DNA of 64,000 bases from an uncultured Bryobacteraceae bacterium (GTDB lineage Bacteria; Acidobacteriota; Terriglobia; Bryobacterales; Bryobacteraceae). The notes below the pieces were generated by a model that was given only the letters and a program-made list of their open reading frames with translations, searched no databases and was not told the DNA's origin. Positions 1 to 64,000 of the stretch are shown one piece after another. Position numbers and translations under genes: made by a program. Each line of letters starts with the position of its first letter. Position 1 is the stretch's first letter. The stretch is taken from contig CALKXJ010000008.1 in the NCBI GenBank assembly GCA_938003835.1, forward strand, positions 310,001-374,000, written 5' to 3'.

Positions 1-911
1 CAACTCGCAAACCTGCTGGCGAGCCCCCGCCCCAGCCGCCAGAGCCGCCGCGCGGCGTGACTGCTCAGGTACAGGGGAAGAAATCGGTATCTGCTCGGTA
101 TGCGCGGCTCGCTACGATAGACCGCCTGCAGGCGCGCTGCACCGTACTTTCGCTCGAGGGCCCACTCGCCTTTCTCGTACCAGACTCGCTGGGCTACAAA
201 AGCCCACCAGGACTGCCGGAAATCGTGGTAGGCGACGATCCGGTCGTCCTTGTAGGCCGTAATGCCGACCGCCCGAAGCCGCAACGCAAGATCGAAATCC
301 TCGCGCGCCGGCAGGGATTCGTCGTAGAGCGGGCCGAGGCGTTCGAGCACGCCCCGCTTGAACGACACCAGCCCGCCGATGCGGTGGATGGCATAGGGTC
401 CATTGACCGGCTGCCTGGCGTTGAAGACGGCGTCGTAGTAGTAATGCCAGAAATCGGAGTAATAGTCGTCGCGCCACTTCGCGAGCCGGCCGTTCAGAAC
501 TTCGATCTCCGGGTGCAGCGTGTGCAGGCGGTGCGTCTCGGCGAGCACGCCTGAGCCGAGGATTAGGTCGTCGTCGGAGAACAGCAGCACCGCGCCGCGG
601 CTTCTGGCAGCGCCGGCGTTGCGCGCCCGCCCCGGCCAGCCCCGCCGCTCGAGGCGCTCGTGGATGAGCGGCGCTCCCCGCCAGCGCGCGAGCACCGGCT
701 CGATCCGGCGCCGCTCAGGCTCGGCGCTGGCGTCGTCGATTACGATCAGCTCCCAGGAGAAGGCGCCGGCGCCCGCCTGCCGGGCGAGCGAGTCGAGCAG
801 CGCCTCGAGCTGCCGCGGCCGGTTCCGCGTGGCGACGATGACCGAGAGTGCAGGCGCAGCCTGGTGCGGCTTGCGGCCCGTTTCAACTGGGGTGGCTCCC
901 TCCAACTCCAC
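1..911 (-). CDS. Glycosyltransferase family 2 (partial, runs off the left edge)
   Basis: Reading the minus strand from a GTG at 911 gives about 303 codons with no stop before the window edge, so the C-terminus is missing. The protein has the GT-A fold signature of family 2: SVIVATRNRP near residues 23-32, a nucleotide-binding VIDDAS strand, GRARNAGAARSRG, and a metal-binding SDDDL (DxD). Further on is a ARGDFDLALRL-type acceptor region, read here as AREDFDLALRL. Such enzymes transfer a sugar from a nucleotide-sugar donor, usually for polysaccharide or glycolipid assembly. The acceptor cannot be told from sequence. The start is uncertain: AGGATAGG sits almost directly before the GTG, so TTG or GTG codons nearby are also possible. 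It is divergent from the DUF1549 gene. Confidence 0.8.
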   Translation of the reverse strand, partial: MELEGATPVETGRKPHQAAPALSVIVATRNRPRQLEALLDSLARQAGAGAFSWELIVIDDASAEPERRRIEPVLARWRGAPLIHERLERRGWPGRARNAGAARSRGAVLLFSDDDLILGSGVLAETHRLHTLHPEIEVLNGRLAKWRDDYYSDFWHYYYDAVFNARQPVNGPYAIHRIGGLVSFKRGVLERLGPLYDESLPAREDFDLALRLRAVGITAYKDDRIVAYHDFRQSWWAFVAQRVWYEKGEWALERKYGAARLQAVYRSEPRIPSRYRFLPLYLSSHAARRLWRLGRGLASRFAS

Positions 912-1009
912 CCTATCCTGACACACCCCTGGAAAGCGGAGCAATTCACCCACCAGACAAGGAGATCTCGTACGGTCCAGCGATGGCATAATGGGACGAG
1001 ATTACTGGG

Positions 1010-3721
1010 ATGCGGCGACGACTTGCTCTGGGCGCGGCCTGCCTGTTTCTATCCTGCGTGAATCCGGGCGTGGCGGAGGAACCTGTACGCTACAACCGCG
1101 ACATCCGGCCGATCCTTTCCAAAAACTGTTTCGCCTGCCACGGTCCGGACGAGCATTCTCGCCAGGCGGGGGTGCGGCTCGATGATCGTGCTTATGCCAC
1201 CGGCGAAAAGGGCGGGCTCAGGGCCATCGTGCCCGGTAACAGCGCTGCCAGCCGCGCCGTCATCCGCATCACGCATCCCAGGCGGCCGATGCCGCCGGTT
1301 GAAACTGGCAAAAAACTCTCCGAGCGGGAGATCGAGCTCGTCAAACGCTGGATCGACCAGGGCGCTCCCTACGAGAGCCACTGGGCCTTCGAGCCGCCGG
1401 TGCGCCACCCTTTGCCCAGGGTGCGACAGACGGCGTGGCCGAGAAACGAGATCGACTACTTCGTGCTGGCGCGCTTAGAGGCCGAGGGGCTCCGGCCGTC
1501 ACCCGAGGCCGATCGCTACACGCTCATCCGCCGCCTCTACCTCGATCTCGTCGGATTGCCGCCGCCGATGGCCGCGGTGGACGCCTTCGTCAACGACACG
1601 CGCCCGGACAGCTATGAGCGCCTCGTGGAGGAGCTGCTCAATTCGCCTCACTACGGCGAGCGCTGGGCGGCCGTCTGGCTCGATCTGGCGCGCTATGCCG
1701 ACTCCAAGGGCTACGAAGCGGATCGCTTGCGTTCGATCTGGCCCTGGCGCGACTGGGTCATCCGCGCCTTTAACGACAACCTCCCTTACGACCGGTTCAC
1801 GACACTCCAGCTCGCCGGAGACCTGCTGCCGGAGCCGAGCCAGGACCAGCTCATCGCCACCGGATTTCATCGCAACACCATGACCAACGACGAAGGCGGC
1901 ACCGACGATGAGGAGTTTCGCGACGCCGCCGTCAAGGATCGCGTCGCCACCACCGGCCAAGTGTGGATGGGCCTGACCTGGGGCTGCGCCCAGTGCCACA
2001 ACCACAAGTACGATCCTCTCTCCCAGCGCGAGTTCTATCAGCTTTACGCCTTCTTCAACCAGACCGAGGATTCCGACCAGTTCGACGACCGGCCGCGCCT
2101 GAAGCTCGACGGCAGAACGACGACGCTGATCATGCGGGAGCTTCCGCCGGAGCAGCGCCGCCAGACCCGCGTGCACCAGCGCGGCAATTTTCTCGATCCG
2201 GGCGATCCGGTCGAGCCGGACGTGCCGGCGGCTTTTCATCCTTTCCCTGACGATGCGCCCCGGAACCGGCTAGGGCTGGCCCGGTGGCTCGTCGACAAAC
2301 GGAACCCGTTGACCGCCCGCGTAGCGGTGAACCGCTTTTGGGCGCGTTTGTTCGGCGCCGGACTGGTCGAAACGGAGGAGGATTTCGGCAACCAGGGTGC
2401 GCCGCCCTCGCATCCCGAGCTGCTGGACTGGCTGGCGACGGAGTTCATGCGCCTCGACTGGGACATGAAGGCGCTGCTCAGAACCATCGTCCTGTCGGCC
2501 GCCTACCGGCAGAGCTCCGACGCCACGCCCGAGCTCATCGAGCGCGACCGGTTCAATCGCCTCCTGGCCCGCGGGCCGCGCGTGCGCCTGGAAGCCGAAA
2601 TCGTCCGCGATCAGATGCTGGCTGCCTCCGGCCTGCTGAGCCCGAAGATGTACGGGCCGCCCGTGATGCCACTCCAGCCCGAGGGCGTCTGGCAGGTGGT
2701 CTACAGCCGCGATCGCTGGGAGACCAGCCCGGGAGAAGATCGCTACCGGCGGGCCATCTACACCTTCAGGCGGCGCACGTCGCCTTACCCGGCGCTGGTG
2801 ACCTTCGACGCTCCCTCGGGGGAGATCTGCACGCTGCGGCGCGTCCGCACCAACACGCCGCTACAGGCACTGGTGAACCTCAATGACCCGCTGGCGCTCG
2901 AGGCTGCCTCGCACCTGGCCGCGCGGGTGGCGCGGGAGGCCGGCGGGCGGTTCGAGGATCGGCTGCGCCACGCCTTCCGGCTGGTTCTCATCCGGCCCCC
3001 GCAGCAGGCCGAGCTCGACCGGCTGGCGAAGCTCTACGAGGAGGCGCGAGCCAAACTGAGCCGGGATCCGCTGGCGGCGAGCAAGTTGCTCGAACCCGCC
3101 AAGATCATCTACGCCGAAGACCGGCTGGAGGCGATCGTGCCGGGGGCGGCTGCCGGAGCGGTCGAGTGGCGCTTTCGCCAGGCCGACCCGGGCGCCGGCT
3201 GGGAACAGCCTGGCTACGACGACGGGCACTGGGAGCAAGGTGCGGCCTTATTCGGGCGCATCGCTCCCAAGAAGCCTCCCAAGGAAGGCGAGGAGGAGCT
3301 CGTCTACAACCCGCCGCCCGTGCGGACGAGCTGGGATTCCGAGCGCCTGTGGCTGCGGCGTGTCTTCGAGGTGCCCGGGGATGGCTACGAGAACTTCCGC
3401 CTCCGGGTGGAATTTCGTGGGAGCTTTGAGGTCTGGATCAACGGGGTCCATGCCGGAAGCTCCGGAGAAGAGTCCGCCGGGCCGCTGGAGGTCAAAGTCG
3501 CGCCCTTGGCCGCCGCGACGATACGCCCCGGCCGGAATCTCCTTGCAATTGCCGCCCGCCGCACCGCCGCGGGCGACGGCGACCAGTACATCGATGTCGC
3601 ATTGACCGCGCTGCGCCCCCCGGCGCTTTCGCCGCCGCGGCCCGATGACGCCGAGCGCGCCGCCTGGGTGGCCGTGGCGCACGTGCTGTTGAATCTCGAT
3701 GAGACAGTCACCAAGAGGTGA
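1010..3721 (+). CDS. PSCyt1/DUF1549/DUF1553 planctomycete-type cytochrome protein
   Basis: This 903-aa secreted protein has a signal peptide (residues 1-22). A planctomycete cytochrome C domain follows with CFACH at 40-44, then DUF1549 ([11 protein letters not shown] onward) with a second CAQCH at 326-330 in the family-typical [13 protein letters not shown] context. DUF1553 comes next ([27 protein letters not shown]). Near residues 700-890 is a beta-rich stretch ([23 protein letters not shown]) resembling a galactose-binding-like domain. The family is abundant in Planctomycetes and Solibacter-like Acidobacteria. It is nearly always beside a DUF1501 gene, as here 6 bp downstream, and its biochemical role is not established. 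Electron transfer or a heme-linked oxidative step on a polymer is a guess. Confidence 0.93.
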
Positions 3722-3727
3722 AGCCGA

Positions 3728-5194
3728 ATGAGCGATCGCTGGGAGCTGCTTCGCAACCAAACGCGCCGCTACTTTTTGCGTTCCTGTTCCGTATGCCTGG
3801 GCGGGCTGGCGCTGGGCGAGTTTCTCGGCTATGCGGCCCGGGCGGCCGCCCAGGAGCCCTCGGCGGCGAATCCGCTGGCGCCGCGCCGGCCGCACTTCGC
3901 CCCCAAGGCCAAACGGGTCATCTACCTCCACATGGCCGGTGCGCCGTCGCAGCTCGAGCTGTTCGAGAACAAGCCGGCGCTTCGCAAATACGACGGCCAG
4001 CCTTGCCCTCAGGAACTGCTCGAGGGCAAGCGCTTCGCCTTCATTCAGGGCGTGCCGCAGATGCTGGCCGGGCAGTACGAGTTCCGGCGGCACGGCGAGT
4101 CGGGCTTGTGGTTGAGCGAGCTGCTGCCGCACCTGGCGACGGTGGCAGATGAGTTGACCGTGATCCGGTCGATGACGACGGATCAGTTCAACCACGCCCC
4201 CGCGCAGCTTCTCATGCATACGGGGAATCAGCGTCTCGGTTACGCCTCGATCGGTGCATGGGCGACCTATGGCCTGGGCACCGAGAACCAGAACCTCCCC
4301 GGCTTCGTCGTGTTGGTGAGCGGCGGCAAGACCCCTGACGCAGGCAAGAGCGTCTGGGGCTCCGGTTTCTTGCCAGCGGTCTATCAGGGCGTGCAATGCC
4401 GCTCCGAGGGCGAGCCGGTGCTTTACCTGAACGATCCGCCCGGCATCGACCGTGAACTGCGCCGCACGACGCTCGACGCCCTCAGCGATCTCAACCGGCT
4501 CCAGTATGAACAGTTCGGTGATCCGGACACGCTGGCCCGGCTCGGCCAGTACGAACTTGCCTTCCGCATGCAGATGGAGGCCCCCGAGGCGATGGACATT
4601 TCGAGGGAGCCCCCGGCCGTGCTCGAGGCTTATGGGGCGCACCCCGGCAAGATGGGTTTCGCCAATAATTGCCTGCTGGCGCGCCGGCTGGTGGAACGCG
4701 GTGTGCGCTATGTCCAGCTCTTCGACTGGGGCTGGGACCATCACGGCAACAACGAGCGCACCGACCTGCGATACGACCTGCCCCGCAAGGTGGCCGAGAT
4801 CGACCGGCCCGTGGCGGCCCTGGTGCGCGATCTGCGGGAGCGTGGCTTGCTCGAGGAGACGCTGGTAATCTGGGGCGGGGAATTCGGGCGCACGCCTATG
4901 CGGGAAAACCGGGGCGGCAATTACGGCCCCTACATAGGCCGCGACCATCACCCGCACGCCTTCACCATCTGGATGGCCGGCGGCGGCGTCAAGCGCGGCT
5001 TCGTTTACGGCGCCACCGACGATATCGGCTATTACGTCGTCGAGAATCCCGTACGCCCGCACGACCTCCAGGCGACGATTCTGACGCTGTTGGGGCTCGA
5101 CCCTTACAAGTTCCGCTACCCGTTCCAGGGCCTGGACCAGCGCCTGATCGGGCCGACCGACGAAGCGAAGGTAATCCGGGACCTGATCGCCTGA
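3728..5194 (+). CDS. DUF1501 domain-containing exported protein
   Basis: This 488-aa protein starts with a twin-arginine signal (RNQTRRYFLRSCSVCLGG), so it is probably exported folded. The body matches DUF1501, a family related in fold to alkaline phosphatase/sulfatases. It has the conserved HMAGAPSQLELF block near the N-terminus, FDWGWDHHG, VIWGGEFGRTPM, and GRDHHPHAFTIWMAGGG. It lies 6 bp after the DUF1549/1553 gene, the standard pairing of these two families, and the two are almost certainly co-transcribed. The histidine/aspartate-rich motifs suggest a metal site, but the substrate is unknown. Confidence 0.93.
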   Translation: MSDRWELLRNQTRRYFLRSCSVCLGGLALGEFLGYAARAAAQEPSAANPLAPRRPHFAPKAKRVIYLHMAGAPSQLELFENKPALRKYDGQPCPQELLEGKRFAFIQGVPQMLAGQYEFRRHGESGLWLSELLPHLATVADELTVIRSMTTDQFNHAPAQLLMHTGNQRLGYASIGAWATYGLGTENQNLPGFVVLVSGGKTPDAGKSVWGSGFLPAVYQGVQCRSEGEPVLYLNDPPGIDRELRRTTLDALSDLNRLQYEQFGDPDTLARLGQYELAFRMQMEAPEAMDISREPPAVLEAYGAHPGKMGFANNCLLARRLVERGVRYVQLFDWGWDHHGNNERTDLRYDLPRKVAEIDRPVAALVRDLRERGLLEETLVIWGGEFGRTPMRENRGGNYGPYIGRDHHPHAFTIWMAGGGVKRGFVYGATDDIGYYVVENPVRPHDLQATILTLLGLDPYKFRYPFQGLDQRLIGPTDEAKVIRDLIA

Positions 5195-5206
5195 GGCCGG
5201 TGGCGG

Positions 5207-6070
5207 CTAGTCCGTCTCCCAGAGCCGGATCAGGCCCTGGTTGCCGAGTTCACCCAGCCCTTCCGCCACGGCCTTCTCGAACAGCTCGTGACAAAGCTCG
5301 GTGCCGGGCGCATCGAGGCCGAGCTCGGCGAGCAGTTCGCTCGCCAGACGCAGGTCCTTGGCGTGGAGCCTGATCATGAAGCCCGGCGCGTAATCGCGGG
5401 CGGCCATCTTCGGGCCGAGATTCGACCACATCCAGGAGCCGGCGGCGCCGCCGCCCACCGCCTCGAGCGTCAAAGCGAGATCGAGGCCGGCCGCGCGCGC
5501 CAGGCGGATGCCCTCCACCGCCGCGAGCAGATTGAGCGAGCCCACCACCTGATTGACGAGCTTTGTCTTCTGCCCGTGCCCGTTGGGCCCGGTGTAGACG
5601 ACCTTGCTGCCCATAACCTGAAACAGCGGCAGGCACCGCTCGTAGATCTCCCGCCGGCCGCCCACCATGATCGAAAGCCGTCCCTGGCGCGCGCCCGGCT
5701 CGCCGCCGCTCACCGGCGCGTCGAGCATCTCCACCTGACGCTCGCCCAATCGCCGGGCGAACTCCATGGTGGCTCGGGGCGAGATGGTGCTCATGTCGAT
5801 GACGATGGAGCCGGCCGACAGCGCACCGGCCAGGCCGGCCTCTCCGAACAGCACCGCTTCGACCTGGGGCGTATCCGGCAGCATGGTGATGAAGACCTCG
5901 GCCAGCGGCGCCAGCGCGGCCGGTGAGTCCGCGGGCCGGGCGCCCAGCGCCTCAAGCGAGGCCGTGCGTTCCCGGACGCAGTCGTGAACCGCCAGCTCGA
6001 AGCCCGCCTTGATGAGGTTGCTAGCCATCGGCGCGCCCATGATGCCGAGACCGATAAAACCGACACGCAT
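5207..6070 (-). CDS. NAD(P)-dependent beta-hydroxyacid dehydrogenase (GarR/3-HIBDH-like)
   Basis: The 287-aa protein has an N-terminal Rossmann motif GFIGLGIMGAPMASN, the substrate-binding DAPVSGG, and the catalytic lysine motif GHGQKTKLVNQ. Length and motifs fit the 3-hydroxyisobutyrate / tartronate-semialdehyde (2-hydroxy-3-oxopropionate) reductase family, which oxidises or reduces short beta-hydroxyacids with NAD(P). The exact substrate cannot be read from sequence. GarR-type activity would fit galacturonate/galactarate breakdown, given the GH28 and hexuronate-type transporter elsewhere in the window, but they are not adjacent. It converges with the DUF1501 gene across 12 bp. Confidence 0.88.
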   Translation of the reverse strand: MRVGFIGLGIMGAPMASNLIKAGFELAVHDCVRERTASLEALGARPADSPAALAPLAEVFITMLPDTPQVEAVLFGEAGLAGALSAGSIVIDMSTISPRATMEFARRLGERQVEMLDAPVSGGEPGARQGRLSIMVGGRREIYERCLPLFQVMGSKVVYTGPNGHGQKTKLVNQVVGSLNLLAAVEGIRLARAAGLDLALTLEAVGGGAAGSWMWSNLGPKMAARDYAPGFMIRLHAKDLRLASELLAELGLDAPGTELCHELFEKAVAEGLGELGNQGLIRLWETD

Positions 6071-6122
6071 CTAGCCGTCTCCTTTCCCTCTATTAAACGA
6101 CTTGGCGGGGCGCCCGCGGCGC

Positions 6123-6764
6123 TCAGAAGTCGATGGCGCGCAGAATCTCGGACGGACGGAGTTCGAAGGCGCGCGCGATCGCCAGCAGGCTCTCGATGCT
6201 CGGCAGGTGCGCCCCGCGCTCGATCGAAGAAAGCTGCGAGATGCTCAGGCGCGTCGCCGCCGCCAGATCCTTGAGCGACCAGCCGCGCTCGGTCCGGAGC
6301 ATGCGGATGCGATGCCCGAGCCGCTCCCGCAGGACGGCGTGATCGGCGCGGCCCAGCCCGTAGGCCTGAATGGCGTTCTCGAGCGTCTGGCGGAGCTGGA
6401 CCAGAGAGAAGGGCTTTGCCAGATAGTCGAACACCTTCATGCGGAAGGTGGTCCGCATGTCCTCGAGCGAGGGATAGCCGGTCACGATGATGACGCACAG
6501 CCGGGGCCAGCGTGCCAGGAGCTGTTCGAGCACCTGGTCGCCCCGGTACTCGCCCATCTTCATGTCGAGCAGCACGATGTCCGGCAGGCGTTGCATGCAG
6601 GCTTCGAGCAGCGCCTCCGGATGCGCGAACGTGCGAACCGTGTATATGCCTTCGTCTTTGAGGCAGTCCTCGATATAGTTGCGGAAGTCCGGGTCGTCAT
6701 CGAGCACGGCCACATCAATAAGTGGCTGGAGCATACCCGGGTCGTCCTGGCGGTCGTTCTCCAT
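6123..6764 (-). CDS. Response regulator: REC domain with C-terminal XRE-type HTH
   Basis: Taking the ATG at 6764 gives 213 aa. A further upstream in-frame codon would run into the kinase gene. AAAGG overlapping the kinase stop is a suitable ribosome site. Residues 15-130 form a receiver domain: acidic residues near D22-D24, phospho-acceptor D67 (IVLLDMKM), T95 (VTGYP) and K117 (AKPFS). Residues about 149-205 form an XRE/Cro-type helix-turn-helix (LKDLAAATRLSISQLSSIER). Most regulators with an REC domain carry OmpR, NarL or Fis/AAA+ outputs, so an XRE output is uncommon. It starts 7 bp after the histidine kinase stop and should be its partner. Confidence 0.93.
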   Translation of the reverse strand: MENDRQDDPGMLQPLIDVAVLDDDPDFRNYIEDCLKDEGIYTVRTFAHPEALLEACMQRLPDIVLLDMKMGEYRGDQVLEQLLARWPRLCVIIVTGYPSLEDMRTTFRMKVFDYLAKPFSLVQLRQTLENAIQAYGLGRADHAVLRERLGHRIRMLRTERGWSLKDLAAATRLSISQLSSIERGAHLPSIESLLAIARAFELRPSEILRAIDF

Positions 6765-6771
6765 GGGTCGA

Positions 6772-8043
6772 TTACCTTTCTGCGGGCGAAGGCGACGCGG
6801 CGGGCAGCCGCACCTCCAGCCGTGCTCCGCCTTCGGCGCGGTTCGCTGCACTGATCGAGCCGCCGTGCTGGTGGGCGATGCCTTCCGCCACCGCCAGGCC
6901 GAGGCCGGTCCCCCGGGCGTCCAGCCGCGTGCTCACGAAAGCCTCGAAGATCTCCGGCAGCACGTCCGGCGGAATTCCGGGGCCGTCGTCCTCCACCGTG
7001 ATGACGACCAGCTCGCCAGCCGGGGCGCGCTCTCGCCGGCTCCGCACCCAGATGTGACCTCCGGGGGAGACGGCCAGCAGGGCATTGCGAATGAGGTTGA
7101 GCAGAAGCTGCATCAGCCGGTCACTGCTGCCGAGCACCCAGTCATCGTGCCGGACCTCATTGACAAACCGCACCTGAGCCGCCTTCTCTTCAATCGCCAC
7201 CAGCTGCCAGGCCTCCTCGACAAGGGGCGCGAGGGCCACCGGCTCGATCTGGTGGCGCCGCACGCGCGCAAAGTCGAGCAGGCTCTCGCTCATCCGGTGC
7301 AGGCGTTCGGTGACGCGCAGCATCCGCGCCAGTCGCTCCTGCGCCGCGGGCTCTTCGACCGTCTCGATCAGCTTTTCGATCGAGCCCCGCAGGACCGCGA
7401 GCGGCGTGTTGAGTTCGTGGGCGAGGCTGGCGCTCAGCAGGCCGAGGCTGGCCAGGCGGTCCTGGTCGGCGAGGTTCCGCTTGGCCGTCTCGAGCATTTC
7501 GTTTTTGCGCCGTAGGTCCTCGGCCACGCGCTCGAGCCGGTCGAGAGCCTGCTCGAGCTCCTGCTCGTGCTGCCGCAACTTCCGGAGAGTGGCGTTGCGC
7601 GAGGCCATCAGTTGGCCGAGCTCGTCGTTCTGGATCAGCTCTTCAGGGATCAGCTCGCGTTCGGTGTCTCCGCGCCGCGAGGCCTCATCGGCCTCGAGCA
7701 GTTGGCGCAGCGGCCGGTAGATGTACAGTGGCATGACGAACAACTCCAGCAACAGCACGCCGAGCAGGTAAACGCCGCCAAGCACCACCAGCAGGTTGAG
7801 CTTGGCGCGCCGGCCGGGATCGTGATAAGTTTCGGGGAGGCCGCGCGGCTCCTCCGCGGACAGGCCGGCGAGACCGGCTTGATGCCCGCGGGCTCGCGCG
7901 GACGCCTCCTCGAGAACGGGGATGAGAGAAAACCATGCCGCCCCGGCCAGGACGAGAAAGAACAAGTTATGTAGAATCATGAGCTTGTAGCGGACCTTCA
8001 GGCCCCCGAAGGCGCGCGCTAACTTTGCTGCGACCCTTCTCAT
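6772..8043 (-). CDS. Membrane sensor histidine kinase (HAMP)
   Basis: The 423-aa protein has two membrane segments (about residues 21-41 and 82-104) bracketing a short periplasmic stretch of some 40 residues. HAMP and a long coiled coil (105-195) follow. The H-box is LSASLAHELNTPL with H209. The ATPase has an N-box (LLLNLIRNALLAV), G1 (VEDDGPGIPP) and G2 (GTGLGLAVAEGIAHQHGG). The small sensor loop suggests membrane-state or intramembrane sensing rather than a large ligand domain. It is divergent from the Alternative Complex III operon, with 135 bp between. That position suggests, but does not prove, that this system responds to or controls respiration. Confidence 0.94.
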   Translation of the reverse strand: MRRVAAKLARAFGGLKVRYKLMILHNLFFLVLAGAAWFSLIPVLEEASARARGHQAGLAGLSAEEPRGLPETYHDPGRRAKLNLLVVLGGVYLLGVLLLELFVMPLYIYRPLRQLLEADEASRRGDTERELIPEELIQNDELGQLMASRNATLRKLRQHEQELEQALDRLERVAEDLRRKNEMLETAKRNLADQDRLASLGLLSASLAHELNTPLAVLRGSIEKLIETVEEPAAQERLARMLRVTERLHRMSESLLDFARVRRHQIEPVALAPLVEEAWQLVAIEEKAAQVRFVNEVRHDDWVLGSSDRLMQLLLNLIRNALLAVSPGGHIWVRSRRERAPAGELVVITVEDDGPGIPPDVLPEIFEAFVSTRLDARGTGLGLAVAEGIAHQHGGSISAANRAEGGARLEVRLPAASPSPAER

Positions 8044-8102
8044 GGCCGGTGCATCTCAACTGGGTGTCGCGCTACTGCGTGACAGTAGATTTTCCGGTGG
8101 CA

Positions 8103-8130
8103 TTGCAATCGCGGATCTTTGTTGTATAAG
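8103..8130 (+). promoter_or_regulatory. Predicted sigma70-type promoter for the actA operon
   Basis: TTGCAA (8103-8108) and TATAAG (8125-8130) are separated by 16 bp in an AT-richer stretch of the divergent intergenic region. The predicted start is near 8137, leaving a leader of about 40 bases before the actA ATG at 8179. This is the clearest hexamer pair I see ahead of the respiratory operon. Confidence 0.55.
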
Positions 8131-8178
8131 ATGACAGTTTACGCCGCCCTCGGTCTGGGTGACTGGGATCGCAAGTGA

Positions 8179-8826
8179 ATGGCATCCATATTTTCTAAGT
8201 CATCAGATGCGTATATCCGGATTGGTCTGTTGGTCTTGGTGCTGGGAGCGGGCGCCACGATTGCCCTCGCTTTCTATCTAGCCAATCCTCAGGTTCGCGA
8301 GACCGGCTATGCGCCCTTGCAGCCGGTCGAATACAGCCACAAGCTGCATGCCGGGGATTTGGGCATGGACTGCCGCTACTGCCATTCGAGTGTCGAACAG
8401 GCGGCCTACGCGGCCATCCCGGCCACCGAGGTCTGCATGAACTGTCATGTGCGGGTAAAGGCCGACAGCCCGCTGCTTCAGATGGTTCGCGAGAGTTACG
8501 CCACCGGGCAGCCCATTCCATGGGTGAAGGTCCATAGCCTGCCCGACTACGTCTATTTCAACCACCAGGCGCACGTGGCGGCGGGGGTCGGCTGCGTGAG
8601 CTGCCACGGGCGCATCGACCAGATGATTGTCGTCAAGCAGGTGGAGCCCTTGAGCATGGCCTGGTGCCTGGATTGCCATCGCAACCCGGCGCCGAGGCTC
8701 CGTCCGGCCGATCAGGTCACGAACATGGCTTGGCAGCCGGACCGCGATCCGGTCGAACTTGGCCGCCAGATCGCCGAAGCCAAAGGAATCGCTCCTCCGG
8801 TGAACTGTTCGGGGTGCCATCGATGA
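8179..8826 (+). CDS. actA: Alternative Complex III subunit ActA, pentaheme cytochrome c
   Basis: The 215-aa protein has one N-terminal membrane anchor (about residues 14-40) and five CxxCH heme sites: CRYCH, CMNCH, CVSCH, CLDCH and CSGCH. This matches ActA of Alternative Complex III, the membrane quinol oxidase that replaces cytochrome bc1 in many Acidobacteria, Bacteroidetes and Chloroflexi. ActA passes electrons from the Fe-S/quinol module toward the mono-heme ActE and the oxidase. It is the first gene of the operon. Its TGA overlaps the actB ATG (ATGA at 8823-8826). Confidence 0.95.
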   Translation: MASIFSKSSDAYIRIGLLVLVLGAGATIALAFYLANPQVRETGYAPLQPVEYSHKLHAGDLGMDCRYCHSSVEQAAYAAIPATEVCMNCHVRVKADSPLLQMVRESYATGQPIPWVKVHSLPDYVYFNHQAHVAAGVGCVSCHGRIDQMIVVKQVEPLSMAWCLDCHRNPAPRLRPADQVTNMAWQPDRDPVELGRQIAEAKGIAPPVNCSGCHR

Positions 8827-11759
8827 GCCTGGTTCAGATCTCCCATCCGACGCCGAAGCCGCTCGAGACGGGCCGCCGCTACTGGCGGAGCCTGGAAGAG
8901 CTTGCCGAGACGCCGCAATTCCGCCAGTGGGTGGAGCGGGAGTTCCCGAAAGGCGCTTCCGAGCTGCTTTCCTCCTCCTCGCGCCGGGCGCTGCTGAAGC
9001 TGATGGCCGCCTCCTTCGGGCTGGCAGGCTTGGTCGCCTGCCGCCGCCCCGAAGAGAAGATCCTGCCGCTGAGCAAGGGCGTCGAGCATTACATTCCAGG
9101 CAAGCCGCTCTACTATGCGACGGCGATGCAGATCGCCGGCTCGGTCACGGGCCTGCTGGTGGAGGCGCACGATGGCCGCCCGACAAAGGTCGAGGGGAAC
9201 CCGAAGCACCCGGAGAGCCTGGGGGCCTGCTCCGCCTTCGCCCAGGCCTCGGTGCTGTCTCTCTACGATCCGGACCGTTCCAGGAGCGTTTTGCGGCAGG
9301 GCAGGCCCAGCTCCTGGGAAGAGTTCATGCGCTTCGCCGGCGAACATTTCCGGCCTGAAAACTTGGGCCGCGGCGCGGGGCTGTGGCTGCTCGCCGGCGC
9401 CCTTCCGTCGCCTTCTTACGAGGCGGTCCGCAACCACCTGCTCGGCCGTTTCCCAGAGGCGCGGTGGGTCGAGTTCGAGCCGGTTTCGCGAGAGGCGGCC
9501 CGGCGCGGCGCCGAGATCGCTTTCAACCGACGCCTGGAGACGCTCTTCGACTTCGAAAAGGCCGACGTCATCGTCTCCTTCGACGCCGACTTCCTGGGAG
9601 TCGACAATCCGGGTGTACGCGCCATCCGGGAGTTCAGCCGTCGCCGCGCGGTCGCTTCCGAGAAGGACTCGATGAGCCGGCTGTACGTGGCCGAGAGCCG
9701 CTTTTCGATCACTGGCGCGATGGCGGATCACCGCTTCCGGGTGCGCTCCTCGGAGATGGCGGGTGCCGTTGAGGCGCTGGCCGCCGCCCTGGGCCTGTTG
9801 CCGGTGCCGCCAGTGAACTACTCGTGGGCGGAGGCCGTGGCCCGCGATCTGACGGCGCATCGCGGCTCCTCGCTCGTGCTCGCCGGACCGGGACAGCCGC
9901 CTGAGGTTCACGCGCTGATCCATCTAATTAACGAAACGCTCGGCAACTTCGGCCGCACGGTGAGTTTCGTTGCCGTCGAAAGCGCTCCTGGTGAAGCGAA
10001 TTTCGAAGAACTGGCGGCGGCCTTAGCCGCCGGTCGCGTGCAGACGCTCGTGGTGCTGGATGCGAACCCGGTTTTCACGGCGCCCGCGGATACGAATTTC
10101 GCCGCGAGCTTCGCCAAGGCGGCCACGACGATCCATCTCGGTTTGGAGGCGGACGAAACCGGCAGCGTCGCCACCTGGCATGTGCCGGCGGCTCACTATC
10201 TGGAGTCGTGGGGCGACCTGCGCGCCGCCGATGGCACGGTGAGCATTCAGCAGCCGTTGATCCAGCCGCTCTATGACGGCCGCACACCCGCCGAGCTGCT
10301 CGCCCTCATTTCCGGCTACAAGGACCAGAGGGCCTATGACATCGTGCGCAACTACTGGACCGCGCGGTGGCCCGCCGAGCAAGCCGAGCGGCGGTGGCGG
10401 CAGGCCCTGCACGACGGCCTGATCGAAGGGACGGCAGCGGCGAGGCAGACTCCGGCGGTAGACCGCCAGCGCGTGCTGGCGGCTCGAAGGACGGCGCCGG
10501 CTGCCGGCGGCCTCGAGCTCGTCTTCTACCCCAGCCCGTCGGTCTGGGACGGGCGCTTCGCCAATAACGGCTGGTTGCAGGAAGCGCCCGAGCCGATGAC
10601 CAAACTCACCTGGGATAATGCCGCGCTCCTCAGTCCGGCGACGGCCCGGAGGCTGGGGGTCTCCAATGGCGACGTGGTGCTCGTCGAGCATGAAGGCCGC
10701 AGCGCCGAGGTGCCCGTCTGGATCCTGCCTGGGCAGACCGACGATTCCATCGCCGTGGCGCTCGGCTACGGGCGCTCGAGTTGCGGTCGCGTGGGCCGCC
10801 GCGTGGGGCACAACGTCTACCCGCTTCGCTCGGGCCGGACGCCGGGATTCCTCGTCGGGGTCAACGTCCGGCCGACGGGTCGCCGTTACCGGCTGGTGAG
10901 CGCTCAGGACCACCACGCCATGGAGGGGCGCCCGCTGGTGCGCGAGGCCACGTTGCGCTACTGGCGCGAGCATCCGGATTTTGCGCAGCACGCCGTCCAC
11001 GTGCCGGAGCTCACCTCGCTCTATCCGGAACACCAGTACACGGAGGGCTACCAGTGGGGCATGGCCATCGACTTGAATCGGTGCGTCGGCTGCAATGCCT
11101 GCATCCTGGCCTGTCAGGCGGAGAATAATATTCCCATCGTGGGCAAACGCGAGGTCGCCCGCGGCCGGGAGATGCACTGGTTGCGCGTGGACCGTTACTT
11201 TACCGGGGCCGAGGAGGCGCCAGAGGCCGTCTTCCAGCCGGTGGCCTGCATGCACTGCGAGAAGGCGCCCTGCGAGAACGTCTGCCCCGTGGTGGCCACC
11301 GTGCACAGTCCCGAGGGACTCAACGAGATGACCTACAACCGGTGCGTGGGCACGCGTTATTGCTCGAATAACTGCCCGTATAAGGTCCGCCGGTTCAACT
11401 TCCTTGACTGGCACAAAGGGCTCGAGGAGCCGCAGAAGCTGGTCTTCAACCCCGATGTGACCGTCCGCATGCGCGGGGTCATGGAGAAGTGCACCTACTG
11501 CGTTCAGCGGATCGAGGAGAAGAGGATTCAGGCCAAAGCCGAGGGGCGCCGCGCCTTGCGCGACGGCGAGATCCTCACGGCCTGCCAGCAAACCTGCCCG
11601 GCCGAGGCGATCGTTTTCGGCAACATCAACGATCCGACGAGCCGGGTGGCTCAGCTCAAGAAACAGAACCGAAACTACCTGATGCTCGAAGAGCTCAACG
11701 TCCGGCCGCGCACCTCCTATCTGGCGCGGATCCGCAATCCCAACCCGGAGCTTGCCTAG
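8823..11759 (+). CDS. actB: Alternative Complex III subunit ActB (molybdopterin-like plus Fe-S)
   Basis: I chose the ATG at 8823, overlapping the actA stop, which gives 978 aa. A twin-arginine-like region (SSRRALLKLMAASFG, residues 52-66) is followed by a possible lipobox LVAC with Cys73. Residues about 90-720 resemble the molybdopterin oxidoreductase fold, which in ActB is thought to lack the cofactor. From about 750 to 970 is a ferredoxin-like domain with four cysteine groups: CVGCNACILAC, CMHCEKAPCENVCP, CVGTRYCSNNCP and CTYC...CQQTCP. The third group has only three cysteines, fitting the known three [4Fe-4S] plus one [3Fe-4S]. It oxidises quinol together with ActC. Confidence 0.95.
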   Translation: MSLVQISHPTPKPLETGRRYWRSLEELAETPQFRQWVEREFPKGASELLSSSSRRALLKLMAASFGLAGLVACRRPEEKILPLSKGVEHYIPGKPLYYATAMQIAGSVTGLLVEAHDGRPTKVEGNPKHPESLGACSAFAQASVLSLYDPDRSRSVLRQGRPSSWEEFMRFAGEHFRPENLGRGAGLWLLAGALPSPSYEAVRNHLLGRFPEARWVEFEPVSREAARRGAEIAFNRRLETLFDFEKADVIVSFDADFLGVDNPGVRAIREFSRRRAVASEKDSMSRLYVAESRFSITGAMADHRFRVRSSEMAGAVEALAAALGLLPVPPVNYSWAEAVARDLTAHRGSSLVLAGPGQPPEVHALIHLINETLGNFGRTVSFVAVESAPGEANFEELAAALAAGRVQTLVVLDANPVFTAPADTNFAASFAKAATTIHLGLEADETGSVATWHVPAAHYLESWGDLRAADGTVSIQQPLIQPLYDGRTPAELLALISGYKDQRAYDIVRNYWTARWPAEQAERRWRQALHDGLIEGTAAARQTPAVDRQRVLAARRTAPAAGGLELVFYPSPSVWDGRFANNGWLQEAPEPMTKLTWDNAALLSPATARRLGVSNGDVVLVEHEGRSAEVPVWILPGQTDDSIAVALGYGRSSCGRVGRRVGHNVYPLRSGRTPGFLVGVNVRPTGRRYRLVSAQDHHAMEGRPLVREATLRYWREHPDFAQHAVHVPELTSLYPEHQYTEGYQWGMAIDLNRCVGCNACILACQAENNIPIVGKREVARGREMHWLRVDRYFTGAEEAPEAVFQPVACMHCEKAPCENVCPVVATVHSPEGLNEMTYNRCVGTRYCSNNCPYKVRRFNFLDWHKGLEEPQKLVFNPDVTVRMRGVMEKCTYCVQRIEEKRIQAKAEGRRALRDGEILTACQQTCPAEAIVFGNINDPTSRVAQLKKQNRNYLMLEELNVRPRTSYLARIRNPNPELA

Positions 11760-11762
11760 CCG

Positions 11763-13142
11763 ATGGCCGACCTCGCGATCCGACAACCGCTTCCACTCGA
11801 GACGCCCCTAATCGAGGGCCAGCCGACCTACGGTGACATCAGTCGCGATGTCGCGCGCGTGGTGGAGAGCCGGCCGCCGCGCTTCTGGTACATCGCTCTG
11901 GCGGTGAGCGGCACCCTGACGCTGGTGCTGCTCGGGGTGCTCACTCACCTGGTGCGCACCGGGATCGGCATCTGGGGTAACAACCAGCCCGTCGGCTGGG
12001 CCTGGGACATCACCAACTTCGTCTTCTGGATCGGCATCGGCCACGCCGGCACCTTGATCTCAGCCATCCTGTTCCTGTTCCGGCAGCGCTGGCGAACCTC
12101 CATCAATCGGGCCGCCGAGGCCATGACGATCTTCGCCGTCATGTGCGCCGGCATCTTCCCGCTGATGCACACCGGCCGGCCTTGGCGCGCTTACTGGCTC
12201 TTCCCCATTCCGAACCAGGACCTGGTGTTGTGGCAGAACTTCCGCAGCCCGCTCATGTGGGATGTCTTCGCCGTAAGCACCTACTTCACGGTCTCGCTGC
12301 TGTTCTGGTATGTGGGCATGATCCCCGACCTGGCGACGCTGCGGGATCGCGCGACGACGAGGATCCGGCAGCTCGTCTACGGCCTCCTCAGTCTGGGCTG
12401 GCGCGGCTCGGCCCGGCACTGGAGCCATTACGAGAAGGCTTACCTGCTGCTGGCAGGCCTCTCCACGCCCCTGGTGCTTTCCGTGCACAGCATCGTCAGC
12501 TTCGACTTCGCGGTTTCGATCCTGCCCGGCTGGCATGCCACGATCTTCCCGCCTTACTTCGTCGCCGGCGCCATCTTTTCCGGCTTCGCCATGGTGATCA
12601 CGCTCATGATCATCGCCCGGAGGGTCTATCGGCTTGAGCACCTGATCACGATGACGCACATGGAGAACATGTGCAAGATTCTGCTGGCCACGGGCACCAT
12701 CGTCGGCTACTCCTACGCCGTAGAGTTCTTCACAGCCTTCTTCAGCGGCAACCCGTATGAGCGCTACGTTTTCATCAATCGTGTCACCGGGCCGTACGCC
12801 TGGGCGATCTGGACCATGTTCGCCTGCAATGTCTTTGCGCCGCAACTGTTCTGGTTCCGGATGTTTCGCCGCAGCATTCCGGTGATGTTTGCCGTCTCCA
12901 TCATCGTGAACGTGGGCATGTGGTTTGAGCGATTCAACATCATCGTCACCTCGCTGCACCGCGACTTTTTGCCGAGCAGTTGGGGCCACTTCACGCCGAC
13001 AATTTATGACGTGCTGACCTTTGCGGGCAGCGTCGGGCTGTTCCTCACGCTGTTCCTGCTGTTCTTGCGCTTCCTGCCGGTGATCGCGATCTCCGAGGTC
13101 AAGGGCGTGATCCCCTCGCCCGGCGGCAAAGGAGGCCACTGA
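11763..13142 (+). CDS. actC: Alternative Complex III subunit ActC (NrfD-like membrane protein)
   Basis: The 459-aa polytopic protein has about ten hydrophobic helices and matches the NrfD/PsrC family, the quinol-binding membrane subunit of Alternative Complex III. Helical segments begin at about residue 40 ([20 protein letters not shown]) and continue to a final helix near 420-445. Conserved polar helix residues such as the [11 protein letters not shown] stretch line the likely quinol site. It starts 3 bp after the actB stop, and its TGA overlaps the actD ATG. ActF later in the operon is its paralogue. Confidence 0.95.
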
Positions 13143-13678
13143 TGTCGCGGCTGTACGGAGTGGTTGCGGAGTTCGATTCCCCCGAGGCGCTCGTGGAGGC
13201 GGTGCGGAAGGTGCGCGCGCAGGGTTTTACGCGCCTGGAGGCGTGCACGCCTTTTCCGGTGCACGGTCTCGACGAGGCGCTCGGGCTGCGGCGCTCTCCG
13301 CTCGGCTGGTTCGCGCTGGCGGCGGCCGGCGTCGGCGTGGCGGCGGCGCTGCTGCTTCAGTGGTGGACCGGAGCGGTGGACTATCCCCTGGTGGTGGGCG
13401 GCAAGCCGTATTTCGCCTTATGGCCGTCGGTGCCGATCACCTTTGAGCTGGCGGTGCTGCTGGCTTCCTTTGCCACCGTCTTCGGCATGCTGGCGCTCAA
13501 CGGCCTGCCGCGCCTCTACCATCCTCTGTTCGAGGATGAAGAGTTCCGCCGCGCCAGCGACGACCGCTTCGTTCTGGCGGTCGAGGCCACCGACCCGGTC
13601 TTCCATGCAACTGAGACGCCCGCGCTCCTCGAGCGTCTGGGCGCGCTGGCGGTGCGGCCGGTGGAGGAGAAGGCATGA
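13142..13678 (+). CDS. actD: Alternative Complex III subunit ActD (DUF3341)
   Basis: The 178-aa protein matches DUF3341. Its N-terminal cytoplasmic part begins LYGVVAEFDSPEALVEAV, followed by two membrane helices (about residues 56-76 and 100-125) and a short C-terminal tail. ActD is a structural subunit that binds the membrane arm of Alternative Complex III and has no known cofactor. Its start overlaps the actC stop, and its own stop overlaps the actE ATG (13675-13678), so translation is probably coupled. Confidence 0.93.
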   Translation: MSRLYGVVAEFDSPEALVEAVRKVRAQGFTRLEACTPFPVHGLDEALGLRRSPLGWFALAAAGVGVAAALLLQWWTGAVDYPLVVGGKPYFALWPSVPITFELAVLLASFATVFGMLALNGLPRLYHPLFEDEEFRRASDDRFVLAVEATDPVFHATETPALLERLGALAVRPVEEKA

Positions 13679-14274
13679 GCCGCGCCGGAGCCGCCGTCAC
13701 CTTTTCGGCTGCCTTGTTGCTCGCCGGCTGCGCGGGCCAGACCACGCGGAAGCCGCCGATCGAAATCTTTCCAGACATGAAGCGGCAGCCGAAGCTCGAG
13801 GCCCAGGAGCCTTCCGCCTTTTTCGCCGACGGCCGCTCGAGCCGGATGCCTGTGCCCGGCACCGTCGCGCAGGGGCGGCTCGAGGAAGATCCCGGCTTCG
13901 CCACCGGCGTCGTCAACGGGATGTACGTGGGGCGCAACCCGCTGCCGCTGGATGAGGCGGTGCTCGCGCGAGGCCAGGAGCGCTTCAACATCTACTGCGC
14001 GCCCTGCCACGACCGCGCCGGCACCGGCCGCGGCATTGTCGGCCAGCGCAGCCTCTGGCTGGCCAACAGCCTCCACGATGATCGCATCAAGCAAATGGTC
14101 GACGGAGAAATCTACTTCGTGATCTCGAACGGGCGGCGCACCATGCCCGGTTATCGCTTTCAAATCTCCGAGCGCGACCGCTGGGCGATTGTCGCCTACG
14201 TGCGCGCCCTCCAGCGTGCCACCAGCGGAACGATCGAAGATGTTCCGCCCGACTTGAGACGGGAGCTTCGCTAA
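13675..14274 (+). CDS. actE: Alternative Complex III subunit ActE (mono-heme cytochrome c lipoprotein)
   Basis: The 199-aa protein has a lipoprotein signal ending LLLAGC, with Cys19 as the lipidation site. It has a single cytochrome c domain with CAPCH at residues 108-112 and a downstream methionine candidate in RRTMPGYRF. In Alternative Complex III, ActE is the mono-heme subunit that hands electrons out of the complex. Here the likely acceptor is the cytochrome c domain fused to oxidase subunit II of the same operon. It overlaps actD by 4 bp and precedes actF by 4 bp. Confidence 0.93.
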   Translation: MSRAGAAVTFSAALLLAGCAGQTTRKPPIEIFPDMKRQPKLEAQEPSAFFADGRSSRMPVPGTVAQGRLEEDPGFATGVVNGMYVGRNPLPLDEAVLARGQERFNIYCAPCHDRAGTGRGIVGQRSLWLANSLHDDRIKQMVDGEIYFVISNGRRTMPGYRFQISERDRWAIVAYVRALQRATSGTIEDVPPDLRRELR

Positions 14275-14278
14275 ACCG

Positions 14279-15496
14279 ATGCCGACGACGACGAGCGTCC
14301 CGCAACCGCAGGCCGCCTTCTCCTACCGCCTGGAGGAGTCCCTCTGGCGGCGTGGCCGGAACGTGCTCTGGATCATCGCGCTGGCCGCCTGGGCCGCCTG
14401 CCTGTTCGGCTGGGCCACGGACCGCTACAACTTTCTCGGTTCCTACCTGGTCCACTTCATGTTCTTCCTCACCATCGGTTGGGGGGCGATGTTCTTCGTG
14501 ATGGTCCAACATCTGACCAGCGCCACCTGGAGCATCACCCTGCGCCGCCTCATGGAGACGATCATGATCACCGTGGCGCCGGTGACCCTGCTGTTCCTTC
14601 CCGTAGCGCTCGGTCTGGACGTCCTCTACAAGTGGGCCGCCCCGGGCTTTTTCGATCCCCACAATCCCGACCTGGCCTTCAAGCGCGCCTTTTTCAATCC
14701 GCCGTTCTTTTTGATCCGCGCCGTCGTCTATCTCTTCGTCTGGGGCGTGCTCGCCTTCGTGCTCTACCGGATCTCGGTGACGCAGGACGAGGGCAACCAC
14801 CAAGAGTCGATCTCCGACGCGCGGACCTGGAGCGCGCCCGGGCTGCTCGTGCTGACCATCACGGTCACCATGGCCGGCGTCGACTGGGTGATGTCGCTCG
14901 ATCCGTTCTGGTATTCAACGATCTTCGGCGTCTATGTCTTCTCCGGCGGGGCGCTGGCCTTCATCGCCCTCCTGATCCTGGTGGCCCTCGCGCTGCGGGC
15001 GGCCGGCGCGCTGGGTGACGTCATCACTGTCGAGCACTACCACGACCTGGGCAAGTGGCTGTTTGCGCTAACCGTCTGGTGGGCCTATATCGCCTTCTCT
15101 CAGTACATGTTGATCTGGTATGCCAACCTGCCAGAGGAGACCGCCTTCTTCCACCACCGGGCCGAGGGGAGCTGGCGATACCTCAGCCTGCTGCTCGTGG
15201 TGGGCCACTTCCTGCTGCCCTTCCTGGTCCTGTTGTCCCGTGCCGCCAAACGAAACCTGACGGTGCTCGGCTTGACGGCCGCCTGGATCTTGGTCATGCA
15301 CGGTATGGACCTGCACTGGCTGATCCTGCCCTCGGTGCATCCGCATGGCTTTCACCTGCACTGGCTGGATGTGGCCACGTTTGCGGGCGTGGGCAGCCTG
15401 TTCGGGCTGGTCTTCTGGTATCGGCTGCGCAGTCATCCGATGGTTCCCGTGGGAGACCTGCGGCTTGCCGCCTCCATCGCGCATCAAAACCAGTAG
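14279..15496 (+). CDS. actF: Alternative Complex III subunit ActF (NrfD-like membrane protein)
   Basis: The 405-aa membrane protein has about ten helices and is related to ActC. Characteristic stretches include FHHRAEGSWRYLSLLLVVGH and the late HGMDLHWLILPSVHPHGFHL. ActF is the second NrfD-type subunit of Alternative Complex III and has been proposed to help conduct protons. It follows actE by 4 bp. Length and position fit the standard ActABCDEF order. Confidence 0.94.
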   Translation: MPTTTSVPQPQAAFSYRLEESLWRRGRNVLWIIALAAWAACLFGWATDRYNFLGSYLVHFMFFLTIGWGAMFFVMVQHLTSATWSITLRRLMETIMITVAPVTLLFLPVALGLDVLYKWAAPGFFDPHNPDLAFKRAFFNPPFFLIRAVVYLFVWGVLAFVLYRISVTQDEGNHQESISDARTWSAPGLLVLTITVTMAGVDWVMSLDPFWYSTIFGVYVFSGGALAFIALLILVALALRAAGALGDVITVEHYHDLGKWLFALTVWWAYIAFSQYMLIWYANLPEETAFFHHRAEGSWRYLSLLLVVGHFLLPFLVLLSRAAKRNLTVLGLTAAWILVMHGMDLHWLILPSVHPHGFHLHWLDVATFAGVGSLFGLVFWYRLRSHPMVPVGDLRLAASIAHQNQ

Positions 15497-15512
15497 GAGA
15501 TGTCCTGAACCG

Positions 15513-15926
15513 ATGACCGAGCACGCGCATTTCGGCACCGGATCCCGGACGGGCGACGGCTACGACCGTCACGACCCCAATGTCCGTTTCCTCGCCCTTT
15601 TCGGCTCGGCCTTGATTGTGGTGCTGGTGCTAGTAATTCTCGGCATTCAGTACTATCACGACCGGGTCAAAGAGCAACAGATCTTCATCAAGGTGCTTCA
15701 GCCGGAGTCCCAGGCGCTCAAAGACCTTCGGGCGCGCGAAGACCAGGAGCTACATACGTACCAATACATCAACCGGGAGAAAGGACAGGTTCGGCTTCCC
15801 ATTGAGCGCGCCATGCAACTGCTGGCAGCCGAACATGCGGCCGGTAGGACGTTCTATCCGGTGAAGCCCTATCCGGTCAAACCGGAGACGACACCGCAGG
15901 AGGAAAACCGTGCGCCGGCGCGCTAG
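15513..15926 (+). CDS. Small single-pass membrane protein between actF and SCO1
   Basis: The ATG at 15513 gives 137 aa. An N-terminal hydrophilic stretch (about 25 residues) precedes one membrane helix (about 26-46, FLALFGSALIVVLVLVILGI). A charged, probably coiled-coil periplasmic part and a proline-rich tail (FYPVKPYPVKPE) follow. I do not recognise a named family. The gene occupies the place where some Alternative Complex III operons carry actG, so it may be an accessory or linker subunit to the oxidase. The SD is weak (GGAG 13 bp upstream). It overlaps the next gene by 17 bp. Confidence 0.75.
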   Translation: MTEHAHFGTGSRTGDGYDRHDPNVRFLALFGSALIVVLVLVILGIQYYHDRVKEQQIFIKVLQPESQALKDLRAREDQELHTYQYINREKGQVRLPIERAMQLLAAEHAAGRTFYPVKPYPVKPETTPQEENRAPAR

Positions 15927-16722
15927 ATCTCTCATTCTGGCGTGGGCCGCGGTGCTGGTGGCCCACGGCCAGCAACTGCCGCCCGAGCTCGAGGGGGTAG
16001 GCATCGAGGAAAAGCTCGGTGCGCGGATCGATCTCGACCTGACTTTCATCGCCGAAAACGGCTATCCGGTTCCGCTGCGTCAATTCTTTGGTCAGGGTCG
16101 GCCGGTGATCCTGAATCTCGTCTATTACTCCTGTCCAATGCTCTGCACGCTGATCCTGAACGGGCAGGTGGAGGCCTTACGGGAAATTCCTTGGACGCCG
16201 GGCGCCGAGTTTGAAGTGGTCACCATCAGCATCGATCCCAGCGAGACCTACGCCCTGGCCCGCCAGAAGAAGGAGATGTATCTGACCAGCTACGAGCGCC
16301 CGGCCCCTGGCTGGCACTTCTTGGTGGACCACCAGGGCAATGTCCGGAAGCTCGCCGAGCAGCTCGGATTTCATTACCGCTATGACGAGAGGCGGCGCGA
16401 GTACGCCCACGCCTCGGCCATTATGGTGCTCACCGAAAGCGGGGTGGTCTCTCGGTATCTGTACGGGATCAAGTACCGCCCGCGCGATTTGCGCCTGGCG
16501 CTGACGGAAGCCTCGGAGGGCAAGATCGGCTCCGCCTTCGACCGCGTCCTGCTCTTCTGCTATCACTATGACCCCCGGTCGAAGTCCTACGCCCTGTTCG
16601 CCACCAACATCATGCGCGCCGGGGGCGTGATGGTGGTATTGATCCTGGCCGCCGTCCTGGGACGCTTGTGGCGCCAGGAACGGCGGCGCGCCGCGGCAGG
16701 AAACTGGGTGGAAGTAAGATGA
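15910..16722 (+). CDS. SCO1/SenC-family copper chaperone
   Basis: The 270-aa protein begins at GTG 15910 behind a strong GGAGGA, overlapping the previous gene. After a signal peptide (about 1-20) it has the thioredoxin-like SCO fold with the copper ligands CPMLC (Cys75, Cys79) and His167 (EYAHASAI). An unusual C-terminal membrane helix lies near 236-254 (GGVMVVLILAAVLGRLW). SCO proteins deliver copper or reducing power to the CuA site of oxidase subunit II, whose gene begins in the next ATGA overlap (16719-16722). The extra C-terminal anchor is common in Acidobacteria-type SCO but should be checked. Confidence 0.92.
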   Translation: MRRRARSLILAWAAVLVAHGQQLPPELEGVGIEEKLGARIDLDLTFIAENGYPVPLRQFFGQGRPVILNLVYYSCPMLCTLILNGQVEALREIPWTPGAEFEVVTISIDPSETYALARQKKEMYLTSYERPAPGWHFLVDHQGNVRKLAEQLGFHYRYDERRREYAHASAIMVLTESGVVSRYLYGIKYRPRDLRLALTEASEGKIGSAFDRVLLFCYHYDPRSKSYALFATNIMRAGGVMVVLILAAVLGRLWRQERRRAAAGNWVEVR

Positions 16723-17660
16723 ACTGGCTCCGCTCCCTGATGATGCCCGCTCCGGGCAGCTCCTATGCTTCTGAGGTCGACGACCTCTACATGCTGATCT
16801 TCTGGATCAGCGCCTTCTTCTTCTTGTTGATCGCCGGACTGCTCAGCTACTTCGTGTGGCGCTATCGGCGGCGCAGCGCCGACGAGGTGACGCCGCACAT
16901 CAGCCACAATTTCAAGCTGGAGGTGGTCTGGAGCGTCATTCCTCTCATCATCGTTGTGGTGTTGTTCTTTCTCGGCTTCAACAGCTACATGAACGCCCGC
17001 GTCGGACCCGGCGAGGCGCTGGAGATCCAGGTACGCGGGAAGCGCTGGGTTTGGGAGTTTGAATACCCGGACGGCATGCGGACGCTCAACGAGATCTACA
17101 TTCCGGTCAACCGGCCGGTGCGTTTCGTTATGTCCTCGGAAGATGTCATCCACTCCTTCTATGTGCCCAGCTTCCGCGTGAAGATGGACGTGCTGCCGAA
17201 CCGTTACACCGATCTGTGGTTTCATCCGATCGAGGAGGGCGTTCACACCATGCTCTGCGCGGAGTATTGCGGCCGCGGCCACTCGGACATGCTCGCGCAG
17301 ATCCACGTCGTCAGCGAGGCAAAGTTCCGGGAATGGCAGGAGCAGGGCGACGAACGGATGCGGACCATGCCCCTGGCCGAACTCGGCAAGATGTTGTACG
17401 AAAGCCGCGGCTGCGCCACCTGCCATTCGATCGACGGCACCCGGCGCGAGGGCCCGACCTTCAAAGGCATTTACGGCGAGTCGCACGCCATGCGCGACGG
17501 GAGCACGGTCCTGGTTGACGAGAACTATCTCCGCGAGTCGATTCTCGAGCCGCAGGCCAAGATCCGCTCCGGTTATGAGGCGATCATGCCGACCTTCCAG
17601 GGCCTGCTGCGCGAACGCGAGATCGCCGCGCTGATCGAGTTCATCAAAGCGCAGAAGTGA
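16719..17660 (+). CDS. coxB: caa3-type cytochrome c oxidase subunit II with fused cytochrome c
   Basis: I took the ATG at 16719, overlapping the SCO1 stop, which gives 313 aa. Two membrane helices (about 26-48 and 66-88) precede the cupredoxin domain. The CuA ligands are in SSEDVIHSF and CAEYCGRGHSDML. A fused C-terminal cytochrome c domain carries CATCH at residues 232-236, making this a caa3-type oxidase that accepts electrons directly into subunit II. In the operon, Alternative Complex III is the evident electron donor. Confidence 0.95.
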   Translation: MNWLRSLMMPAPGSSYASEVDDLYMLIFWISAFFFLLIAGLLSYFVWRYRRRSADEVTPHISHNFKLEVVWSVIPLIIVVVLFFLGFNSYMNARVGPGEALEIQVRGKRWVWEFEYPDGMRTLNEIYIPVNRPVRFVMSSEDVIHSFYVPSFRVKMDVLPNRYTDLWFHPIEEGVHTMLCAEYCGRGHSDMLAQIHVVSEAKFREWQEQGDERMRTMPLAELGKMLYESRGCATCHSIDGTRREGPTFKGIYGESHAMRDGSTVLVDENYLRESILEPQAKIRSGYEAIMPTFQGLLREREIAALIEFIKAQK

Positions 17661-17675
17661 GGAGGGGACGAAACG

Positions 17676-19310
17676 ATGGCTGATGTTTTGACCGCACCGC
17701 CCGAAGTCGGCCGGCGCCACTTCGAGCCGAACTACCTGAACGAGCGGCGGGGCATACTCTCCTGGCTCACCACGCTCGATCACAAGCGGATCGGCGTCAT
17801 GTACCTGTGGAGCGTGCTGGTGGCCTTTCTGCTGGGCGGCATTTTCGCCATGGTCGTGCGCATGGAGCTGCTCACGCCCAAGGAGACCATTATCAGCGCC
17901 GACGCCTACAACAAGGCGTTCACCCTCCACGGCGCCATCATGATCTTCCTTTTCATCATCCCGGGGATCCCCGCCGCCCTGGGCAACTTCGTCCTGCCGC
18001 TTTTGATCGGCGCCAAGGATGTGGCCTTCCCTCGCCTGAACCTGGCGAGCTACTACCTGTATGTCGCGGGTGCTTTGTTCGCCCTGGCGTCGATGATCTT
18101 CGGCGGAGTGGACACCGGCTGGACCTTCTACACGCCCTACAGCACCACAACGACCACGAAGGTGAGCCTGCTCACTCTCGGCGCCTTTATTCTCGGTTTC
18201 TCCTCGATCTTCACCGGGGTGAACTTTATCGCCACCGTCCACAAGCTACGGGTGCCTGGCATGACCTGGTTCAACATGCCGCTGTTCATCTGGGGCCTCT
18301 ATGCGACGGCGATCATCCAGGTGCTGGCCACGCCCGTGCTCGGCATCACGCTGCTGCTCATCGTCATGGAGCGGGTCTGGAAGGTGGGCATCTTCGACCC
18401 GGCGCTCGGCGGCGACCCGGTGCTCTTTCAGCACTTCTTCTGGTTCTACTCGCATCCGGCCGTCTACATCATGATCCTGCCCGGCATGGCGATCATCAGC
18501 GAAGTGATCCCGACCTTCTCGAAGAAGACGATCTTCGGCTATAAGGCCATTGCCTATTCGAGCGTCGCCATCGCGTTCATCAGCTTCCTGGTCTGGGGCC
18601 ACCACATGTTCACCAGCGGCCAGTCGGATCTGGCGACAGCGGTCTTCAGCTTCCTGACCTTCCTGGTGGCCATCCCCTCGGCGATCAAGGTCTTCAACTG
18701 GCTGGCCACGATGTATCGCGGCTCCATCGACCTGAAGGCCCCGATGATTTACGCCATCATGTTCCTGCTGCTGTTCGCCATCGGCGGCCTGACCGGCATC
18801 TTCCTGGGAACGATCTCCGTCGACGTCCATCTGCACGACACCTACTTTGTGGTGGCGCATTTTCATTACGTGATGATGGGCGGCACGGTGATCGCCTTTA
18901 TCGCGGGCCTGCATTACTGGTGGCCCAAGATGTTCGGGCGCATGTATTCGGAGAAGTGGGCGCGGCCGGCGGCGCTGCTCATCTTTCTCGGTTTTAACAT
19001 GACCTTCCTGGCGCAGTTCATCCTGGGCAGCCGGGGCATGCCGCGCCGGTATTACAATTACCTCGAGCAGTTCCAGCCGCTCCACGTCTTCTCCACCATC
19101 GGCTCCTGGGTGCTGGCGCTCGGACTCTTCATGGTGGGCGGCTATTTGCTCGCCTCGCTTCGCAAACCCTACGACGCGCCGGACAATCCCTGGGGCGGCA
19201 AGACGCTCGAGTGGACCACCTCTTCGCCCCCCATCACCCATAACTTCGAAACGACGCCCGTGCTCACCCACGGCCCCTACGACTACAGCCCTCAGGAGGC
19301 GACCCGATGA
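17676..19310 (+). CDS. coxA: Cytochrome c oxidase subunit I (A2-type heme-copper oxidase)
   Basis: The 544-aa protein is a heme-copper oxidase subunit I, with about 12 helices and the binuclear-centre histidines (YSHPAVY at 258-264, GHHMFTSG). Helix X histidines are in [18 protein letters not shown]. The usual HPEVY glutamate is absent and a YSHPAVY form is present, which is the mark of A2-type oxidases using a Tyr-Ser pair in the D-channel. It sits 15 bp after coxB with a good AGGAGGGG ribosome site. It reduces O2 to water and pumps protons. Confidence 0.97.
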
Positions 19311-19969
19311 GCCATCCCGCCGCTCCCGCCGAGCACGTTCACGAGCCGTTTCTTCAGCACCACTTCGCCGAGCCCGCGCAGCAGGTCGATGCGGCCAAGA
19401 TCGGCATGTGGGTTTTCCTGGTAACCGAGGTGTTGCTGTTCGGCGGCCTGTTCGTCGGCTACGGCATCATGCACTCGAAGCACCCGGAGGCCTTTGCTTC
19501 GGCTCATCATCATCTGGACCGTACGCTCGGCGCCCTGAACACGATTGTGCTGCTGGTGAGCAGCTTCACCATGGTCATGGCCGTGGCCGCAGCTCAGGCC
19601 GGGAAGCGGCGCCACCTGATCAACTACCTCACGGCAACGCTGTCGCTCGCCGGCGTCTTCCTCGTGATCAAATATTTCGAATACTCTCACAAGATCCACG
19701 AGGGGCTGTTGCCGGGGGCGCTCTACTCCTACAAGGGCGAGGCGGTGCCCGGCGAGTTCATGTTTTTCAGCTTCTATTTCATGATGACCGGACTGCACGG
19801 CCTGCACGTTATCGCGGGAATGATCGCCATCAGTTGGGTGTTGCGCCGCGCCATCCGCGGCGACTTCTCTGAGCGCTACTACACGCCCGTCGATCTGGTA
19901 GGTCTGTACTGGCACCTGGTCGACATGATCTGGATCTATCTATTCCCTCTGATGTATCTGATCTCCTAG
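19307..19969 (+). CDS. coxC: Cytochrome c oxidase subunit III
   Basis: The 220-aa protein has about five membrane helices. It has the subunit III pattern [19 protein letters not shown] near the N-terminus, [20 protein letters not shown] in the middle, and a C-terminal [20 protein letters not shown]. Its ATG overlaps the coxA stop by 4 bp. Subunit III stabilises the catalytic core of the oxidase and has no metal centre. Confidence 0.95.
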
Positions 19970-19977
19970 GAGCAACG

Positions 19978-20334
19978 ATGGCCGCCCACAGTTACGCTCA
20001 AGCTAAGAAGACCTACGCCTCGGTTCTCGCCGCGTTGCTGGTGCTGACCGTCATCACGGTGGTCGTGGCCGGAATCCACTTCGGGTCGCCTTCCGTTAAT
20101 GTCATCGTCGCTCTGAGCATCGCGACGGCGAAGGCGTCGCTCGTCGCGCTGTTTTTCATGCACCTGCTCTACGACAGCCGGGTCAACGCCATCATCTTCC
20201 TGACGGGCGCCGTCATGCTGGCGATCTTTCTGATCTTCATCCTGCTCGATGTCGAAGCTCGCGACAGCGTTCGCCCGTCGACGCTGAGGCCGCCGGCCGC
20301 TGCGGCGGCGCCGGCCGAACCGGCCGCTCGTTAG
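19978..20334 (+). CDS. coxD: Prokaryotic cytochrome c oxidase subunit IV
   Basis: The 118-aa protein has three hydrophobic helices (about 17-37, 43-63 and 72-92) and the family-typical KASLVALFFMHLLYDSR. It begins 8 bp after coxC behind AGGAG. It matches the prokaryotic COX4 family that accompanies caa3 and bo3 oxidases. It is the last gene of the respiratory operon. Its stop TAG overlaps the stop of the convergent bpt gene (20331-20334). Confidence 0.92.
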   Translation: MAAHSYAQAKKTYASVLAALLVLTVITVVVAGIHFGSPSVNVIVALSIATAKASLVALFFMHLLYDSRVNAIIFLTGAVMLAIFLIFILLDVEARDSVRPSTLRPPAAAAAPAEPAAR

Positions 20335-21053
20335 TCTGCCGGCTCCCAGACCGGCATTTCCTCATCAGCCGGAAACTCCCGCAGGAGTTCGTGCGGGCGG
20401 AAGCGCGCCTTGTAGCTCATCGAGCGGCAGGCGGCGATCCAGTAGCCGAGATAGGCGTGGCGGTAGCCGCGCTCGCGCGCAAAGAGCAACTGGTTAAGGA
20501 TCGAAAAGGTGCCCGGCGAGCGCTTGCGCCAGGACGGGTGATAGTAGCAGTAGACGAGGGAAATGGCTCCCGGCACCTCATCCATCAGCGCCACTCCGAC
20601 CAGCCGGCTTCCTTGCCGGTAGCGCCACTCCCGGGCAAAGTCGAAAGGTGCAAGGAAACCTTCTCGGTAGGAGGCGGGCGTGGCTTGCTCGCCGGGCCAG
20701 CCCCGATGCGTTCGCATGAACCGGTGGTACAGGTTATACAGGGCGACCTGCTCGTCGGTGGCGCCGGGCCGGCCGAGCTCCACCTCGATGTCCGCGTTCT
20801 GGCGGAGCACGCGGCGGCCGCTCGCGCTCAGCTCGAAGCGGTCCACCAGGACCCGCAGGGGACGGCAGGCGCGGCAGGTGGGGCAGGCCGGCCGGAAGAC
20901 CTGATAGCCGAACCGCCGATAACCTCGCGACAGCAAGTCGGCATACTCGGCGGCGGCGAGCTGCCTGACAAGCCGCAGCTCGAGCGAGGCGGTCTGGGTG
21001 GGCAGATAGGCGCACCGGCGCGGAGGTTCGACGAGGCGGACCCATTCCTTCAT
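20331..21053 (-). CDS. bpt: Aspartate/glutamate leucyltransferase Bpt
   Basis: I chose the ATG at 21053 (MKEWVRLVEPPRRC), giving 240 aa, the usual length. The frame stays open further upstream, but that part has no family similarity. The N-terminal arginyltransferase-type domain has CAYLPTQTASLE and the cysteine-rich FRPACPTCRACRPLRV. The C-terminal domain has FMRTHRGWPG, AISLVYCYYHP, SPGTFSILNQLLFA and YLGYWIAACRSMSYK. Bpt attaches leucine to proteins with N-terminal Asp or Glu, marking them for ClpS/ClpAP. It is convergent with coxD. Confidence 0.93.
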   Translation of the reverse strand: MKEWVRLVEPPRRCAYLPTQTASLELRLVRQLAAAEYADLLSRGYRRFGYQVFRPACPTCRACRPLRVLVDRFELSASGRRVLRQNADIEVELGRPGATDEQVALYNLYHRFMRTHRGWPGEQATPASYREGFLAPFDFAREWRYRQGSRLVGVALMDEVPGAISLVYCYYHPSWRKRSPGTFSILNQLLFARERGYRHAYLGYWIAACRSMSYKARFRPHELLREFPADEEMPVWEPAD

Positions 21054-21078
21054 CGGCCGAAACCTGCCAAAGACGTCA

Positions 21079-21087
21079 TGATAAAAT
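21079..21087 (+). promoter_or_regulatory. Predicted extended -10 element for the GH28 gene
   Basis: TGA followed by TAAAAT (21079-21087) forms a TGn-extended -10 box. It ends 9 bp before the ATG at 21097, so a transcript would start only about three bases before the codon and be nearly leaderless. No good -35 hexamer is visible. No Shine-Dalgarno sequence precedes the ATG, which agrees with a leaderless message. Confidence 0.4.
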
Positions 21088-21096
21088 CTCGCCCAT

Positions 21097-22644
21097 ATGA
21101 ACGAGAGCAATCTTCGGCGGAAGTTTCTGGCCGGTCTGGCCGGCGCAGGCCTTCTGGCGCGGCCGGCGGCGGCCCAGACGGTTGCGGCACAGGGCGTCTT
21201 CAACGTCGTCCAGTTTGGCGCGGTCCGCAACGGCCGGGATTTCGACACGCGGGCGATTCAGGCGGCCATCGATGCCTGCGCGGCGGCGGGCGGAGGCGTG
21301 GTCTACTTCCCGCCGGGCATTTACAACTCCGGCGGGCTGCGCCTGCGCAGCCGGGTGCATCTGTATCTCGAGGCCGGTGCGACGCTTTTGGGAAGCCCGC
21401 ACCTCGACGACTATCCGGTGACGGTCCCGAAGATCCGCTCCTACACCGATAACTACACGGAGCGTAGCCTTCTCTACGGCGAGGAACTCGAGAACGTCGG
21501 CCTGCACGGCGAGGGCACCATCGACGGGCGGGGCGGCGCCTTCAAGGGGCCTTACAAGGTCCGGCCCTATCTGATCCGCCTGATCAGTTGCCGCAACGTC
21601 TCGGTCACCGGGCTCACGCTGCGCGACTCGCCGATGTGGGTGCAGCACTACCTGGACTGCGAGGACGTGCTGATTCACGGGCTCATCGTGCACAGCCACG
21701 CCAACCAGAATAACGACGGGCTGGACATCGACTGCTCGCGCCGGGTGCGCGTCTCCGACTGCGTGATCAATTCCCAGGACGACGCCATCGTGCTCAAAAG
21801 CACCTCGGACCGCCCCACGCGCGATGTCACCATCACCAACTGCGTCCTCTCGAGCACCTGCAACGCCTTCAAGCTGGGCACCGAATCGAACGGCGGCTTC
21901 CAGGAGATCGTGCTGTCGAACTGCGCCATGCATGACACGCGGCTTTCCGGAATCGCCATCGAAATGGTTGACGGTGGCGTTCTGGACGGCGTGCAGGTGT
22001 CCAATGTCACCATGCGAGACGTTCAGTCCGCCATCTTCATCCGCTTGGGCAACCGTGCCCGGCCCTTCGTCGAAGGCGGCGCCCGGCCCGGCGTGGGCAC
22101 GCTGCGCAACGTCCAGATCTCCAACGTCAAGGCCACTGGCGCGAACGCCATCGGCTGCGCCGTCTCCGGCATTCCCGGACACAACATCGAGAACGTGATC
22201 CTGCGCGACATATCGATCCTCTTTGTCGGAGGCGTCACGGAGGCCCCGGACGACGTGCCGGAGAACCCGGAAGCCTATCCGGAATACAAGATGTTCGGCA
22301 CGCTGCCCGCTTACGGCTTCTTCTGCCGTCATGTGCGCAATCTGCGGCTCGCTGGGGTGGAGACGCGCTTTGCCAAAGACGACGTGCGGCCCGCGCTGGT
22401 CTGCCATGACGTCGAGGATCTCGAGCTCGACGGCTGTCGCTTCGAGGCGCGCCGCAGAGTCGTGCGGCTGCGTGATGTCCGGCGGGCGCTGGTGCGGGGC
22501 TGCCGGACCGCCGGGCCGGCGGAGTTGTTCCTCGAGGCGGAGCGCTCCGGCGAGGTAAGCCTCATCGGCAACGATTTCAGTCAGGTGCGCCAGGTGCGGC
22601 GCGGCGAGGGCGTCTTCGAGGCCGCTAACCGGACGCGCGCCTGA
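21097..22644 (+). CDS. Glycoside hydrolase family 28 (polygalacturonase-like) exported protein
   Basis: The 515-aa protein has a twin-arginine-type signal (NLRRKFLAGLAGAGLL). A right-handed beta-helix follows, opening with FNVVQFGAVRNGRDFDTRAI and GGGVVYFPPGIY. The GH28 catalytic stretches are recognisable: NNDGLDIDCSRRV, SQDDAIVLKS and a following NCVLSSTCNAFKLGTES. The aspartates in DGLDID and QDDA are the expected catalytic set. The usual GHG appears altered (FKLGTES), so the substrate may be a modified uronate or rhamnogalacturonan rather than plain pectate. Its 3' end overlaps the MFS gene by 20 bp, and the two could form a sugar-acid release and uptake pair. Confidence 0.85.
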   Translation: MNESNLRRKFLAGLAGAGLLARPAAAQTVAAQGVFNVVQFGAVRNGRDFDTRAIQAAIDACAAAGGGVVYFPPGIYNSGGLRLRSRVHLYLEAGATLLGSPHLDDYPVTVPKIRSYTDNYTERSLLYGEELENVGLHGEGTIDGRGGAFKGPYKVRPYLIRLISCRNVSVTGLTLRDSPMWVQHYLDCEDVLIHGLIVHSHANQNNDGLDIDCSRRVRVSDCVINSQDDAIVLKSTSDRPTRDVTITNCVLSSTCNAFKLGTESNGGFQEIVLSNCAMHDTRLSGIAIEMVDGGVLDGVQVSNVTMRDVQSAIFIRLGNRARPFVEGGARPGVGTLRNVQISNVKATGANAIGCAVSGIPGHNIENVILRDISILFVGGVTEAPDDVPENPEAYPEYKMFGTLPAYGFFCRHVRNLRLAGVETRFAKDDVRPALVCHDVEDLELDGCRFEARRRVVRLRDVRRALVRGCRTAGPAELFLEAERSGEVSLIGNDFSQVRQVRRGEGVFEAANRTRA

Positions 22645-23863
22645 GGCGTACGCCCCAAAGGATGATCGCGAAAGAAGCGAGCGGCATCAGGCCCGCCGCG
22701 GTGAAGACCGGCACGTAGGAGAAGCGGTCCACGACGTAGCCGATGATCAGCGTGAAGAGCATGCCGCCGGTTGCGGCGCCCGTACCGCTCAGGCCCGAGA
22801 CCGAGGCCACAATCTGCGGGGGGAACAGATCGGCGGGCAGGGTGAGAATGTTGGCGGCCCAGGCAGAATAGGCGAAGGTGACCAGGCTGATCAATGCCAC
22901 GGCCGCCCCGGCTTCCCGAACCAGCACTGCCGGGATGCCGGCCATCATCAGCAGCGCGCAGGCGAACATTACCGTCTTGCGCGCCCGGAGCACTTGGAAG
23001 CCGCGTTTGACCAGAAGGCCTGAGGCGGCGCCGCCGGTCAGGTTGCCGATGTCGGCCGCCAGAAACGGGATCCAGGCGAAGTAGCCGATCATCGCCAGGC
23101 TGAAATCGCGTTCCCGCTTGAGATACTCCGGCAGCCAGAATACATAGAACCACCAGACCGGGTCGGCCAGCATGCGGCCCAGGACCAGGGCCCACACCTG
23201 GCGGTAGCGAAACAGCGAGCGCCAGGCGATCTTCTCGGTTGTGCGCACGTCCGTTTGTCCCGCCCGAATCAGCTCCAGCTCGCTCCTCCGCAGCCAGGGG
23301 TGCTTTTCCGGGCGGCGGTAAAGGATCAACCACAGCACCAGCCAGAGAAAGCCCGACGCGCCGGTTATCAGAAAAGCGTTGCGCCACCCGTACGTGAGCG
23401 CCAGCCACGCCACGAGCGGAGGCGCCACCGTCGCGCCCACCGTCGAGCCGCTATTGAACAGGCCGATGGCGAAGGCGCGCTCCCGTGTGGGAAACCACTC
23501 GGCGATGGCTTTCACCGCACCGGGCCAGTTGCCCGCTTCGCCCAGGCCCAGTAGGAACCGGAAGAGGCCCAAGTGCATCGCCGAGCGCGCCGCCGCGTGG
23601 AGCATCGCCGCGGCGCTCCACCAGATGATGCAGATGGCGAAGCCCGCCTTCGTGCCGAGCCAGTCCATCAGCCGGCCCGAGCCGGTCTGCATGATCAGGT
23701 ACGCGAGCATGAAGGCCGACAAGATGCGCGAGTAGTCGCTTGCCGTCATGCCGAACTCCTCGCGCAGCACCGGCGCGAGCACCGACAGGCATTGGCGGTC
23801 CACGTAATTGATCACCGTGGCCAGAAAGAGCAGCGCGGCGATCCACCACCTCAGATGGGGCAT
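22625..23863 (-). CDS. MFS transporter, anion:cation symporter (hexuronate-type) family
   Basis: The 412-aa protein has 12 predicted helices. Its N-terminus (RWWIAALLFLATVINYVDRQ) is typical of the anion:cation symporter branch that includes ExuT and galactonate/glucarate carriers. The conserved GNWPGAVKAIAEWFPTRERA loop is present, as is SAWAANILTLPADLFPPQ. The likely substrate is a sugar acid such as galacturonate, which would fit the convergent GH28 gene. That link is inferred from position. It is divergent from the URO-D-like gene with only 23 bp between the two start codons. Confidence 0.9.
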   Translation of the reverse strand: MPHLRWWIAALLFLATVINYVDRQCLSVLAPVLREEFGMTASDYSRILSAFMLAYLIMQTGSGRLMDWLGTKAGFAICIIWWSAAAMLHAAARSAMHLGLFRFLLGLGEAGNWPGAVKAIAEWFPTRERAFAIGLFNSGSTVGATVAPPLVAWLALTYGWRNAFLITGASGFLWLVLWLILYRRPEKHPWLRRSELELIRAGQTDVRTTEKIAWRSLFRYRQVWALVLGRMLADPVWWFYVFWLPEYLKRERDFSLAMIGYFAWIPFLAADIGNLTGGAASGLLVKRGFQVLRARKTVMFACALLMMAGIPAVLVREAGAAVALISLVTFAYSAWAANILTLPADLFPPQIVASVSGLSGTGAATGGMLFTLIIGYVVDRFSYVPVFTAAGLMPLASFAIILWGVRLRRASG

Positions 23864-23870
23864 CCAGCGG

Positions 23871-23876
23871 ATTATA
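23871..23876 (-). promoter_or_regulatory. TATAAT box just upstream of the MFS gene
   Basis: A perfect TATAAT on the minus strand lies in the 23-bp gap between two divergent start codons, 7 bp before the MFS ATG. No convincing -35 partner is visible. If used, the message would begin at or just inside the annotated start, so either the true start is a little downstream or this box is fortuitous. Confidence 0.25.
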
Positions 23877-23886
23877 TTAGAAGCCG

Positions 23887-25056
23887 ATGACCGGCCGAGA
23901 ACGCCTGCTGGCGGCCTTCCGGGGCGAGCTGCCCGACTTTGTCCCTTTTGCCCCGAACCTTTACTATTGGTTCTACAACCGCCTGGCGCGCGGCACGCTG
24001 CCCGAGGAGATCGCCTCCGCCGAGCATCCCTTCGATGTGCTGCGGCATCTCGGAGCGGAGATCCTCGCCCGCTGGGACACCCAGTACGCCACCGAGGAGA
24101 TCTTCACTGAGGGCGACTATACGGACGAGTTCGGCGGTGAATCGCGCTTCGACCGCCCGATGGTCACCGCCTTCAACATCTATCCGCCGCATCGGAGCGT
24201 GCGCCGCCGCTCGCTGCGGACGCCCCATGGCACGCTCACCAATACCTGGGTGCTGACCGAGGAGTCCGGCGCCGACTTCGAGTCCGAGCCCTGGTGGAAG
24301 GACTGGAGCGAATACGAAGCGGTGCGGTTCCTGCTCGAGACCCGCGACTGGCGCTTCGATGCCGCGAAGTTCCGCCGCTGGGTGGAGCGCGTGGGCGAGG
24401 ACGGCATCGTCATGGCGAGCGTCACCTTTTCGCCGCTCAAGGCTTTCCACTGGCTCGCCGGAGCCGCCAACGCCAGCCTGTTCATCGCCGATCATCTCGA
24501 TGAGATGAAGGAGCTCGCGCGGATCCACGAGCGCAAAGCGCTCGCCTTGATCGAGCGTATGGTGGATGTGCCCGAGGTCGAGGTGCTGATCTCGAATGAC
24601 AATCTTGATTCGGCCTTTCATCCGCCGTATCTGTACCGGGAGTTCTGCGCGAGCTTCTACGCGAAGGCGGCCGAGATCATCCACAGCAGGGGCAAGATCT
24701 TCGTCGTGCACGCCTGCGGGCGCAACAAGGCGTTGCTGCCGCTTGTCGGCAGCTCGCGGATCGACTGCCTGGAGGGGCTGACACCGCCGCCCAATGGCGA
24801 CGTGCTCCTTCCGGAAGCGCGCCGTCTGGCCGGCTATGAGAACTTCACGGTGAACGGCGGCATGGACGCTCCGCATCTGGAGATCGCCGATCGCGCCGAA
24901 GAGCGCATTCACGCCTACACGCGCGCGCTGTTCGAGGCCATGGGCGACAAGCGCCATTTCCTCTTCGCCTCCAGCTGCACCACACCCGCCGGCACGCCCT
25001 GGGAGAACCTGTGTTACTTCCGCGACGCGGCGCGCGAGTACGGAAAGCTGTGTTGA
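23887..25056 (+). CDS. URO-D-like protein (corrinoid methyltransferase-type, HxC...C zinc site)
   Basis: The 389-aa protein has the uroporphyrinogen-decarboxylase fold (MTGRERLLAAFRGELPDFVPF). It carries a His-x-Cys pair (H275, C277, VVHACGR) and a later cysteine (C364, ASSCTT). That HxC...C arrangement is the zinc site of methylcobamide methyltransferases such as MtaA/MtbA and is not found in HemE. Similar orphan proteins are very common in Acidobacteria and Planctomycetes with unknown substrates. No corrinoid-binding protein is nearby. It begins 23 bp from the divergent MFS start, so shared regulation is possible. Confidence 0.85.
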   Translation: MTGRERLLAAFRGELPDFVPFAPNLYYWFYNRLARGTLPEEIASAEHPFDVLRHLGAEILARWDTQYATEEIFTEGDYTDEFGGESRFDRPMVTAFNIYPPHRSVRRRSLRTPHGTLTNTWVLTEESGADFESEPWWKDWSEYEAVRFLLETRDWRFDAAKFRRWVERVGEDGIVMASVTFSPLKAFHWLAGAANASLFIADHLDEMKELARIHERKALALIERMVDVPEVEVLISNDNLDSAFHPPYLYREFCASFYAKAAEIIHSRGKIFVVHACGRNKALLPLVGSSRIDCLEGLTPPPNGDVLLPEARRLAGYENFTVNGGMDAPHLEIADRAEERIHAYTRALFEAMGDKRHFLFASSCTTPAGTPWENLCYFRDAAREYGKLC

Positions 25057-25120
25057 GCTCGGCAAGACGTCCGCCCAGAATCAGGTCTGGTCTCGACCGT
25101 CTTGATGGAGGCAGGCGGCC

Positions 25121-25735
25121 ATGGGAGCGAAACGGGAGCGGAAGCCTTATTACGACGAGGAACCGGGTATTGCCGGGGCAGTCAAGTATCACCGCGAGTC
25201 ATGCTGGGCGGCCGGCATGATCGGCGCTAGCCAGAAGCGACTGAAGTCCTGGAAAAAGGCGCTCCAGCTCGGGCTCCAGCCGTGCGGCGTTTGCAAACCT
25301 TTCGGCTACGAGCTTGGGAAGGCGTCACAGCCGAAGGAACTGAGTTCCAACCCACCGCCACCCGCTCTGCCCGCTCGGGACACCGCTGGGGACGAGGGGG
25401 TGTCTGAGGAAACTGCCGAATTCGTCTGTTCTCGTGAGTCTATCCCCGACGCGTTCGAGGGAATTCGGTGCATCTTGAGGGACATCGCATCGAAACTTGG
25501 GTTTGAGGTCGATCGCAAGACTAACGCAGCGAAGCTCATCAAATTGCTCGGCGAGCGCGCTTCCGCCAACTTTCCTCCGTGGCTGGCTTCCATGCTTGAC
25601 TTTAAGCGTGATCGAAGGAATCGTGTTGCGCATCCTGAGGAGGGGGATCCATTGACTGACAAGCAGTTGGCGGCGTGGCAGGCCTGCCTCGAAGTCTTCG
25701 AGGAATGGGCGAACGCCTGGGGTTTCAAACGTTGA
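25121..25735 (+). CDS. Unknown protein: Ada-like zinc knuckle fused to HEPN-like domain
   Basis: The 204-aa protein has no name I recognise. Its N-terminus (YHRESC at 23-28 and PCGVCKP at 54-60) resembles the Ada-type metal-binding module, in which a His/Cys pair and a CxxC hold zinc. A proline-rich linker (about 77-90) follows. The C-terminal part (110-200) ends a helical domain with RRNRVAH, where R166-x4-H171 matches the RX4-6H motif of HEPN RNases. Base composition is visibly less GC-rich, with more A/T third positions than its neighbours, which suggests transfer. GGAGG lies 9 bp before the ATG. A defence or toxin role is only a hypothesis. Confidence 0.7.
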   Translation: MGAKRERKPYYDEEPGIAGAVKYHRESCWAAGMIGASQKRLKSWKKALQLGLQPCGVCKPFGYELGKASQPKELSSNPPPPALPARDTAGDEGVSEETAEFVCSRESIPDAFEGIRCILRDIASKLGFEVDRKTNAAKLIKLLGERASANFPPWLASMLDFKRDRRNRVAHPEEGDPLTDKQLAAWQACLEVFEEWANAWGFKR

Positions 25736-25749
25736 TGCTGAAGCCGTCC

Positions 25750-25914
25750 TCAGTCGATTGCGGTCCTGTCGAGGTTTCGGTGATGCGTGAAATACCTGGC
25801 TAGCCCGCGCCGCATGAGCCCGGAGGCGACAGCGCCAAGCCGCTTCCCGGAGGTGCGCGCCAGGTACGCGGCAGCCTCGTACACATCGTCGTCGAGTGTG
25901 AGCGTCGTTTTCAC
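25750..25914 (-). CDS. Ribbon-helix-helix (CopG-like) protein, antitoxin-like
   Basis: The GTG at 25914 gives 54 aa beginning MKTTLTLDDDVYEAAAYLAR. This is the beta-strand plus first helix of a ribbon-helix-helix DNA-binding protein of the kind found as VapB/CopG antitoxins. The second helix is LGAVASGLMRRGLARY. The frame is open further upstream, but that part is not conserved-looking. It begins 8 bp after the diol-dehydratase small-subunit stop on the same strand. No PIN-domain toxin follows it; instead the convergent HEPN-like gene ends 14 bp away. Confidence 0.6.
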   Translation of the reverse strand: MKTTLTLDDDVYEAAAYLARTSGKRLGAVASGLMRRGLARYFTHHRNLDRTAID

Positions 25915-25922
25915 GATCGATA

Positions 25923-26294
25923 CTATGATGCCGCCGCCTCGCGGATGAGCGCGGCGCATCGGAAGGCGCCGTAGCGGGCCTCGAGCTCCGAAGCCAGCGC
26001 GAGAAGCTCTTCGCGGCTGGCCCGGCCAGGGCGGAGCGCGTTGTAGATGGCCAGGATCTCCTCGTCGGGCACCGCCACCAGCTCGGCGGCCCGGCGCAGA
26101 TTCTCGGCCAGCTGCGGCCGGCCGGCCTGCTCGGCTACCTGGGCCTGAAGCTCGAGCGCCTCGGCGGTGAGCCGCAGATCGGCCATCGTCACCCGCCCGG
26201 CCATCACCGCCTCCAGAGTCACCTCTTCAAAGGGCAGGCCCGAGGGCGTCCGCAGGCGTTCCGCCATCTTCTCCGAGAGAGGATAGTCAGGCAA
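25923..26294 (-). CDS. Diol/glycerol dehydratase small (gamma) subunit
   Basis: I place the start at TTG 26294 (PDYPLSEKMAERLRTPSG), 6 bp after a strong GAGGAGG. It gives 123 aa and overlaps the upstream gene by 8 bp. The sequence matches the small subunit of B12-dependent diol/glycerol dehydratase (PduE/DhaE type): YPLSEK, TPSGLPFEEVTLEAVMAGRV, and IYNALRPGRAS. With the fused large-medium subunit it would convert 1,2-diols or glycerol to aldehydes using adenosylcobalamin. It is somewhat short at the N-terminus compared with PduE. Confidence 0.87.
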   Translation of the reverse strand: MPDYPLSEKMAERLRTPSGLPFEEVTLEAVMAGRVTMADLRLTAEALELQAQVAEQAGRPQLAENLRRAAELVAVPDEEILAIYNALRPGRASREELLALASELEARYGAFRCAALIREAAAS

Positions 26295-28509
26295 GGCGTA
26301 CCTCCTCGGCTGGCCGGCCTGGCGCCACCTGCTCGGTCTCCCTCCGGTGAAGGATCGTGGTCTTGACGATATATTTGAGCCGCGCCATATTGTCGATCTG
26401 AACGGGAACCGGCAGCACCGGCTCGCCCTTGGCGTACTTGGCCGCATTCCGGCCGATCACCCGGTAGGAATCGAGCGTCAGGTTCGGCGCCTGGGGAAAC
26501 AGCTCGAGATTGTCGAGCGGCTGGAGGTCACGGCGATGAATCACCGTGGTGCCCTTGGATTGGATGCCAATGGCGATGCCTGAGCCGCTCAGTTGCGCCC
26601 CTTGATAGCCGAGGAAGCCGCAATCGGAGGTCGAATAGACCTTGACGATCCGCGGTTCGAGCCCTTCCTGCCGCACCCCCTCGATCAAGGCTTCGAGCAC
26701 CCGGCGGTGCGGCAGACCGAGGAGTGTCTCGCGCAAGGCCGACCCAAAGGCTGGTCCGACTGCAATGACGATCTCGTCCGTCTGCCGGCCGGGCTGCGCT
26801 GGTCCGCATTCGACCAGCAGCGGCTCCTCATCTGCCGGGGCGGCGCCGATGGTGCGCGGATCCACGGCTTGCGGGATCCGGGCGATCTCATCGCGCCGCT
26901 CGGGAGTGAGCTGATAGCCGGTTCCGGGGCCGCGGTAATCATTCGGATCGTTCACCGCGCTCAGGACGCGTCCCCCTGGCAGCACGACAGCGGAGGTTTG
27001 CAGGAAATCGCCCGAGATCCGCAGTCTCTCGATCGCCAGAATGTTTTGCGCGATCTCGATGAAGCCACGCCGCGCCAGCGCGCGAATCACGTCGAGGGCG
27101 CTCGCGCCGCTTTCAAGGAGAGCGGTCGCGGCCTCGAGATCGGCGGGCACGTCGCGCTCCGGCATGTCGGTGCTCGAGTAGGCGTAGACGGCGGCCTCGA
27201 CCTCCTCGTCTCGGATCGGCGGCAAGCCGAGCTCGTCGAAGACCGCCTGCACGGCGCGGGCGGCGCGCCGCCGCACTTCCAGCACCCGCTCCTCGGCGAC
27301 CGGACGCAGGCCGCCGTCGACCAACATGTCGCGCTGGAGCACGTTGTAGTCGTCCAGGTCCTCGCCGTCGAAGTTCCCGCCGCCAAACAGATTGTCCTCG
27401 CGCGGCATCACGCTGTAGCCGGAGAAGATGAAGTCCGTGCCCGGCAGGAACTGGAGCATCAGCTTGGCCGTCTTGCGGATCTCCGAATGCGACGCCATCG
27501 CGTCGTTGCCCGAAGCAAGCTCCAGATCGAGCATCGCTGCAACGAGGTTCTCCGCCATGACGCCCCGCACACCGCCCGGCAGGGACTCCGGCAGGGCGAT
27601 GCAACTGATCGAGCCGTTCTGCACGCCCTGAGCCCCGGCGCCCTTGACGGCCATGAGGCAGCGCGTCTCCAGATACAGCATCGACCTGCCTTCGGAGTGG
27701 CCCATCAGCGCCTCCGAGCCCGAGCCCGAGGTGAAGCGGATCTTGACGCCGCGCGAGGCATAGGCCGAGGCTAGGAAGGCCTTCGACCACGGCGAGTCGT
27801 CCCCGTCGCGGAAAGCCCGCTCGGTGCCATATACGGAGAGAGTCTCGGCGTAGGTTGTCAGGCCTCGCAAGGCCAGCTTCAGGCCCAGCGATTCCTCGAC
27901 CGCGCACTGGGTCAGCGCGGCGCCGCGCCCGGTGCCGGAACCCACCAGGACGGCCAGAGCATTGAGCGGCGCGTAGCGCGACACGCCCACCGTCGTCTCG
28001 AGCTCCGTGAAGCCGCGCTCGACGGCCTCGGCGGCGTCGGCCGCGAGCAGTGCCGGGTGCTCGCGCCGGTTCGTCACGTGCGCCTGGTTGGAAGGTGTGC
28101 GCCGGGCCCGCATCTTCTGAAGCGCCATCATCATTTCGACAGCGTTCAGGCAGTCGACCACACGCACGATCTTGGCGGGCGTCAGGCCGCTCACCAGGCG
28201 CACCACCTCACTGCGAGGGACGTGGATATCGACGAGCATCCTCGCTATCGTTGCCGGCTCGAGCGCCATGGCCTCTTCGGCCACGCTCACGTCGATGGCG
28301 TGGCGCGCGATGAACCGGTCGAGCCAGTCGAACCGCTCCTCGGGCACACCGTCGAGTTCGACCACCCGGCCGGCTTCGATGCGGATGCTCGGCTCGGGAT
28401 CGCCGGGACTGTTAGAGATGACGAGGCCCGGCTCGAACCACTCTTCGATGAAGCTGTCGCGATGAATGGGCCGCGCGGCCCGGCGTTCGGAGCGTTTCGA
28501 AAGAGTCAT
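26287..28509 (-). CDS. B12-dependent diol/glycerol dehydratase, fused large and medium subunits
   Basis: The 740-aa protein joins two normally separate subunits. Residues 1 to about 555 match the large catalytic subunit (PduC/DhaB): GFTELETTVGVSRYAPLNA, TSGSGSEALMGHSEGRSML, LPGGVRGVMAENL and GGNFDGEDLDDYNVLQRD. Residues about 585-740 match the medium subunit (PduD): VIAVGPAFGSALRETL, LSGSGIAIGIQSKGTTVIH and LFPQAPNLTL. The small subunit follows with an 8-bp overlap. No reactivating factor, aldehyde dehydrogenase or microcompartment shell gene is in the window. GGAAGG lies upstream of the ATG. Fused versions are known in other bacteria, but the physiological substrate here is unknown. Confidence 0.92.
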   Translation of the reverse strand: MTLSKRSERRAARPIHRDSFIEEWFEPGLVISNSPGDPEPSIRIEAGRVVELDGVPEERFDWLDRFIARHAIDVSVAEEAMALEPATIARMLVDIHVPRSEVVRLVSGLTPAKIVRVVDCLNAVEMMMALQKMRARRTPSNQAHVTNRREHPALLAADAAEAVERGFTELETTVGVSRYAPLNALAVLVGSGTGRGAALTQCAVEESLGLKLALRGLTTYAETLSVYGTERAFRDGDDSPWSKAFLASAYASRGVKIRFTSGSGSEALMGHSEGRSMLYLETRCLMAVKGAGAQGVQNGSISCIALPESLPGGVRGVMAENLVAAMLDLELASGNDAMASHSEIRKTAKLMLQFLPGTDFIFSGYSVMPREDNLFGGGNFDGEDLDDYNVLQRDMLVDGGLRPVAEERVLEVRRRAARAVQAVFDELGLPPIRDEEVEAAVYAYSSTDMPERDVPADLEAATALLESGASALDVIRALARRGFIEIAQNILAIERLRISGDFLQTSAVVLPGGRVLSAVNDPNDYRGPGTGYQLTPERRDEIARIPQAVDPRTIGAAPADEEPLLVECGPAQPGRQTDEIVIAVGPAFGSALRETLLGLPHRRVLEALIEGVRQEGLEPRIVKVYSTSDCGFLGYQGAQLSGSGIAIGIQSKGTTVIHRRDLQPLDNLELFPQAPNLTLDSYRVIGRNAAKYAKGEPVLPVPVQIDNMARLKYIVKTTILHRRETEQVAPGRPAEEVRLA
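26301..26307 (-). promoter_or_regulatory. Shine-Dalgarno deciding the TTG start of the dehydratase small subunit
   Basis: GAGGAGG on the minus strand lies 6 bp before TTG 26294, inside the end of the large-subunit gene. No in-frame ATG or GTG has comparable placement, so the ribosome site decides this start. Confidence 0.7.
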
Positions 28510-28548
28510 GGTGGGTGAGCTGCCTTCCCGAATTTTACGGCAAGGAAT

Positions 28549-28659
28549 TCACCCGTTGAGGGGCAGCAGTTGAAGGATACGCTCGCGAAACTTCCCGGTT
28601 AACTCGGTCGCCGCTGCCAGCTCGTCGAACTCAGGATAGAGATAGGCGTCGTAGCGCAT
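28549..28659 (-). CDS. 36-aa reading frame after the nucleotidyltransferase remnant
   Basis: Two bases after the end of the broken nucleotidyltransferase frame, an ATG opens 36 codons (MRYDAYLYPEFDELAAATEL and on). An overlapping or adjacent HEPN partner is expected at this spot in MNT/HEPN modules, but a HEPN protein would be about 120 aa and no RX4-6H motif is present. It may be a truncated remnant of the partner or a chance frame. Confidence is low. Confidence 0.3.
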   Translation of the reverse strand: MRYDAYLYPEFDELAAATELTGKFRERILQLLPLNG

Positions 28660-28661
28660 CC

Positions 28662-29000
28662 TCAGCCGCGCTGGGCATAAAGGAGCCGGCCTTCGGGAAG
28701 AGTTGTAGCGACAACATGGTTCACTGCGCGAGACCACATCTGGACCTCTTCCGGGGTATACCAAAGCGGATCCTTCGGAACTCCGATCACTCCCACGGCC
28801 CTGTCGGCGCGCGCATCCTAGCGGTGTGGCGGCTCGTCGGAGGACTTCACAATCAGCAGGTCCAGATCGCTGTCGGGCCTGTGGTCACCCCTCGCTCGGC
28901 TGCCGAAAAGGATGATTTGATCGGGATCCAACGCTTCGACGAGACGGCGTACCGCTTCCGCGACTACAGGATCTTCCACGCCTGGAGGAGACGGCAGCAT
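28662..29000 (-). pseudogene. MNT-type nucleotidyltransferase interrupted by an in-frame TAG
   Basis: The first 60 codons encode the nucleotidyltransferase core: DQIILFGSRARGDHRPDSDLDLL, with the GS pair at 33-34 and the metal aspartates D45 and D47. A TAG at 28818-28820 ends it. The same frame then continues for 51 codons (GVIGVPKDPLWYTPEEVQ, EGRLLY) that match the normal C-terminal half (VPVDLIVYTPEE-type) of this family. The full product would be 112 aa. The simplest reading is a nonsense mutation in an antitoxin-type MNT gene of an MNT/HEPN module. Readthrough or a sequencing error are alternatives. Confidence 0.7.
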
Positions 29001-29015
29001 ACCGACTTACAATGC

Positions 29016-30083
29016 TCACTGTATGCGAACGAATGGCCGCGGAGCGCCTTGGCAGATCTCGGCCATGGCGGCCTGGCGCGTGTTCCGGCCGAGCTTGTCC
29101 CATTCGATCCGGCCGGATACGCCGGACCATGGCGCAAGCCCGCGCAGCGCGTCGCGGATCGCTTCGCGGTCGGCCCCGGCGCGGCGGACGGCTTCGAGCA
29201 ACAGCTCCGCGGCGTCGTAGGCGTGCGCGGCGAGGTGGTCGGGCGGCTTTCCCCAGCGAGCGGCGAAGCGCCGGGCGAAGTCTCGCGCCCGCTCCGACGA
29301 TCCCAGCGGATCTGGAAAGCGCACACCCTCGGCCGCGTCGCCGGCGAGTTCAAGAAACGTGCGGCTGCCGGCCGCCGGGCCGCAATAGATCGTGAGACCT
29401 GGCCTGAGCCGCCGAAGCTCTTGCACGACGGCGGCGCTGTCAGCCGGCCCGGCGAGAACAACGGCCGCCTCCACTTTGAGATCTTCGATCACCGCCAGAA
29501 GGCTCGTCTTGCCGGGATGGAATTCAAGGGCGCGCTGAGGCCGCAGGCGCCTTTCGGCGGCCAGAAGGAACTCTCGCCGGGTGATCCGTGAATCGTGGTC
29601 GGTGGAGGAGATCAGCACGAACGACGGACGTTCCCCGCCGGCAAGCATGCCCTCGACCAGCGCGCGCATCAGGCTGCGGTCGTCCGGCATCACCGAGAAG
29701 ATCCAGGGGACGAAAGCGGCGTTCACCGTGCGGTCGGTGCTCGCCGGATCCACGAGCGGCAGCAGCGCCTTGGCTACGATCTGCTCGGCCAGGTGCGTCG
29801 AGGTGCCGTCAATGCCGCCGATCAGAGCTGCGGTGTGCTCCTCGTAAATCAGCCTGGCCAGCTTGCCTGCGCCTCCGGTCCACGGGTTTTCGTCCCAGGC
29901 GGGGATCAGGAGCAGGGACTGCACCGGGGCGCGCTCTTCGAAGGCGAGGGAGACCCCTTGCCAGATCGACCCGCCGAGAGGATGGCTCGGGTCCGCCGGG
30001 CCGAAGTAGCCGATGCGAATCTCCTGTGCCGCGGTTATCCAGACGGCGAGCGCCGCCACGAGCCAGCGGCGGGCGGCGCGCAT
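29016..30083 (-). CDS. ABC-type branched-chain (LivK-like) substrate-binding protein
   Basis: The 355-aa protein has a signal peptide (about 1-19) and a type I periplasmic-binding fold (IRIGYFGPADPSHPLGGSIW; LAAHAYDAAELLLEA). This is the Leu/Ile/Val-binding family that recognises amino acids and diverse small organic ligands. It is the last gene of the six-gene minus-strand operon, starting within TGATG of the preceding paralogue. No permease or ATPase gene is in the operon, so it may act as a sensor or scavenger for a non-ABC partner. The ligand is unknown. Confidence 0.85.
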   Translation of the reverse strand: MRAARRWLVAALAVWITAAQEIRIGYFGPADPSHPLGGSIWQGVSLAFEERAPVQSLLLIPAWDENPWTGGAGKLARLIYEEHTAALIGGIDGTSTHLAEQIVAKALLPLVDPASTDRTVNAAFVPWIFSVMPDDRSLMRALVEGMLAGGERPSFVLISSTDHDSRITRREFLLAAERRLRPQRALEFHPGKTSLLAVIEDLKVEAAVVLAGPADSAAVVQELRRLRPGLTIYCGPAAGSRTFLELAGDAAEGVRFPDPLGSSERARDFARRFAARWGKPPDHLAAHAYDAAELLLEAVRRAGADREAIRDALRGLAPWSGVSGRIEWDKLGRNTRQAAMAEICQGAPRPFVRIQ

Positions 30084-31531
30084 CAGTCTTCCGTCGGCAG
30101 GTTGCGGCTCACGCGATCGCGCGGGGGGATGTAGCCGCGGGGAACCTGGAGGTCCTCGCGAGAGTAGTACCTCCAGCGACCTCCTTCGAAGCGCGCCAGG
30201 AAGACCTCGCCCAGATCGTCCATGGCGGCGCTGAAGGGGATGTCCCCAGTCACGCCCGGCCAGGGCTTGGTGCGTGCAGCGATCACGTCACGAATCTTGG
30301 CTCGATTCAACCCGGCCACCTGAATCGCCCAAATGAGCAGATTCATGCCGTCGTAGGCATGGGCCGCATAAGTCTCCGGTTCTTCGTTGAAGCGCTTCCG
30401 AAAAGCTTCCCGGAAGCGTTCGAGCTTCGGATCGCGACGATCCGGATTCCAGGGAGAGGCCGCGATGACGCCCTCGGCCAGATCTCCGGCAGCGTCGGTG
30501 AAGATCTTTGAGATCGTCCGATCGCAGGCAAAGAACGGCTGATCCATTCCCATGGCGCGCATCTGCTTGAGGATGATCGCTCCCTCCCGGGGGTTGCCCC
30601 AATGGACGACGGCGTCGAGTTTGGCCGCCTTGAGCCGCTCGATCTGCAGCGAGTAGTCGTCTTGGCCCAGCCGGTAGGCCATCTCGATCACCACCGGCCG
30701 GCCGAGACGCCGACAGGAGTCCTTGACCTCGCGCACGCCGAAGCGGCCGTAGCGGTTGCTCGAGCGGATGATGCCGATGCGCTTGTAGTCCTGCTTGCGG
30801 ATCATGTAGTCGACGAGCAAGTAGGCCTGTTGCCGGTCGTCGCTGATGACACGGGCCACCCAGGGGATGTTGGTCTCGATGAAGGTCGGGTCTGTGTCGC
30901 CGCTGGTGATCATGACTAGTTCTGCCTTCAAGGCCACGCGGATGGCGATGTGCGTATTCGCGCCGTCGATGCTGCCCAAAATGGCCCAGACACGATCTTT
31001 ATAGGCCATTTTGATGATCTCGTCGCCGGAGGAGCCCCACAGCCCGTTGTCGTTGCTCACCACCAGCTCGAAAGGGATGTTTCGGCGGAAGTATCCGCCC
31101 TTGGCGTTGGCCTCCTCGACGGCGAGCTGCGCACCCTGGAGCATTTTGATCCCGATTGTCTCTTCGTCATGGCTCTTGCCCCCGGTGGCGACGGAGACGG
31201 TGGGAATGATGGGCCCGAGAAAACCGATCTTGACCGTATCCACATGCTCCGGCTCGGGCTTGGCCCGCCCGGGTCCGTGGTACTGCATCTGGAGCAGAAA
31301 ATGTTCCTTGTAAGGCCTCACGCCGCTGTAGGGTTCGATATCGGCCGGCGTCCGGGCGTAGTTGGGATCCTTGCGCAGCTCCAGATCCGGGACCGTATAG
31401 GCATCCACCGCATGGATGCGCCGCAAAATCTCCGCCGTGTCTGGATCGATGAGTTCTCTGAGCCGCGGATCCTCTTCGGTCAGGCCGATTCCGGCCAACA
31501 ACAGCAGGCCGCTAAGTAATTTTGCGATCAT
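30083..31531 (-). CDS. LivK-like substrate-binding protein, longer paralogue
   Basis: The 482-aa protein has a signal peptide and a 100-residue N-terminal extension before the type I binding fold. The fold begins KIGFLGPIIPTVSVATGG and includes GAQLAVEEANAKGGYF, ILGSIDGANTHIAIRVALKA and AAHAYDGMNLLIWAI. It is paralogous to the next gene, overlapping it by one base, and overlaps the upstream propeller gene by 4 bp. The pairing of two binding proteins with heme and propeller proteins but no ABC membrane proteins is unusual. Ligand unknown. Confidence 0.85.
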   Translation of the reverse strand: MIAKLLSGLLLLAGIGLTEEDPRLRELIDPDTAEILRRIHAVDAYTVPDLELRKDPNYARTPADIEPYSGVRPYKEHFLLQMQYHGPGRAKPEPEHVDTVKIGFLGPIIPTVSVATGGKSHDEETIGIKMLQGAQLAVEEANAKGGYFRRNIPFELVVSNDNGLWGSSGDEIIKMAYKDRVWAILGSIDGANTHIAIRVALKAELVMITSGDTDPTFIETNIPWVARVISDDRQQAYLLVDYMIRKQDYKRIGIIRSSNRYGRFGVREVKDSCRRLGRPVVIEMAYRLGQDDYSLQIERLKAAKLDAVVHWGNPREGAIILKQMRAMGMDQPFFACDRTISKIFTDAAGDLAEGVIAASPWNPDRRDPKLERFREAFRKRFNEEPETYAAHAYDGMNLLIWAIQVAGLNRAKIRDVIAARTKPWPGVTGDIPFSAAMDDLGEVFLARFEGGRWRYYSREDLQVPRGYIPPRDRVSRNLPTED

Positions 31532-32667
31532 TGCCCACCTCCAGCCACTGCACGGGGCTCCGGGCGCAACCCGGCGTAATAATCCTCCCCGAGGCCGACG
31601 CCTAGGCCTTTGGCCGTCGCCACGAACACGTCGTTGCCGTCAAGGTCCAGGTTGATGATGAAGTTGTGCGGAATGCCAACCTCCATATCGACGATCCTGA
31701 GTAACTCCCGGTCGCGATAGACCTCGGCTCGCCCCCGGCGCGTTTTCGGATCCATGGTGTAAGCCACCCAGGTGTTCGTCTGGTAATCGGTGATCACGCC
31801 GACGCCTTTGTCGGTGGCAAACCAAGCCTCGTTGGCGCTGCGGGCCCGGATGTTGTTGATGAAATCGCTCGGCAGACCGGAGTCCTGGTTGTAGTAACCC
31901 CGCCAGTGCCTGCCGTCGTAGCGTGAGGCGCCGAAGTAACTCGATGCCCAAAGGGTGTTCTCGACGTAGGCCGCGCCGGTGACGATCACGTGGACGATCC
32001 CGTCGTCGCGGTACAGATCGATCTCCATCTCCCCGTCCGGATCGAGGTATTCCTTCCACCGTCCGGTCTTGACGTCGTACTCGAGCACGCCGCTGCCCCA
32101 CACCGCCAGATGCACCTTTCCGTCGCGGTAGTGGACGCCATAGTTCCAGATCTCTTCCATGGGCGCATTCTTCTCGGTGAAGATGGTCCACTCGCCGGTC
32201 ACGGTGTTGTAGCGGCTGGCCCCGGCGGTCGTAGCGGCCCAGATGTTGTCATTCTCGACCGCCACGCCGTAGACGACGTTGTTGACGAGTCCCGAATTGA
32301 GCTGGTGGAAATGATCGAAACGGCCTCCGGAGAAGCGGGCCAGCCCTCCGCCGAACAGGCCCAGCCAGACATCGCCCGTCTTGGGATCGACGTCGATCGC
32401 TGTGATCACCCGCCAGGGCAGGCCGTCCTCCTCCTTCCAGGTGCGGACCACCTTCCAGGTGCGCTTGTCAATCAGGGCCAGGCCGTTTTCGGTCCCCACC
32501 CAAAGGCGCCAGCCGTCGGACTTCACGGAGAAAATGTGATCGTCCGGCAGGCCATTGGCGACGGTGAACTGTTTCCATCTGGTGTAGACATACGGGAGGT
32601 CCAGGGCGGAGGCCTGCGCCACAAGCACCAGCGACACGAGGCCGAGCCCGATCGGTCCCCAGGCCAT
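31528..32667 (-). CDS. Secreted beta-propeller protein (two-component-regulator-propeller type)
   Basis: The 379-aa protein has a signal peptide (about 1-22) and repeated blades of the Reg_prop kind: FTVANGLPDDHIFSVKSDG, WVGTENGLALIDKRT, NVVYGVAVENDNIWAATTAG, and WFATDKGVGVITDYQT. Such propellers normally form the sensor part of hybrid two-component proteins. Here the propeller stands alone, with no kinase or membrane anchor beyond the signal. It lies 9 bp after the decaheme gene and overlaps the binding-protein gene by 4 bp. Confidence 0.82.
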   Translation of the reverse strand: MAWGPIGLGLVSLVLVAQASALDLPYVYTRWKQFTVANGLPDDHIFSVKSDGWRLWVGTENGLALIDKRTWKVVRTWKEEDGLPWRVITAIDVDPKTGDVWLGLFGGGLARFSGGRFDHFHQLNSGLVNNVVYGVAVENDNIWAATTAGASRYNTVTGEWTIFTEKNAPMEEIWNYGVHYRDGKVHLAVWGSGVLEYDVKTGRWKEYLDPDGEMEIDLYRDDGIVHVIVTGAAYVENTLWASSYFGASRYDGRHWRGYYNQDSGLPSDFINNIRARSANEAWFATDKGVGVITDYQTNTWVAYTMDPKTRRGRAEVYRDRELLRIVDMEVGIPHNFIINLDLDGNDVFVATAKGLGVGLGEDYYAGLRPEPRAVAGGGQ

Positions 32668-32676
32668 GTTTCCCTC

Positions 32677-35538
32677 CTATAAGGTCTTCAGATACTCGAT
32701 CAGATCGTTGAGCTGATCCTTGGTCAAATCATTCGTCACGCCGTGTTTGTCTTCGGGGTTGTAAACCGTCCAAATCTCCTCGAGCGAATGCGCCATACCG
32801 TTGTGTAGGTAGGGAGCGGAGTCGTAGATATTGTTGAGCTGCGGCGTGTCGAACTTGCCGTCAGTGTCATAGGGGCTGCGCGTTCCGACATCGTGCAATT
32901 GCCTGTCAGTGAAATAAGGCGCCGGATGGCAGCTCACACAGCGCTGGCCGCGGGGAATCTCGCGGCCGTCGCTCGTCCGGGTTCGTTCGAAGATGGCCCT
33001 CCCGCGCCGCTGCGCCGGAGTGAGCTCTGCGCCGAGCGTCCGGAAGCGGTTCGGCGGCCGCAGAATGCTGGCGATGTAGGTGTCCACGGCCGACAGCTCG
33101 TCGGGTGTAAAGGGTTGGATGCGGGTGAAGAAGACCGCCAGCCGCGGGCCGCACTGCCGCGCCAGACTGGGATTGAGGCCGTTCCACTTAAAGGGCGCGG
33201 TGTCCAGGATGCCTCGCAGCGTGCGGTTATCCACATGATTGACTCCGATGCCGTCTCCCTCGATGTCGTAGGTGAGCCCGTCCACGTGTCCGCCGGGATG
33301 GCAGGTGGCGCAGGAGAACTGGCGGCGAAACGTGATGCCCGCGTTGTGGAACAGCCGCTCGCCGTAACGCACCTTGGTTATCTCGCGCGGCCCTCCCAGG
33401 TCGATCCGTCCGGTGACTTCAAAACGTTCCAGATCCACCACGCTCAACGAGTCATCCAGGCCGTTTACCACGACCACCGTCTTGCCGTCAGGCAGGATCA
33501 ACAGGTCCCGGGGGTTGTACGACAGCGGGATATGCTTGACGACGAATTCCGTCGGCTTGCCCAAGTGGTTGGGCAGCACATGGCGCCGCTCGTAGGGCGA
33601 GGCCTGGCGCAGCAGGCTCACGAGCTTGTCGAGATCCACCACGGCGAGCCGGTCCCGGCCGCCGCTGGTGATGAGGGCAAAACGCCCATCGGGCGTGATC
33701 GCCACCGCGTTTGGGTCGGCGAAGCCCCAATCCGGCTCATCGAGCAGCACCTGGTCGGTGGAGCCGTCCTCCCACATCAGGCCGAGGCCGTTGGTGATGG
33801 TCCAGCCTTGCAGCAACCGCGTCATCGGAACCAGGTTCTTGGTGCGGTTCAGCGTCACCAGCGCGTAGTCGCCGCTGGGATGCCAGGCGACGCCTTTAAG
33901 GAGATTGGCGGCCGGAAAGACAACCCTGTCCTCGACGATGGCCCGCCCGGCCTCGATAATGGTCAGCTCAGCCACCGGCGGCGTCAGGAAGGGCGTCAAG
34001 CGCGGCAGGGTGTGGGTCACGGCGATCCGGGCGCCGTCGGGCGACTGCGCCGCTGCCCAGGGACGCCGGCTGGCGGCGAGCTTCTTGAGCCGCCGCAGCG
34101 AATTCAGCTCGAAAACATGAACGTCGTCGCCGGCCGCGTTGAGCACGAACAGGAACTTGCCCTGCCGGTCGGTAATCAGCCCGTGCGGCTCGTCTCCCAC
34201 CTCCAGAGTCCCCATCACCTTCCGCTCGGCGGCGTCGATCACCGAAACCGTATCGTCGAAGACGTTTGAGACAAAGACCCGCCGGCCGTTCGGGGAAAAG
34301 ACGACGCCGTGAGGCTGTTTGCCGACGGGGATCTCGGCGAGTTTCGCCCAGGCGCGGGCATCGACCACGATCACCGAATCCGAGCCGGAGCAAGTCACAT
34401 ACAGCTCGCGGCCCTGGGGATCGAGCGCCAGGCTGACCGGCGTCTTGTAGCGGGGCTCCTCGGCGGAGGCCGTCTTCGCCGGACGCGTCGGGTGCGCGAT
34501 CGCCTCCATTTTGAGTTCGTACTGCTTGCCGTGGGCCTGCCGGTGACACGGCATGCAGGTCTGGCTGCCCACTTCTTTGAGCCCCGCGGCGCGAGCGGCG
34601 CGCCGGTCGCGCATGATGGCTTCCGCCATGTACTCGCTGCCTGGGCCGTGGCAAGCCTCGCAGCCGACGCCTTCGTCCGGGGAGAACGAGGCGAGCACGG
34701 CATCGGCCGGGGCCAGAGCGCCCGGGGAATGGCACTCCAGGCACTGGGGCAACTGCTGCGGGTCGCCGTCGAGGCCTTTCGCCTTGGCCAGCTCCCGTGC
34801 CCGGGGCGTTGCCAGCACCGACCAGGCGCGGGCGTGCGGACTCATCCGCCAGAGGCTGTCCTGGTGCCCGCTTTCCGGGCCTCGATGGCACTTGTTGCAG
34901 GCGGCCACACCGACATATTTCGGCCCGGCGCGCTTCTTGCCGCCGTCGGTGCTGGGCTGCCGGAGCCCGCCCATGGCCGCATTCTGCGGCGTCGGATGAG
35001 CGATTGCCTTCATCCGGCTCTCAAAGTCAAAGGTCGCTACCGCCAGCACGGCCACGTGCGAGCCCTTCGTGATGTGGCAGCGCATGCAATCGGCTGCGGT
35101 CGGCATTTTCAATCCGGCGGCCCGCGCCGCTTCGGGATTCCGCATCACCTCCTCGGCCATATACTCGCTGCCGGGCCCGTGGCAGTCCTCGCATTGGACG
35201 CCATCTTCGAGGCGCAGGCTCTCTTCCTTCTGCCACGGTTCGGCCAGCGCCGCGGGAGCGTGGCAACCCATGCACGTCGGCGAGGCTTGCGGATCTCCGC
35301 GCAGCCCGGACAGTTGGAGAATCTTTTGTGCTTCCGGCTTGGCCAGCGCCGCATAGCTTTGGCTGTGCTTGGAGTGCAACCAGAGCGAGAATTGATAGCC
35401 CATGCCGGCTCCGTCGTGGCAGGTGCCGCAGACGCGAGCCCCCACGTAGACCGGCTCGCCGGCGGCTGCCCGAACCCATGCCGCGGCGCCGGCCACGGCG
35501 ACGAGCAGAATGGCCCCGGAGAAAACCCTGGCTCTCAT
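32677..35538 (-). CDS. Ten-heme cytochrome c / YVTN propeller / MauG-type peroxidase fusion
   Basis: The 953-aa exported protein (signal about 1-26) has three modules. Residues about 30-350 hold two tetraheme c554-like units with eight CxxCH motifs: CGTCH, CMGCH, CEDCH, CMRCH, CNKCH, CLECH, CEACH and CMPCH. The two units repeat the HGPGSEYMAE signature. Residues about 360-720 form a YVTN/lactonase-like propeller (RELYVTCSGSDSVIVVDA, GRRVFVSNVFDDTVSVIDA). From about 725 to the end is a diheme peroxidase/MauG-like domain with CATCH and CVSCH and the NNIYDSAPYLHNGMAHSLEE ending. It probably moves electrons across the periplasm or outside. It overlaps the next upstream gene by 4 bp. Confidence 0.9.
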   Translation of the reverse strand: MRARVFSGAILLVAVAGAAAWVRAAAGEPVYVGARVCGTCHDGAGMGYQFSLWLHSKHSQSYAALAKPEAQKILQLSGLRGDPQASPTCMGCHAPAALAEPWQKEESLRLEDGVQCEDCHGPGSEYMAEEVMRNPEAARAAGLKMPTAADCMRCHITKGSHVAVLAVATFDFESRMKAIAHPTPQNAAMGGLRQPSTDGGKKRAGPKYVGVAACNKCHRGPESGHQDSLWRMSPHARAWSVLATPRARELAKAKGLDGDPQQLPQCLECHSPGALAPADAVLASFSPDEGVGCEACHGPGSEYMAEAIMRDRRAARAAGLKEVGSQTCMPCHRQAHGKQYELKMEAIAHPTRPAKTASAEEPRYKTPVSLALDPQGRELYVTCSGSDSVIVVDARAWAKLAEIPVGKQPHGVVFSPNGRRVFVSNVFDDTVSVIDAAERKVMGTLEVGDEPHGLITDRQGKFLFVLNAAGDDVHVFELNSLRRLKKLAASRRPWAAAQSPDGARIAVTHTLPRLTPFLTPPVAELTIIEAGRAIVEDRVVFPAANLLKGVAWHPSGDYALVTLNRTKNLVPMTRLLQGWTITNGLGLMWEDGSTDQVLLDEPDWGFADPNAVAITPDGRFALITSGGRDRLAVVDLDKLVSLLRQASPYERRHVLPNHLGKPTEFVVKHIPLSYNPRDLLILPDGKTVVVVNGLDDSLSVVDLERFEVTGRIDLGGPREITKVRYGERLFHNAGITFRRQFSCATCHPGGHVDGLTYDIEGDGIGVNHVDNRTLRGILDTAPFKWNGLNPSLARQCGPRLAVFFTRIQPFTPDELSAVDTYIASILRPPNRFRTLGAELTPAQRRGRAIFERTRTSDGREIPRGQRCVSCHPAPYFTDRQLHDVGTRSPYDTDGKFDTPQLNNIYDSAPYLHNGMAHSLEEIWTVYNPEDKHGVTNDLTKDQLNDLIEYLKTL

Positions 35539-37160
35539 CGCTTGGCCTCTCCGGCCCGGACCGTACGAACCAGCCGCAGGGTCTGATTCGCTCTGACCTT
35601 TTCCCGCTTTTCGACCGTCCCGTCCGGCCAGCGGATCTCCACCGTAGCCGCCGTGGCCTTTCCCAGGCCGAAATGCAGGCGAGGATCGGCCTGCGAGAGA
35701 TAGCCGCGCACCGGAATCAGCTCCTCGACCTGCCTGAGCTTGCCTGTGGTGACCGTCACGCGAGCTCCCAAGGCGTCTCGCATTCCCGTCGGAAATTGAA
35801 GTTTCGCCTCGACCTTCAGCCAGTTGTTCCGATTTCCCCCGTCGTTGCGCAACAGGCGCGCCGCGTCATTGAGATTCACGACCACCAGGTCCAGATCGCC
35901 GTCGTTGTCGTAATCGAAATGGGTGGCGCCGCGCCCGACATATTTTTCATGGAAGTACTGGCCGGAGATCTTCGAAACGTCCTCGAAAGTGCCGTCGCCC
36001 TTGTTGCGCACCAGGGTATCCTCCTCGACGTACTCGTGGTGCGCGGCGCCGTGCGTGGTGAACAGATCGAGCCACCCGTCGTTGTCGTAGTCAAAGAGAA
36101 CCGGCGCCCAACCTGTGTACTGTCCCATGACGACGGCGAGTCCGACCGACCCGGTGCGATACTCAAATCCGGTCTGGCTCTGCATCAACAGGGTGCAATA
36201 ATTCAGATCGGGGATGAAGACGTCCAGCAGGCCGTCGCGGTCGATGTCGCCGATGGCCGGCCCCATCGAGGCCACGTTTTGGCCGTTTTCGCCGTACGCC
36301 AGGTTGTACTCGAGCGCCTTGTCCACGAAGCGCCCGTTGCCGTCCGGCTCGAAGTAGTAATTCTCCATGGCGTCATTAGGCACGAAAATCGCCAGGCGGC
36401 CCGTATTGCGCAGGTCGGTGGCGGTGACGCTCATGGCGCGGCCGTCGGGCATGAAGATGCCGACCTGTTCCGTCACCTCGGTGAAGGTGCCGTCGCCGTT
36501 GTTGCGGTAGAGCCGGTCCGGTTCTCCCGCGTAACTTAAGGGGCCGGGATAGCCTTGAGCCGGATAGAAATCGCGAAATTTGCCGTCGTCGTACTTAAGG
36601 TAGTTGGCCACGTAGACGTCGAGCCAGCCGTCGCCGTCGAAATCGAACCAGACCGCGTGCAGGCTCCAGCGCGGATCATCGAGCCCCGAAGCCTTGGAAA
36701 CGTCGGTGAACGTTCCGTCTCCGTTGTTCCGGTAGAGCACATTCGGCCCGTAATTGAGCACGTAGAGATCGACGTCGCCGTCGTTGTCATAGTCGGCGGC
36801 GGAGCAACCGCTCGAAAATGTCTTGTCGCCCGTGCCCGACTCCTCGGTCACGTCGGTGAACGTGCCGTTGCCGTTATTCCGATAGAGATGATTCGTGAGC
36901 TTGCCACGGAGGTCGCGACCACGCACGTCGCTGACGCCCTTGGTCCAGGCGCCGTTGGTGAAGTAGATATCGAGCCAGCCGTCGTTGTTGTAGTCGAAGA
37001 CGCAGACGCCGGCGCCCGTGCCCTCGACGATGTTGTCCAGGTGATGATCCCCGAAGCTGTGGCGGAACTGGATGCCGGCTTCGCGCGTGACGTCAGTGAA
37101 CACGGGCAGATCCGCGGCCAGCGAGGCGGTAAGCGGCAGCAACACGAGTGTGACCCTCAT
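35535..37160 (-). CDS. FG-GAP repeat / ASPIC-UnbV (CRTAC1-like) secreted protein
   Basis: I chose the ATG at 37160, overlapping the upstream stop (ATGA). It gives 541 aa with a clear signal peptide (MRVTLVLLPLTASLA). The frame is open further upstream only as an antisense-type shadow. The body consists of calcium-binding FG-GAP repeats (VFDYNNDGWLDIYFTNGA, DYDNDGDVDLYVLNYG and others), each with DxDxDG-like loops, forming an integrin-type propeller. It ends in an ASPIC/UnbV domain (GARVTVTTG, HFGLGKA, VEIRWPDGTVE). Such proteins are secreted and of unknown function, often next to TPR or heme proteins. Confidence 0.92.
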   Translation of the reverse strand: MRVTLVLLPLTASLAADLPVFTDVTREAGIQFRHSFGDHHLDNIVEGTGAGVCVFDYNNDGWLDIYFTNGAWTKGVSDVRGRDLRGKLTNHLYRNNGNGTFTDVTEESGTGDKTFSSGCSAADYDNDGDVDLYVLNYGPNVLYRNNGDGTFTDVSKASGLDDPRWSLHAVWFDFDGDGWLDVYVANYLKYDDGKFRDFYPAQGYPGPLSYAGEPDRLYRNNGDGTFTEVTEQVGIFMPDGRAMSVTATDLRNTGRLAIFVPNDAMENYYFEPDGNGRFVDKALEYNLAYGENGQNVASMGPAIGDIDRDGLLDVFIPDLNYCTLLMQSQTGFEYRTGSVGLAVVMGQYTGWAPVLFDYDNDGWLDLFTTHGAAHHEYVEEDTLVRNKGDGTFEDVSKISGQYFHEKYVGRGATHFDYDNDGDLDLVVVNLNDAARLLRNDGGNRNNWLKVEAKLQFPTGMRDALGARVTVTTGKLRQVEELIPVRGYLSQADPRLHFGLGKATAATVEIRWPDGTVEKREKVRANQTLRLVRTVRAGEAKR

Positions 37161-38884
37161 GGCTGGGCTCCCAGATCGATCCACTCGATGATGGTGAGTC
37201 TCTCGTCTTCCGTGAGCGGCGGCGAACCCGGCGGCGGCATCGGCTGGAGCGCTCCGTTCCCGTCGAGCTGGCTCCAGGGGAACGAACTCTTCTTCCCATT
37301 GAGCCGCCAGACGAGCGGGCTGATCCGCGCTGCCGGCGCCAGGTAACCGGCCAGATCCGACTTGCCCATCAGCCGCGGCGGCACCGCGCCGCCGTGACAG
37401 GCCAAGGCGGCGCACTTGGATTGGAGTACGGGCGCGACGTCCCGGCGGAAGCTGATGCTGCGACGCCGCTCGGGCGGCAGCGTCAAGTCGACCGCCGGGC
37501 GGGCCAACGCGGTGGCGTAGCGGTTTTCGGGCGTCAGCTCGGGATCCTCGTGGCAGCCGATGCAGCCGCGCGCTTCCTGGTTCCGCACCCAGATCCAGCG
37601 GCAGGAACGCAGCACCATGCCGCCCGGGTCGAGCAGTTGCAGCTCGAGGGGGATGTTCGCCGGCACGCGCAGCTTGAAGGAGCCATCGGGGTCGGCGCGG
37701 AACTCCCCAAGAACGCGTCTCGCCACAGGGGCGGGCTTCTCCTGGGCGCCGCCTGGCGCCCCCTCGACGACGCGGAAGCGCATCGGCGTGCCCGGCGCCA
37801 GCCAAGACTCTTGCGGGAGATCGCTGATGTAAGCATTTAGGCAGTACAACTGGCCCGTGGGCTCTTTGGGCTCGACGACCGAGGAGCGCCCGTCGGGCAC
37901 CGCTCTGGGCGCGATTCGTTGCGCCTGAACATCATGCCAGGCCGGGTCATCGAACACCGGCAGCCACCGGCGTGTCGCCGGATCGAACCGGACGATGCCG
38001 TAGGTGCCCTTGCCGGAGGCGGGCCGGCGCGAAACCAGAATCTCGCCGCCCGGCAGCGGGGAGGGGTAAACGTATAGAGCGTCGGACGGTTCCGTCAGTC
38101 GCTGATAGCTCAAAAGCGGGCGGCGCTGGCTGACGGCTGCAAGGTTCCCCGCGCCGTCCGGGGTGAGCCGTTCGCTCTCGACGAAAACCACCAGCCCGCC
38201 CGCAGTCAGCACGGGCGTTCGCTTGTAGGGGGCGCCCTCGAGCGATCCGTACAGGGCGACATCGGTCCCGTCCAAATTGAGCCCGAACAGCACCAGGCGG
38301 TCCGCCGGGCCCGGCTCCAGGCGGTCGCGCTGGCGGGAGGCGTAAACCATGCGGCCATCCGCCATCATCACCGGATCCAGATCGCCGTAAGGGTTAAAAC
38401 TGATCCGGGTGAGGTCGCTGCCGTCCAGCCGGATGGTATATAGGCTCGGAACGGCTCCCGGCACCGACCCGACGAAAGCTACCTGTTGCCAGGGCAGGTC
38501 ACTCGATAGCACGTAGAGCGAGGACTGGTAGATCGGACTGCGGCAGTCCATCTCGGCCCGCACCAGCTGGCGCGTGGCCCGGCTCTCAAGATCCAGCTCG
38601 TAGATCTGCCAGTAGTCGCCGGCTGAACGCTTGCCGGAGAAAAGAATGCGTTTGCCGTCAAAGGAGACGTGAGGGTCCCGCGCGGCGTAAAAGCCTGGCG
38701 ACAGCACTTCAAGTGTTGCGCGCTCCCGGAGCAGCACGATCCGGGCCATCTCGGCCTTGCCCGCCGGGCTTGCCTGTGTGAAAACGAGCGGAAACGGCCC
38801 GTCGGCGGCCCCCCAGGCTAGAGCGGCGGCCAGCAGGCCGCAACCAGCTCTCCAGCCCCCGGCGCTGCCGATAATCCGGCCCAT
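37157..38884 (-). CDS. HzsA-middle-domain-like heme protein with PD40-type propeller
   Basis: The 575-aa secreted protein has TolB/PD40-like blades in its first half (DPHVSFDGKRILFSGKRS; SFNPYGDLDPVMMADGRMVY). This pattern belongs to the hydrazine-synthase alpha-subunit middle-domain family, which also occurs in many non-anammox bacteria with unknown roles. A heme motif CIGCH lies near residue 440 in ARGCIGCHEDPE. A second motif CAALACH near 490 has four rather than two spacer residues (CX4CH). The C-terminus (PPLTEDERLTIIEWIDLGAQ) resembles planctomycete cytochrome domains. It is the first gene of the operon, behind a good promoter. Hydrazine chemistry is not implied. Confidence 0.82.
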   Translation of the reverse strand: MGRIIGSAGGWRAGCGLLAAALAWGAADGPFPLVFTQASPAGKAEMARIVLLRERATLEVLSPGFYAARDPHVSFDGKRILFSGKRSAGDYWQIYELDLESRATRQLVRAEMDCRSPIYQSSLYVLSSDLPWQQVAFVGSVPGAVPSLYTIRLDGSDLTRISFNPYGDLDPVMMADGRMVYASRQRDRLEPGPADRLVLFGLNLDGTDVALYGSLEGAPYKRTPVLTAGGLVVFVESERLTPDGAGNLAAVSQRRPLLSYQRLTEPSDALYVYPSPLPGGEILVSRRPASGKGTYGIVRFDPATRRWLPVFDDPAWHDVQAQRIAPRAVPDGRSSVVEPKEPTGQLYCLNAYISDLPQESWLAPGTPMRFRVVEGAPGGAQEKPAPVARRVLGEFRADPDGSFKLRVPANIPLELQLLDPGGMVLRSCRWIWVRNQEARGCIGCHEDPELTPENRYATALARPAVDLTLPPERRRSISFRRDVAPVLQSKCAALACHGGAVPPRLMGKSDLAGYLAPAARISPLVWRLNGKKSSFPWSQLDGNGALQPMPPPGSPPLTEDERLTIIEWIDLGAQP

Positions 38885-38922
38885 CAGTCGGCCTCCCCGG
38901 ACTCGCTCACGTCGTCAGAAAA

Positions 38923-38952
38923 AGTATATCGGAGTCCGGTGTCGCCAGTAAA
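38923..38952 (-). promoter_or_regulatory. Predicted sigma70-type promoter of the six-gene heme/propeller operon
   Basis: On the minus strand TTTACT (38947-38952) and TATACT (38923-38928) are spaced by 18 bp, with a predicted start near 38916. That is about 30 bases before the ATG at 38884. It is well placed to drive the whole operon down to 29016. Confidence 0.5.
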
Positions 38953-39001
38953 GATACACTGACAGTGGGCGCGCCTGATACGCCCGCCGGGAGCCAACGC
39001 G

Positions 39002-40030
39002 ATGACAGGCCGTGAGCGAATTCTCAAGCACTTGAAGGGAGAGCGGGTCGACCACCTGCCCCTGATGCCCATCACCATGATGTTCGCCGCCGACCAGATC
39101 GGCGCCCGCTACCGGGACTACGCCACCGATCACCGGGTTCTGGCTGAGGCCCAGGTCTTCACGGCGCGCAAGTTCGGCTTCGATTACGTCTCGGCCATCT
39201 CGGATCCGGCACGCGAGGCCGCCGATCTCGGCGCCGAGGTCGAGTACTTCGACGACCAGCCGCCGGCGATTGTCGAGGAGCGGGCCCGCCTGGCCGACAA
39301 AAGCGAACTCGACCGGCTCGAGGTGCCCGACCCGCTGGGCGGCGGCCGCATGCACGATCGGGTGAAGGCGGTGGCGCTGCTCAGGGAGAAGGTCGGGCAG
39401 GAGAAGCTTGTCGAAGGCTGGGTCGAAGGCCCTTGCGCCGAGGCTGCCGACTTGCGCGGCATCAACACTTTGATGCTCGACCTCGTGGATGACCCCGGCT
39501 TTGTGCGCGCGCTGTTCGAGTTCATCGTCGCCATGGAGCTACGTTTCGCCCGGGCGCAACTCGAGGCGGGCGCCGACCTCATCGGCGTCGGGGACGCTGC
39601 CGCCTCGCTCATCGGCCCGCGGCTTTACGAGCAACATGTGTTGCCTTACGAGAAGAAACTGATCGAGGGCCTGCATCGGATGGGCGCCCTGGTGCGATTG
39701 CATATTTGCGGCCGCACCACCAAGCTCCTAACCTGGTTGGGGCACCTCGGCGCAGACATTCTCGACCTGGACTGGATGGTGCCGCTCGATTTGGCGCGCG
39801 CCCAGAGCCGCCCGGGACAGGTCTTGCTGGGAAACATCGACCCGGTGGCGGTTCTGCGCAACGGCACACCCGCACAGGTTCAAGCGGCGCTGGCCGACTG
39901 TCACCGCGCCGCCGGCCCCCGCTACATCGTCGGCGCCGGCTGCGAAGTGGTGCGCGACACCCCGGAGGCGAATGTCCACGCTATGGCCGAATACGCCACC
40001 ACGCCGCCGGAATCCCCGGCTACGCCGTAG
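39002..40030 (+). CDS. URO-D-like protein (MtaA/MtbA-type, HxC...C zinc site)
   Basis: The 342-aa protein starts MTGRERILKHLKGERVDHLPL and has the URO-D barrel. A zinc site is formed by H234 and C236 (LHICGRTT) plus C314 (VGAGCEVVRDTP), the arrangement of methylcobamide:CoM methyltransferases. Length fits the MtaA/MtbA branch better than the first URO-D-like gene in this window. The methyl donor and acceptor are unknown, and no corrinoid protein gene is present here. It is divergent from the heme/propeller operon. An 11-bp palindrome (CACTGACAGTG, 38957-38967) lies upstream and might be an operator. Confidence 0.87.
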   Translation: MTGRERILKHLKGERVDHLPLMPITMMFAADQIGARYRDYATDHRVLAEAQVFTARKFGFDYVSAISDPAREAADLGAEVEYFDDQPPAIVEERARLADKSELDRLEVPDPLGGGRMHDRVKAVALLREKVGQEKLVEGWVEGPCAEAADLRGINTLMLDLVDDPGFVRALFEFIVAMELRFARAQLEAGADLIGVGDAAASLIGPRLYEQHVLPYEKKLIEGLHRMGALVRLHICGRTTKLLTWLGHLGADILDLDWMVPLDLARAQSRPGQVLLGNIDPVAVLRNGTPAQVQAALADCHRAAGPRYIVGAGCEVVRDTPEANVHAMAEYATTPPESPATP

Positions 40031-40165
40031 GCGTCCTCCCGGCGCCCGGTCCTCGCCGCAGCATCGATGAACCAGATGTCGCGGCGCGAACGCTGCCGTG
40101 ATAGAGTCTGCTGGATAGTGAGCCGGGTGTTTCATCCAGGAACCGGCTCCGAGAAAGGAATGACT

Positions 40166-41494
40166 ATGCAGGGCATTTCCAGACGCGCTTTCCTGGCCTC
40201 CGCACCCGCTGGCGCCGGCCTGGTCGCGGGCTGCCGGCGCGCCGCGGCGCCCGGCGGGGTGCGACACCATCCGCTGGACGGCGTCAGCCGAGAGAACCTG
40301 AAGATCACGGATATCAAGGTCACACTGCTTTCTTATGAACTCCCGAAAGACAAGATCTGGGTCACCGGTGCCATCGAGTGCTGGAAAACCGACGCGATTC
40401 TGATCCAGGTCTTCACCGACCAGGGCATCGTGGGCATCGGCGAATCCACCCAATACGGTGGGCCGGAGCTGATCAAGAAGTTCGTCGAAGAGCAGATCCG
40501 GCCGCGCCTGCTAGGCAAGAATCCCTTCGACGTCGAGCATCTGACGCCGGTCTGGCAGCCGGCGCCCTGGGGCCAGCAGGTGGCCTGGGCGGGCGTCGAC
40601 GGCGCGCTGTGGGACATCATCGGCAAGGCCAAGAACCTGCCCGTCTACCGGTTGCTTGCCGTCGATCACGAACCCAACCCGCACATTCGGATGTACGCCA
40701 GCGGCGGCGTCGAATATGCCTGGTACAAGCGACCCGAGGATCTCATCGACGAGGCAGTCCGGCATAAGGAAGCCGGCTATACCGCCTTCAAGTTCCGCAT
40801 CGGAACCGACTGGAAGGCCAGCGGCATCACCGTCGCCAAGTACGTTCCCTACCTGCGCAAGATGCGCGAAGCCGTCGGCTGGGATTTCGACCTGATGCAG
40901 GAATCGAATATGCGGCTGACGCTCGAGGAGTGTCTGGAGCTGGCCCCGGTGCTTGAGGAGCTGAAGTTTCTCTGGTTTGAAGAGCCCATCCGGCGCCAGG
41001 AGCCGGGCGCCATCGACGGCTATCGCAAGATCCGGGAGGCGATGAAGACCGTCAAGGTTTCGGGCGGCGAGACCATGGTCACGCGCCAGGACTTCAAGGA
41101 GTGGATCGATCGCGACGGCTACGACATCGTCCAGCCCGACGCCAACACCACTGGAATCACCGAGGCCTGGCACATCGCGCGGGTCGCGCATCTCAACGGC
41201 AAGATCTGCTGCCCGCACAACTGGCACGGCGGTCTGACCACGATGATGAACGCGGCGCTGGTGGCAGGCATTCCCAACCACCTGGTGCTCGAGCTCAACC
41301 AGACCTTCAACCCGCTCAAGGAGGAGGTCTTCAAGGAGCCCCTGGTGGTCAAGAAAGGCTACATGGACCTGCCGAACAAGCCCGGCTTTGGCGTGGAGCT
41401 GGCCGGCTCGGCCGAGGATCTGGCCAAGAAGTTCCCCTACATTCCAGGCCACTACTACCGGCCGAATCCGGAGCTGCCAAAGGCACCGAAGTAA
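40166..41494 (+). CDS. Exported mandelate racemase/enolase-superfamily protein (galactonate dehydratase-like)
   Basis: I prefer the ATG at 40166 (442 aa), which has AAGGA 6 bp upstream; an ATG at 40160 is also possible. The N-terminus is a twin-arginine signal with a lipobox-like end (ISRRAFLASAPAG, LVAGC). The body is an enolase-superfamily enzyme with FKFRIGTDW, metal-ligand regions MQESN, FEEP and SGGE, and a late PHNWHGGL histidine motif like galactonate/mannonate dehydratases. These enzymes abstract a proton next to a carboxylate and dehydrate sugar acids. Export of such an enzyme is unusual. It converges with the PQQ dehydrogenase gene (19-bp gap). Confidence 0.87.
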   Translation: MQGISRRAFLASAPAGAGLVAGCRRAAAPGGVRHHPLDGVSRENLKITDIKVTLLSYELPKDKIWVTGAIECWKTDAILIQVFTDQGIVGIGESTQYGGPELIKKFVEEQIRPRLLGKNPFDVEHLTPVWQPAPWGQQVAWAGVDGALWDIIGKAKNLPVYRLLAVDHEPNPHIRMYASGGVEYAWYKRPEDLIDEAVRHKEAGYTAFKFRIGTDWKASGITVAKYVPYLRKMREAVGWDFDLMQESNMRLTLEECLELAPVLEELKFLWFEEPIRRQEPGAIDGYRKIREAMKTVKVSGGETMVTRQDFKEWIDRDGYDIVQPDANTTGITEAWHIARVAHLNGKICCPHNWHGGLTTMMNAALVAGIPNHLVLELNQTFNPLKEEVFKEPLVVKKGYMDLPNKPGFGVELAGSAEDLAKKFPYIPGHYYRPNPELPKAPK

Positions 41495-41513
41495 GTCCCG
41501 GCCTCGCGGTCCT

Positions 41514-43376
41514 TCAGGGCAGCGTGAAAGCTACGAGCGCATCCGAGTAGACCTTGTTGTATTTGTTGCCGCCGCCGGCGGCGATCACGACGAACTGCTT
41601 GCCGGTTCGCTTTCCCCGATAGGTCGCCGGGGTCGCGTGCGCGCTCGCCGGCAGGCGCGTCACCCACAGCTCGCGCCCCGTATCTTTGTCGAAAGCGCGG
41701 AAGCGGCTGTCGTTGGTCGCCCCGATGAAGACCAGGCCGCCGGCGGTGACGATGGAACCGCCAAGGTTCGAGGTTCCGCTGGGCGGAAGCCCGCGCTCGA
41801 GCAACTCGTCAATGACGCCGAGCACGACGCGCCAGCGGAACTCGCCCGTGTTCAGATCGATGGCCGTCAGGTGGCCCCAGGGCGGCTTTTGGCAAGGATA
41901 GAGGTTCGGATCCCAGAACCGGGAGTTCGGCGTCGTTGCGCCCCGAGCCCGATAGGGCACGTCGGAGCCTTCCGGGCGCTCCACCAGCCGGTAGACCATC
42001 CCCACGTCCATCGAGTTCACATAGAGCGTGTACGTTTCGGGGTCGAAGGAAGCGCCGCCCCAGTTGGCGCCGCCGTTGGTGCCGGGAAACAGGATGGTCG
42101 GCTTCAGGCCGATCGGCGTGTAGAGCGAGCCGATCACCGCCCCCTCGAGCAACTTCGCGCAGAAGGCCCGGCTTTCCTCGGTCACGTCGGTAAGCTCCTC
42201 GCGCCGGAAGCTCTGGCGGGCAAACGGCGGCGGCTTCAGCGGAAACGGTTGCGTGGGGTGGGCCTGCTCGCCGGGAACCTCGCTCGGCGGCACGGGCCGC
42301 TCCTCGATGTCGAATAGCGGCTTGCCATTCACCCGGTTGAAGACGAATACGAAGCCGGTCTTGGTCACCTGAACGACGGCAGGCACGGGCTTTCCCTCCC
42401 TCAGCAGGGTTACAAGGCTCGGCTGCGCCGGCAGGTCGTAGTCCCAGATGTTGTGATGAACCGTCTGGAAGTGCCACAGCCTGCGTCCGGTGGCGGCATC
42501 GAGGGCCACCAGGGAGTCGCCGAAGAGGTTGGCGCCCTTGCGGTCGCCCCCGTAGTAGTCATAGGCGGGCGAGGTCAGGGGCACATAGACGATTCCGCGC
42601 TCGGCATCCACGCTTGCGATGGACCACATGTTGGCGCCACCGCGGTCCCGCCAGGAATCCTTCTCCCATGTCTCGTGCCCAAATTCGCCCGGACGCGGCA
42701 CCACGTGGAAGCGCCAGACAAGTCGGCCCGTGCGCGCATCGAAGGCGCGAACGTCCCCGCTCGGGCCGCGCGGCGAGCCGTCGGGCACGAATGAGCCACA
42801 GATGACCAGGTTCCTGTATACGGCGGGCGGCGAGCTCATGCCATAGCCCGCGCCCGGAAACTTCTCCGTCACTCCCTGGCGAAGGTCGATAAAGCCCCCT
42901 TGGCCGAAGCTTTCCACCGGCCGCCCCGTGACGGCGTCGATGGCGAAGAGCCGCCCGTCGAGCGTGCCGAAAAAGAGCCGCCGGTCGCGCTCGTCGCTCC
43001 AGAAAGCGGCCCCGCGGCTGGTCAGCATCGGGTACGGCGCGCCGAGCTCGATCCTCGGATCGAAGCTCCAGAGCTCGCGGCCGGTTTCGGCGTCGAGAGC
43101 CACCAGGCGATTGAACGGAGTGGTCAGGTAGAGCGCGCCGTCGACGACGAGCGGCGTCGTCTCGAACGCGCTGCGGACGGGATACTTCGTGCCGTCGCTT
43201 ACCTCGCCGGTGTGGTAGGTCCAGGCGACGCGGAGCTGAGCGACGTTGCGGCGGTCGATCTGCTTGAGCGGGGAGTATTTCATCCCGCCGGCGTCGCCGC
43301 CATAATACGGCCACTCGGCTGCAAAGCAAGATGCGAGGCCGAGGAAGAGTCCCAGAGCGGTGCGCAGTCCCCTCAT
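41514..43376 (-). CDS. PQQ-dependent dehydrogenase (quinoprotein, glucose-dehydrogenase-like)
   Basis: The 620-aa secreted protein (signal about 1-20) is an eight-bladed quinoprotein with repeated W-motif blades (LVALDAETGRELWSFD, LFAIDAVTGRPVESFG, LVALDAATGRRLWHFQ). It has NIWDYDLPAQP and GHLTAIDLNTGEFRW. It matches the membrane-type glucose dehydrogenase-like PQQ family lacking N-terminal helices, so it is probably periplasmic. It would oxidise an alcohol or sugar and pass electrons to a cytochrome; the substrate is unknown. It starts 36 bp after the 610-aa unknown gene on the same strand and may share its transcript. Confidence 0.9.
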   Translation of the reverse strand: MRGLRTALGLFLGLASCFAAEWPYYGGDAGGMKYSPLKQIDRRNVAQLRVAWTYHTGEVSDGTKYPVRSAFETTPLVVDGALYLTTPFNRLVALDAETGRELWSFDPRIELGAPYPMLTSRGAAFWSDERDRRLFFGTLDGRLFAIDAVTGRPVESFGQGGFIDLRQGVTEKFPGAGYGMSSPPAVYRNLVICGSFVPDGSPRGPSGDVRAFDARTGRLVWRFHVVPRPGEFGHETWEKDSWRDRGGANMWSIASVDAERGIVYVPLTSPAYDYYGGDRKGANLFGDSLVALDAATGRRLWHFQTVHHNIWDYDLPAQPSLVTLLREGKPVPAVVQVTKTGFVFVFNRVNGKPLFDIEERPVPPSEVPGEQAHPTQPFPLKPPPFARQSFRREELTDVTEESRAFCAKLLEGAVIGSLYTPIGLKPTILFPGTNGGANWGGASFDPETYTLYVNSMDVGMVYRLVERPEGSDVPYRARGATTPNSRFWDPNLYPCQKPPWGHLTAIDLNTGEFRWRVVLGVIDELLERGLPPSGTSNLGGSIVTAGGLVFIGATNDSRFRAFDKDTGRELWVTRLPASAHATPATYRGKRTGKQFVVIAAGGGNKYNKVYSDALVAFTLP

Positions 43377-43412
43377 CGTATCTTTCTTCAGGGTATGCCA
43401 AAGACCGGCCGG

Positions 43413-45245
43413 TTACCAGATGTAATCCTTGGCCTCGAGCCGGCGGGCGTGGCTGTCGAGGATATGCACCACGCGAATCTTTTTGAGCTTGGTGGGTGAA
43501 AGCTGCCCGATGGGCACGTAGAGAATCGACCGGCCCATGCGCGCAGCGATCGAGCGGAAGATGGATCGGGGCGGCCGGGCCGCCACATAGACCACCAGGC
43601 GGTGGACCGAGTAATCGAGCCCGGCCAGCAGGAGCCGCTCGGGCTTGGTCTCGGCGAAGTCGTAGTCCGGGTCACCCCAGACGTCCCACATCCGCCGCGG
43701 CGGCAGCGTCATCAGCAAGCCCCCGTACTCGGCCCGGCCGATGCCCGGCCCTACCATGTGGTCCCAGGGGTGAGTCGAATAGAAGGCCATATCCGACTCG
43801 TTCTGGTGCTCGCCGAGCCAGGTCATCAGGTAGTTGTAGCGGTCCTCCTTGTCCTCGTCGAAGATGACAATCACCGCGCCCACTTCGCCCGCCACCTTCT
43901 GGCACTCGCGCACGTAGATCTTGCCCTTGTGCCAGTTCCGGATGGTTTCGCGCAAGTCGATTCCGTCCAGAATCGAAGTGGTGAACGGCTCCACGCGCAG
44001 GCGCTCCTCCGAGATGATGCTCTTGGCCTTCTGCTTGAGGAACCGTCCGTACTCCTCGATCACCAGATCCTCGGGCGGATAGGAGCACATGGCGTCGCCG
44101 TCGATTTGCCGCGCCCACTCGCCGGGAAACTTCTCCTTCTTGCGCGGCTTGAGTCCCACCGGCCGGAGGCGCTGCTTGGGGCGGGGCAGGCGCCGCCGCA
44201 GGCGCAGGCGGCGGGTGTGGAGCCAGACCTCTTCGCCCGAGAGATTGTGCGTGGGCACATCGCTCGATTCCTGTTGCGCCGGGTACCGGTTGGCCGTCTG
44301 CCAAACCTCCCAGGCGAAGTTGTCATCCACCACCGAGCGTGCGGCGACGACCAGGTCGAACAATCCGGCCACAAGATCGCGGTTGATCACCGCGAGGTTG
44401 CGCGTGTACCGGGCCAGCAGCCGCCGCTGCCAGTGCGCGAGCTTCTCGCCGGTGCTCTGCTCGTAGGCGCGCTCGGCCTCGCGGAACAACGCCAGTTGGA
44501 CGCGCGGCCGGTCGATCAGCTCCTCCTCCGTCATCCTCTGGCGGAACTGCTCGTAGCGGTGCTGCAAGAACGGGTATTCGACAGTGATCTCCGCCAGGCA
44601 GTCCGGATGCGGGTTCACCAGGTCCACCACCAGAGGGAGCCGGCGGCGCGGCGGAGGCTCCTGGGGCTCCTCCATCGCGTCGAGGACGGCGTCCAGCAGA
44701 TTCAAGGAAACCACGACGAGCACCTGCGCCTCGGGATCAGCGCCCTGAAGCTTCCAGGCGATCGCCCGAGCGTGGGTGGTCACCTCTTCGCTTCGCTCGG
44801 CCGGATGCACCCGGTAGAGCTCGACGTACTTTTCCCAGCCCAGGGTGCGGATCGCATACGGATCGGGGTAGGCCTCGGCGAGATGGGGGCGATCGCCGAA
44901 ATCCGGCTCGACAAAGACGACCTCGGCGCCGATCTCGAGCGCGGTGCGCACCGCCTCGGTGAACGGATCGGCGGGCTCCACCGGGATGTAGATGCCGCGC
45001 TCGTCGTCGGCGGGGTCCGGATAGACGAGCACGGACATCTCCGGCAGGCGCCGCACCGCGCGCAGGTACGCGCCGGCGAGCCACCCCGGCAGCTCGACGG
45101 CCACCACTCGCGGCCGCTCGGCAAGGATCGCCCGGCGAACCTCGGCGGCGAACTCCAACCGGCCCGCGGCGACCGGAACGTAGCGGAAGCGTCCGCGCCG
45201 GAGGCTGCCCGCTTCGGAAAACTCCAGCTCAAACGCGCCGGACAT
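43413..45245 (-). CDS. Unknown 610-aa protein paired with a MoxR ATPase; TraB/ChaN-like N-terminus
   Basis: I do not recognise this as a named family. The N-terminal 170 residues (ERPRVVAVELPGWLAGAYL with E51, EIGAEVVFVEPDFGDRPHL) resemble the TraB/TIKI/ChaN-type fold seen in some putative peptidases. The middle is arginine-rich (HTRRLRLRRRLPRPKQRLRP). The C-terminal half (EEYGRFLKQKAKSIISEERL; VIVIFDEDKEDRYNYL) has no match I can name. No VWA MIDAS motif is visible, although VWA proteins are the usual MoxR partners. There is no signal peptide, so it is cytoplasmic. It overlaps the MoxR gene by 17 bp and so should be its client or partner. Confidence 0.75.
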   Translation of the reverse strand: MSGAFELEFSEAGSLRRGRFRYVPVAAGRLEFAAEVRRAILAERPRVVAVELPGWLAGAYLRAVRRLPEMSVLVYPDPADDERGIYIPVEPADPFTEAVRTALEIGAEVVFVEPDFGDRPHLAEAYPDPYAIRTLGWEKYVELYRVHPAERSEEVTTHARAIAWKLQGADPEAQVLVVVSLNLLDAVLDAMEEPQEPPPRRRLPLVVDLVNPHPDCLAEITVEYPFLQHRYEQFRQRMTEEELIDRPRVQLALFREAERAYEQSTGEKLAHWQRRLLARYTRNLAVINRDLVAGLFDLVVAARSVVDDNFAWEVWQTANRYPAQQESSDVPTHNLSGEEVWLHTRRLRLRRRLPRPKQRLRPVGLKPRKKEKFPGEWARQIDGDAMCSYPPEDLVIEEYGRFLKQKAKSIISEERLRVEPFTTSILDGIDLRETIRNWHKGKIYVRECQKVAGEVGAVIVIFDEDKEDRYNYLMTWLGEHQNESDMAFYSTHPWDHMVGPGIGRAEYGGLLMTLPPRRMWDVWGDPDYDFAETKPERLLLAGLDYSVHRLVVYVAARPPRSIFRSIAARMGRSILYVPIGQLSPTKLKKIRVVHILDSHARRLEAKDYIW

Positions 45246-46053
45246 ACCGCAGCGCCTCTTCCCCCAAGGTTTCGAGCACCGCCACGCGCAGCGCCTCCTC
45301 CACCCCCGCGGCGCCGTCGGCTTCGAGCAGCTTCATGGCGAAACGGCTGATGTTGATGCCGTCGCGCACGGTGTAGCGCTCGTCGGCGGCGTGCGCCTGC
45401 TGGAGAAAATCGGTCACATATTCGAGGATGTAGTCCTCGGCGTAGGGGACGTTCTCCCGCAGGATGGCGTACTCTTCGTCGCGTTCCGGAAAGTCGATGA
45501 GGATCTGCGGCTGGAGCCGCGAATGAATGTATTCGGGCAGGTCGAAGGTCGAGGCATCGTCGTTCATCGTGGCGACGAAGCGGAACTCCGGGTGAGCCTT
45601 GATCTTGATGCCGGCCACGATCGACTCGACGTAGCGCCGCGTATCGAGCAGCGGCGCCAGGCTCGCCCAGCTCTTCTCGCTCATCCGGTTGCCCTCATCG
45701 AGGATGGCGACGCCGCCGCGCACCATCGCCGTCACCAGCGGCGAGGCGACGTAGCGCAGCCGGCCCTCCCCCTCGATCACCGGCGTGACGAGCAGATCCT
45801 CCGGCCGTGTGTCCACCGTGGCCTGTAAGATGTACGCCTCCCGCCGGAGTCGCTTGGCCGCGGCGTATGCGAGTGACGTCTTGCCGACTCCGGGCTTGCC
45901 GACCAGGCGCGGATTCATCGGCAGGTCCCCCGGCGCCACCACCAGCCAGGCGGCCAGAAGCTGGCGCATTACCTCTTCCTGACCCACCCACCGGACGGGG
46001 ATTTCGTCCGGGTGGGCCAGGTGCAAGGTAACGCCCTCGATTTCCACCGTCAT
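45229..46053 (-). CDS. MoxR-type AAA+ ATPase
   Basis: The 274-aa protein has Walker A GKPGVGKTS (residues 52-60) and Walker B VAILDEGNR (115-123), with an arginine-finger/sensor region HSRLQPQILIDFPERDEEYA. It belongs to the MoxR/CbbQ-like group of AAA+ remodelling ATPases, which load cofactors or activate a specific partner protein. Here the partner is almost certainly the overlapping 610-aa gene. It differs clearly from the second MoxR in this window (52492), which belongs to the DUF58/VWA type. It is divergent from that operon with 75 bp between start codons. Confidence 0.9.
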   Translation of the reverse strand: MTVEIEGVTLHLAHPDEIPVRWVGQEEVMRQLLAAWLVVAPGDLPMNPRLVGKPGVGKTSLAYAAAKRLRREAYILQATVDTRPEDLLVTPVIEGEGRLRYVASPLVTAMVRGGVAILDEGNRMSEKSWASLAPLLDTRRYVESIVAGIKIKAHPEFRFVATMNDDASTFDLPEYIHSRLQPQILIDFPERDEEYAILRENVPYAEDYILEYVTDFLQQAHAADERYTVRDGINISRFAMKLLEADGAAGVEEALRVAVLETLGEEALRYVRRV

Positions 46054-46128
46054 ACAACTGTATTGTCGCCCAGCCGGACCTCATCCGGCGCCGCCAAACG
46101 CCCGATTGGTTACCAGGAAGGGCGTCGT

Positions 46129-46212
46129 ATGATCCCGCTCTCCTTTGTGCCCCTGATCGCCCTGGCGGCGGCTCTGCTGCTGGTAATGGTGCTGCGTTCC
46201 GGCAGGCAGTAG
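46129..46212 (+). CDS. 27-aa hydrophobic membrane peptide
   Basis: ATG at 46129 encodes 27 aa, almost all one membrane helix (FVPLIALAAALLLVMVL) followed by a basic tail (RSGRQ). AGGAAGGG (46115-46122) is well spaced before it. It would be the first gene of the DUF4159/VWA operon. Peptides this short are hard to prove, so confidence is modest. If real, it may be a small regulatory or assembly subunit. Confidence 0.45.
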   Translation: MIPLSFVPLIALAAALLLVMVLRSGRQ

Positions 46213-46290
46213 CGAGGCGCCGCAGCTCGCCCGCTCCCGGCGGCTCGCAGCGCCTGTGTTATCGTGAAAGCAAGCGGGAGGGGATTGGCG

Positions 46291-47079
46291 TTGCGCGGTC
46301 GGACTCTCTGGCTTGCTTCACTCACGCTGGCGTGCTTCGGCGTGCTCGCGGCCCAGCGCCTGCGTTTCCCCGATCTTGAAGACAACCCGGCGCCCTTTCC
46401 CCCCGATGGCCACGAGAAGACCGAGTTCGCTTTCGCCCGCCTGATGTACCCTTCCATCGGTCGCGGCTACTGGGGCTGGCGGGGTTCCTGGACCACGGAC
46501 TATCCGAAAGCCGACCGGCAGTTCGTCCAAGGCGTGCGCCGGCTCACCCGAATCCACACGCGGTCGGTCGAGGAGGTGGTCGATCTCGACAGCGACAAGA
46601 TTTACGACTGGCCGTTCGTCTACGCGGTCGAGGTGGGCCACTGGGATCTCACGGATCAGCAGGCGGCTAAGCTCCGCGACTTCCTGCTGCGCGGCGGCTT
46701 TCTAATGACCGACGACTTTCACGGCACCTACGAATGGGATGTGTTCCTGGCCTCGATGCAGCGGGTGTTTCCCGACCGCCCCATCGTCGAGATCCCTGAC
46801 GACGACGAGATCTTTCACGTCGTCTACGACCTCGACGAACGGTTCCAGGTGCCGGGCATCCAGTATTTCTATTCTGGCCGGCCTTACGAGCAGGACGGCA
46901 TCGAGCCGCGCTGGCGCGCCATCTATGACGACAAGGGCCGGATTCTGGTAGCGATCTGCCACAACATGGATCTCGGTGACGCCTGGGAGTGGGCCGATCT
47001 GCCGCGCTATCCCGAGCGCTGGGCCTCGCTCGCCTACCGGGTCGGAATCAACTACATTCTCTATGCCATGACGCACTGA
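46291..47079 (+). CDS. DUF4159-containing exported protein
   Basis: I prefer the TTG at 46291, 7 bp after GGAGGGG, which gives 262 aa with a clean signal peptide (RGRTLWLASLTLACFGVLAA). A GTG at 46264 would add nine residues but has no ribosome site. The domain is DUF4159 (FAFARLMYP, RGGFLMTDDFHG, FPDRPIVEIPDDDEIFHVVY, MDLGDAWEWAD), with a GATase-like fold. DUF4159 is a regular neighbour of MoxR/DUF58/VWA genes, and its function is unknown. It opens the operon that runs to 59964. Confidence 0.85.
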   Translation: MRGRTLWLASLTLACFGVLAAQRLRFPDLEDNPAPFPPDGHEKTEFAFARLMYPSIGRGYWGWRGSWTTDYPKADRQFVQGVRRLTRIHTRSVEEVVDLDSDKIYDWPFVYAVEVGHWDLTDQQAAKLRDFLLRGGFLMTDDFHGTYEWDVFLASMQRVFPDRPIVEIPDDDEIFHVVYDLDERFQVPGIQYFYSGRPYEQDGIEPRWRAIYDDKGRILVAICHNMDLGDAWEWADLPRYPERWASLAYRVGINYILYAMTH

Positions 47080-47103
47080 GAGGCACCCCGCGGTTTCATC
47101 CTA

Positions 47104-49365
47104 ATGTTTGAAGCGCTGTTCGGCTTTCCCTTTTCGCTGTACCGCAAGGGAGAGCTCGTGCTGCTGGGCCCCTACCCGCGGTGGCTGCTGGCGGTCGCGA
47201 TCCTGGCTGCGGCGCTGCTTCTCGGCGCGGCGATCTGGAGGCAGCGTTCGAAGCTTGCCTCCGGCCTTACCCGGTGGCGAACCGCCACTGTGTGGCTTCT
47301 TCAGGTCTGCCTCATCGCGATTCTCTTGATCCTGCTCTGGCAACCCGCCTTGCGCGTCTCCGTGCTCAAACCGCAGCAAAACGTCATCGCACTCCTCGTG
47401 GATGACTCGGGCAGCATGGCCATCGAGGAGCAAGGCGAGACCCGCCTGGCCCACGTGGTACGCCTCCTCAACGACGGCTTGCTCGAGGGTCTCGCCAAGA
47501 ACTTCCAGGTGCGGCTGTACCGCCTGAGTGATCGCCTCGAGCGAATCGAAAATGTCGGCCAGCTCGGCGCCGCTCGCCCGGCGACACGGATCGGCGAGAG
47601 CCTGCGCGAGTTGACGCGCGAAGCGGCGAACCTGCCCCTGGGCGCCGTGGTGCTCCTGAGCGACGGCGCCGACAACTCCGGCGGCATCGACCTGACCACG
47701 CTCGCGGAGATCCGCCGGCGGCGCTTGCCGGTGCACGCGATCGGCTTCGGCCGCGAGCGATTCGCCCAGGATATTGAAATGAGTGATGTCAGGGTGCCCG
47801 AGCGCGCGCTGGCCGGTGCGCGCCTGGCGGCGGCCGTCACGCTGCGGCAAAGCGGCTATGCCGGCAAGAAGGCGCGGTTGAGTGTCCGCGAAGGCGGACG
47901 GCCGCTCGCCGCAAAGGAAATCGTCCTGGGCGAGGCGGGATCGCAGCAGACTGACATTGTCTTGTTCCATGCCGGCGAGGCGGGCGTCCGGACGCTCGAG
48001 TTCGCGATCGAGGCGCTGGCGGGTGAGGAGAACCTGCGCAACAACGCGTTGCTGCGCCTGGTGCAGGTGGAAGCCTCGCGGCCGCGGGTGCTGTACTTTG
48101 AAGGCGAGCCGCGCTGGGAGTACAAGTTCATCCGCCGCGCGCTGGCCGAAGACCCCGTCGTCGAACTCGTCTCGCTTCTCCGCACGACGCAGAACAAGCT
48201 CTACCGCCAGGGTCTGAACAGCCCTGAGGAGCTCGCCGACGGCTTTCCCGGGCGCGTCGAAGAGTTGTTTGGCTACCAGGCGCTCATCCTGGGATCGGTC
48301 GAAGCGGGCTACTTTACCCCTGCGCAGCAGGAGCTGATCCGGCAGTTTGTCGACCGGCGTGGTGGCGGGATTCTCTTCCTCGGTGGCCGGGCGGCGCTGG
48401 CCGACGGCGGTTGGGCAGCCTCCCCGCTGGCGGAGCTGCTGCCCGTCACCCTCCCGGCGCAGAAGAACACGTTTCACCGCGATCAGGCCGGAGTCGAACT
48501 GGCGCCGGCAGGCCGCGACAGCCTGATCACCCGGCTGGTCGAGGATGCCGGGGACAATGCCAAACGCTGGAGCGCGCTGCCGCGGCTGGCCGACTACCAG
48601 GAAACGGCCGCGCCCAAGCCCGGCGCCACCGTGTTGGCGCTGTTGCGTACGCCCGCCGGACGATCCTTGCCGCTGCTGGTGACGCAGAACTATGGTCGCG
48701 GCCGGAGCGCTGTCTTCGCCACCGGCGGAAGCTGGCGCTGGCAAATGCAGCAGGAGGTCGCCGATCAGACGCACGAGATCTTCTGGCAGCAGCTTGTCAG
48801 ATGGCTGGTCGGCGGCACCCCGTCGCTGGTGAGCGGCTCGACGCCGCGCCCGGTGCTGGCTGATGAGAGCCTTGTCCGTCTGGAGGCCGTGGTGCGCGAC
48901 AGGACGTACCTGCCGGCGGCCGATGCCCGCGTGGAGGCGCGCCTGATGGGCCCGGCCGGACTCACCGACGCCATCGAGCTGGCTCCGGATCCGCTCGAAC
49001 CCGGCACGTACCGGGCCGAATGGCGCGCCGAGAGGCCCGGAGCCTACCTGGCGGAAATCGTCGCTTTTCGAGGTGCCGAGGAGGTCGGGCGCGACACCAT
49101 CGCCTTCCGGCGTGAGGACGGCGTGGCGGAGAACTTCCGCGCCGAGCAGAATCGCGAGCTGCTCGAGAAACTGGCCGAGCAAACGGGCGGCGGCTATTAC
49201 CGCCCGGAGCAGGCCCGGCGCCTGCTCGACGAGATCGTCTATTCGGAGGCCGGCATCACCGTTCAGGAAACCAAACAGCTGTGGAATCTGCCGGCCGTCT
49301 TCTTGGCTCTGCTCGCGCTCAAATCGGCCGAATGGTTCTTGCGCCGGCGCTGGGGGGTGGTATGA
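47104..49365 (+). CDS. VWA-domain membrane protein with GATase1-like region
   Basis: The 753-aa protein has two N-terminal helices (about 27-47 and 60-82). A von Willebrand A domain with MIDAS DDSGSM follows (near residue 98). A glutamine-amidotransferase-like region comes next (VLYFEGEPRWEYKFIRRAL, LFGYQALILGSVEAGYFTP, GGGILFLGGRAALADGGW). A beta-rich part and a final hydrophobic helix (LPAVFLALLALKSAEWFL) end it. This layout is standard in MoxR/DUF58/DUF4159 clusters. Its partner is likely the MoxR2 ATPase. It overlaps the next gene by 4 bp. Confidence 0.88.
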   Translation: MFEALFGFPFSLYRKGELVLLGPYPRWLLAVAILAAALLLGAAIWRQRSKLASGLTRWRTATVWLLQVCLIAILLILLWQPALRVSVLKPQQNVIALLVDDSGSMAIEEQGETRLAHVVRLLNDGLLEGLAKNFQVRLYRLSDRLERIENVGQLGAARPATRIGESLRELTREAANLPLGAVVLLSDGADNSGGIDLTTLAEIRRRRLPVHAIGFGRERFAQDIEMSDVRVPERALAGARLAAAVTLRQSGYAGKKARLSVREGGRPLAAKEIVLGEAGSQQTDIVLFHAGEAGVRTLEFAIEALAGEENLRNNALLRLVQVEASRPRVLYFEGEPRWEYKFIRRALAEDPVVELVSLLRTTQNKLYRQGLNSPEELADGFPGRVEELFGYQALILGSVEAGYFTPAQQELIRQFVDRRGGGILFLGGRAALADGGWAASPLAELLPVTLPAQKNTFHRDQAGVELAPAGRDSLITRLVEDAGDNAKRWSALPRLADYQETAAPKPGATVLALLRTPAGRSLPLLVTQNYGRGRSAVFATGGSWRWQMQQEVADQTHEIFWQQLVRWLVGGTPSLVSGSTPRPVLADESLVRLEAVVRDRTYLPAADARVEARLMGPAGLTDAIELAPDPLEPGTYRAEWRAERPGAYLAEIVAFRGAEEVGRDTIAFRREDGVAENFRAEQNRELLEKLAEQTGGGYYRPEQARRLLDEIVYSEAGITVQETKQLWNLPAVFLALLALKSAEWFLRRRWGVV

Positions 49366-50282
49366 AACTGCTGCTGCTGATTGCCGGACTCGCCTCGAGC
49401 CTCTCGGCGACCACCTTTTACGTCACCGTGGCCGGCCTGGGCGGAGAGCCGGACTACGAGCAGCGTTTCAACGGCCTCGCTTCGGACCTTGAGCGGCTCT
49501 TCAGCCAGAGCGGTGACGCCCAAGTTCTCACGCTTCGGGGCCCGGAGGCGACCAGGGAGCGGCTCGGCGCCGTTCTTGCCGAGGTGGCGGCGCAAGCACG
49601 CCCGGAGGATGCCGTGGTCCTGCTGCTGATCGGGCATGGTTCCTTCGACGGCGAGCAATACAAGGTGAACCTCCCAGGCCCTGACGTCTCGGCCGAGGAG
49701 CTCGCCCGGATGCTTGACCGGATCCGGGCGACTCGCCAGCTCGTGGCCGTCCTGACCAGCTCGAGCGGCGCCGCGTTGCCGCTTCTTCAGCGCCCTGGGC
49801 GCGCCGTGATCACCGCCACCCGGAGCGGCACGGAGAAGAACGCGGTGGTGTTTGCCCGCTACTGGGTGGCGGCCTTGCAGGACCCGGCGGCAGACACCGA
49901 CAAAAACGAGGTGATCACCGCGCTCGAAGCGTTCCTCTATGCGGACCGCAAGACGGTGGACTTTTACGCCACGCAGAAGCGGCTGGCCACCGAACACGCG
50001 CTGCTCGAGGACACCGGCTCCGGCGAGGGCGTGCGCCTGCCTTCGCCCGAGAACGGCCGCGGACTGCTTGCGGGCCAGTTCCCGCTGCTTCGGATCGGTG
50101 CGGCGCAGAGGGCGCTTCAGGATCCGGCCAAGCGCAAGCTGCTCGCCCGCAAGGAGCAGCTCGAGCAGCAGATCGACAAGCTCAAGTACGAGAAGGCGGC
50201 GATGCCCACGGCCGAGTACCGCAAGCAGCTCACGGCGCTGCTGCTCGAACTTGCCAAGACTCAGGAGGCTCTGGAACGTTGA
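49362..50282 (+). CDS. Caspase/legumain-fold protein lacking the catalytic cysteine
   Basis: I chose the ATG at 49362 (ATGA overlap), giving 306 aa with a signal peptide (about 1-17). The core resembles clan CD peptidases: LLLIGHGSFDGEQYKVNLPG carries the catalytic-type H92. The strand that normally ends in the nucleophilic Cys reads VAVLTSSSGAALP (131-140), with serines only. A late D-x-D-x-N-x motif (DTDKNEVITALEAFLYA) follows, then a coiled coil (LARKEQLEQQIDKLKYEK). It is probably an inactive, exported scaffold, or a serine variant. Its last base is shared with the next gene's ATG. Confidence 0.75.
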   Translation: MKLLLLIAGLASSLSATTFYVTVAGLGGEPDYEQRFNGLASDLERLFSQSGDAQVLTLRGPEATRERLGAVLAEVAAQARPEDAVVLLLIGHGSFDGEQYKVNLPGPDVSAEELARMLDRIRATRQLVAVLTSSSGAALPLLQRPGRAVITATRSGTEKNAVVFARYWVAALQDPAADTDKNEVITALEAFLYADRKTVDFYATQKRLATEHALLEDTGSGEGVRLPSPENGRGLLAGQFPLLRIGAAQRALQDPAKRKLLARKEQLEQQIDKLKYEKAAMPTAEYRKQLTALLLELAKTQEALER

Positions 50283-52489
50283 TGGGCTTCCGGGTGGCGA
50301 TCCTCACCCTCTTCACTCTCCTGGCGGCGCAGGCCCAGAACCCTGCTTCCTGCCAGGAACATCGCCGTTACGGGCGCCTGGAAGCGGCGCGAGCCTGCTT
50401 CACCGCGCTGGTGCGCAGCCCGAATCCCTACGACCGCGCTGAAGGCCACTGGGGTCTCGAGCAGTACCGCGAGGCCAACGACCAGTTCCGTCTGGCCGTC
50501 GAGAGGGAACCGAAGAACGCCCTCTACCGCGTCCGCTGGGGACGCATGTATCTGGAGCGCTACCAGCCGGCGGATGCGGCGCAACTGTTCCGCGAGGCCC
50601 TGGAAATCGAACCGCAGAATCCGGGCGCCTTGCTCGGCCTGGCGCGGGTGGCTGCCCAAAGTTTCGAGGCCAAGGCCGTCGAGCTCGCCGAGGCGGCGCT
50701 CAAGGTCGACCCCAAGCTCGTCGAGGCGCGCGAGCTGCTGGCCTACTTGGCGCTCGAGGATGGCAACGAGGCGAAAGCCATCGAGGAGGCGGACCGGGCG
50801 CTCCGGACTTCGGCCGAAGCGCTGGATGCCCTGGCGATCCGCGCCACCATCGACTGGATGAACGACCGGGCCGAGACGCCGTGGATCGACCGGATTCTCG
50901 CTGTCAATCCGGCCTACGGCGAAGCCTATGCCACAGCCGGCCACTTCTTCGTGCTGAATCGGCGCTACGAGGAAGGCATTGCCTTCTACCGCAAAGCGAT
51001 CGAGCTCAACCCGCGGCTCTGGAAAGCCCGGTCGGAGCTGGGCGTCAACCTGATGCGGCTGGGCAGAGAGGAGGAGGCGCGCCGCCAGTTGGAGCTTTGC
51101 TACGCCAACGGCTATCAGAGCCCCGCCACGGTCAACACGCTCCGCTTGCTCGACAGCTACAGGAATTTCGAAACCTTCAAGACCCCCAACACCATCCTGC
51201 GCCTGCACAGGAAAGAGGCTGCTTTGCTGCGTCCGTATTTCGAGGCGGAACTCAAACGCGCCATTGCCACCTTCGAGAAGAAGTACGGGTTCAAGCTCAA
51301 GCAACCTGTTCAACTCGAGGTCTACCCGGACCATGAGGATTTCGCGGTGCGCACGCTCGGCATGCCCGGCCTGGGCGCCCTCGGCGTCACCTTCGGTCAC
51401 GTCGTCGCCATGGACTCTCCTTCCGGGCGCAAGCCCGGCACTTTTCACTGGGCCAGTACGCTCTGGCACGAGCTCAGCCACGTCTTCGTGCTGGCCGCCA
51501 CCGGGCACCGCGTGCCCCGCTGGTTCACCGAGGGCATGGCGGTGCATGAGGAGACGGCGGTCTCCCCCGAATGGGGCGACCGCATCGACCCTTTGATCAT
51601 TCAGGCCATCAAGGAACGCAAACTCCTTCCGGTCACCTCGCTCGACCGGGGCTTCGTGCGGCCTTCCTACCCCGGCCAAGTCCAGGTCTCCTACTTTCAG
51701 GCGGGCCGTATCTGCGACTTCATCAACGAGCAGTGGGGCTACGCCAAACTGCTCGAGATGATCGAGGCCTTCGGACGCAGGAAGCAGACCGCGCAGGTCA
51801 TCGAGCAACAGCTCGGCCTGGCGCCCGAGGAGTTCGACCGCCGGTTTTTGGCCTGGCTGGACGCGAAGACACGAAAACTGGTTGACGGCCTCGACGAGTG
51901 GAGAAAGCAGATGAAGGCGCTCGCGGAGGCGGCCAGGGCCGCGCGGCACGACGAGGTGCTCGCGCGCGGCCCGGCGCTGCGCGACCTGTACCCGGATTTC
52001 GTCGAGGAGGGCAACGCGTATGAGCTGATCGCGGCGGCGCACCAGGCGAAAGGAGATTTGGCGGCCGCTGCCGATGAGCTCGAACGCTACGCCCGTGCGG
52101 GGGGACGCAGCCCGGCCGCGTTGAAGCAGCTCGCCCGGCTGCGCCGCGAGCAGGGAAGGACGCGGGACGCTGTGGCAGCGCTCGAACGGCTGCTTTACAT
52201 CTACCCCGTAAACGACGAAGAGCTCCACAGCCGGCTGGGCGAGCTCTATCTCGAGCTCGGCGAGCACGCCGGCGCGATTCGTGAGTACGAGGCCGTCATT
52301 GCCATGAACCCGCTCGATCAGGCGGCGGCGCGCTTCCATCTGGCGCGAGCCTATCAGGCGGCGGGGCGGCGCGAGGAGGCGCTCGAGCAGGTCCTCGCCT
52401 CGCTCGAAGCCGCGCCGGGCTACCGGCCCGCGCAGAAAATGCTTCTCGAACTCAGCCGGACCCAATCCAAGGAAAAGGAAGTCAAATAG
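50282..52489 (+). CDS. TPR protein with gluzincin (peptidase MA-like) domain
   Basis: The 735-aa exported protein (signal about 1-20) has TPR-like helical repeats at 30-270, then a metallopeptidase domain with HELSH (H396, E397, H400) and a third ligand E417 in RWFTEGMAVHEE. A second TPR region follows at 560-730 (ARAGGRSPAALKQLARLRRE; ELYLELGEHAGAIREYEAVI). The combination suggests a periplasmic zinc peptidase whose TPRs bind a partner, probably another product of this operon. It joins the previous gene at one base and MoxR2 at 2 bp. Confidence 0.85.
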   Translation: MGFRVAILTLFTLLAAQAQNPASCQEHRRYGRLEAARACFTALVRSPNPYDRAEGHWGLEQYREANDQFRLAVEREPKNALYRVRWGRMYLERYQPADAAQLFREALEIEPQNPGALLGLARVAAQSFEAKAVELAEAALKVDPKLVEARELLAYLALEDGNEAKAIEEADRALRTSAEALDALAIRATIDWMNDRAETPWIDRILAVNPAYGEAYATAGHFFVLNRRYEEGIAFYRKAIELNPRLWKARSELGVNLMRLGREEEARRQLELCYANGYQSPATVNTLRLLDSYRNFETFKTPNTILRLHRKEAALLRPYFEAELKRAIATFEKKYGFKLKQPVQLEVYPDHEDFAVRTLGMPGLGALGVTFGHVVAMDSPSGRKPGTFHWASTLWHELSHVFVLAATGHRVPRWFTEGMAVHEETAVSPEWGDRIDPLIIQAIKERKLLPVTSLDRGFVRPSYPGQVQVSYFQAGRICDFINEQWGYAKLLEMIEAFGRRKQTAQVIEQQLGLAPEEFDRRFLAWLDAKTRKLVDGLDEWRKQMKALAEAARAARHDEVLARGPALRDLYPDFVEEGNAYELIAAAHQAKGDLAAAADELERYARAGGRSPAALKQLARLRREQGRTRDAVAALERLLYIYPVNDEELHSRLGELYLELGEHAGAIREYEAVIAMNPLDQAAARFHLARAYQAAGRREEALEQVLASLEAAPGYRPAQKMLLELSRTQSKEKEVK

Positions 52490-52491
52490 CC

Positions 52492-53526
<1,035 letters not shown>

Positions 53527-53539
53527 GGAAGAAGGGGTG

Positions 53540-54427
53540 ATGCTCCAGCGGTTCCTCGATCCGAAGATTCTGGCCAGCATTTCGGGCCTCGACCTGGTGG
53601 CGAAGACCGTGGTGGACGGCTTCGTCGCCGGTCTGCACCGCTCGCCGGACTTCGGCTTCAGCCAGGAATTCGCCGAGTACCGCGCGTACACGCCGGGCGA
53701 CGACCTCCGGCATGTGGACTGGAATGTGTTTGCCCGCACCGAGCGCTGCTACCTGAAGCGCTACCGCGGTGAGACGAACACCCAGCTCACCCTGATGCTG
53801 GATGCCAGCGCCTCGATGGGATACACCTCCCACGGCATCACCAAGCTCGACTACGCCCGTTTCCTCGCTGCCTCGCTCTGTCATCTGGCCGGCCAGCAGC
53901 GTGACGCCGCCGGACTGATCGTCTTCGATGACGAGATCCGGCAGTACGTGCGGCCCTCGACGCGCCAGGGTCAGCTCTCGCGCCTGCTTCATGCCATCAA
54001 CGAGGCCGAGGCGCGCGCCCGTACGGACTTCGCCAAGCCCTTCCTGCATTTCCAGCAGTTCCTGCGCCGCCGCGGCATTGTCGGCGTCATCTCCGACCTC
54101 TTCGAGCGGCCCGAAACGGTGATCAAAACCGTCGAGCCGCTGCGCTTCCGCGGCAACGAGCTCATCCTGTTCCATGTGCTCGACCCCGAGGAGATCTCGC
54201 CTCGCCTCGGCGAGCCCGCCATTCTGGTGGACATGGAGACCGGCCGCCGCCTGGAGGTCTCTCCGGAATACGCCCGCACGGAGTACAAGCGGCGGATCGA
54301 GGACCACCTCCGCGAGCTTCGCGAGCGCGCCCTGGCCGCGGGTGTCGATTATTTCCTGCTGCCCACGGACCGGCCGCTCGACGCCGCCTTGCGCGAATAC
54401 CTGACCATCCGACAGGGGAGGATGTAG
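53540..54427 (+). CDS. DUF58 domain-containing protein (VWA-like)
   Basis: The ATG at 53540 gives 295 aa. The DUF58 signature is present (FAEYRAYTPGDDLRHVDWNV, CYLKRYRGETN). A VWA-like fold follows with a MIDAS-type motif LMLDASASMG. The protein has no signal or membrane segment and should stay in the cytoplasm as the usual MoxR partner. AAGGAAGAAGGGG lies before the start. It ends immediately before the next gene, with no gap. Confidence 0.93.
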   Translation: MLQRFLDPKILASISGLDLVAKTVVDGFVAGLHRSPDFGFSQEFAEYRAYTPGDDLRHVDWNVFARTERCYLKRYRGETNTQLTLMLDASASMGYTSHGITKLDYARFLAASLCHLAGQQRDAAGLIVFDDEIRQYVRPSTRQGQLSRLLHAINEAEARARTDFAKPFLHFQQFLRRRGIVGVISDLFERPETVIKTVEPLRFRGNELILFHVLDPEEISPRLGEPAILVDMETGRRLEVSPEYARTEYKRRIEDHLRELRERALAAGVDYFLLPTDRPLDAALREYLTIRQGRM

Positions 54428-56431
54428 ATGGGCTTCTTCGCGCCGTGGTTTCTGGCCGGGCTGGCGGCGGTCGCCATCCCCATCTATTTCCACTTGCTGC
54501 GCCAGCAGCTTGCCAACCCGCGGCCGTTCAGCTCCCTCATGTTTTTCGAGCGTTCCACCCAGAGCTCGATCCGGCATCGCCGTTTGCGCTATCTGGCCTT
54601 GCTGGCGGCTCGCCTGGCGCTGCTGATTCTTCTGGCGCTGGCCTTCGCCGGACCGTACGTCCTCCGCCCGGTGGCCTCGGCGAGTGAGCGGAGCCTGCTT
54701 CTCGTCGTAGTGGACCGCTCCTTCAGCATGCGGGCGGCAGACCGGATGGAGCGCGCGCGCCAGGAGGCGCTCGCGGTCCTCGGCGCGCGGCCTGCTGCGG
54801 CTCTGGCGCAGGTGGCGGCGCTCGACGCGCAACTCCATCTGCTGACCGAGCCGACCACGAACGCTGCCGAGCTGTCCGCAGCGGTACGCTCCATCGAGCC
54901 TACCGATGAGCGCAGCTCCTTCGGAGAGCTCGCCCGCGCCGTGCGCGCCCAGGCCGATTCCTCGGGCGCGGCAATCGAACTTCACCTGGTGAGCGACATG
55001 CAGCGCACCTCGATGCCTCCGGGCTTCGCGGACCTGGCTTTGGGATCCAGGGTGCGGCTGCGGCTACACCCGGTTGCCGAGACCGCCGAACCGAATTTCG
55101 CCGTGGAGAGCGTAATGGCGCCCGCCTCCATCTTCGACCCGGCAAAGGCGCGTGTGCAGGCTACAATCAGTGGTCTGAACGGCCCCGGCGCACGTCGCAC
55201 CGTCTCGCTGGTAGCGGCCGGAAAGGTGCTCGAGACGCAAACGGTGGAGGTGCCGGAAAACGGTCGCGCCACCGTCGAGTTTCGCTCGCTCCCCGTGCCC
55301 TACGGCTTCACCCGCTGCGAGGTGCGCATCGATTCGGCCGATCGCCTGCCTGGCGACGACCGCTTCCAGTTCGCCGTCGAGCGCGCTGACCCGCGGCCGC
55401 TGCTGTTCGTCCATGAGGCGCGCGAGAGCCGTTCGCTGCTGTACTTCCGCTCGGCGCTCGAATCGGCCCAGACGCCGGCCTTCCGCCTCCAGCCGGCGAG
55501 CGCCGATCAGGCCGCCTCCTTCGACCCGGCGCGGTTTCCGGTGATCGTGCTTTCCGACGTCGAGGCGCTCCCCGGGGCCTTCGAGCAAAAGCTCAAACAA
55601 CACATTCGCGACGGCGGCGCGCTGTTGATTGCCGGAGGTCCGGCTACGGCGCGCCGCGGGCGGCTGCCGGTGCTCGAGGAAAAGATTCTCGCCTCGCGTT
55701 ACGCCGCACGCACCGGCGAGCGCTTCCAGACCGCTTCGGCCGTCGATCCGGCGCACCCTTCCTTGCGCTTGGCCGCGGGCTGGGAGGCGGTGAAGTTTTT
55801 CCAGGTGGTCCCCATCGAGGCCGCCGGCGGCCGCGTGATCGCCCGCCTGGCCGACGGGACGCCGCTTATCATCGACCGCGCCTTCGGCGAAGGCCGCGTC
55901 ATTTACTTCGCCTCGAGCTTCGACAACATCGCCAACGACTTTCCGCTGCACCCCTCCTTCGTGCCCTTCGTCGAACAGACGGTGAACAGCCTCGGCCGCC
56001 TCCAGCAGCGCACTTCGAGCCTCGTGGTCGGCTCGTTCGTCGAACTGCGGTCGAGCGCCGAGCAGGGGCAGGCGGTCGAGGTCATCGGCCCGGAGTCCAG
56101 CCGCGCCCTCTCGCTCGAGGAAGCGGCCCGGGCACAGACTTTTCAGTTTGTTCGCGAAGGATTCTATGAGCTGCGCCGGGCGAGCAATCGCAATGAGATG
56201 ATTGCCGTCAACGCCGACCGGCGCGAGAGCGACCTCGCGCCGGTTCCGCAGGAGACCCTGGCGCTCTGGGAGAATACGGCTGAGGGGAAGCCGGAGGCAA
56301 GCCAGGCGGCAGGCGCGACTCGACAGCCCTGGAATCTCTGGTGGTACCTGATGTTGCTGGTGGCGGCGGCCGCGCTCCTCGAATCCTTCGTCGCCGCCCG
56401 GTACTTGAGCATCGAAAGGGAGGTGGCATGA
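54428..56431 (+). CDS. BatA-like membrane protein with VWA domain
   Basis: The 667-aa protein opens with the BatA N-terminal module: a helix (FFAPWFLAGLAAVAIPIYFHL), RPFSSLMFFERSTQSS, and a second helix (LALLILLALAFAGPYV). A VWA domain follows with MIDAS-type DRSFSM. A GATase-like segment (GGALLIAGGPATARRG, GRVIYFASSFDNIANDFPLH) and a C-terminal helix (NLWWYLMLLVAAAALLESFV) complete it. It is the second VWA protein of the operon and probably sits in the inner membrane facing the periplasm. Overlaps the next gene by 4 bp. Confidence 0.92.
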   Translation: MGFFAPWFLAGLAAVAIPIYFHLLRQQLANPRPFSSLMFFERSTQSSIRHRRLRYLALLAARLALLILLALAFAGPYVLRPVASASERSLLLVVVDRSFSMRAADRMERARQEALAVLGARPAAALAQVAALDAQLHLLTEPTTNAAELSAAVRSIEPTDERSSFGELARAVRAQADSSGAAIELHLVSDMQRTSMPPGFADLALGSRVRLRLHPVAETAEPNFAVESVMAPASIFDPAKARVQATISGLNGPGARRTVSLVAAGKVLETQTVEVPENGRATVEFRSLPVPYGFTRCEVRIDSADRLPGDDRFQFAVERADPRPLLFVHEARESRSLLYFRSALESAQTPAFRLQPASADQAASFDPARFPVIVLSDVEALPGAFEQKLKQHIRDGGALLIAGGPATARRGRLPVLEEKILASRYAARTGERFQTASAVDPAHPSLRLAAGWEAVKFFQVVPIEAAGGRVIARLADGTPLIIDRAFGEGRVIYFASSFDNIANDFPLHPSFVPFVEQTVNSLGRLQQRTSSLVVGSFVELRSSAEQGQAVEVIGPESSRALSLEEAARAQTFQFVREGFYELRRASNRNEMIAVNADRRESDLAPVPQETLALWENTAEGKPEASQAAGATRQPWNLWWYLMLLVAAAALLESFVAARYLSIEREVA

Positions 56432-59400
56432 GCGCACGGGATCGCTTGAACGACTACCTGGTCCGGCTCGAGCGAAGACTGCGTTTGCGCGAAGCCTCGC
56501 GCGGGGCGGCGGCTCTGGGCGCCGGCGCACTCGGCTTGACGCTCCTGCTGGTGGTGATCCTCAACGAGCGCGCCTTCGCGCCGGCCCTGGTAACGGGCGC
56601 GCGCATCGTCCTCTTCCTCGCGCTGGGACTGACCGCCCTCTTCGGGCTCGTCCTGCCGCTCCTGCGCCTGAACCGGATCCGCGCCGCCCGCCGCGCCGAA
56701 GAGAGGTTTCCGGAGTTCGAAGAGCGTCTGCTCACCTACGCCGAGAATGCGCGTCGGGCTGAGCCGGATCCTTTCCTCGAGCTGCTCGCCGACGACGCCT
56801 TACGGGTGGCCCAGGCCGCCCAGCCCGGCCGAGTCGTGAGTTTCCGCCGAATCGGCACGCTGCTGGCAACGGCCGGCATCGCCGTGGGCCTGCTCTTCTG
56901 GCTGGCCGTCTCCGGGCCGGGCTATCTCGGTTACGGAACCAGCCTGCTGTGGGCCGGCGCCGCCCGAGGTGGAACGCCGCTTTATGACATTCGCGTCGTG
57001 CCCGGCGATCACAAGGTCCGCCGCGGCGCCGACCAGCTCGTCAGCGCTTGGTTGGCCGGATTTGAGTCCGGTGACGTCCGCCTCATGGCACGCTTCGAAG
57101 GCGCTACGAAGTGGGAAGAGGTGCGCATGCGCCCGGCCTCGCAGGGAGCCGGCTTCGAATTCCTGTTCGCGGGTCTGCCGGAATCGGTCGACTATTACGT
57201 TGTCGCGGGCGCGGTCCGCAGCCGCCAGTTTCGGCTCGAGGCGGTCGACCTGCCGCGCGTCAAGCGCATCCGCGTCACCTATCGCTACCCCGCCTGGTCG
57301 CGCCTGGCGCCGGCTGTCGAGGAGCAGGGCGGCGACCTGCGCGCCGTCCAGGGCACGGAGGCGGAGCTCGAGATCGAGACGGACCGGCCGCTCGAAAGCG
57401 CCGCCATCGTCATCTCCGACGGCCCGCAGATCCGGCTCGAGCCCTCGAAAGCCAACTGGTCGCGCGGGCGCCTCCGTATCGAGAAAGACGGCGTCTACCA
57501 CATCGCCGGTCTCTATGACGGAGATTCGGTGCGGCTTACGGAAGACTACTTTATCGAGGCCATCGAGGAGCGCGCGCCTGCGGTCCGCATCCGGCGGCCC
57601 GGCCGCGACTATCGCGCCAGCCCGATCGAGGAGGTCACGGTCGTCGCCGAGGCTGAGGACGACTTCGGCCTCGAGGAACTGAACCTGTTCTACTCGGTCA
57701 ACGGCGGGCCGGAGCGCAAAGTGAACCTGCTCGAGCGCCGGGGGACGAAAGAGGCCCGGGGTAACACGGTTATTGCCCTTGAGGATCACAAACTCGTCCC
57801 CGGGGATGTGGTGAGCCTTTATGCCGTCGCCCGCGATGCCCGCAGCTCGTCGCGCACCGACATGTTCTTCATCGAGGCGCAGCCCTTCGAGCGGGAGTAT
57901 TACCAGTCGCAGCAGTCCGGAGGCATGGGAGGTTCCGGCGAGCAGGACCAGAACCAGATTTCAGCCCGGCAGAAGGAGATCATCGCCGCCACCTGGAATC
58001 TCCTTCGCGACCAGAATCTGAGCCGCGCCAAGGCCGCCGAGGACGGCAAGTTCCTGTCCGAGGTGCAATCGGCCCTCAAGGAGCAGGCGCTTTCGCTCGC
58101 CCGGCGTATGCAGGCCCGCCAGCTCGCCGGCGCCAACGAGGAATTCCAGCGCTTCTCGCGAGACATGCAGGCGGCCGCGGCCGCCATGGCGGAGGCGGCT
58201 GACAAACTCAAGGCGCTGAGCTGGCGCGAAGCCCTCCCGCCGGAGCAGAGAGCGCTTCAGCACCTGCTGCGGGCCGAGTCGATGTTCCGCCAGATCCAGG
58301 TCGCCCGCTCCAGCCGTGGCGGCGCGGGCGGCGGTGGTGGAAACATGGGCCGGGATCTCGAGAACCTGTTCGACCTGGAGCTCGACACCGAGAAGAACCA
58401 GTACGAGACCGGGCAGAGGGCCGCCTCCGGCGCCGAGCAGTCGCGCGAACTTGACGAGGCGCTCCAGAGACTGCGGGAGCTCGCCCGCCGCCAGCAGGAG
58501 CTTGCACGGCAGCAGCGGCGCGAGCAGTCCTTCGAGCAGCGCTGGCAGCAGGAGATGCTTCGCCGCGAAGCGGAGCGGCTCGAGCGCCGCATCGAGGAGC
58601 TGGCCCGTGAAATGAGATCCCAGCAAAGCGGCGCGGTCTCCTCCCGGTCGCCGGAAGGTAAACGCTCCTCACAGGGCGCTGCCGGGGGCGAGCCGCGGCT
58701 CCAGCAGGCGCTCGAACGGCTTCGCCAAGCCACCGAGGAGATGCGCCGGGCATCGGCTTCCGGGCGGAGCTCCGCCGAGGCTTCAGCCGAATCCCGCCGG
58801 GCGGCCGAGCGCTTGCAGGAAGCAACCGAACTGTTGAGCGGCCTCCGGCGCCAGGAGGCCGGCCGCCAGCTCAGTGACATTCGGGAGCGGACCGAGCGGC
58901 TCGCCGCCCAGCAGCGCGAGTTCGCCGACAAGCTCAAGAGCCTTTATGCCAATCACCAGGCGATAACCGGCCAGCCGTCGCCCGGCCGCCAGCAGCCCGC
59001 CGTCGATCCCCGTCAGGTGGCACGCCTTGCGGAGGAAAAGAAAGAGATGGCGGACGAACTTCAGCGCTTGGAGCGCGACATGCAAGGGGCGGTGAGGGAT
59101 CTGGCCGGCTCCGAACAAAGCGCCTCCGCCAGAGTGCGCGAGGCTTTGGCCGAGATGCAGCAGCGCGAGCTGGCGCTCCGCATGAAGTACCTGGCGGAAT
59201 GGATCCGGCGCGGGCTGGGGGCGTATGCCTGGCTGCGCGAGGCGCCGGTGACCGAGGGCCTGGAGCGCCTCCGGCGCCAGCTTGGCGAGGCGGAACGTGC
59301 GCTGGGCGAAAGCCCGAAATCGCGGGAGGGGCTCGAGGGCGCGCTGGCGCGCCTCGAAGAGCTTCGCAATCAGCTTCAGCGGCTCACCGACGAGATGGGA

Positions 59401-59964
59401 CGCTCCCCAGAGGGCCGGCCCGGGGAGACTCGCGGCGGCGAACGCGCCCAGCCGGGCTCTCAGTCTCAGGGCGATCAGCGGGGCTCTCCGCAGGGAGGAC
59501 AGGCGCCCGGACCCGGTGACCGTTGGACCGGTGGTTTCCAGTACGGCGGTACGGGGCCGTTCCGTTCTTTCTCGGCGATGAACACCGGCGAGCGCCAACC
59601 GCCCGAGTTCGGCTTTGAACCCCCGGCTGCCGACGTGCGCGCAGTCGAGCAGGCTTACCGGCAGAGCCTGCGTGACCTGGCCGAGCTCCGGCAGGCGCTC
59701 GGCGAACGCCCCGAGCTTGCTTCCGACGTTCAGGAGCTGATCCGCCAGATGCAGCGGCTCGACCCGAAGCGCTTTCCCGGCAACCCGGCGCTGGTTGAAC
59801 AGCTACGCGCGCAACTGCTGCCGACGCTCGAACACGTCGAGCTCCGCTTGCGCCGCCAGCTCGAGGGGTCGGCGGAGGCGCGCACCGGGCCGGCGCAGCC
59901 GGTCCCTCCCGGCTATGCCGACGCCGTAGCAGAGTACTACCGGAAGTTGAGCCGGAGCCGGTGA
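56428..59964 (+). CDS. Large DUF4175-like membrane/coiled-coil protein
   Basis: I chose the ATG at 56428, overlapping the BatA-like stop; it gives 1178 aa. Three hydrophobic segments occur at about 27-47, 52-74 and 150-170. A beta-rich part (170-500) includes DYRASPIEEVTVVAEAEDDF. Then comes a very long Q/E/R-rich coiled coil (about 520-1000), with runs such as REQSFEQRWQQEMLRREAER and RNQLQRLTDEMG. A Gly/Gln/Pro-rich linker near 1010-1050 follows. It resembles DUF4175, a family that ends MoxR/VWA operons in other bacteria. It may span periplasmic space as a tether or scaffold. Confidence 0.82.
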   Translation: MSARDRLNDYLVRLERRLRLREASRGAAALGAGALGLTLLLVVILNERAFAPALVTGARIVLFLALGLTALFGLVLPLLRLNRIRAARRAEERFPEFEERLLTYAENARRAEPDPFLELLADDALRVAQAAQPGRVVSFRRIGTLLATAGIAVGLLFWLAVSGPGYLGYGTSLLWAGAARGGTPLYDIRVVPGDHKVRRGADQLVSAWLAGFESGDVRLMARFEGATKWEEVRMRPASQGAGFEFLFAGLPESVDYYVVAGAVRSRQFRLEAVDLPRVKRIRVTYRYPAWSRLAPAVEEQGGDLRAVQGTEAELEIETDRPLESAAIVISDGPQIRLEPSKANWSRGRLRIEKDGVYHIAGLYDGDSVRLTEDYFIEAIEERAPAVRIRRPGRDYRASPIEEVTVVAEAEDDFGLEELNLFYSVNGGPERKVNLLERRGTKEARGNTVIALEDHKLVPGDVVSLYAVARDARSSSRTDMFFIEAQPFEREYYQSQQSGGMGGSGEQDQNQISARQKEIIAATWNLLRDQNLSRAKAAEDGKFLSEVQSALKEQALSLARRMQARQLAGANEEFQRFSRDMQAAAAAMAEAADKLKALSWREALPPEQRALQHLLRAESMFRQIQVARSSRGGAGGGGGNMGRDLENLFDLELDTEKNQYETGQRAASGAEQSRELDEALQRLRELARRQQELARQQRREQSFEQRWQQEMLRREAERLERRIEELAREMRSQQSGAVSSRSPEGKRSSQGAAGGEPRLQQALERLRQATEEMRRASASGRSSAEASAESRRAAERLQEATELLSGLRRQEAGRQLSDIRERTERLAAQQREFADKLKSLYANHQAITGQPSPGRQQPAVDPRQVARLAEEKKEMADELQRLERDMQGAVRDLAGSEQSASARVREALAEMQQRELALRMKYLAEWIRRGLGAYAWLREAPVTEGLERLRRQLGEAERALGESPKSREGLEGALARLEELRNQLQRLTDEMGRSPEGRPGETRGGERAQPGSQSQGDQRGSPQGGQAPGPGDRWTGGFQYGGTGPFRSFSAMNTGERQPPEFGFEPPAADVRAVEQAYRQSLRDLAELRQALGERPELASDVQELIRQMQRLDPKRFPGNPALVEQLRAQLLPTLEHVELRLRRQLEGSAEARTGPAQPVPPGYADAVAEYYRKLSRSR

Positions 59965-60246
59965 TCAGGCCAGATAGTCGCCCAGGCTGCTCAAGAATCG
60001 CTGCGGGCTGATCTGTTCGCCGCGGTTCAGCCGCTCGAGAAGCTCGTCGATGACGCGCTTGGCCTCCTCTTTGGTGTAGTTGCGCAGGAAGCCGTCCACG
60101 AAATGCTCCCCGGCCAGCGCCCGGGCGATCTCGATCTCCTTGTTGTGCTCGTCGAGCTCGGTGAAGTAGACGACGCGGTACTGGCCGCTGTAGGCGGTCT
60201 CCCGGTACACTTCGAACATCGTCTTCTCCGATTCGATCCCAGCCAT
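59965..60246 (-). CDS. Conserved-looking 93-aa protein of unknown function
   Basis: The frame encodes up to 93 aa. A later ATG at 60219 (MFEVYRETAYSGQYRVVYFT) is a plausible alternative start and would give 84 aa. It is acidic and helical in the second half (EEAKRVIDELLERLNRGEQI), with no signal or membrane segment. I do not recognise it. It is convergent with the DUF4175 gene; the two stops lie back to back (TGATCA at 59962-59967). Base composition matches its neighbours. Confidence 0.6.
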   Translation of the reverse strand: MAGIESEKTMFEVYRETAYSGQYRVVYFTELDEHNKEIEIARALAGEHFVDGFLRNYTKEEAKRVIDELLERLNRGEQISPQRFLSSLGDYLA

Positions 60247-60316
60247 GTCTTCACCGAAAATAGCACAGGCCGCATCCTCGCCTGCTTCCGTTGTTTCCGG
60301 TGCGGCCTCCGGCGGC

Positions 60317-61789
60317 TCAGTCCAGCCGCCGCGCTGCCCACAAAATCGCGTTATGCACCAGCCGGCGGAAGCCGGGGTGCCGCATGGTGGAGTCGCTATG
60401 GCCGGGCTGGATGTAGATCACCCGCGATTTCGCGTGCGGTCCGAGATAGACGGCCGGCCGGTCGTTCAGCGGATGGTCCGCTTCCATGAGCACGGTGATC
60501 TTTTCGGAGTGCCACATGTGGCGATACACCTCGTCGTGGATCGGCAGGGGTGGCACGCCCCGGAGCACCGGATGGCGCGCCATCGCCGGCACGGGTTTGA
60601 CGACGAAATCGACGCCTTCTTTGTATTCGCTCGCCCGGTGCCCGTCAGCCGGCTTGATGAAATAGAACCCCCCGAGCACCTCCTCGCGCCACCAGCGCCA
60701 GTCCGGATAGGAGGCGATCGCGTGATGCACGGAAACGATGCCCTTGCCGCTTTCGATGAAGGCGCGCAGGTTCTCCCGCTCCGCCTCGCCGATCTGCTGG
60801 TGCATGTCGTGCAACAGCACGACGTCGTAGCGCTCGGCCATCTTCGGCCGGAAAGCCTCCGTGGTCGAGGTGGCGTGCTCCCAGCGGATGTCGCGCCGGC
60901 CTTCGAACAGCGTGTAGAAGGAAAGCGGATAGCTGTGCGCGCCCGTGACGACGAGCAGCCGTACCGCGTCCTTGTCCGGCCCGCGCACCGCCGCACTCAC
61001 CGGGCCGATCGTGACCTCACCCGTCGCGGCCCATTCCGTACCCCGCACGAACGCCGTCACAAAGCCGGGCTGGTACATCGCCGCCAGATCGTGCCCCAGC
61101 GTCATATGGACCACGCGGCCCTCGCCGAAGTTGACGGTCCAGATCTGCGGCTCGTCTTTGCCGGTCCCCTTCATGGCCGGATCGCTGTAAGCCGAGGCGA
61201 TGACGCGCGCGTTCGGACGCAGGTCCAGTTTGTGGTAGAGCTCGTCGTTGGCCAGGAACGTGGGCTCGAGTCCGCGGGCGATCGGATGATTTGGGTCGAC
61301 CCATTTAACCGGAAAGACGTGCCGCACCGAGTGGCCGATGTTCTCGGGCTTCCAGCTCGCCCCCAGCATCTCAGCGTAAGCCGCCCATCCGCTGTCGCCC
61401 GTCGACGAGGCTACCCAGCGGCCGTCCCTGAACTCCATGCCGAAGAAGCGCCCGTAGCTGACCCCGTGGACGGCGATCATGCCCTTGCCCCCGCGCACGA
61501 AGGCCTCGACCGCCCTCTCCGACTCCCCGCCCCAGCGGGGGCCGTTGTAGTTGAGCACCAGCACGTCGTAGGGGTCGAGTGTCGCCGCCGTCAGGCCGCG
61601 CGGCTCCTCGAGCAGCTTCACCTCGAAGCGGCCCGTGTCCTCGAGCACCCGGCGCAGAAACGGTGCCGTCTCGCGCCAGTCGTGATACGGCAAATCGGTC
61701 TGGCCGGTGATCACCAGCACGCGCAGGGTGGCCGCCTGGATGGCGCCTGAAAGTGCCAGCGCCAGGAAAACGGCTGGGACGAGATGCAT
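60317..61789 (-). CDS. Exported protein with two tandem ThuA domains
   Basis: The start is either ATG 61789 or the preceding 61792; GGAGG favours 61789 and gives 490 aa with a signal peptide (about 1-19). Two ThuA (trehalose-utilisation, GATase-like) domains lie in series. The first (20-240) has LRVLVITGQTDLPYHDWRET and GGKGMIAVHGVSYG. The second (about 250-490) has RLLVVTGAHSYPLSFYTLFE and SGKGIVSVHHAIASYPDWRW. Single-domain ThuA proteins are common in Planctomycetes and Acidobacteria. Their enzymatic role is unclear, and sugar-related hydrolysis is suggested. It is divergent from the GH13 gene. Confidence 0.87.
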   Translation of the reverse strand: MHLVPAVFLALALSGAIQAATLRVLVITGQTDLPYHDWRETAPFLRRVLEDTGRFEVKLLEEPRGLTAATLDPYDVLVLNYNGPRWGGESERAVEAFVRGGKGMIAVHGVSYGRFFGMEFRDGRWVASSTGDSGWAAYAEMLGASWKPENIGHSVRHVFPVKWVDPNHPIARGLEPTFLANDELYHKLDLRPNARVIASAYSDPAMKGTGKDEPQIWTVNFGEGRVVHMTLGHDLAAMYQPGFVTAFVRGTEWAATGEVTIGPVSAAVRGPDKDAVRLLVVTGAHSYPLSFYTLFEGRRDIRWEHATSTTEAFRPKMAERYDVVLLHDMHQQIGEAERENLRAFIESGKGIVSVHHAIASYPDWRWWREEVLGGFYFIKPADGHRASEYKEGVDFVVKPVPAMARHPVLRGVPPLPIHDEVYRHMWHSEKITVLMEADHPLNDRPAVYLGPHAKSRVIYIQPGHSDSTMRHPGFRRLVHNAILWAARRLD

Positions 61790-61844
61790 CATTCCTCCAC
61801 TTTTCTCGGGCAACGCATTCATTGTAACCACCGCGCGGTCCGGA

Positions 61845-61880
61845 CAAAATCGGGGATTGAGTGTACTGTCCCCGATTTTG
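61845..61880. repeat. Perfect 12-bp inverted repeat between thuA-like and GH13 genes
   Basis: CAAAATCGGGGA (61845-61856) and TCCCCGATTTTG (61869-61880) are exact reverse complements separated by a 12-base loop TTGAGTGTACTG. It stands between two divergent start regions, so it is not a rho-independent terminator. The loop-side TGTCCCC/GTACACT pattern resembles REP-like palindromes that accompany RAYT transposases, from memory only. An operator is the alternative. Confidence 0.6.
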
Positions 61881-61912
61881 CTGCTATCCTGCGGGCGGAG
61901 GAGAGGGTTCCC

Positions 61913-63727
61913 ATGTATGAGTCCTTCGGCGCCGTCGTCGACGGCTCCCGCGTCCAGTTCCGGCTCTTCTTTCCCGACAATGCCGTCGACCCGTCCCAGT
62001 ACGTCCGCGGCGGCCTGCCCCACATCCGCGAAATTCGCGTCCGCGGCGACTTCCAGCGCGCGCTCGGAGGAATCGATTGGGATTTTTCCACCGCGCCTGT
62101 CATGCGCTGCGAGCCCCATCCGAGCGGCTGGCTTTGGCGCGCGGAAATCGCCGGGCTCCCGGAGGGTTACTACCAGTACAAGTACTTCGTCACCTTCGAG
62201 AACGAAACCACCCGCTGGTGCTCCGATCCCTGCACCCGCTATGGCGGCGCCGACGAGCACGAAAACGCCGCCTTCGTCATCGGCGGCAATTTCACCCCGG
62301 TGCGCCCGCTCGTACGCCCGCTACCGCTCAAGGATCTCGTGCTCTACGAGTTGATGATCGACGACTTCACCGCCCAGTACCGCGGCGCGCTCGCGCCGGT
62401 CGATGCCGTCGCCCGGAAACTCGATTACCTCGAACAGATCGGCGTCAACGCCGTGGCTTTCATGCCCTGGACCGCTTCACCGGGCGGCGGCTTTAGTTGG
62501 GGTTACGATCCCGTGCAGTTTTTCGCCGTCGAGTACCGCTATGTGCACGACCCGGCGACACCCGCCGACAAGCTGTTCAAGCTCAAAAGCCTCATCAATG
62601 CTCTGCATGACCGCAACATCCATGTCATCATGGACGGCGTCTTCAACCACGTCCGCGCCGGCCTCGATCCCAACCACGGCTTCCCCTATTTCTGGCTCTA
62701 CCTGAATCCCGCCGATTCGCCCTACATCGGTCCCTTCGAACGCGGCGGCTTTTTCGAAGAGTTCGACTACCGCAATGGCTGCGTCGGCGAGTTCATCCGC
62801 GACGTCTCCCTCTACTGGCTGGACTCTTTTGGCGTCGACGGCATTCGTTTCGACTACACCCTCGGCTTCTTCCGCCGGGGCTCGCCGGAGCTGGGCATCG
62901 CCAAGCTGGTGGCAGAGCTCAAGGAGGCCCTGGCCCAGCGCGGCCGGCTCAACGTACCGCTCATTCTCGAGCACCTTACCGATGACCGCTATCAGGCGAT
63001 CGACGACACCAATCGCATCTCGGCTGACGCCTGCTGGTTCGATCCCTTCCTCTTCGAATCGCAGCGCTGCGCCCGCGGCGGCGCCGTCGACGGGCGGCTG
63101 CTCCGCGTGCTGAATGCAAGCCTGGACTTTGCGCCCGGCAAAGGCCCGGTCACCTACATCGAGAACCACGACCATTCGACCATCGTCGCCGAGGCCGGCG
63201 GCCGTTCCCGCTGGTTCAAGACCCAGGCGCCCGCCATCACCCTGCTCACTTCACCCGGCACCCCGATGATCCACAACGGCCAGGAGTTCGGCGAGGACTA
63301 CTGGTTGCCGCACGAGGGTCCGGACCGCGTCGAGCCCAAGCCCCTGCGCTGGGCGGAGCGCGCGTCCGGGAGCGGCGACTTCGCCGGCGAGCGCCTCTCC
63401 GACCTCTACCGGCGGCTCATCGGGATCCGCCGCGACCATCCCGCGCTGCGCTCACCGAACTTCTTCCCCTACCCGTTCAATCACCCCGACGGCTACGGCG
63501 CGTTTCCGGAAAAAGGCGTCGTCGTTTATCACCGGTGGGATGAACGGGAACGCTTCATCATAGCGGTCAACTATTCGGACTGGGACCAGTGGTTGGACAT
63601 TCCGTTTCCGGCCAACGGCGCCTGGGAGAATCTGCTGAATCATGAGACGGTGACGGTGACCGGCTGGCGGCTCGAGAATTATCGCGTTCCGTCCAACTGG
63701 GGCGCCATCTTCTTCCAGAGCGTCTGA
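61913..63727 (+). CDS. GH13 (alpha-amylase family) enzyme with N-terminal CBM48-like domain
   Basis: The ATG at 61913 behind GGAGGAGAGGG gives 604 aa without a signal peptide, so the enzyme is probably cytoplasmic. An N-terminal CBM48-like domain (about 10-120, GYYQYKYFVTFENETTRW) precedes the barrel. GH13 motifs are VIMDGVFNHV, GIRFDY with nucleophile D314, LILEHL with acid/base E353, and ENHDHS with D420. The fold resembles glycogen-branching/maltooligosyltrehalose-type enzymes. The exact activity (debranching, trehalohydrolase or branching) is not decided. It may act in glycogen or trehalose metabolism. Confidence 0.88.
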   Translation: MYESFGAVVDGSRVQFRLFFPDNAVDPSQYVRGGLPHIREIRVRGDFQRALGGIDWDFSTAPVMRCEPHPSGWLWRAEIAGLPEGYYQYKYFVTFENETTRWCSDPCTRYGGADEHENAAFVIGGNFTPVRPLVRPLPLKDLVLYELMIDDFTAQYRGALAPVDAVARKLDYLEQIGVNAVAFMPWTASPGGGFSWGYDPVQFFAVEYRYVHDPATPADKLFKLKSLINALHDRNIHVIMDGVFNHVRAGLDPNHGFPYFWLYLNPADSPYIGPFERGGFFEEFDYRNGCVGEFIRDVSLYWLDSFGVDGIRFDYTLGFFRRGSPELGIAKLVAELKEALAQRGRLNVPLILEHLTDDRYQAIDDTNRISADACWFDPFLFESQRCARGGAVDGRLLRVLNASLDFAPGKGPVTYIENHDHSTIVAEAGGRSRWFKTQAPAITLLTSPGTPMIHNGQEFGEDYWLPHEGPDRVEPKPLRWAERASGSGDFAGERLSDLYRRLIGIRRDHPALRSPNFFPYPFNHPDGYGAFPEKGVVVYHRWDERERFIIAVNYSDWDQWLDIPFPANGAWENLLNHETVTVTGWRLENYRVPSNWGAIFFQSV

Positions 63728-63733
63728 AGCGGC

Positions 63734-64000
63734 TCACCAGACCTGCGCTTCGTCGGCCAGCGGCAGCTCGACGGGCGCCCGGAGCCTGGCCGACTGATAC
63801 ATCGCCAGAGCCCACTCGAGCGTCGCCCGGGCGCTCGTGAACGGAATCATCGGCTCCCGATCGGTCTCAATGGCTTCGATCATGTCTTCGATCAGCCGCT
63901 GATGATCCTCGAAGCCGAGGTCGGCGGCGCCGGTGGCGCCCGTGGCCGCGCCCGCCCTGCCGTATGTGCGCACGAGGTCGTCCTCCGGCCGCTCGTCGCG
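63734..64000 (-). CDS. Gfo/Idh/MocA-family oxidoreductase (3' end only)
   Basis: Only the last 88 codons lie in the window, and the frame continues past the right edge. The sequence (ERPEDDLVRTYGR, DLGFEDHQRLIEDMIEAI, EPMIPFTSARATLEWALAMY, QSARLRAPVELPL) is the C-terminal end of a Gfo/Idh/MocA NAD(P)-dependent sugar oxidoreductase. This family is very frequent in Acidobacteria and Planctomycetes. The substrate cannot be told. It is convergent with the GH13 gene at 6 bp. Confidence 0.8.
   Translation of the reverse strand, partial: RDERPEDDLVRTYGRAGAATGATGAADLGFEDHQRLIEDMIEAIETDREPMIPFTSARATLEWALAMYQSARLRAPVELPLADEAQVW

Follow-up and report, generated by a model that had tools for sequence, protein, structure and literature searches.

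We found that a six-gene operon in a 64,000-nucleotide stretch of DNA from an uncultured Bryobacteraceae bacterium (the whole stretch is called the window here) encodes what we judge, with a probability of roughly one half, to be a multihaem oxidoreductase complex that is exported, belongs to the hydrazine synthase (HZS) superfamily (clade I type) and comes with two dedicated periplasmic receptors. Hydrazine synthase has long been regarded as unique to anammox bacteria. Comparison of sequences and structures showed that none of the alpha, beta and gamma modules is missing, that beta and gamma are fused, that the residues of hydrazine synthesis are changed, and that the genes travel together. 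As read from its sequences, the system is most likely a periplasmic haem oxidoreductase that would act on whatever ligand the binding proteins hold, and not an anammox enzyme.

Operon layout and hydrazine synthase modules

All six open reading frames lie on the minus strand (Table 1). On re-measuring, genes A and B, B and C, and D and E each overlap by 4 bp and E and F by 1 bp, with a gap of 9 bp separating C from D; this bears out the head-to-tail operon described in a first-pass annotation of this DNA. Gene B starts at the ATG at 37160, the TTG at 37805 in the list of open reading frames making it too long. The earlier domain calls were recovered with Pfam as HZS_alpha, FG-GAP/UnbV_ASPIC, cytochrome c554 plus propeller plus CCP_MauG, Reg_prop and two Peripla_BP_6; likewise, we counted the ten CXXCH motifs claimed for the third protein and, judging by eye, found a signal-like leader at the start of each of the six proteins. 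The sole minus-strand promoter-like site between 28500 and 39100 (38952-38923) is directly upstream of the operon; the scanned region holds two such sites in all versus 1.4 expected, so the site is not evidence on its own. The flanking URO-D-like, enolase and PQQ dehydrogenase genes are not among the families common to at least 4 of 90 loci.

Table 1. Features of the operon in window coordinates
Feature	Position	Strand	Evidence
Gene A, HZS alpha-like exported haem protein	37157..38884	-	PF18582 1.3e-16; 5c2v_A 7.2e-38, profile 7.4e-70
Gene B, CRTAC1-type FG-GAP/ASPIC protein	35535..37160	-	PF13517, PF07593
Gene C, c554/HZS beta-like/HZS gamma-like fusion	32677..35538	-	NF052342 2.9e-60
Gene D, Reg_prop propeller protein	31528..32667	-	PF07494 1.8e-06
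Gene E, LivK-fold binding protein	30083..31531	-	PF13458 1.6e-41
Gene F, second LivK-like binding protein	29016..30083	-	PF13458 1.2e-28
Promoter-like site TTTACT-18-TATACT, upstream of gene A	38923..38952	-	consensus scan only

Together, genes A and C span homologues of all three HZS subunits, which the first-pass annotation had missed. It had called gene A similar to the middle part of HzsA; the homology to HZS alpha holds, but it is not confined to the middle and runs over the full length, the model of gene A matching 5c2v_D in structure comparison with a Z of 36.0 over 535 residues. The protein consists of a propeller, the HZS_alpha middle domain and a C-terminal cytochrome domain, with a CXXCH at residues 441-445 and, in the last of these domains, one CX4CH. 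Gene C encodes two c554-like tetrahaem units (eight CXXCH), an HZS beta-like propeller and an HZS gamma-like dihaem domain (two CXXCH) with Trp785 and Cys796. The beta part matched 5c2v_B at 2.4e-33 (profile 1.4e-63), with unbroken homology (profile 8-348 aligned to 12-350 of the 5c2v chain), and the gamma part matched 5c2v_C at 1.3e-23 (profile 1e-36). The NCBIfam equivalog cut-offs were missed, at 145 of 800 bits for NF052339 and 204 of 1250 bits for NF052342.

Several residues of HZS are changed. The axial ligand of haem alpha-I, aTyr591, has no counterpart in the window: in 5c2v it is held by a two-residue insert in the motif CSGCHYGSYR (numbered with an offset of 27 from His587), which is missing from the homologues. 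The Zn ligand aCys303 aligns with Leu, and is not universal even among anammox HZS according to the accessible part of PMC12758564. In all 81 sequences, the window's included, gHis144 (near haem gamma-I) is replaced by Trp, a residue whose meaning at the CCP/MauG position is given in the same part of that paper. Also lost is gAsp168, which sits at haem gamma-I of HZS (PMC12607021, accessible part); CGRD aligned with CGPRL, placing Arg or Leu at the position depending on the alignment. The third haem thioether cysteine, gCys165, is kept as Cys796, and this position is Cys in 62, Asp in 15 and Ala in 1 of the 81 sequences, with 3 unparsed. The changed residues, together with scores far under the family cut-offs, led us to reject an anammox HZS, and the complex probably does not make hydrazine, as far as these residues can tell. 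HZS_alpha matches in environmental genomes are not a marker for anammox. The PF13447 (HAO/HDH-type) profile had no match in the own genome, and the control was likewise without a match.

Conservation of the cluster and its neighbours

Loci in other phyla carry the same genes in an unchanged order. We compared 80 related loci; as these are the best 80 of 514 relatives, synteny was assessed on near kin. Genes A-E stand on one strand in 36 of the 39 loci that were fully visible (at least 6 kb upstream and at least 6.5 kb downstream), which supports the earlier proposal that the six genes are one conserved system; retention of A-E at this level is not the random subset of genes that would speak against it, and the conserved order rules out chance neighbours. 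Gene D is present in 74 of the 80 loci and in 38 of the 39; one locus, L087, was scored without gene D in the completeness count, yet tblastn finds the gene there. The 80 loci are not independent of our first loci: L053, L065, L097 and L117 match the G027, G015, G036 and G020 contigs, respectively, in length. Four more distant HzsBC paralogue loci (L048-L051), used as a negative control, held no A-F set, L049-L051 being short contigs and L049 giving one weak A-like match (63 bits). In a tree of 64 rows (22 of the 80 named loci left out, 5 paralogue rows and the window added), the window grouped with ten-haem forms of Planctomycetota, Verrucomicrobiota and Acidobacteriota, the published clade I members not being entered by accession.

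The two binding proteins are linked: in 15 of the 39 fully visible loci, E carries part of an F domain as a fusion; F is separate in 20. Each of them holds its own set of invariant residues. In the underlying alignment (A4), 4 of the 44 rows (L089, L097, L098 and L102) are E-F fusions trimmed to the last 500 residues, which slightly blurs the list of invariant residues and the input to the E model. That model (pLDDT 90.2) has the LivK fold over residues 98-456 (Z 42); a stretch of ~80 residues between the leader and the fold lies outside the listed PDB matches. Since the solved fold neighbours (Z 35-42) bind compounds as varied as leucine, GABA/alanine, 3- and 4-hydroxybenzoate, amides and urea, the ligand of E cannot be read from them. 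Pfam gave no Liv-type permease inside the operon, and PF02653 was absent from the own genome at E<=1e-10 (the control was positive in 12 of 14), on which ground we rejected E and F as part of a Liv-type importer in this genome. At the same threshold, PF02653 is absent from 11 of 23 genomes with strong HzsBC, the own genome included, and 12 have some. In the own genome the binding proteins thus look orphan, and the idea of ligand binding combined with multihaem proteins, put forward in the first-pass annotation, fits.

A RidA-like gene is linked to 46 of the 80 related clusters by tblastn (47 on the same strand by profile), and DAHP synthase to 24. These recurrent neighbours suggest a small molecule made from, or feeding into, shikimate-pathway carbon. 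The window's own cluster has neither gene, and the clade I counts are low, with Rid nearby in 12 of 32 loci (two weakly, at 78 and 84 bits) and DAHP synthase in 1, so that the shikimate link is weakest in the window's own clade. The own genome does have this Rid, unlinked to the operon. Among 297 genomes of the phylum, HzsBC occurs in 13, Rid in 15 at >150 bits (17 at E<=1e-25) and both in 8 (Fisher p 5e-9, not corrected for kinship); 5 of the 13 HzsBC genomes are without Rid, and 7 of the 15 Rid genomes without HzsBC.

The Rid neighbour does not qualify as an FkbO/Hyg5 chorismatase, as the best of three proteins reached 41 of 325 bits with TIGR04444, over the C-terminal half only. Nor does it qualify as a RidA imine deaminase (50 of 106 bits with TIGR00004): the Arg before the LP motif, which we take to be a feature of these enzymes, reads Leu in the alignment of the Rid of L039 with 2dyy. 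We also noted that the DAHP synthase of the L039-type cluster is without the usual RTFETATRNTLD stretch, and that L140 has a one-haem protein beside Rid and DAHP synthase, with TPR matches only.

Proposed system and alternatives

By analogy with HZS, from which the complex is assumed, alpha and beta-gamma would assemble as they do in that enzyme. The catalytic sites would be haem gamma-I, with its CCP/MauG-type Trp and HZS-type third Cys, and haem alpha-I, and the c554 segment may connect gamma-II to the respiratory chain. The CRTAC1 and Reg_prop propellers could serve as scaffolds. Because no Liv-type permease was found for import, E and F would capture a substrate, effector or product and then present it to the complex. 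A wider and, in our estimate, doubtful reading is that of a widely transferred system in which a shikimate-derived aromatic is exported, recognised by the orphan LivK-type receptors and used by the periplasmic HZS-like complex, anammox HZS being an offshoot. DAHP synthase and the Rid protein (weakly chorismatase-like) would then draw on the shikimate pathway, and the exported molecule would be a substrate, cofactor or redox shuttle of the haem complex. If this were true, anammox HZS would be a branch off an aromatic-handling family.

The retention of all three HZS modules and of the third haem cysteine would also suit a nitrogen-oxide enzyme, in which NO or compounds of the hydroxylamine type would be reduced at gamma-I and their product joined or transferred at alpha-I, the substrate being something other than ammonium; gamma-I of HZS binds NO (PMC12607021, accessible part). 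We consider this unlikely, as aTyr591, aCys303, gHis144 and gAsp168 are not retained, the own genome has no match to TIGR02376 at E<=0.001 (which covers the Cu type of nitrite reductase only), and the DAHP synthase and Rid neighbours do not point to nitrogen oxides. Just as unlikely is a MauG/MbnH- or peroxidase-like activity, by which gamma would oxidise a partner (CRTAC1, Reg_prop or a binding protein) or use hydrogen peroxide, with alpha as an accessory. It would account for the invariant Trp at the CCP/MauG position and for weak matches to the MauG/MbnH family; these, however, reach 36 bits versus 204 for the HZS family and, to our knowledge, a peroxidase has no need of an alpha subunit or of two binding proteins.

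The eight c554-type haems fused to gene C in clade I could instead indicate an extracellular conduit exchanging electrons with minerals or humics, the binding proteins sensing quinone-like compounds. However, the eight-haem segment is missing in other clades having the same cluster, which argues against the wire as the core function, and no porin was recognised among the annotated recurrent neighbours, which is a weak test; we regard the conduit as distinctly improbable. Ordinary uptake, with E and F serving an ABC importer beside haem proteins that are chance neighbours, is strongly disfavoured and very improbable: both proteins are LivK-like by sequence, and E also by model, but the permease result and the gene order kept across phyla stand against it. 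With an HZS-like complex and dedicated receptors as the preferred reading, the conserved gene set, its orphan receptors and its shikimate neighbours turn the HZS homologues into a testable system and bear on the origin of the anammox enzyme.

Comparison with known systems

Among open-licence papers, our searches brought up PMC12758564 and PMC10732223 on HZS homologues of this kind, while PMC12607021 deals with the anammox enzyme. The window shares with HZS of Kuenenia (5c2v) the alpha, beta and gamma modules, the haem motifs alpha-I, gamma-I and gamma-II, and the third haem cysteine. It differs in the fusion of beta with gamma, in eight added haem sites, and in that its operon also encodes CRTAC1, Reg_prop and binding proteins.

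A cluster of this type, clade I, has already been described by Hagglund et al. 2025 (PMC12758564), in the accessible part of the paper as alpha, CRTAC1 and beta-gamma, without a function, with members in Paludibaculum, Syntrophobacter, Opitutus, Aquisphaera and Thermogutta. Its gene order is the same as in the window, as are, in that part, the eight c554-type haem motifs, Cys165 and the Trp at His144; two ABC binding-protein genes are mentioned there at least for clade III. The earlier statement that no known pathway uses this set overlooks both the homology of the core to hydrazine synthase and the published description of this cluster type. Reg_prop, Rid, DAHP and shikimate go unmentioned in the main text of PMC12758564. 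New here are the A-E conservation counts, Reg_prop as a regular member, the split or fusion of E and F, the lack of a Liv-type permease match in the own genome at E<=1e-10 and the Rid/DAHP synthase neighbours.

For the hzsABC-like genes of Phycisphaerae from the Oslofjord tunnel, the accessible part of PMC10732223 proposes a broader enzyme family and considers anammox possible for some, whereas the residues in the window speak against it; the OFTM5 record (L077) was placed near the base of the ten-haem clade in our tree. The likeness to di-haem CCP/MauG/MbnH proteins lies in the two CXXCH of gamma and in Trp785; unlike these, the window has the HZS-type third cysteine, the fusion to a propeller and a paired alpha gene. 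E and F share the LivK fold with AmiC/Liv-type binding proteins and differ in being found without an importer and in their own sets of invariant residues, E also having the extra N-terminal stretch. AmiC (Z 35 to the E model), with its role as given in the PDB title, is a precedent for a LivK-type protein acting as a receptor.

Gene content of the operon

We confirmed the head-to-tail block of six minus-strand genes (A–F, 38884-29016) described in the first-pass annotation, in which neighbouring genes overlap by 4 bp at A/B, B/C and D/E and by 1 bp at E/F, and 9 bp separate C from D; the table gives the Pfam and NCBIfam families of all six proteins. The ATG at 37160 was preferred over an upstream TTG as the start of B, and all six proteins have signal-like leaders, as judged by eye.

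Features of the operon (families from Pfam and NCBIfam), its surroundings and other loci (L numbers)
Feature	Position	Strand	Assignment
A	37157-38884	-	HZS_alpha (hydrazine synthase, HZS, alpha-type)
B	35535-37160	-	FG-GAP/UnbV_ASPIC
C	32677-35538	-	c554 units + propeller + CCP_MauG fusion
D	31528-32667	-	Reg_prop
E	30083-31531	-	Peripla_BP_6 (binding protein)
F	29016-30083	-	Peripla_BP_6 (binding protein)
Just downstream of operon	26287-28509	-	B12-type diol/glycerol dehydratase, large + medium subunits fused (PF02286 + PF02288)
Divergent from operon	39002-41494	+	URO-D/MtaA-like protein + enolase-superfamily protein
PQQ-type dehydrogenase	41514-43376	-	related to glucose/quinate/shikimate family
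Large Fe-S protein	8664-11759	+	Fer4_7, Fer4_11; first in gene run
L048	G000:C4:44006-45793	-	second, more distant HzsBC-like (C-type) protein, same genome; no A–F genes seen around it
L039	12615-13514		DAHP synthase without usual GIRTFETATRNTLD stretch
L042	12684-13592		same
L082	13704-14678		same
L083	4171-5055		same
L140	9036-12717		Rid (RidA-like) + one-haem protein, outside HzsBC cluster

A had been called HzsA-middle-like; its HZS alpha homology stands, but "middle" is too narrow. In a structural comparison, 535 of the 575 residues of A, as modelled by AlphaFold (pLDDT 86.8), aligned with the Kuenenia HZS structure 5c2v (Z 36.0, rmsd 3.4, 30% identity), in chain D, taken as alpha from its length and range; the next structural matches, to TolB (Z 28), covered the propeller only. 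Against solved structures A matched 5c2v_A (HZS alpha) at 7e-38, the sole other match being a marginal TolB-like propeller (0.05), and a ten-sequence profile gave 7e-70 over four collinear stretches, with TolB second at 1e-7. In C, the stretch from residue 365 to 953 corresponds to HZS beta followed by HZS gamma (NF052342, 204 bits), with 2e-33 to 5c2v_B and 1e-23 to 5c2v_C (1e-63 and 1e-36 in the profile search). By E-value the C propeller fits 1l0q, a generic YVTN surface-layer protein, better (1e-40) than HZS beta, as four separate repeats; the HZS beta match is a single alignment (residues 367-701). Since A matches alpha and C matches beta and gamma, no HZS module is missing from the operon. 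The N-terminal part of C consists of two c554-like units that together hold eight more haem motifs.

Elsewhere in the window, the divergent genes do not belong to families common to at least four related loci. The PQQ-type dehydrogenase scored 543/832 bits against TIGR03074, matching only from profile position 154. The Fe-S protein heads a run that may, we presume, be alternative complex III.

Conservation and recurrent neighbours

A wider genome scan gave at least 514 relatives of C, the best 80 of which were used as loci. Using a profile per gene, we found A–E in 53 of these 80; of the 27 incomplete loci, 24 lacked ample flank (at least 6 kb upstream and 6.5 kb downstream). The co-occurrence in a shared order that the first-pass annotation named as a check was largely recovered: A–E stand together in 36 of the 39 ample-flank loci among the best 80 (exceptions: L085, C alone; L106, without A and B; L107, without A), and A-B-C-D-E(-F) recurs in the first set of relatives. 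Most Bacteroidota loci have B ahead of A. A separate, same-strand F was recognised in 20 of the 39. In another 15, all Acidobacteriota with two haem motifs in C (L092, L093, L101, L102, L118 and ten more), F is reduced to part of its domain, joined to the end of E. F lies on the opposite strand in L078 and was not recognised in L065, L085 and L106.

A quick tree of C, with SH-aLRT support only, places the window in a ten-haem clade of Acidobacteriota, Planctomycetota, Verrucomicrobiota, an Aminicenantes MAG and a deltaproteobacterial MAG, the last being its nearest neighbour. Strong HzsBC matches occur in 13 of 297 phylum genomes and the system is therefore patchy, likely owing to transfer between phyla.

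Two families recur inside or beside related clusters, Rid (~165 residues) and DAHP synthase (DAHPS). Among the best 80 of at least 514 relatives, Rid is found in 46 loci (12/32 in clade I, the ten-haem type, two of them weak; 6/13 in Bacteroidota/Chlorobiota; 28/35 in others) and DAHPS in 24 (1/32, 6/13 and 17/35, respectively). Neither is in the window cluster; in its own genome Rid is on a different contig from the operon. Across the 297 genomes, HzsBC occurs in 13, Rid (>150 bits) in 15 and both in 8 (Fisher p 5e-9, uncorrected for kinship). The placement of both families is lineage-dependent, as if they had been recruited more than once; DAHPS, for one, can precede A, follow F, or stand between Rid and E or between E and F. 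Rid falls below every curated cut-off, and its matches to FkbO/Hyg5 chorismatases are weak (C-terminal half, at most 41 bits) and lower than those to general Rid models. The four DAHPS in the table retain the GPC, KPRTS, LLKRG and DPSH motifs; judging by sequence, an altered substrate is possible.

In L140, L141 and L142 the same Rid, outside an HzsBC cluster, adjoins a one-haem protein of 760-830 residues (with a TPR tail in L140), accompanied by DAHPS in L140 and L142. A GMC oxidoreductase adjoins the cluster in L042, L044, L099, L109 and L110, and four of these loci also have a gluconate 2-dehydrogenase subunit 3 protein there.

Binding proteins and a proposed oxidoreductase

The high-confidence model of E has a LivK fold from residue 98 onward, from which the ligand cannot be read. 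E and F differ in the residues that are invariant in each (in E including Trp165, Trp182, His194, Trp224, Asp231-Asp232-Arg233, Arg260 and Arg263), so they probably recognise something specific, and the clade in which E is fused to part of F suggests that they act side by side. No PF02653 permease was matched at E<=1e-10 in the window's own genome, rated 100% complete; the control was positive in 12/14. At this threshold, 11 of 23 genomes with strong HzsBC (its own and 10 others) are without a match and 12 have at least one.

Gene content, homology, residues, synteny and the absence of a permease match in the own genome are observed. The most likely reading is a periplasmic haem oxidoreductase that the six proteins make up or assist. 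In such an assembly E and F would hold a small molecule, perhaps related to shikimate, on which haems alpha-I and gamma-I would act, and gamma-II and the c554 units would carry electrons; we infer both this catalysis and its direction.

Comparison with hydrazine synthase

In HZS, aTyr591 (a and g denote alpha and gamma) is the axial ligand of haem alpha-I (PMC12607021, PMC12758564). In 5c2v YGSYR directly follows the alpha-I haem motif, and in the profile alignment Tyr591 falls in an insert missing from the homologues. The aCys303 position is Leu in the alignment of A, that of gHis144 is Trp in 81/81 sequences, and that of gAsp168 is Arg or Leu, depending on the alignment of C. The third haem cysteine, gCys165, is present in the window as Cys796 (Cys in 62 of 81 sequences, Asp in 15, Ala in 1; 3 not parsed). 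The window proteins lie far below the NCBIfam equivalog cut-offs for HZS. With four residues changed and these cut-offs missed, we regard A and C as HZS homologues that are probably not a hydrazine synthase. In the own genome PF18582 matches one protein, A, and TIGR02376 (Cu nitrite reductase) none; an HAO-type family search gave no match there, and likewise none in controls.

Hagglund et al. 2025 found the same homologues, divided them into clades I-IV, and already reported the aTyr591, aCys303 and gHis144 changes and the retained Cys165 (PMC12758564). The abstract and examined main-text sections of that paper contain no functional proposal, and the words Reg, Rid, DAHP and shikimate are absent from its main text. 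Clade I, which includes Paludibaculum fermentans (Bryobacteraceae), has genes for alpha, CRTAC1 and beta-gamma in this order, and eight additional haem motifs; two downstream ABC-type binding-protein genes are mentioned in the sentence after clade III (PMC12758564). hzsABC-like genes were also described in Phycisphaerae by authors who guessed at a broader enzyme family (PMC10732223); our locus L077 is a record of OFTM5, an isolate of that study.
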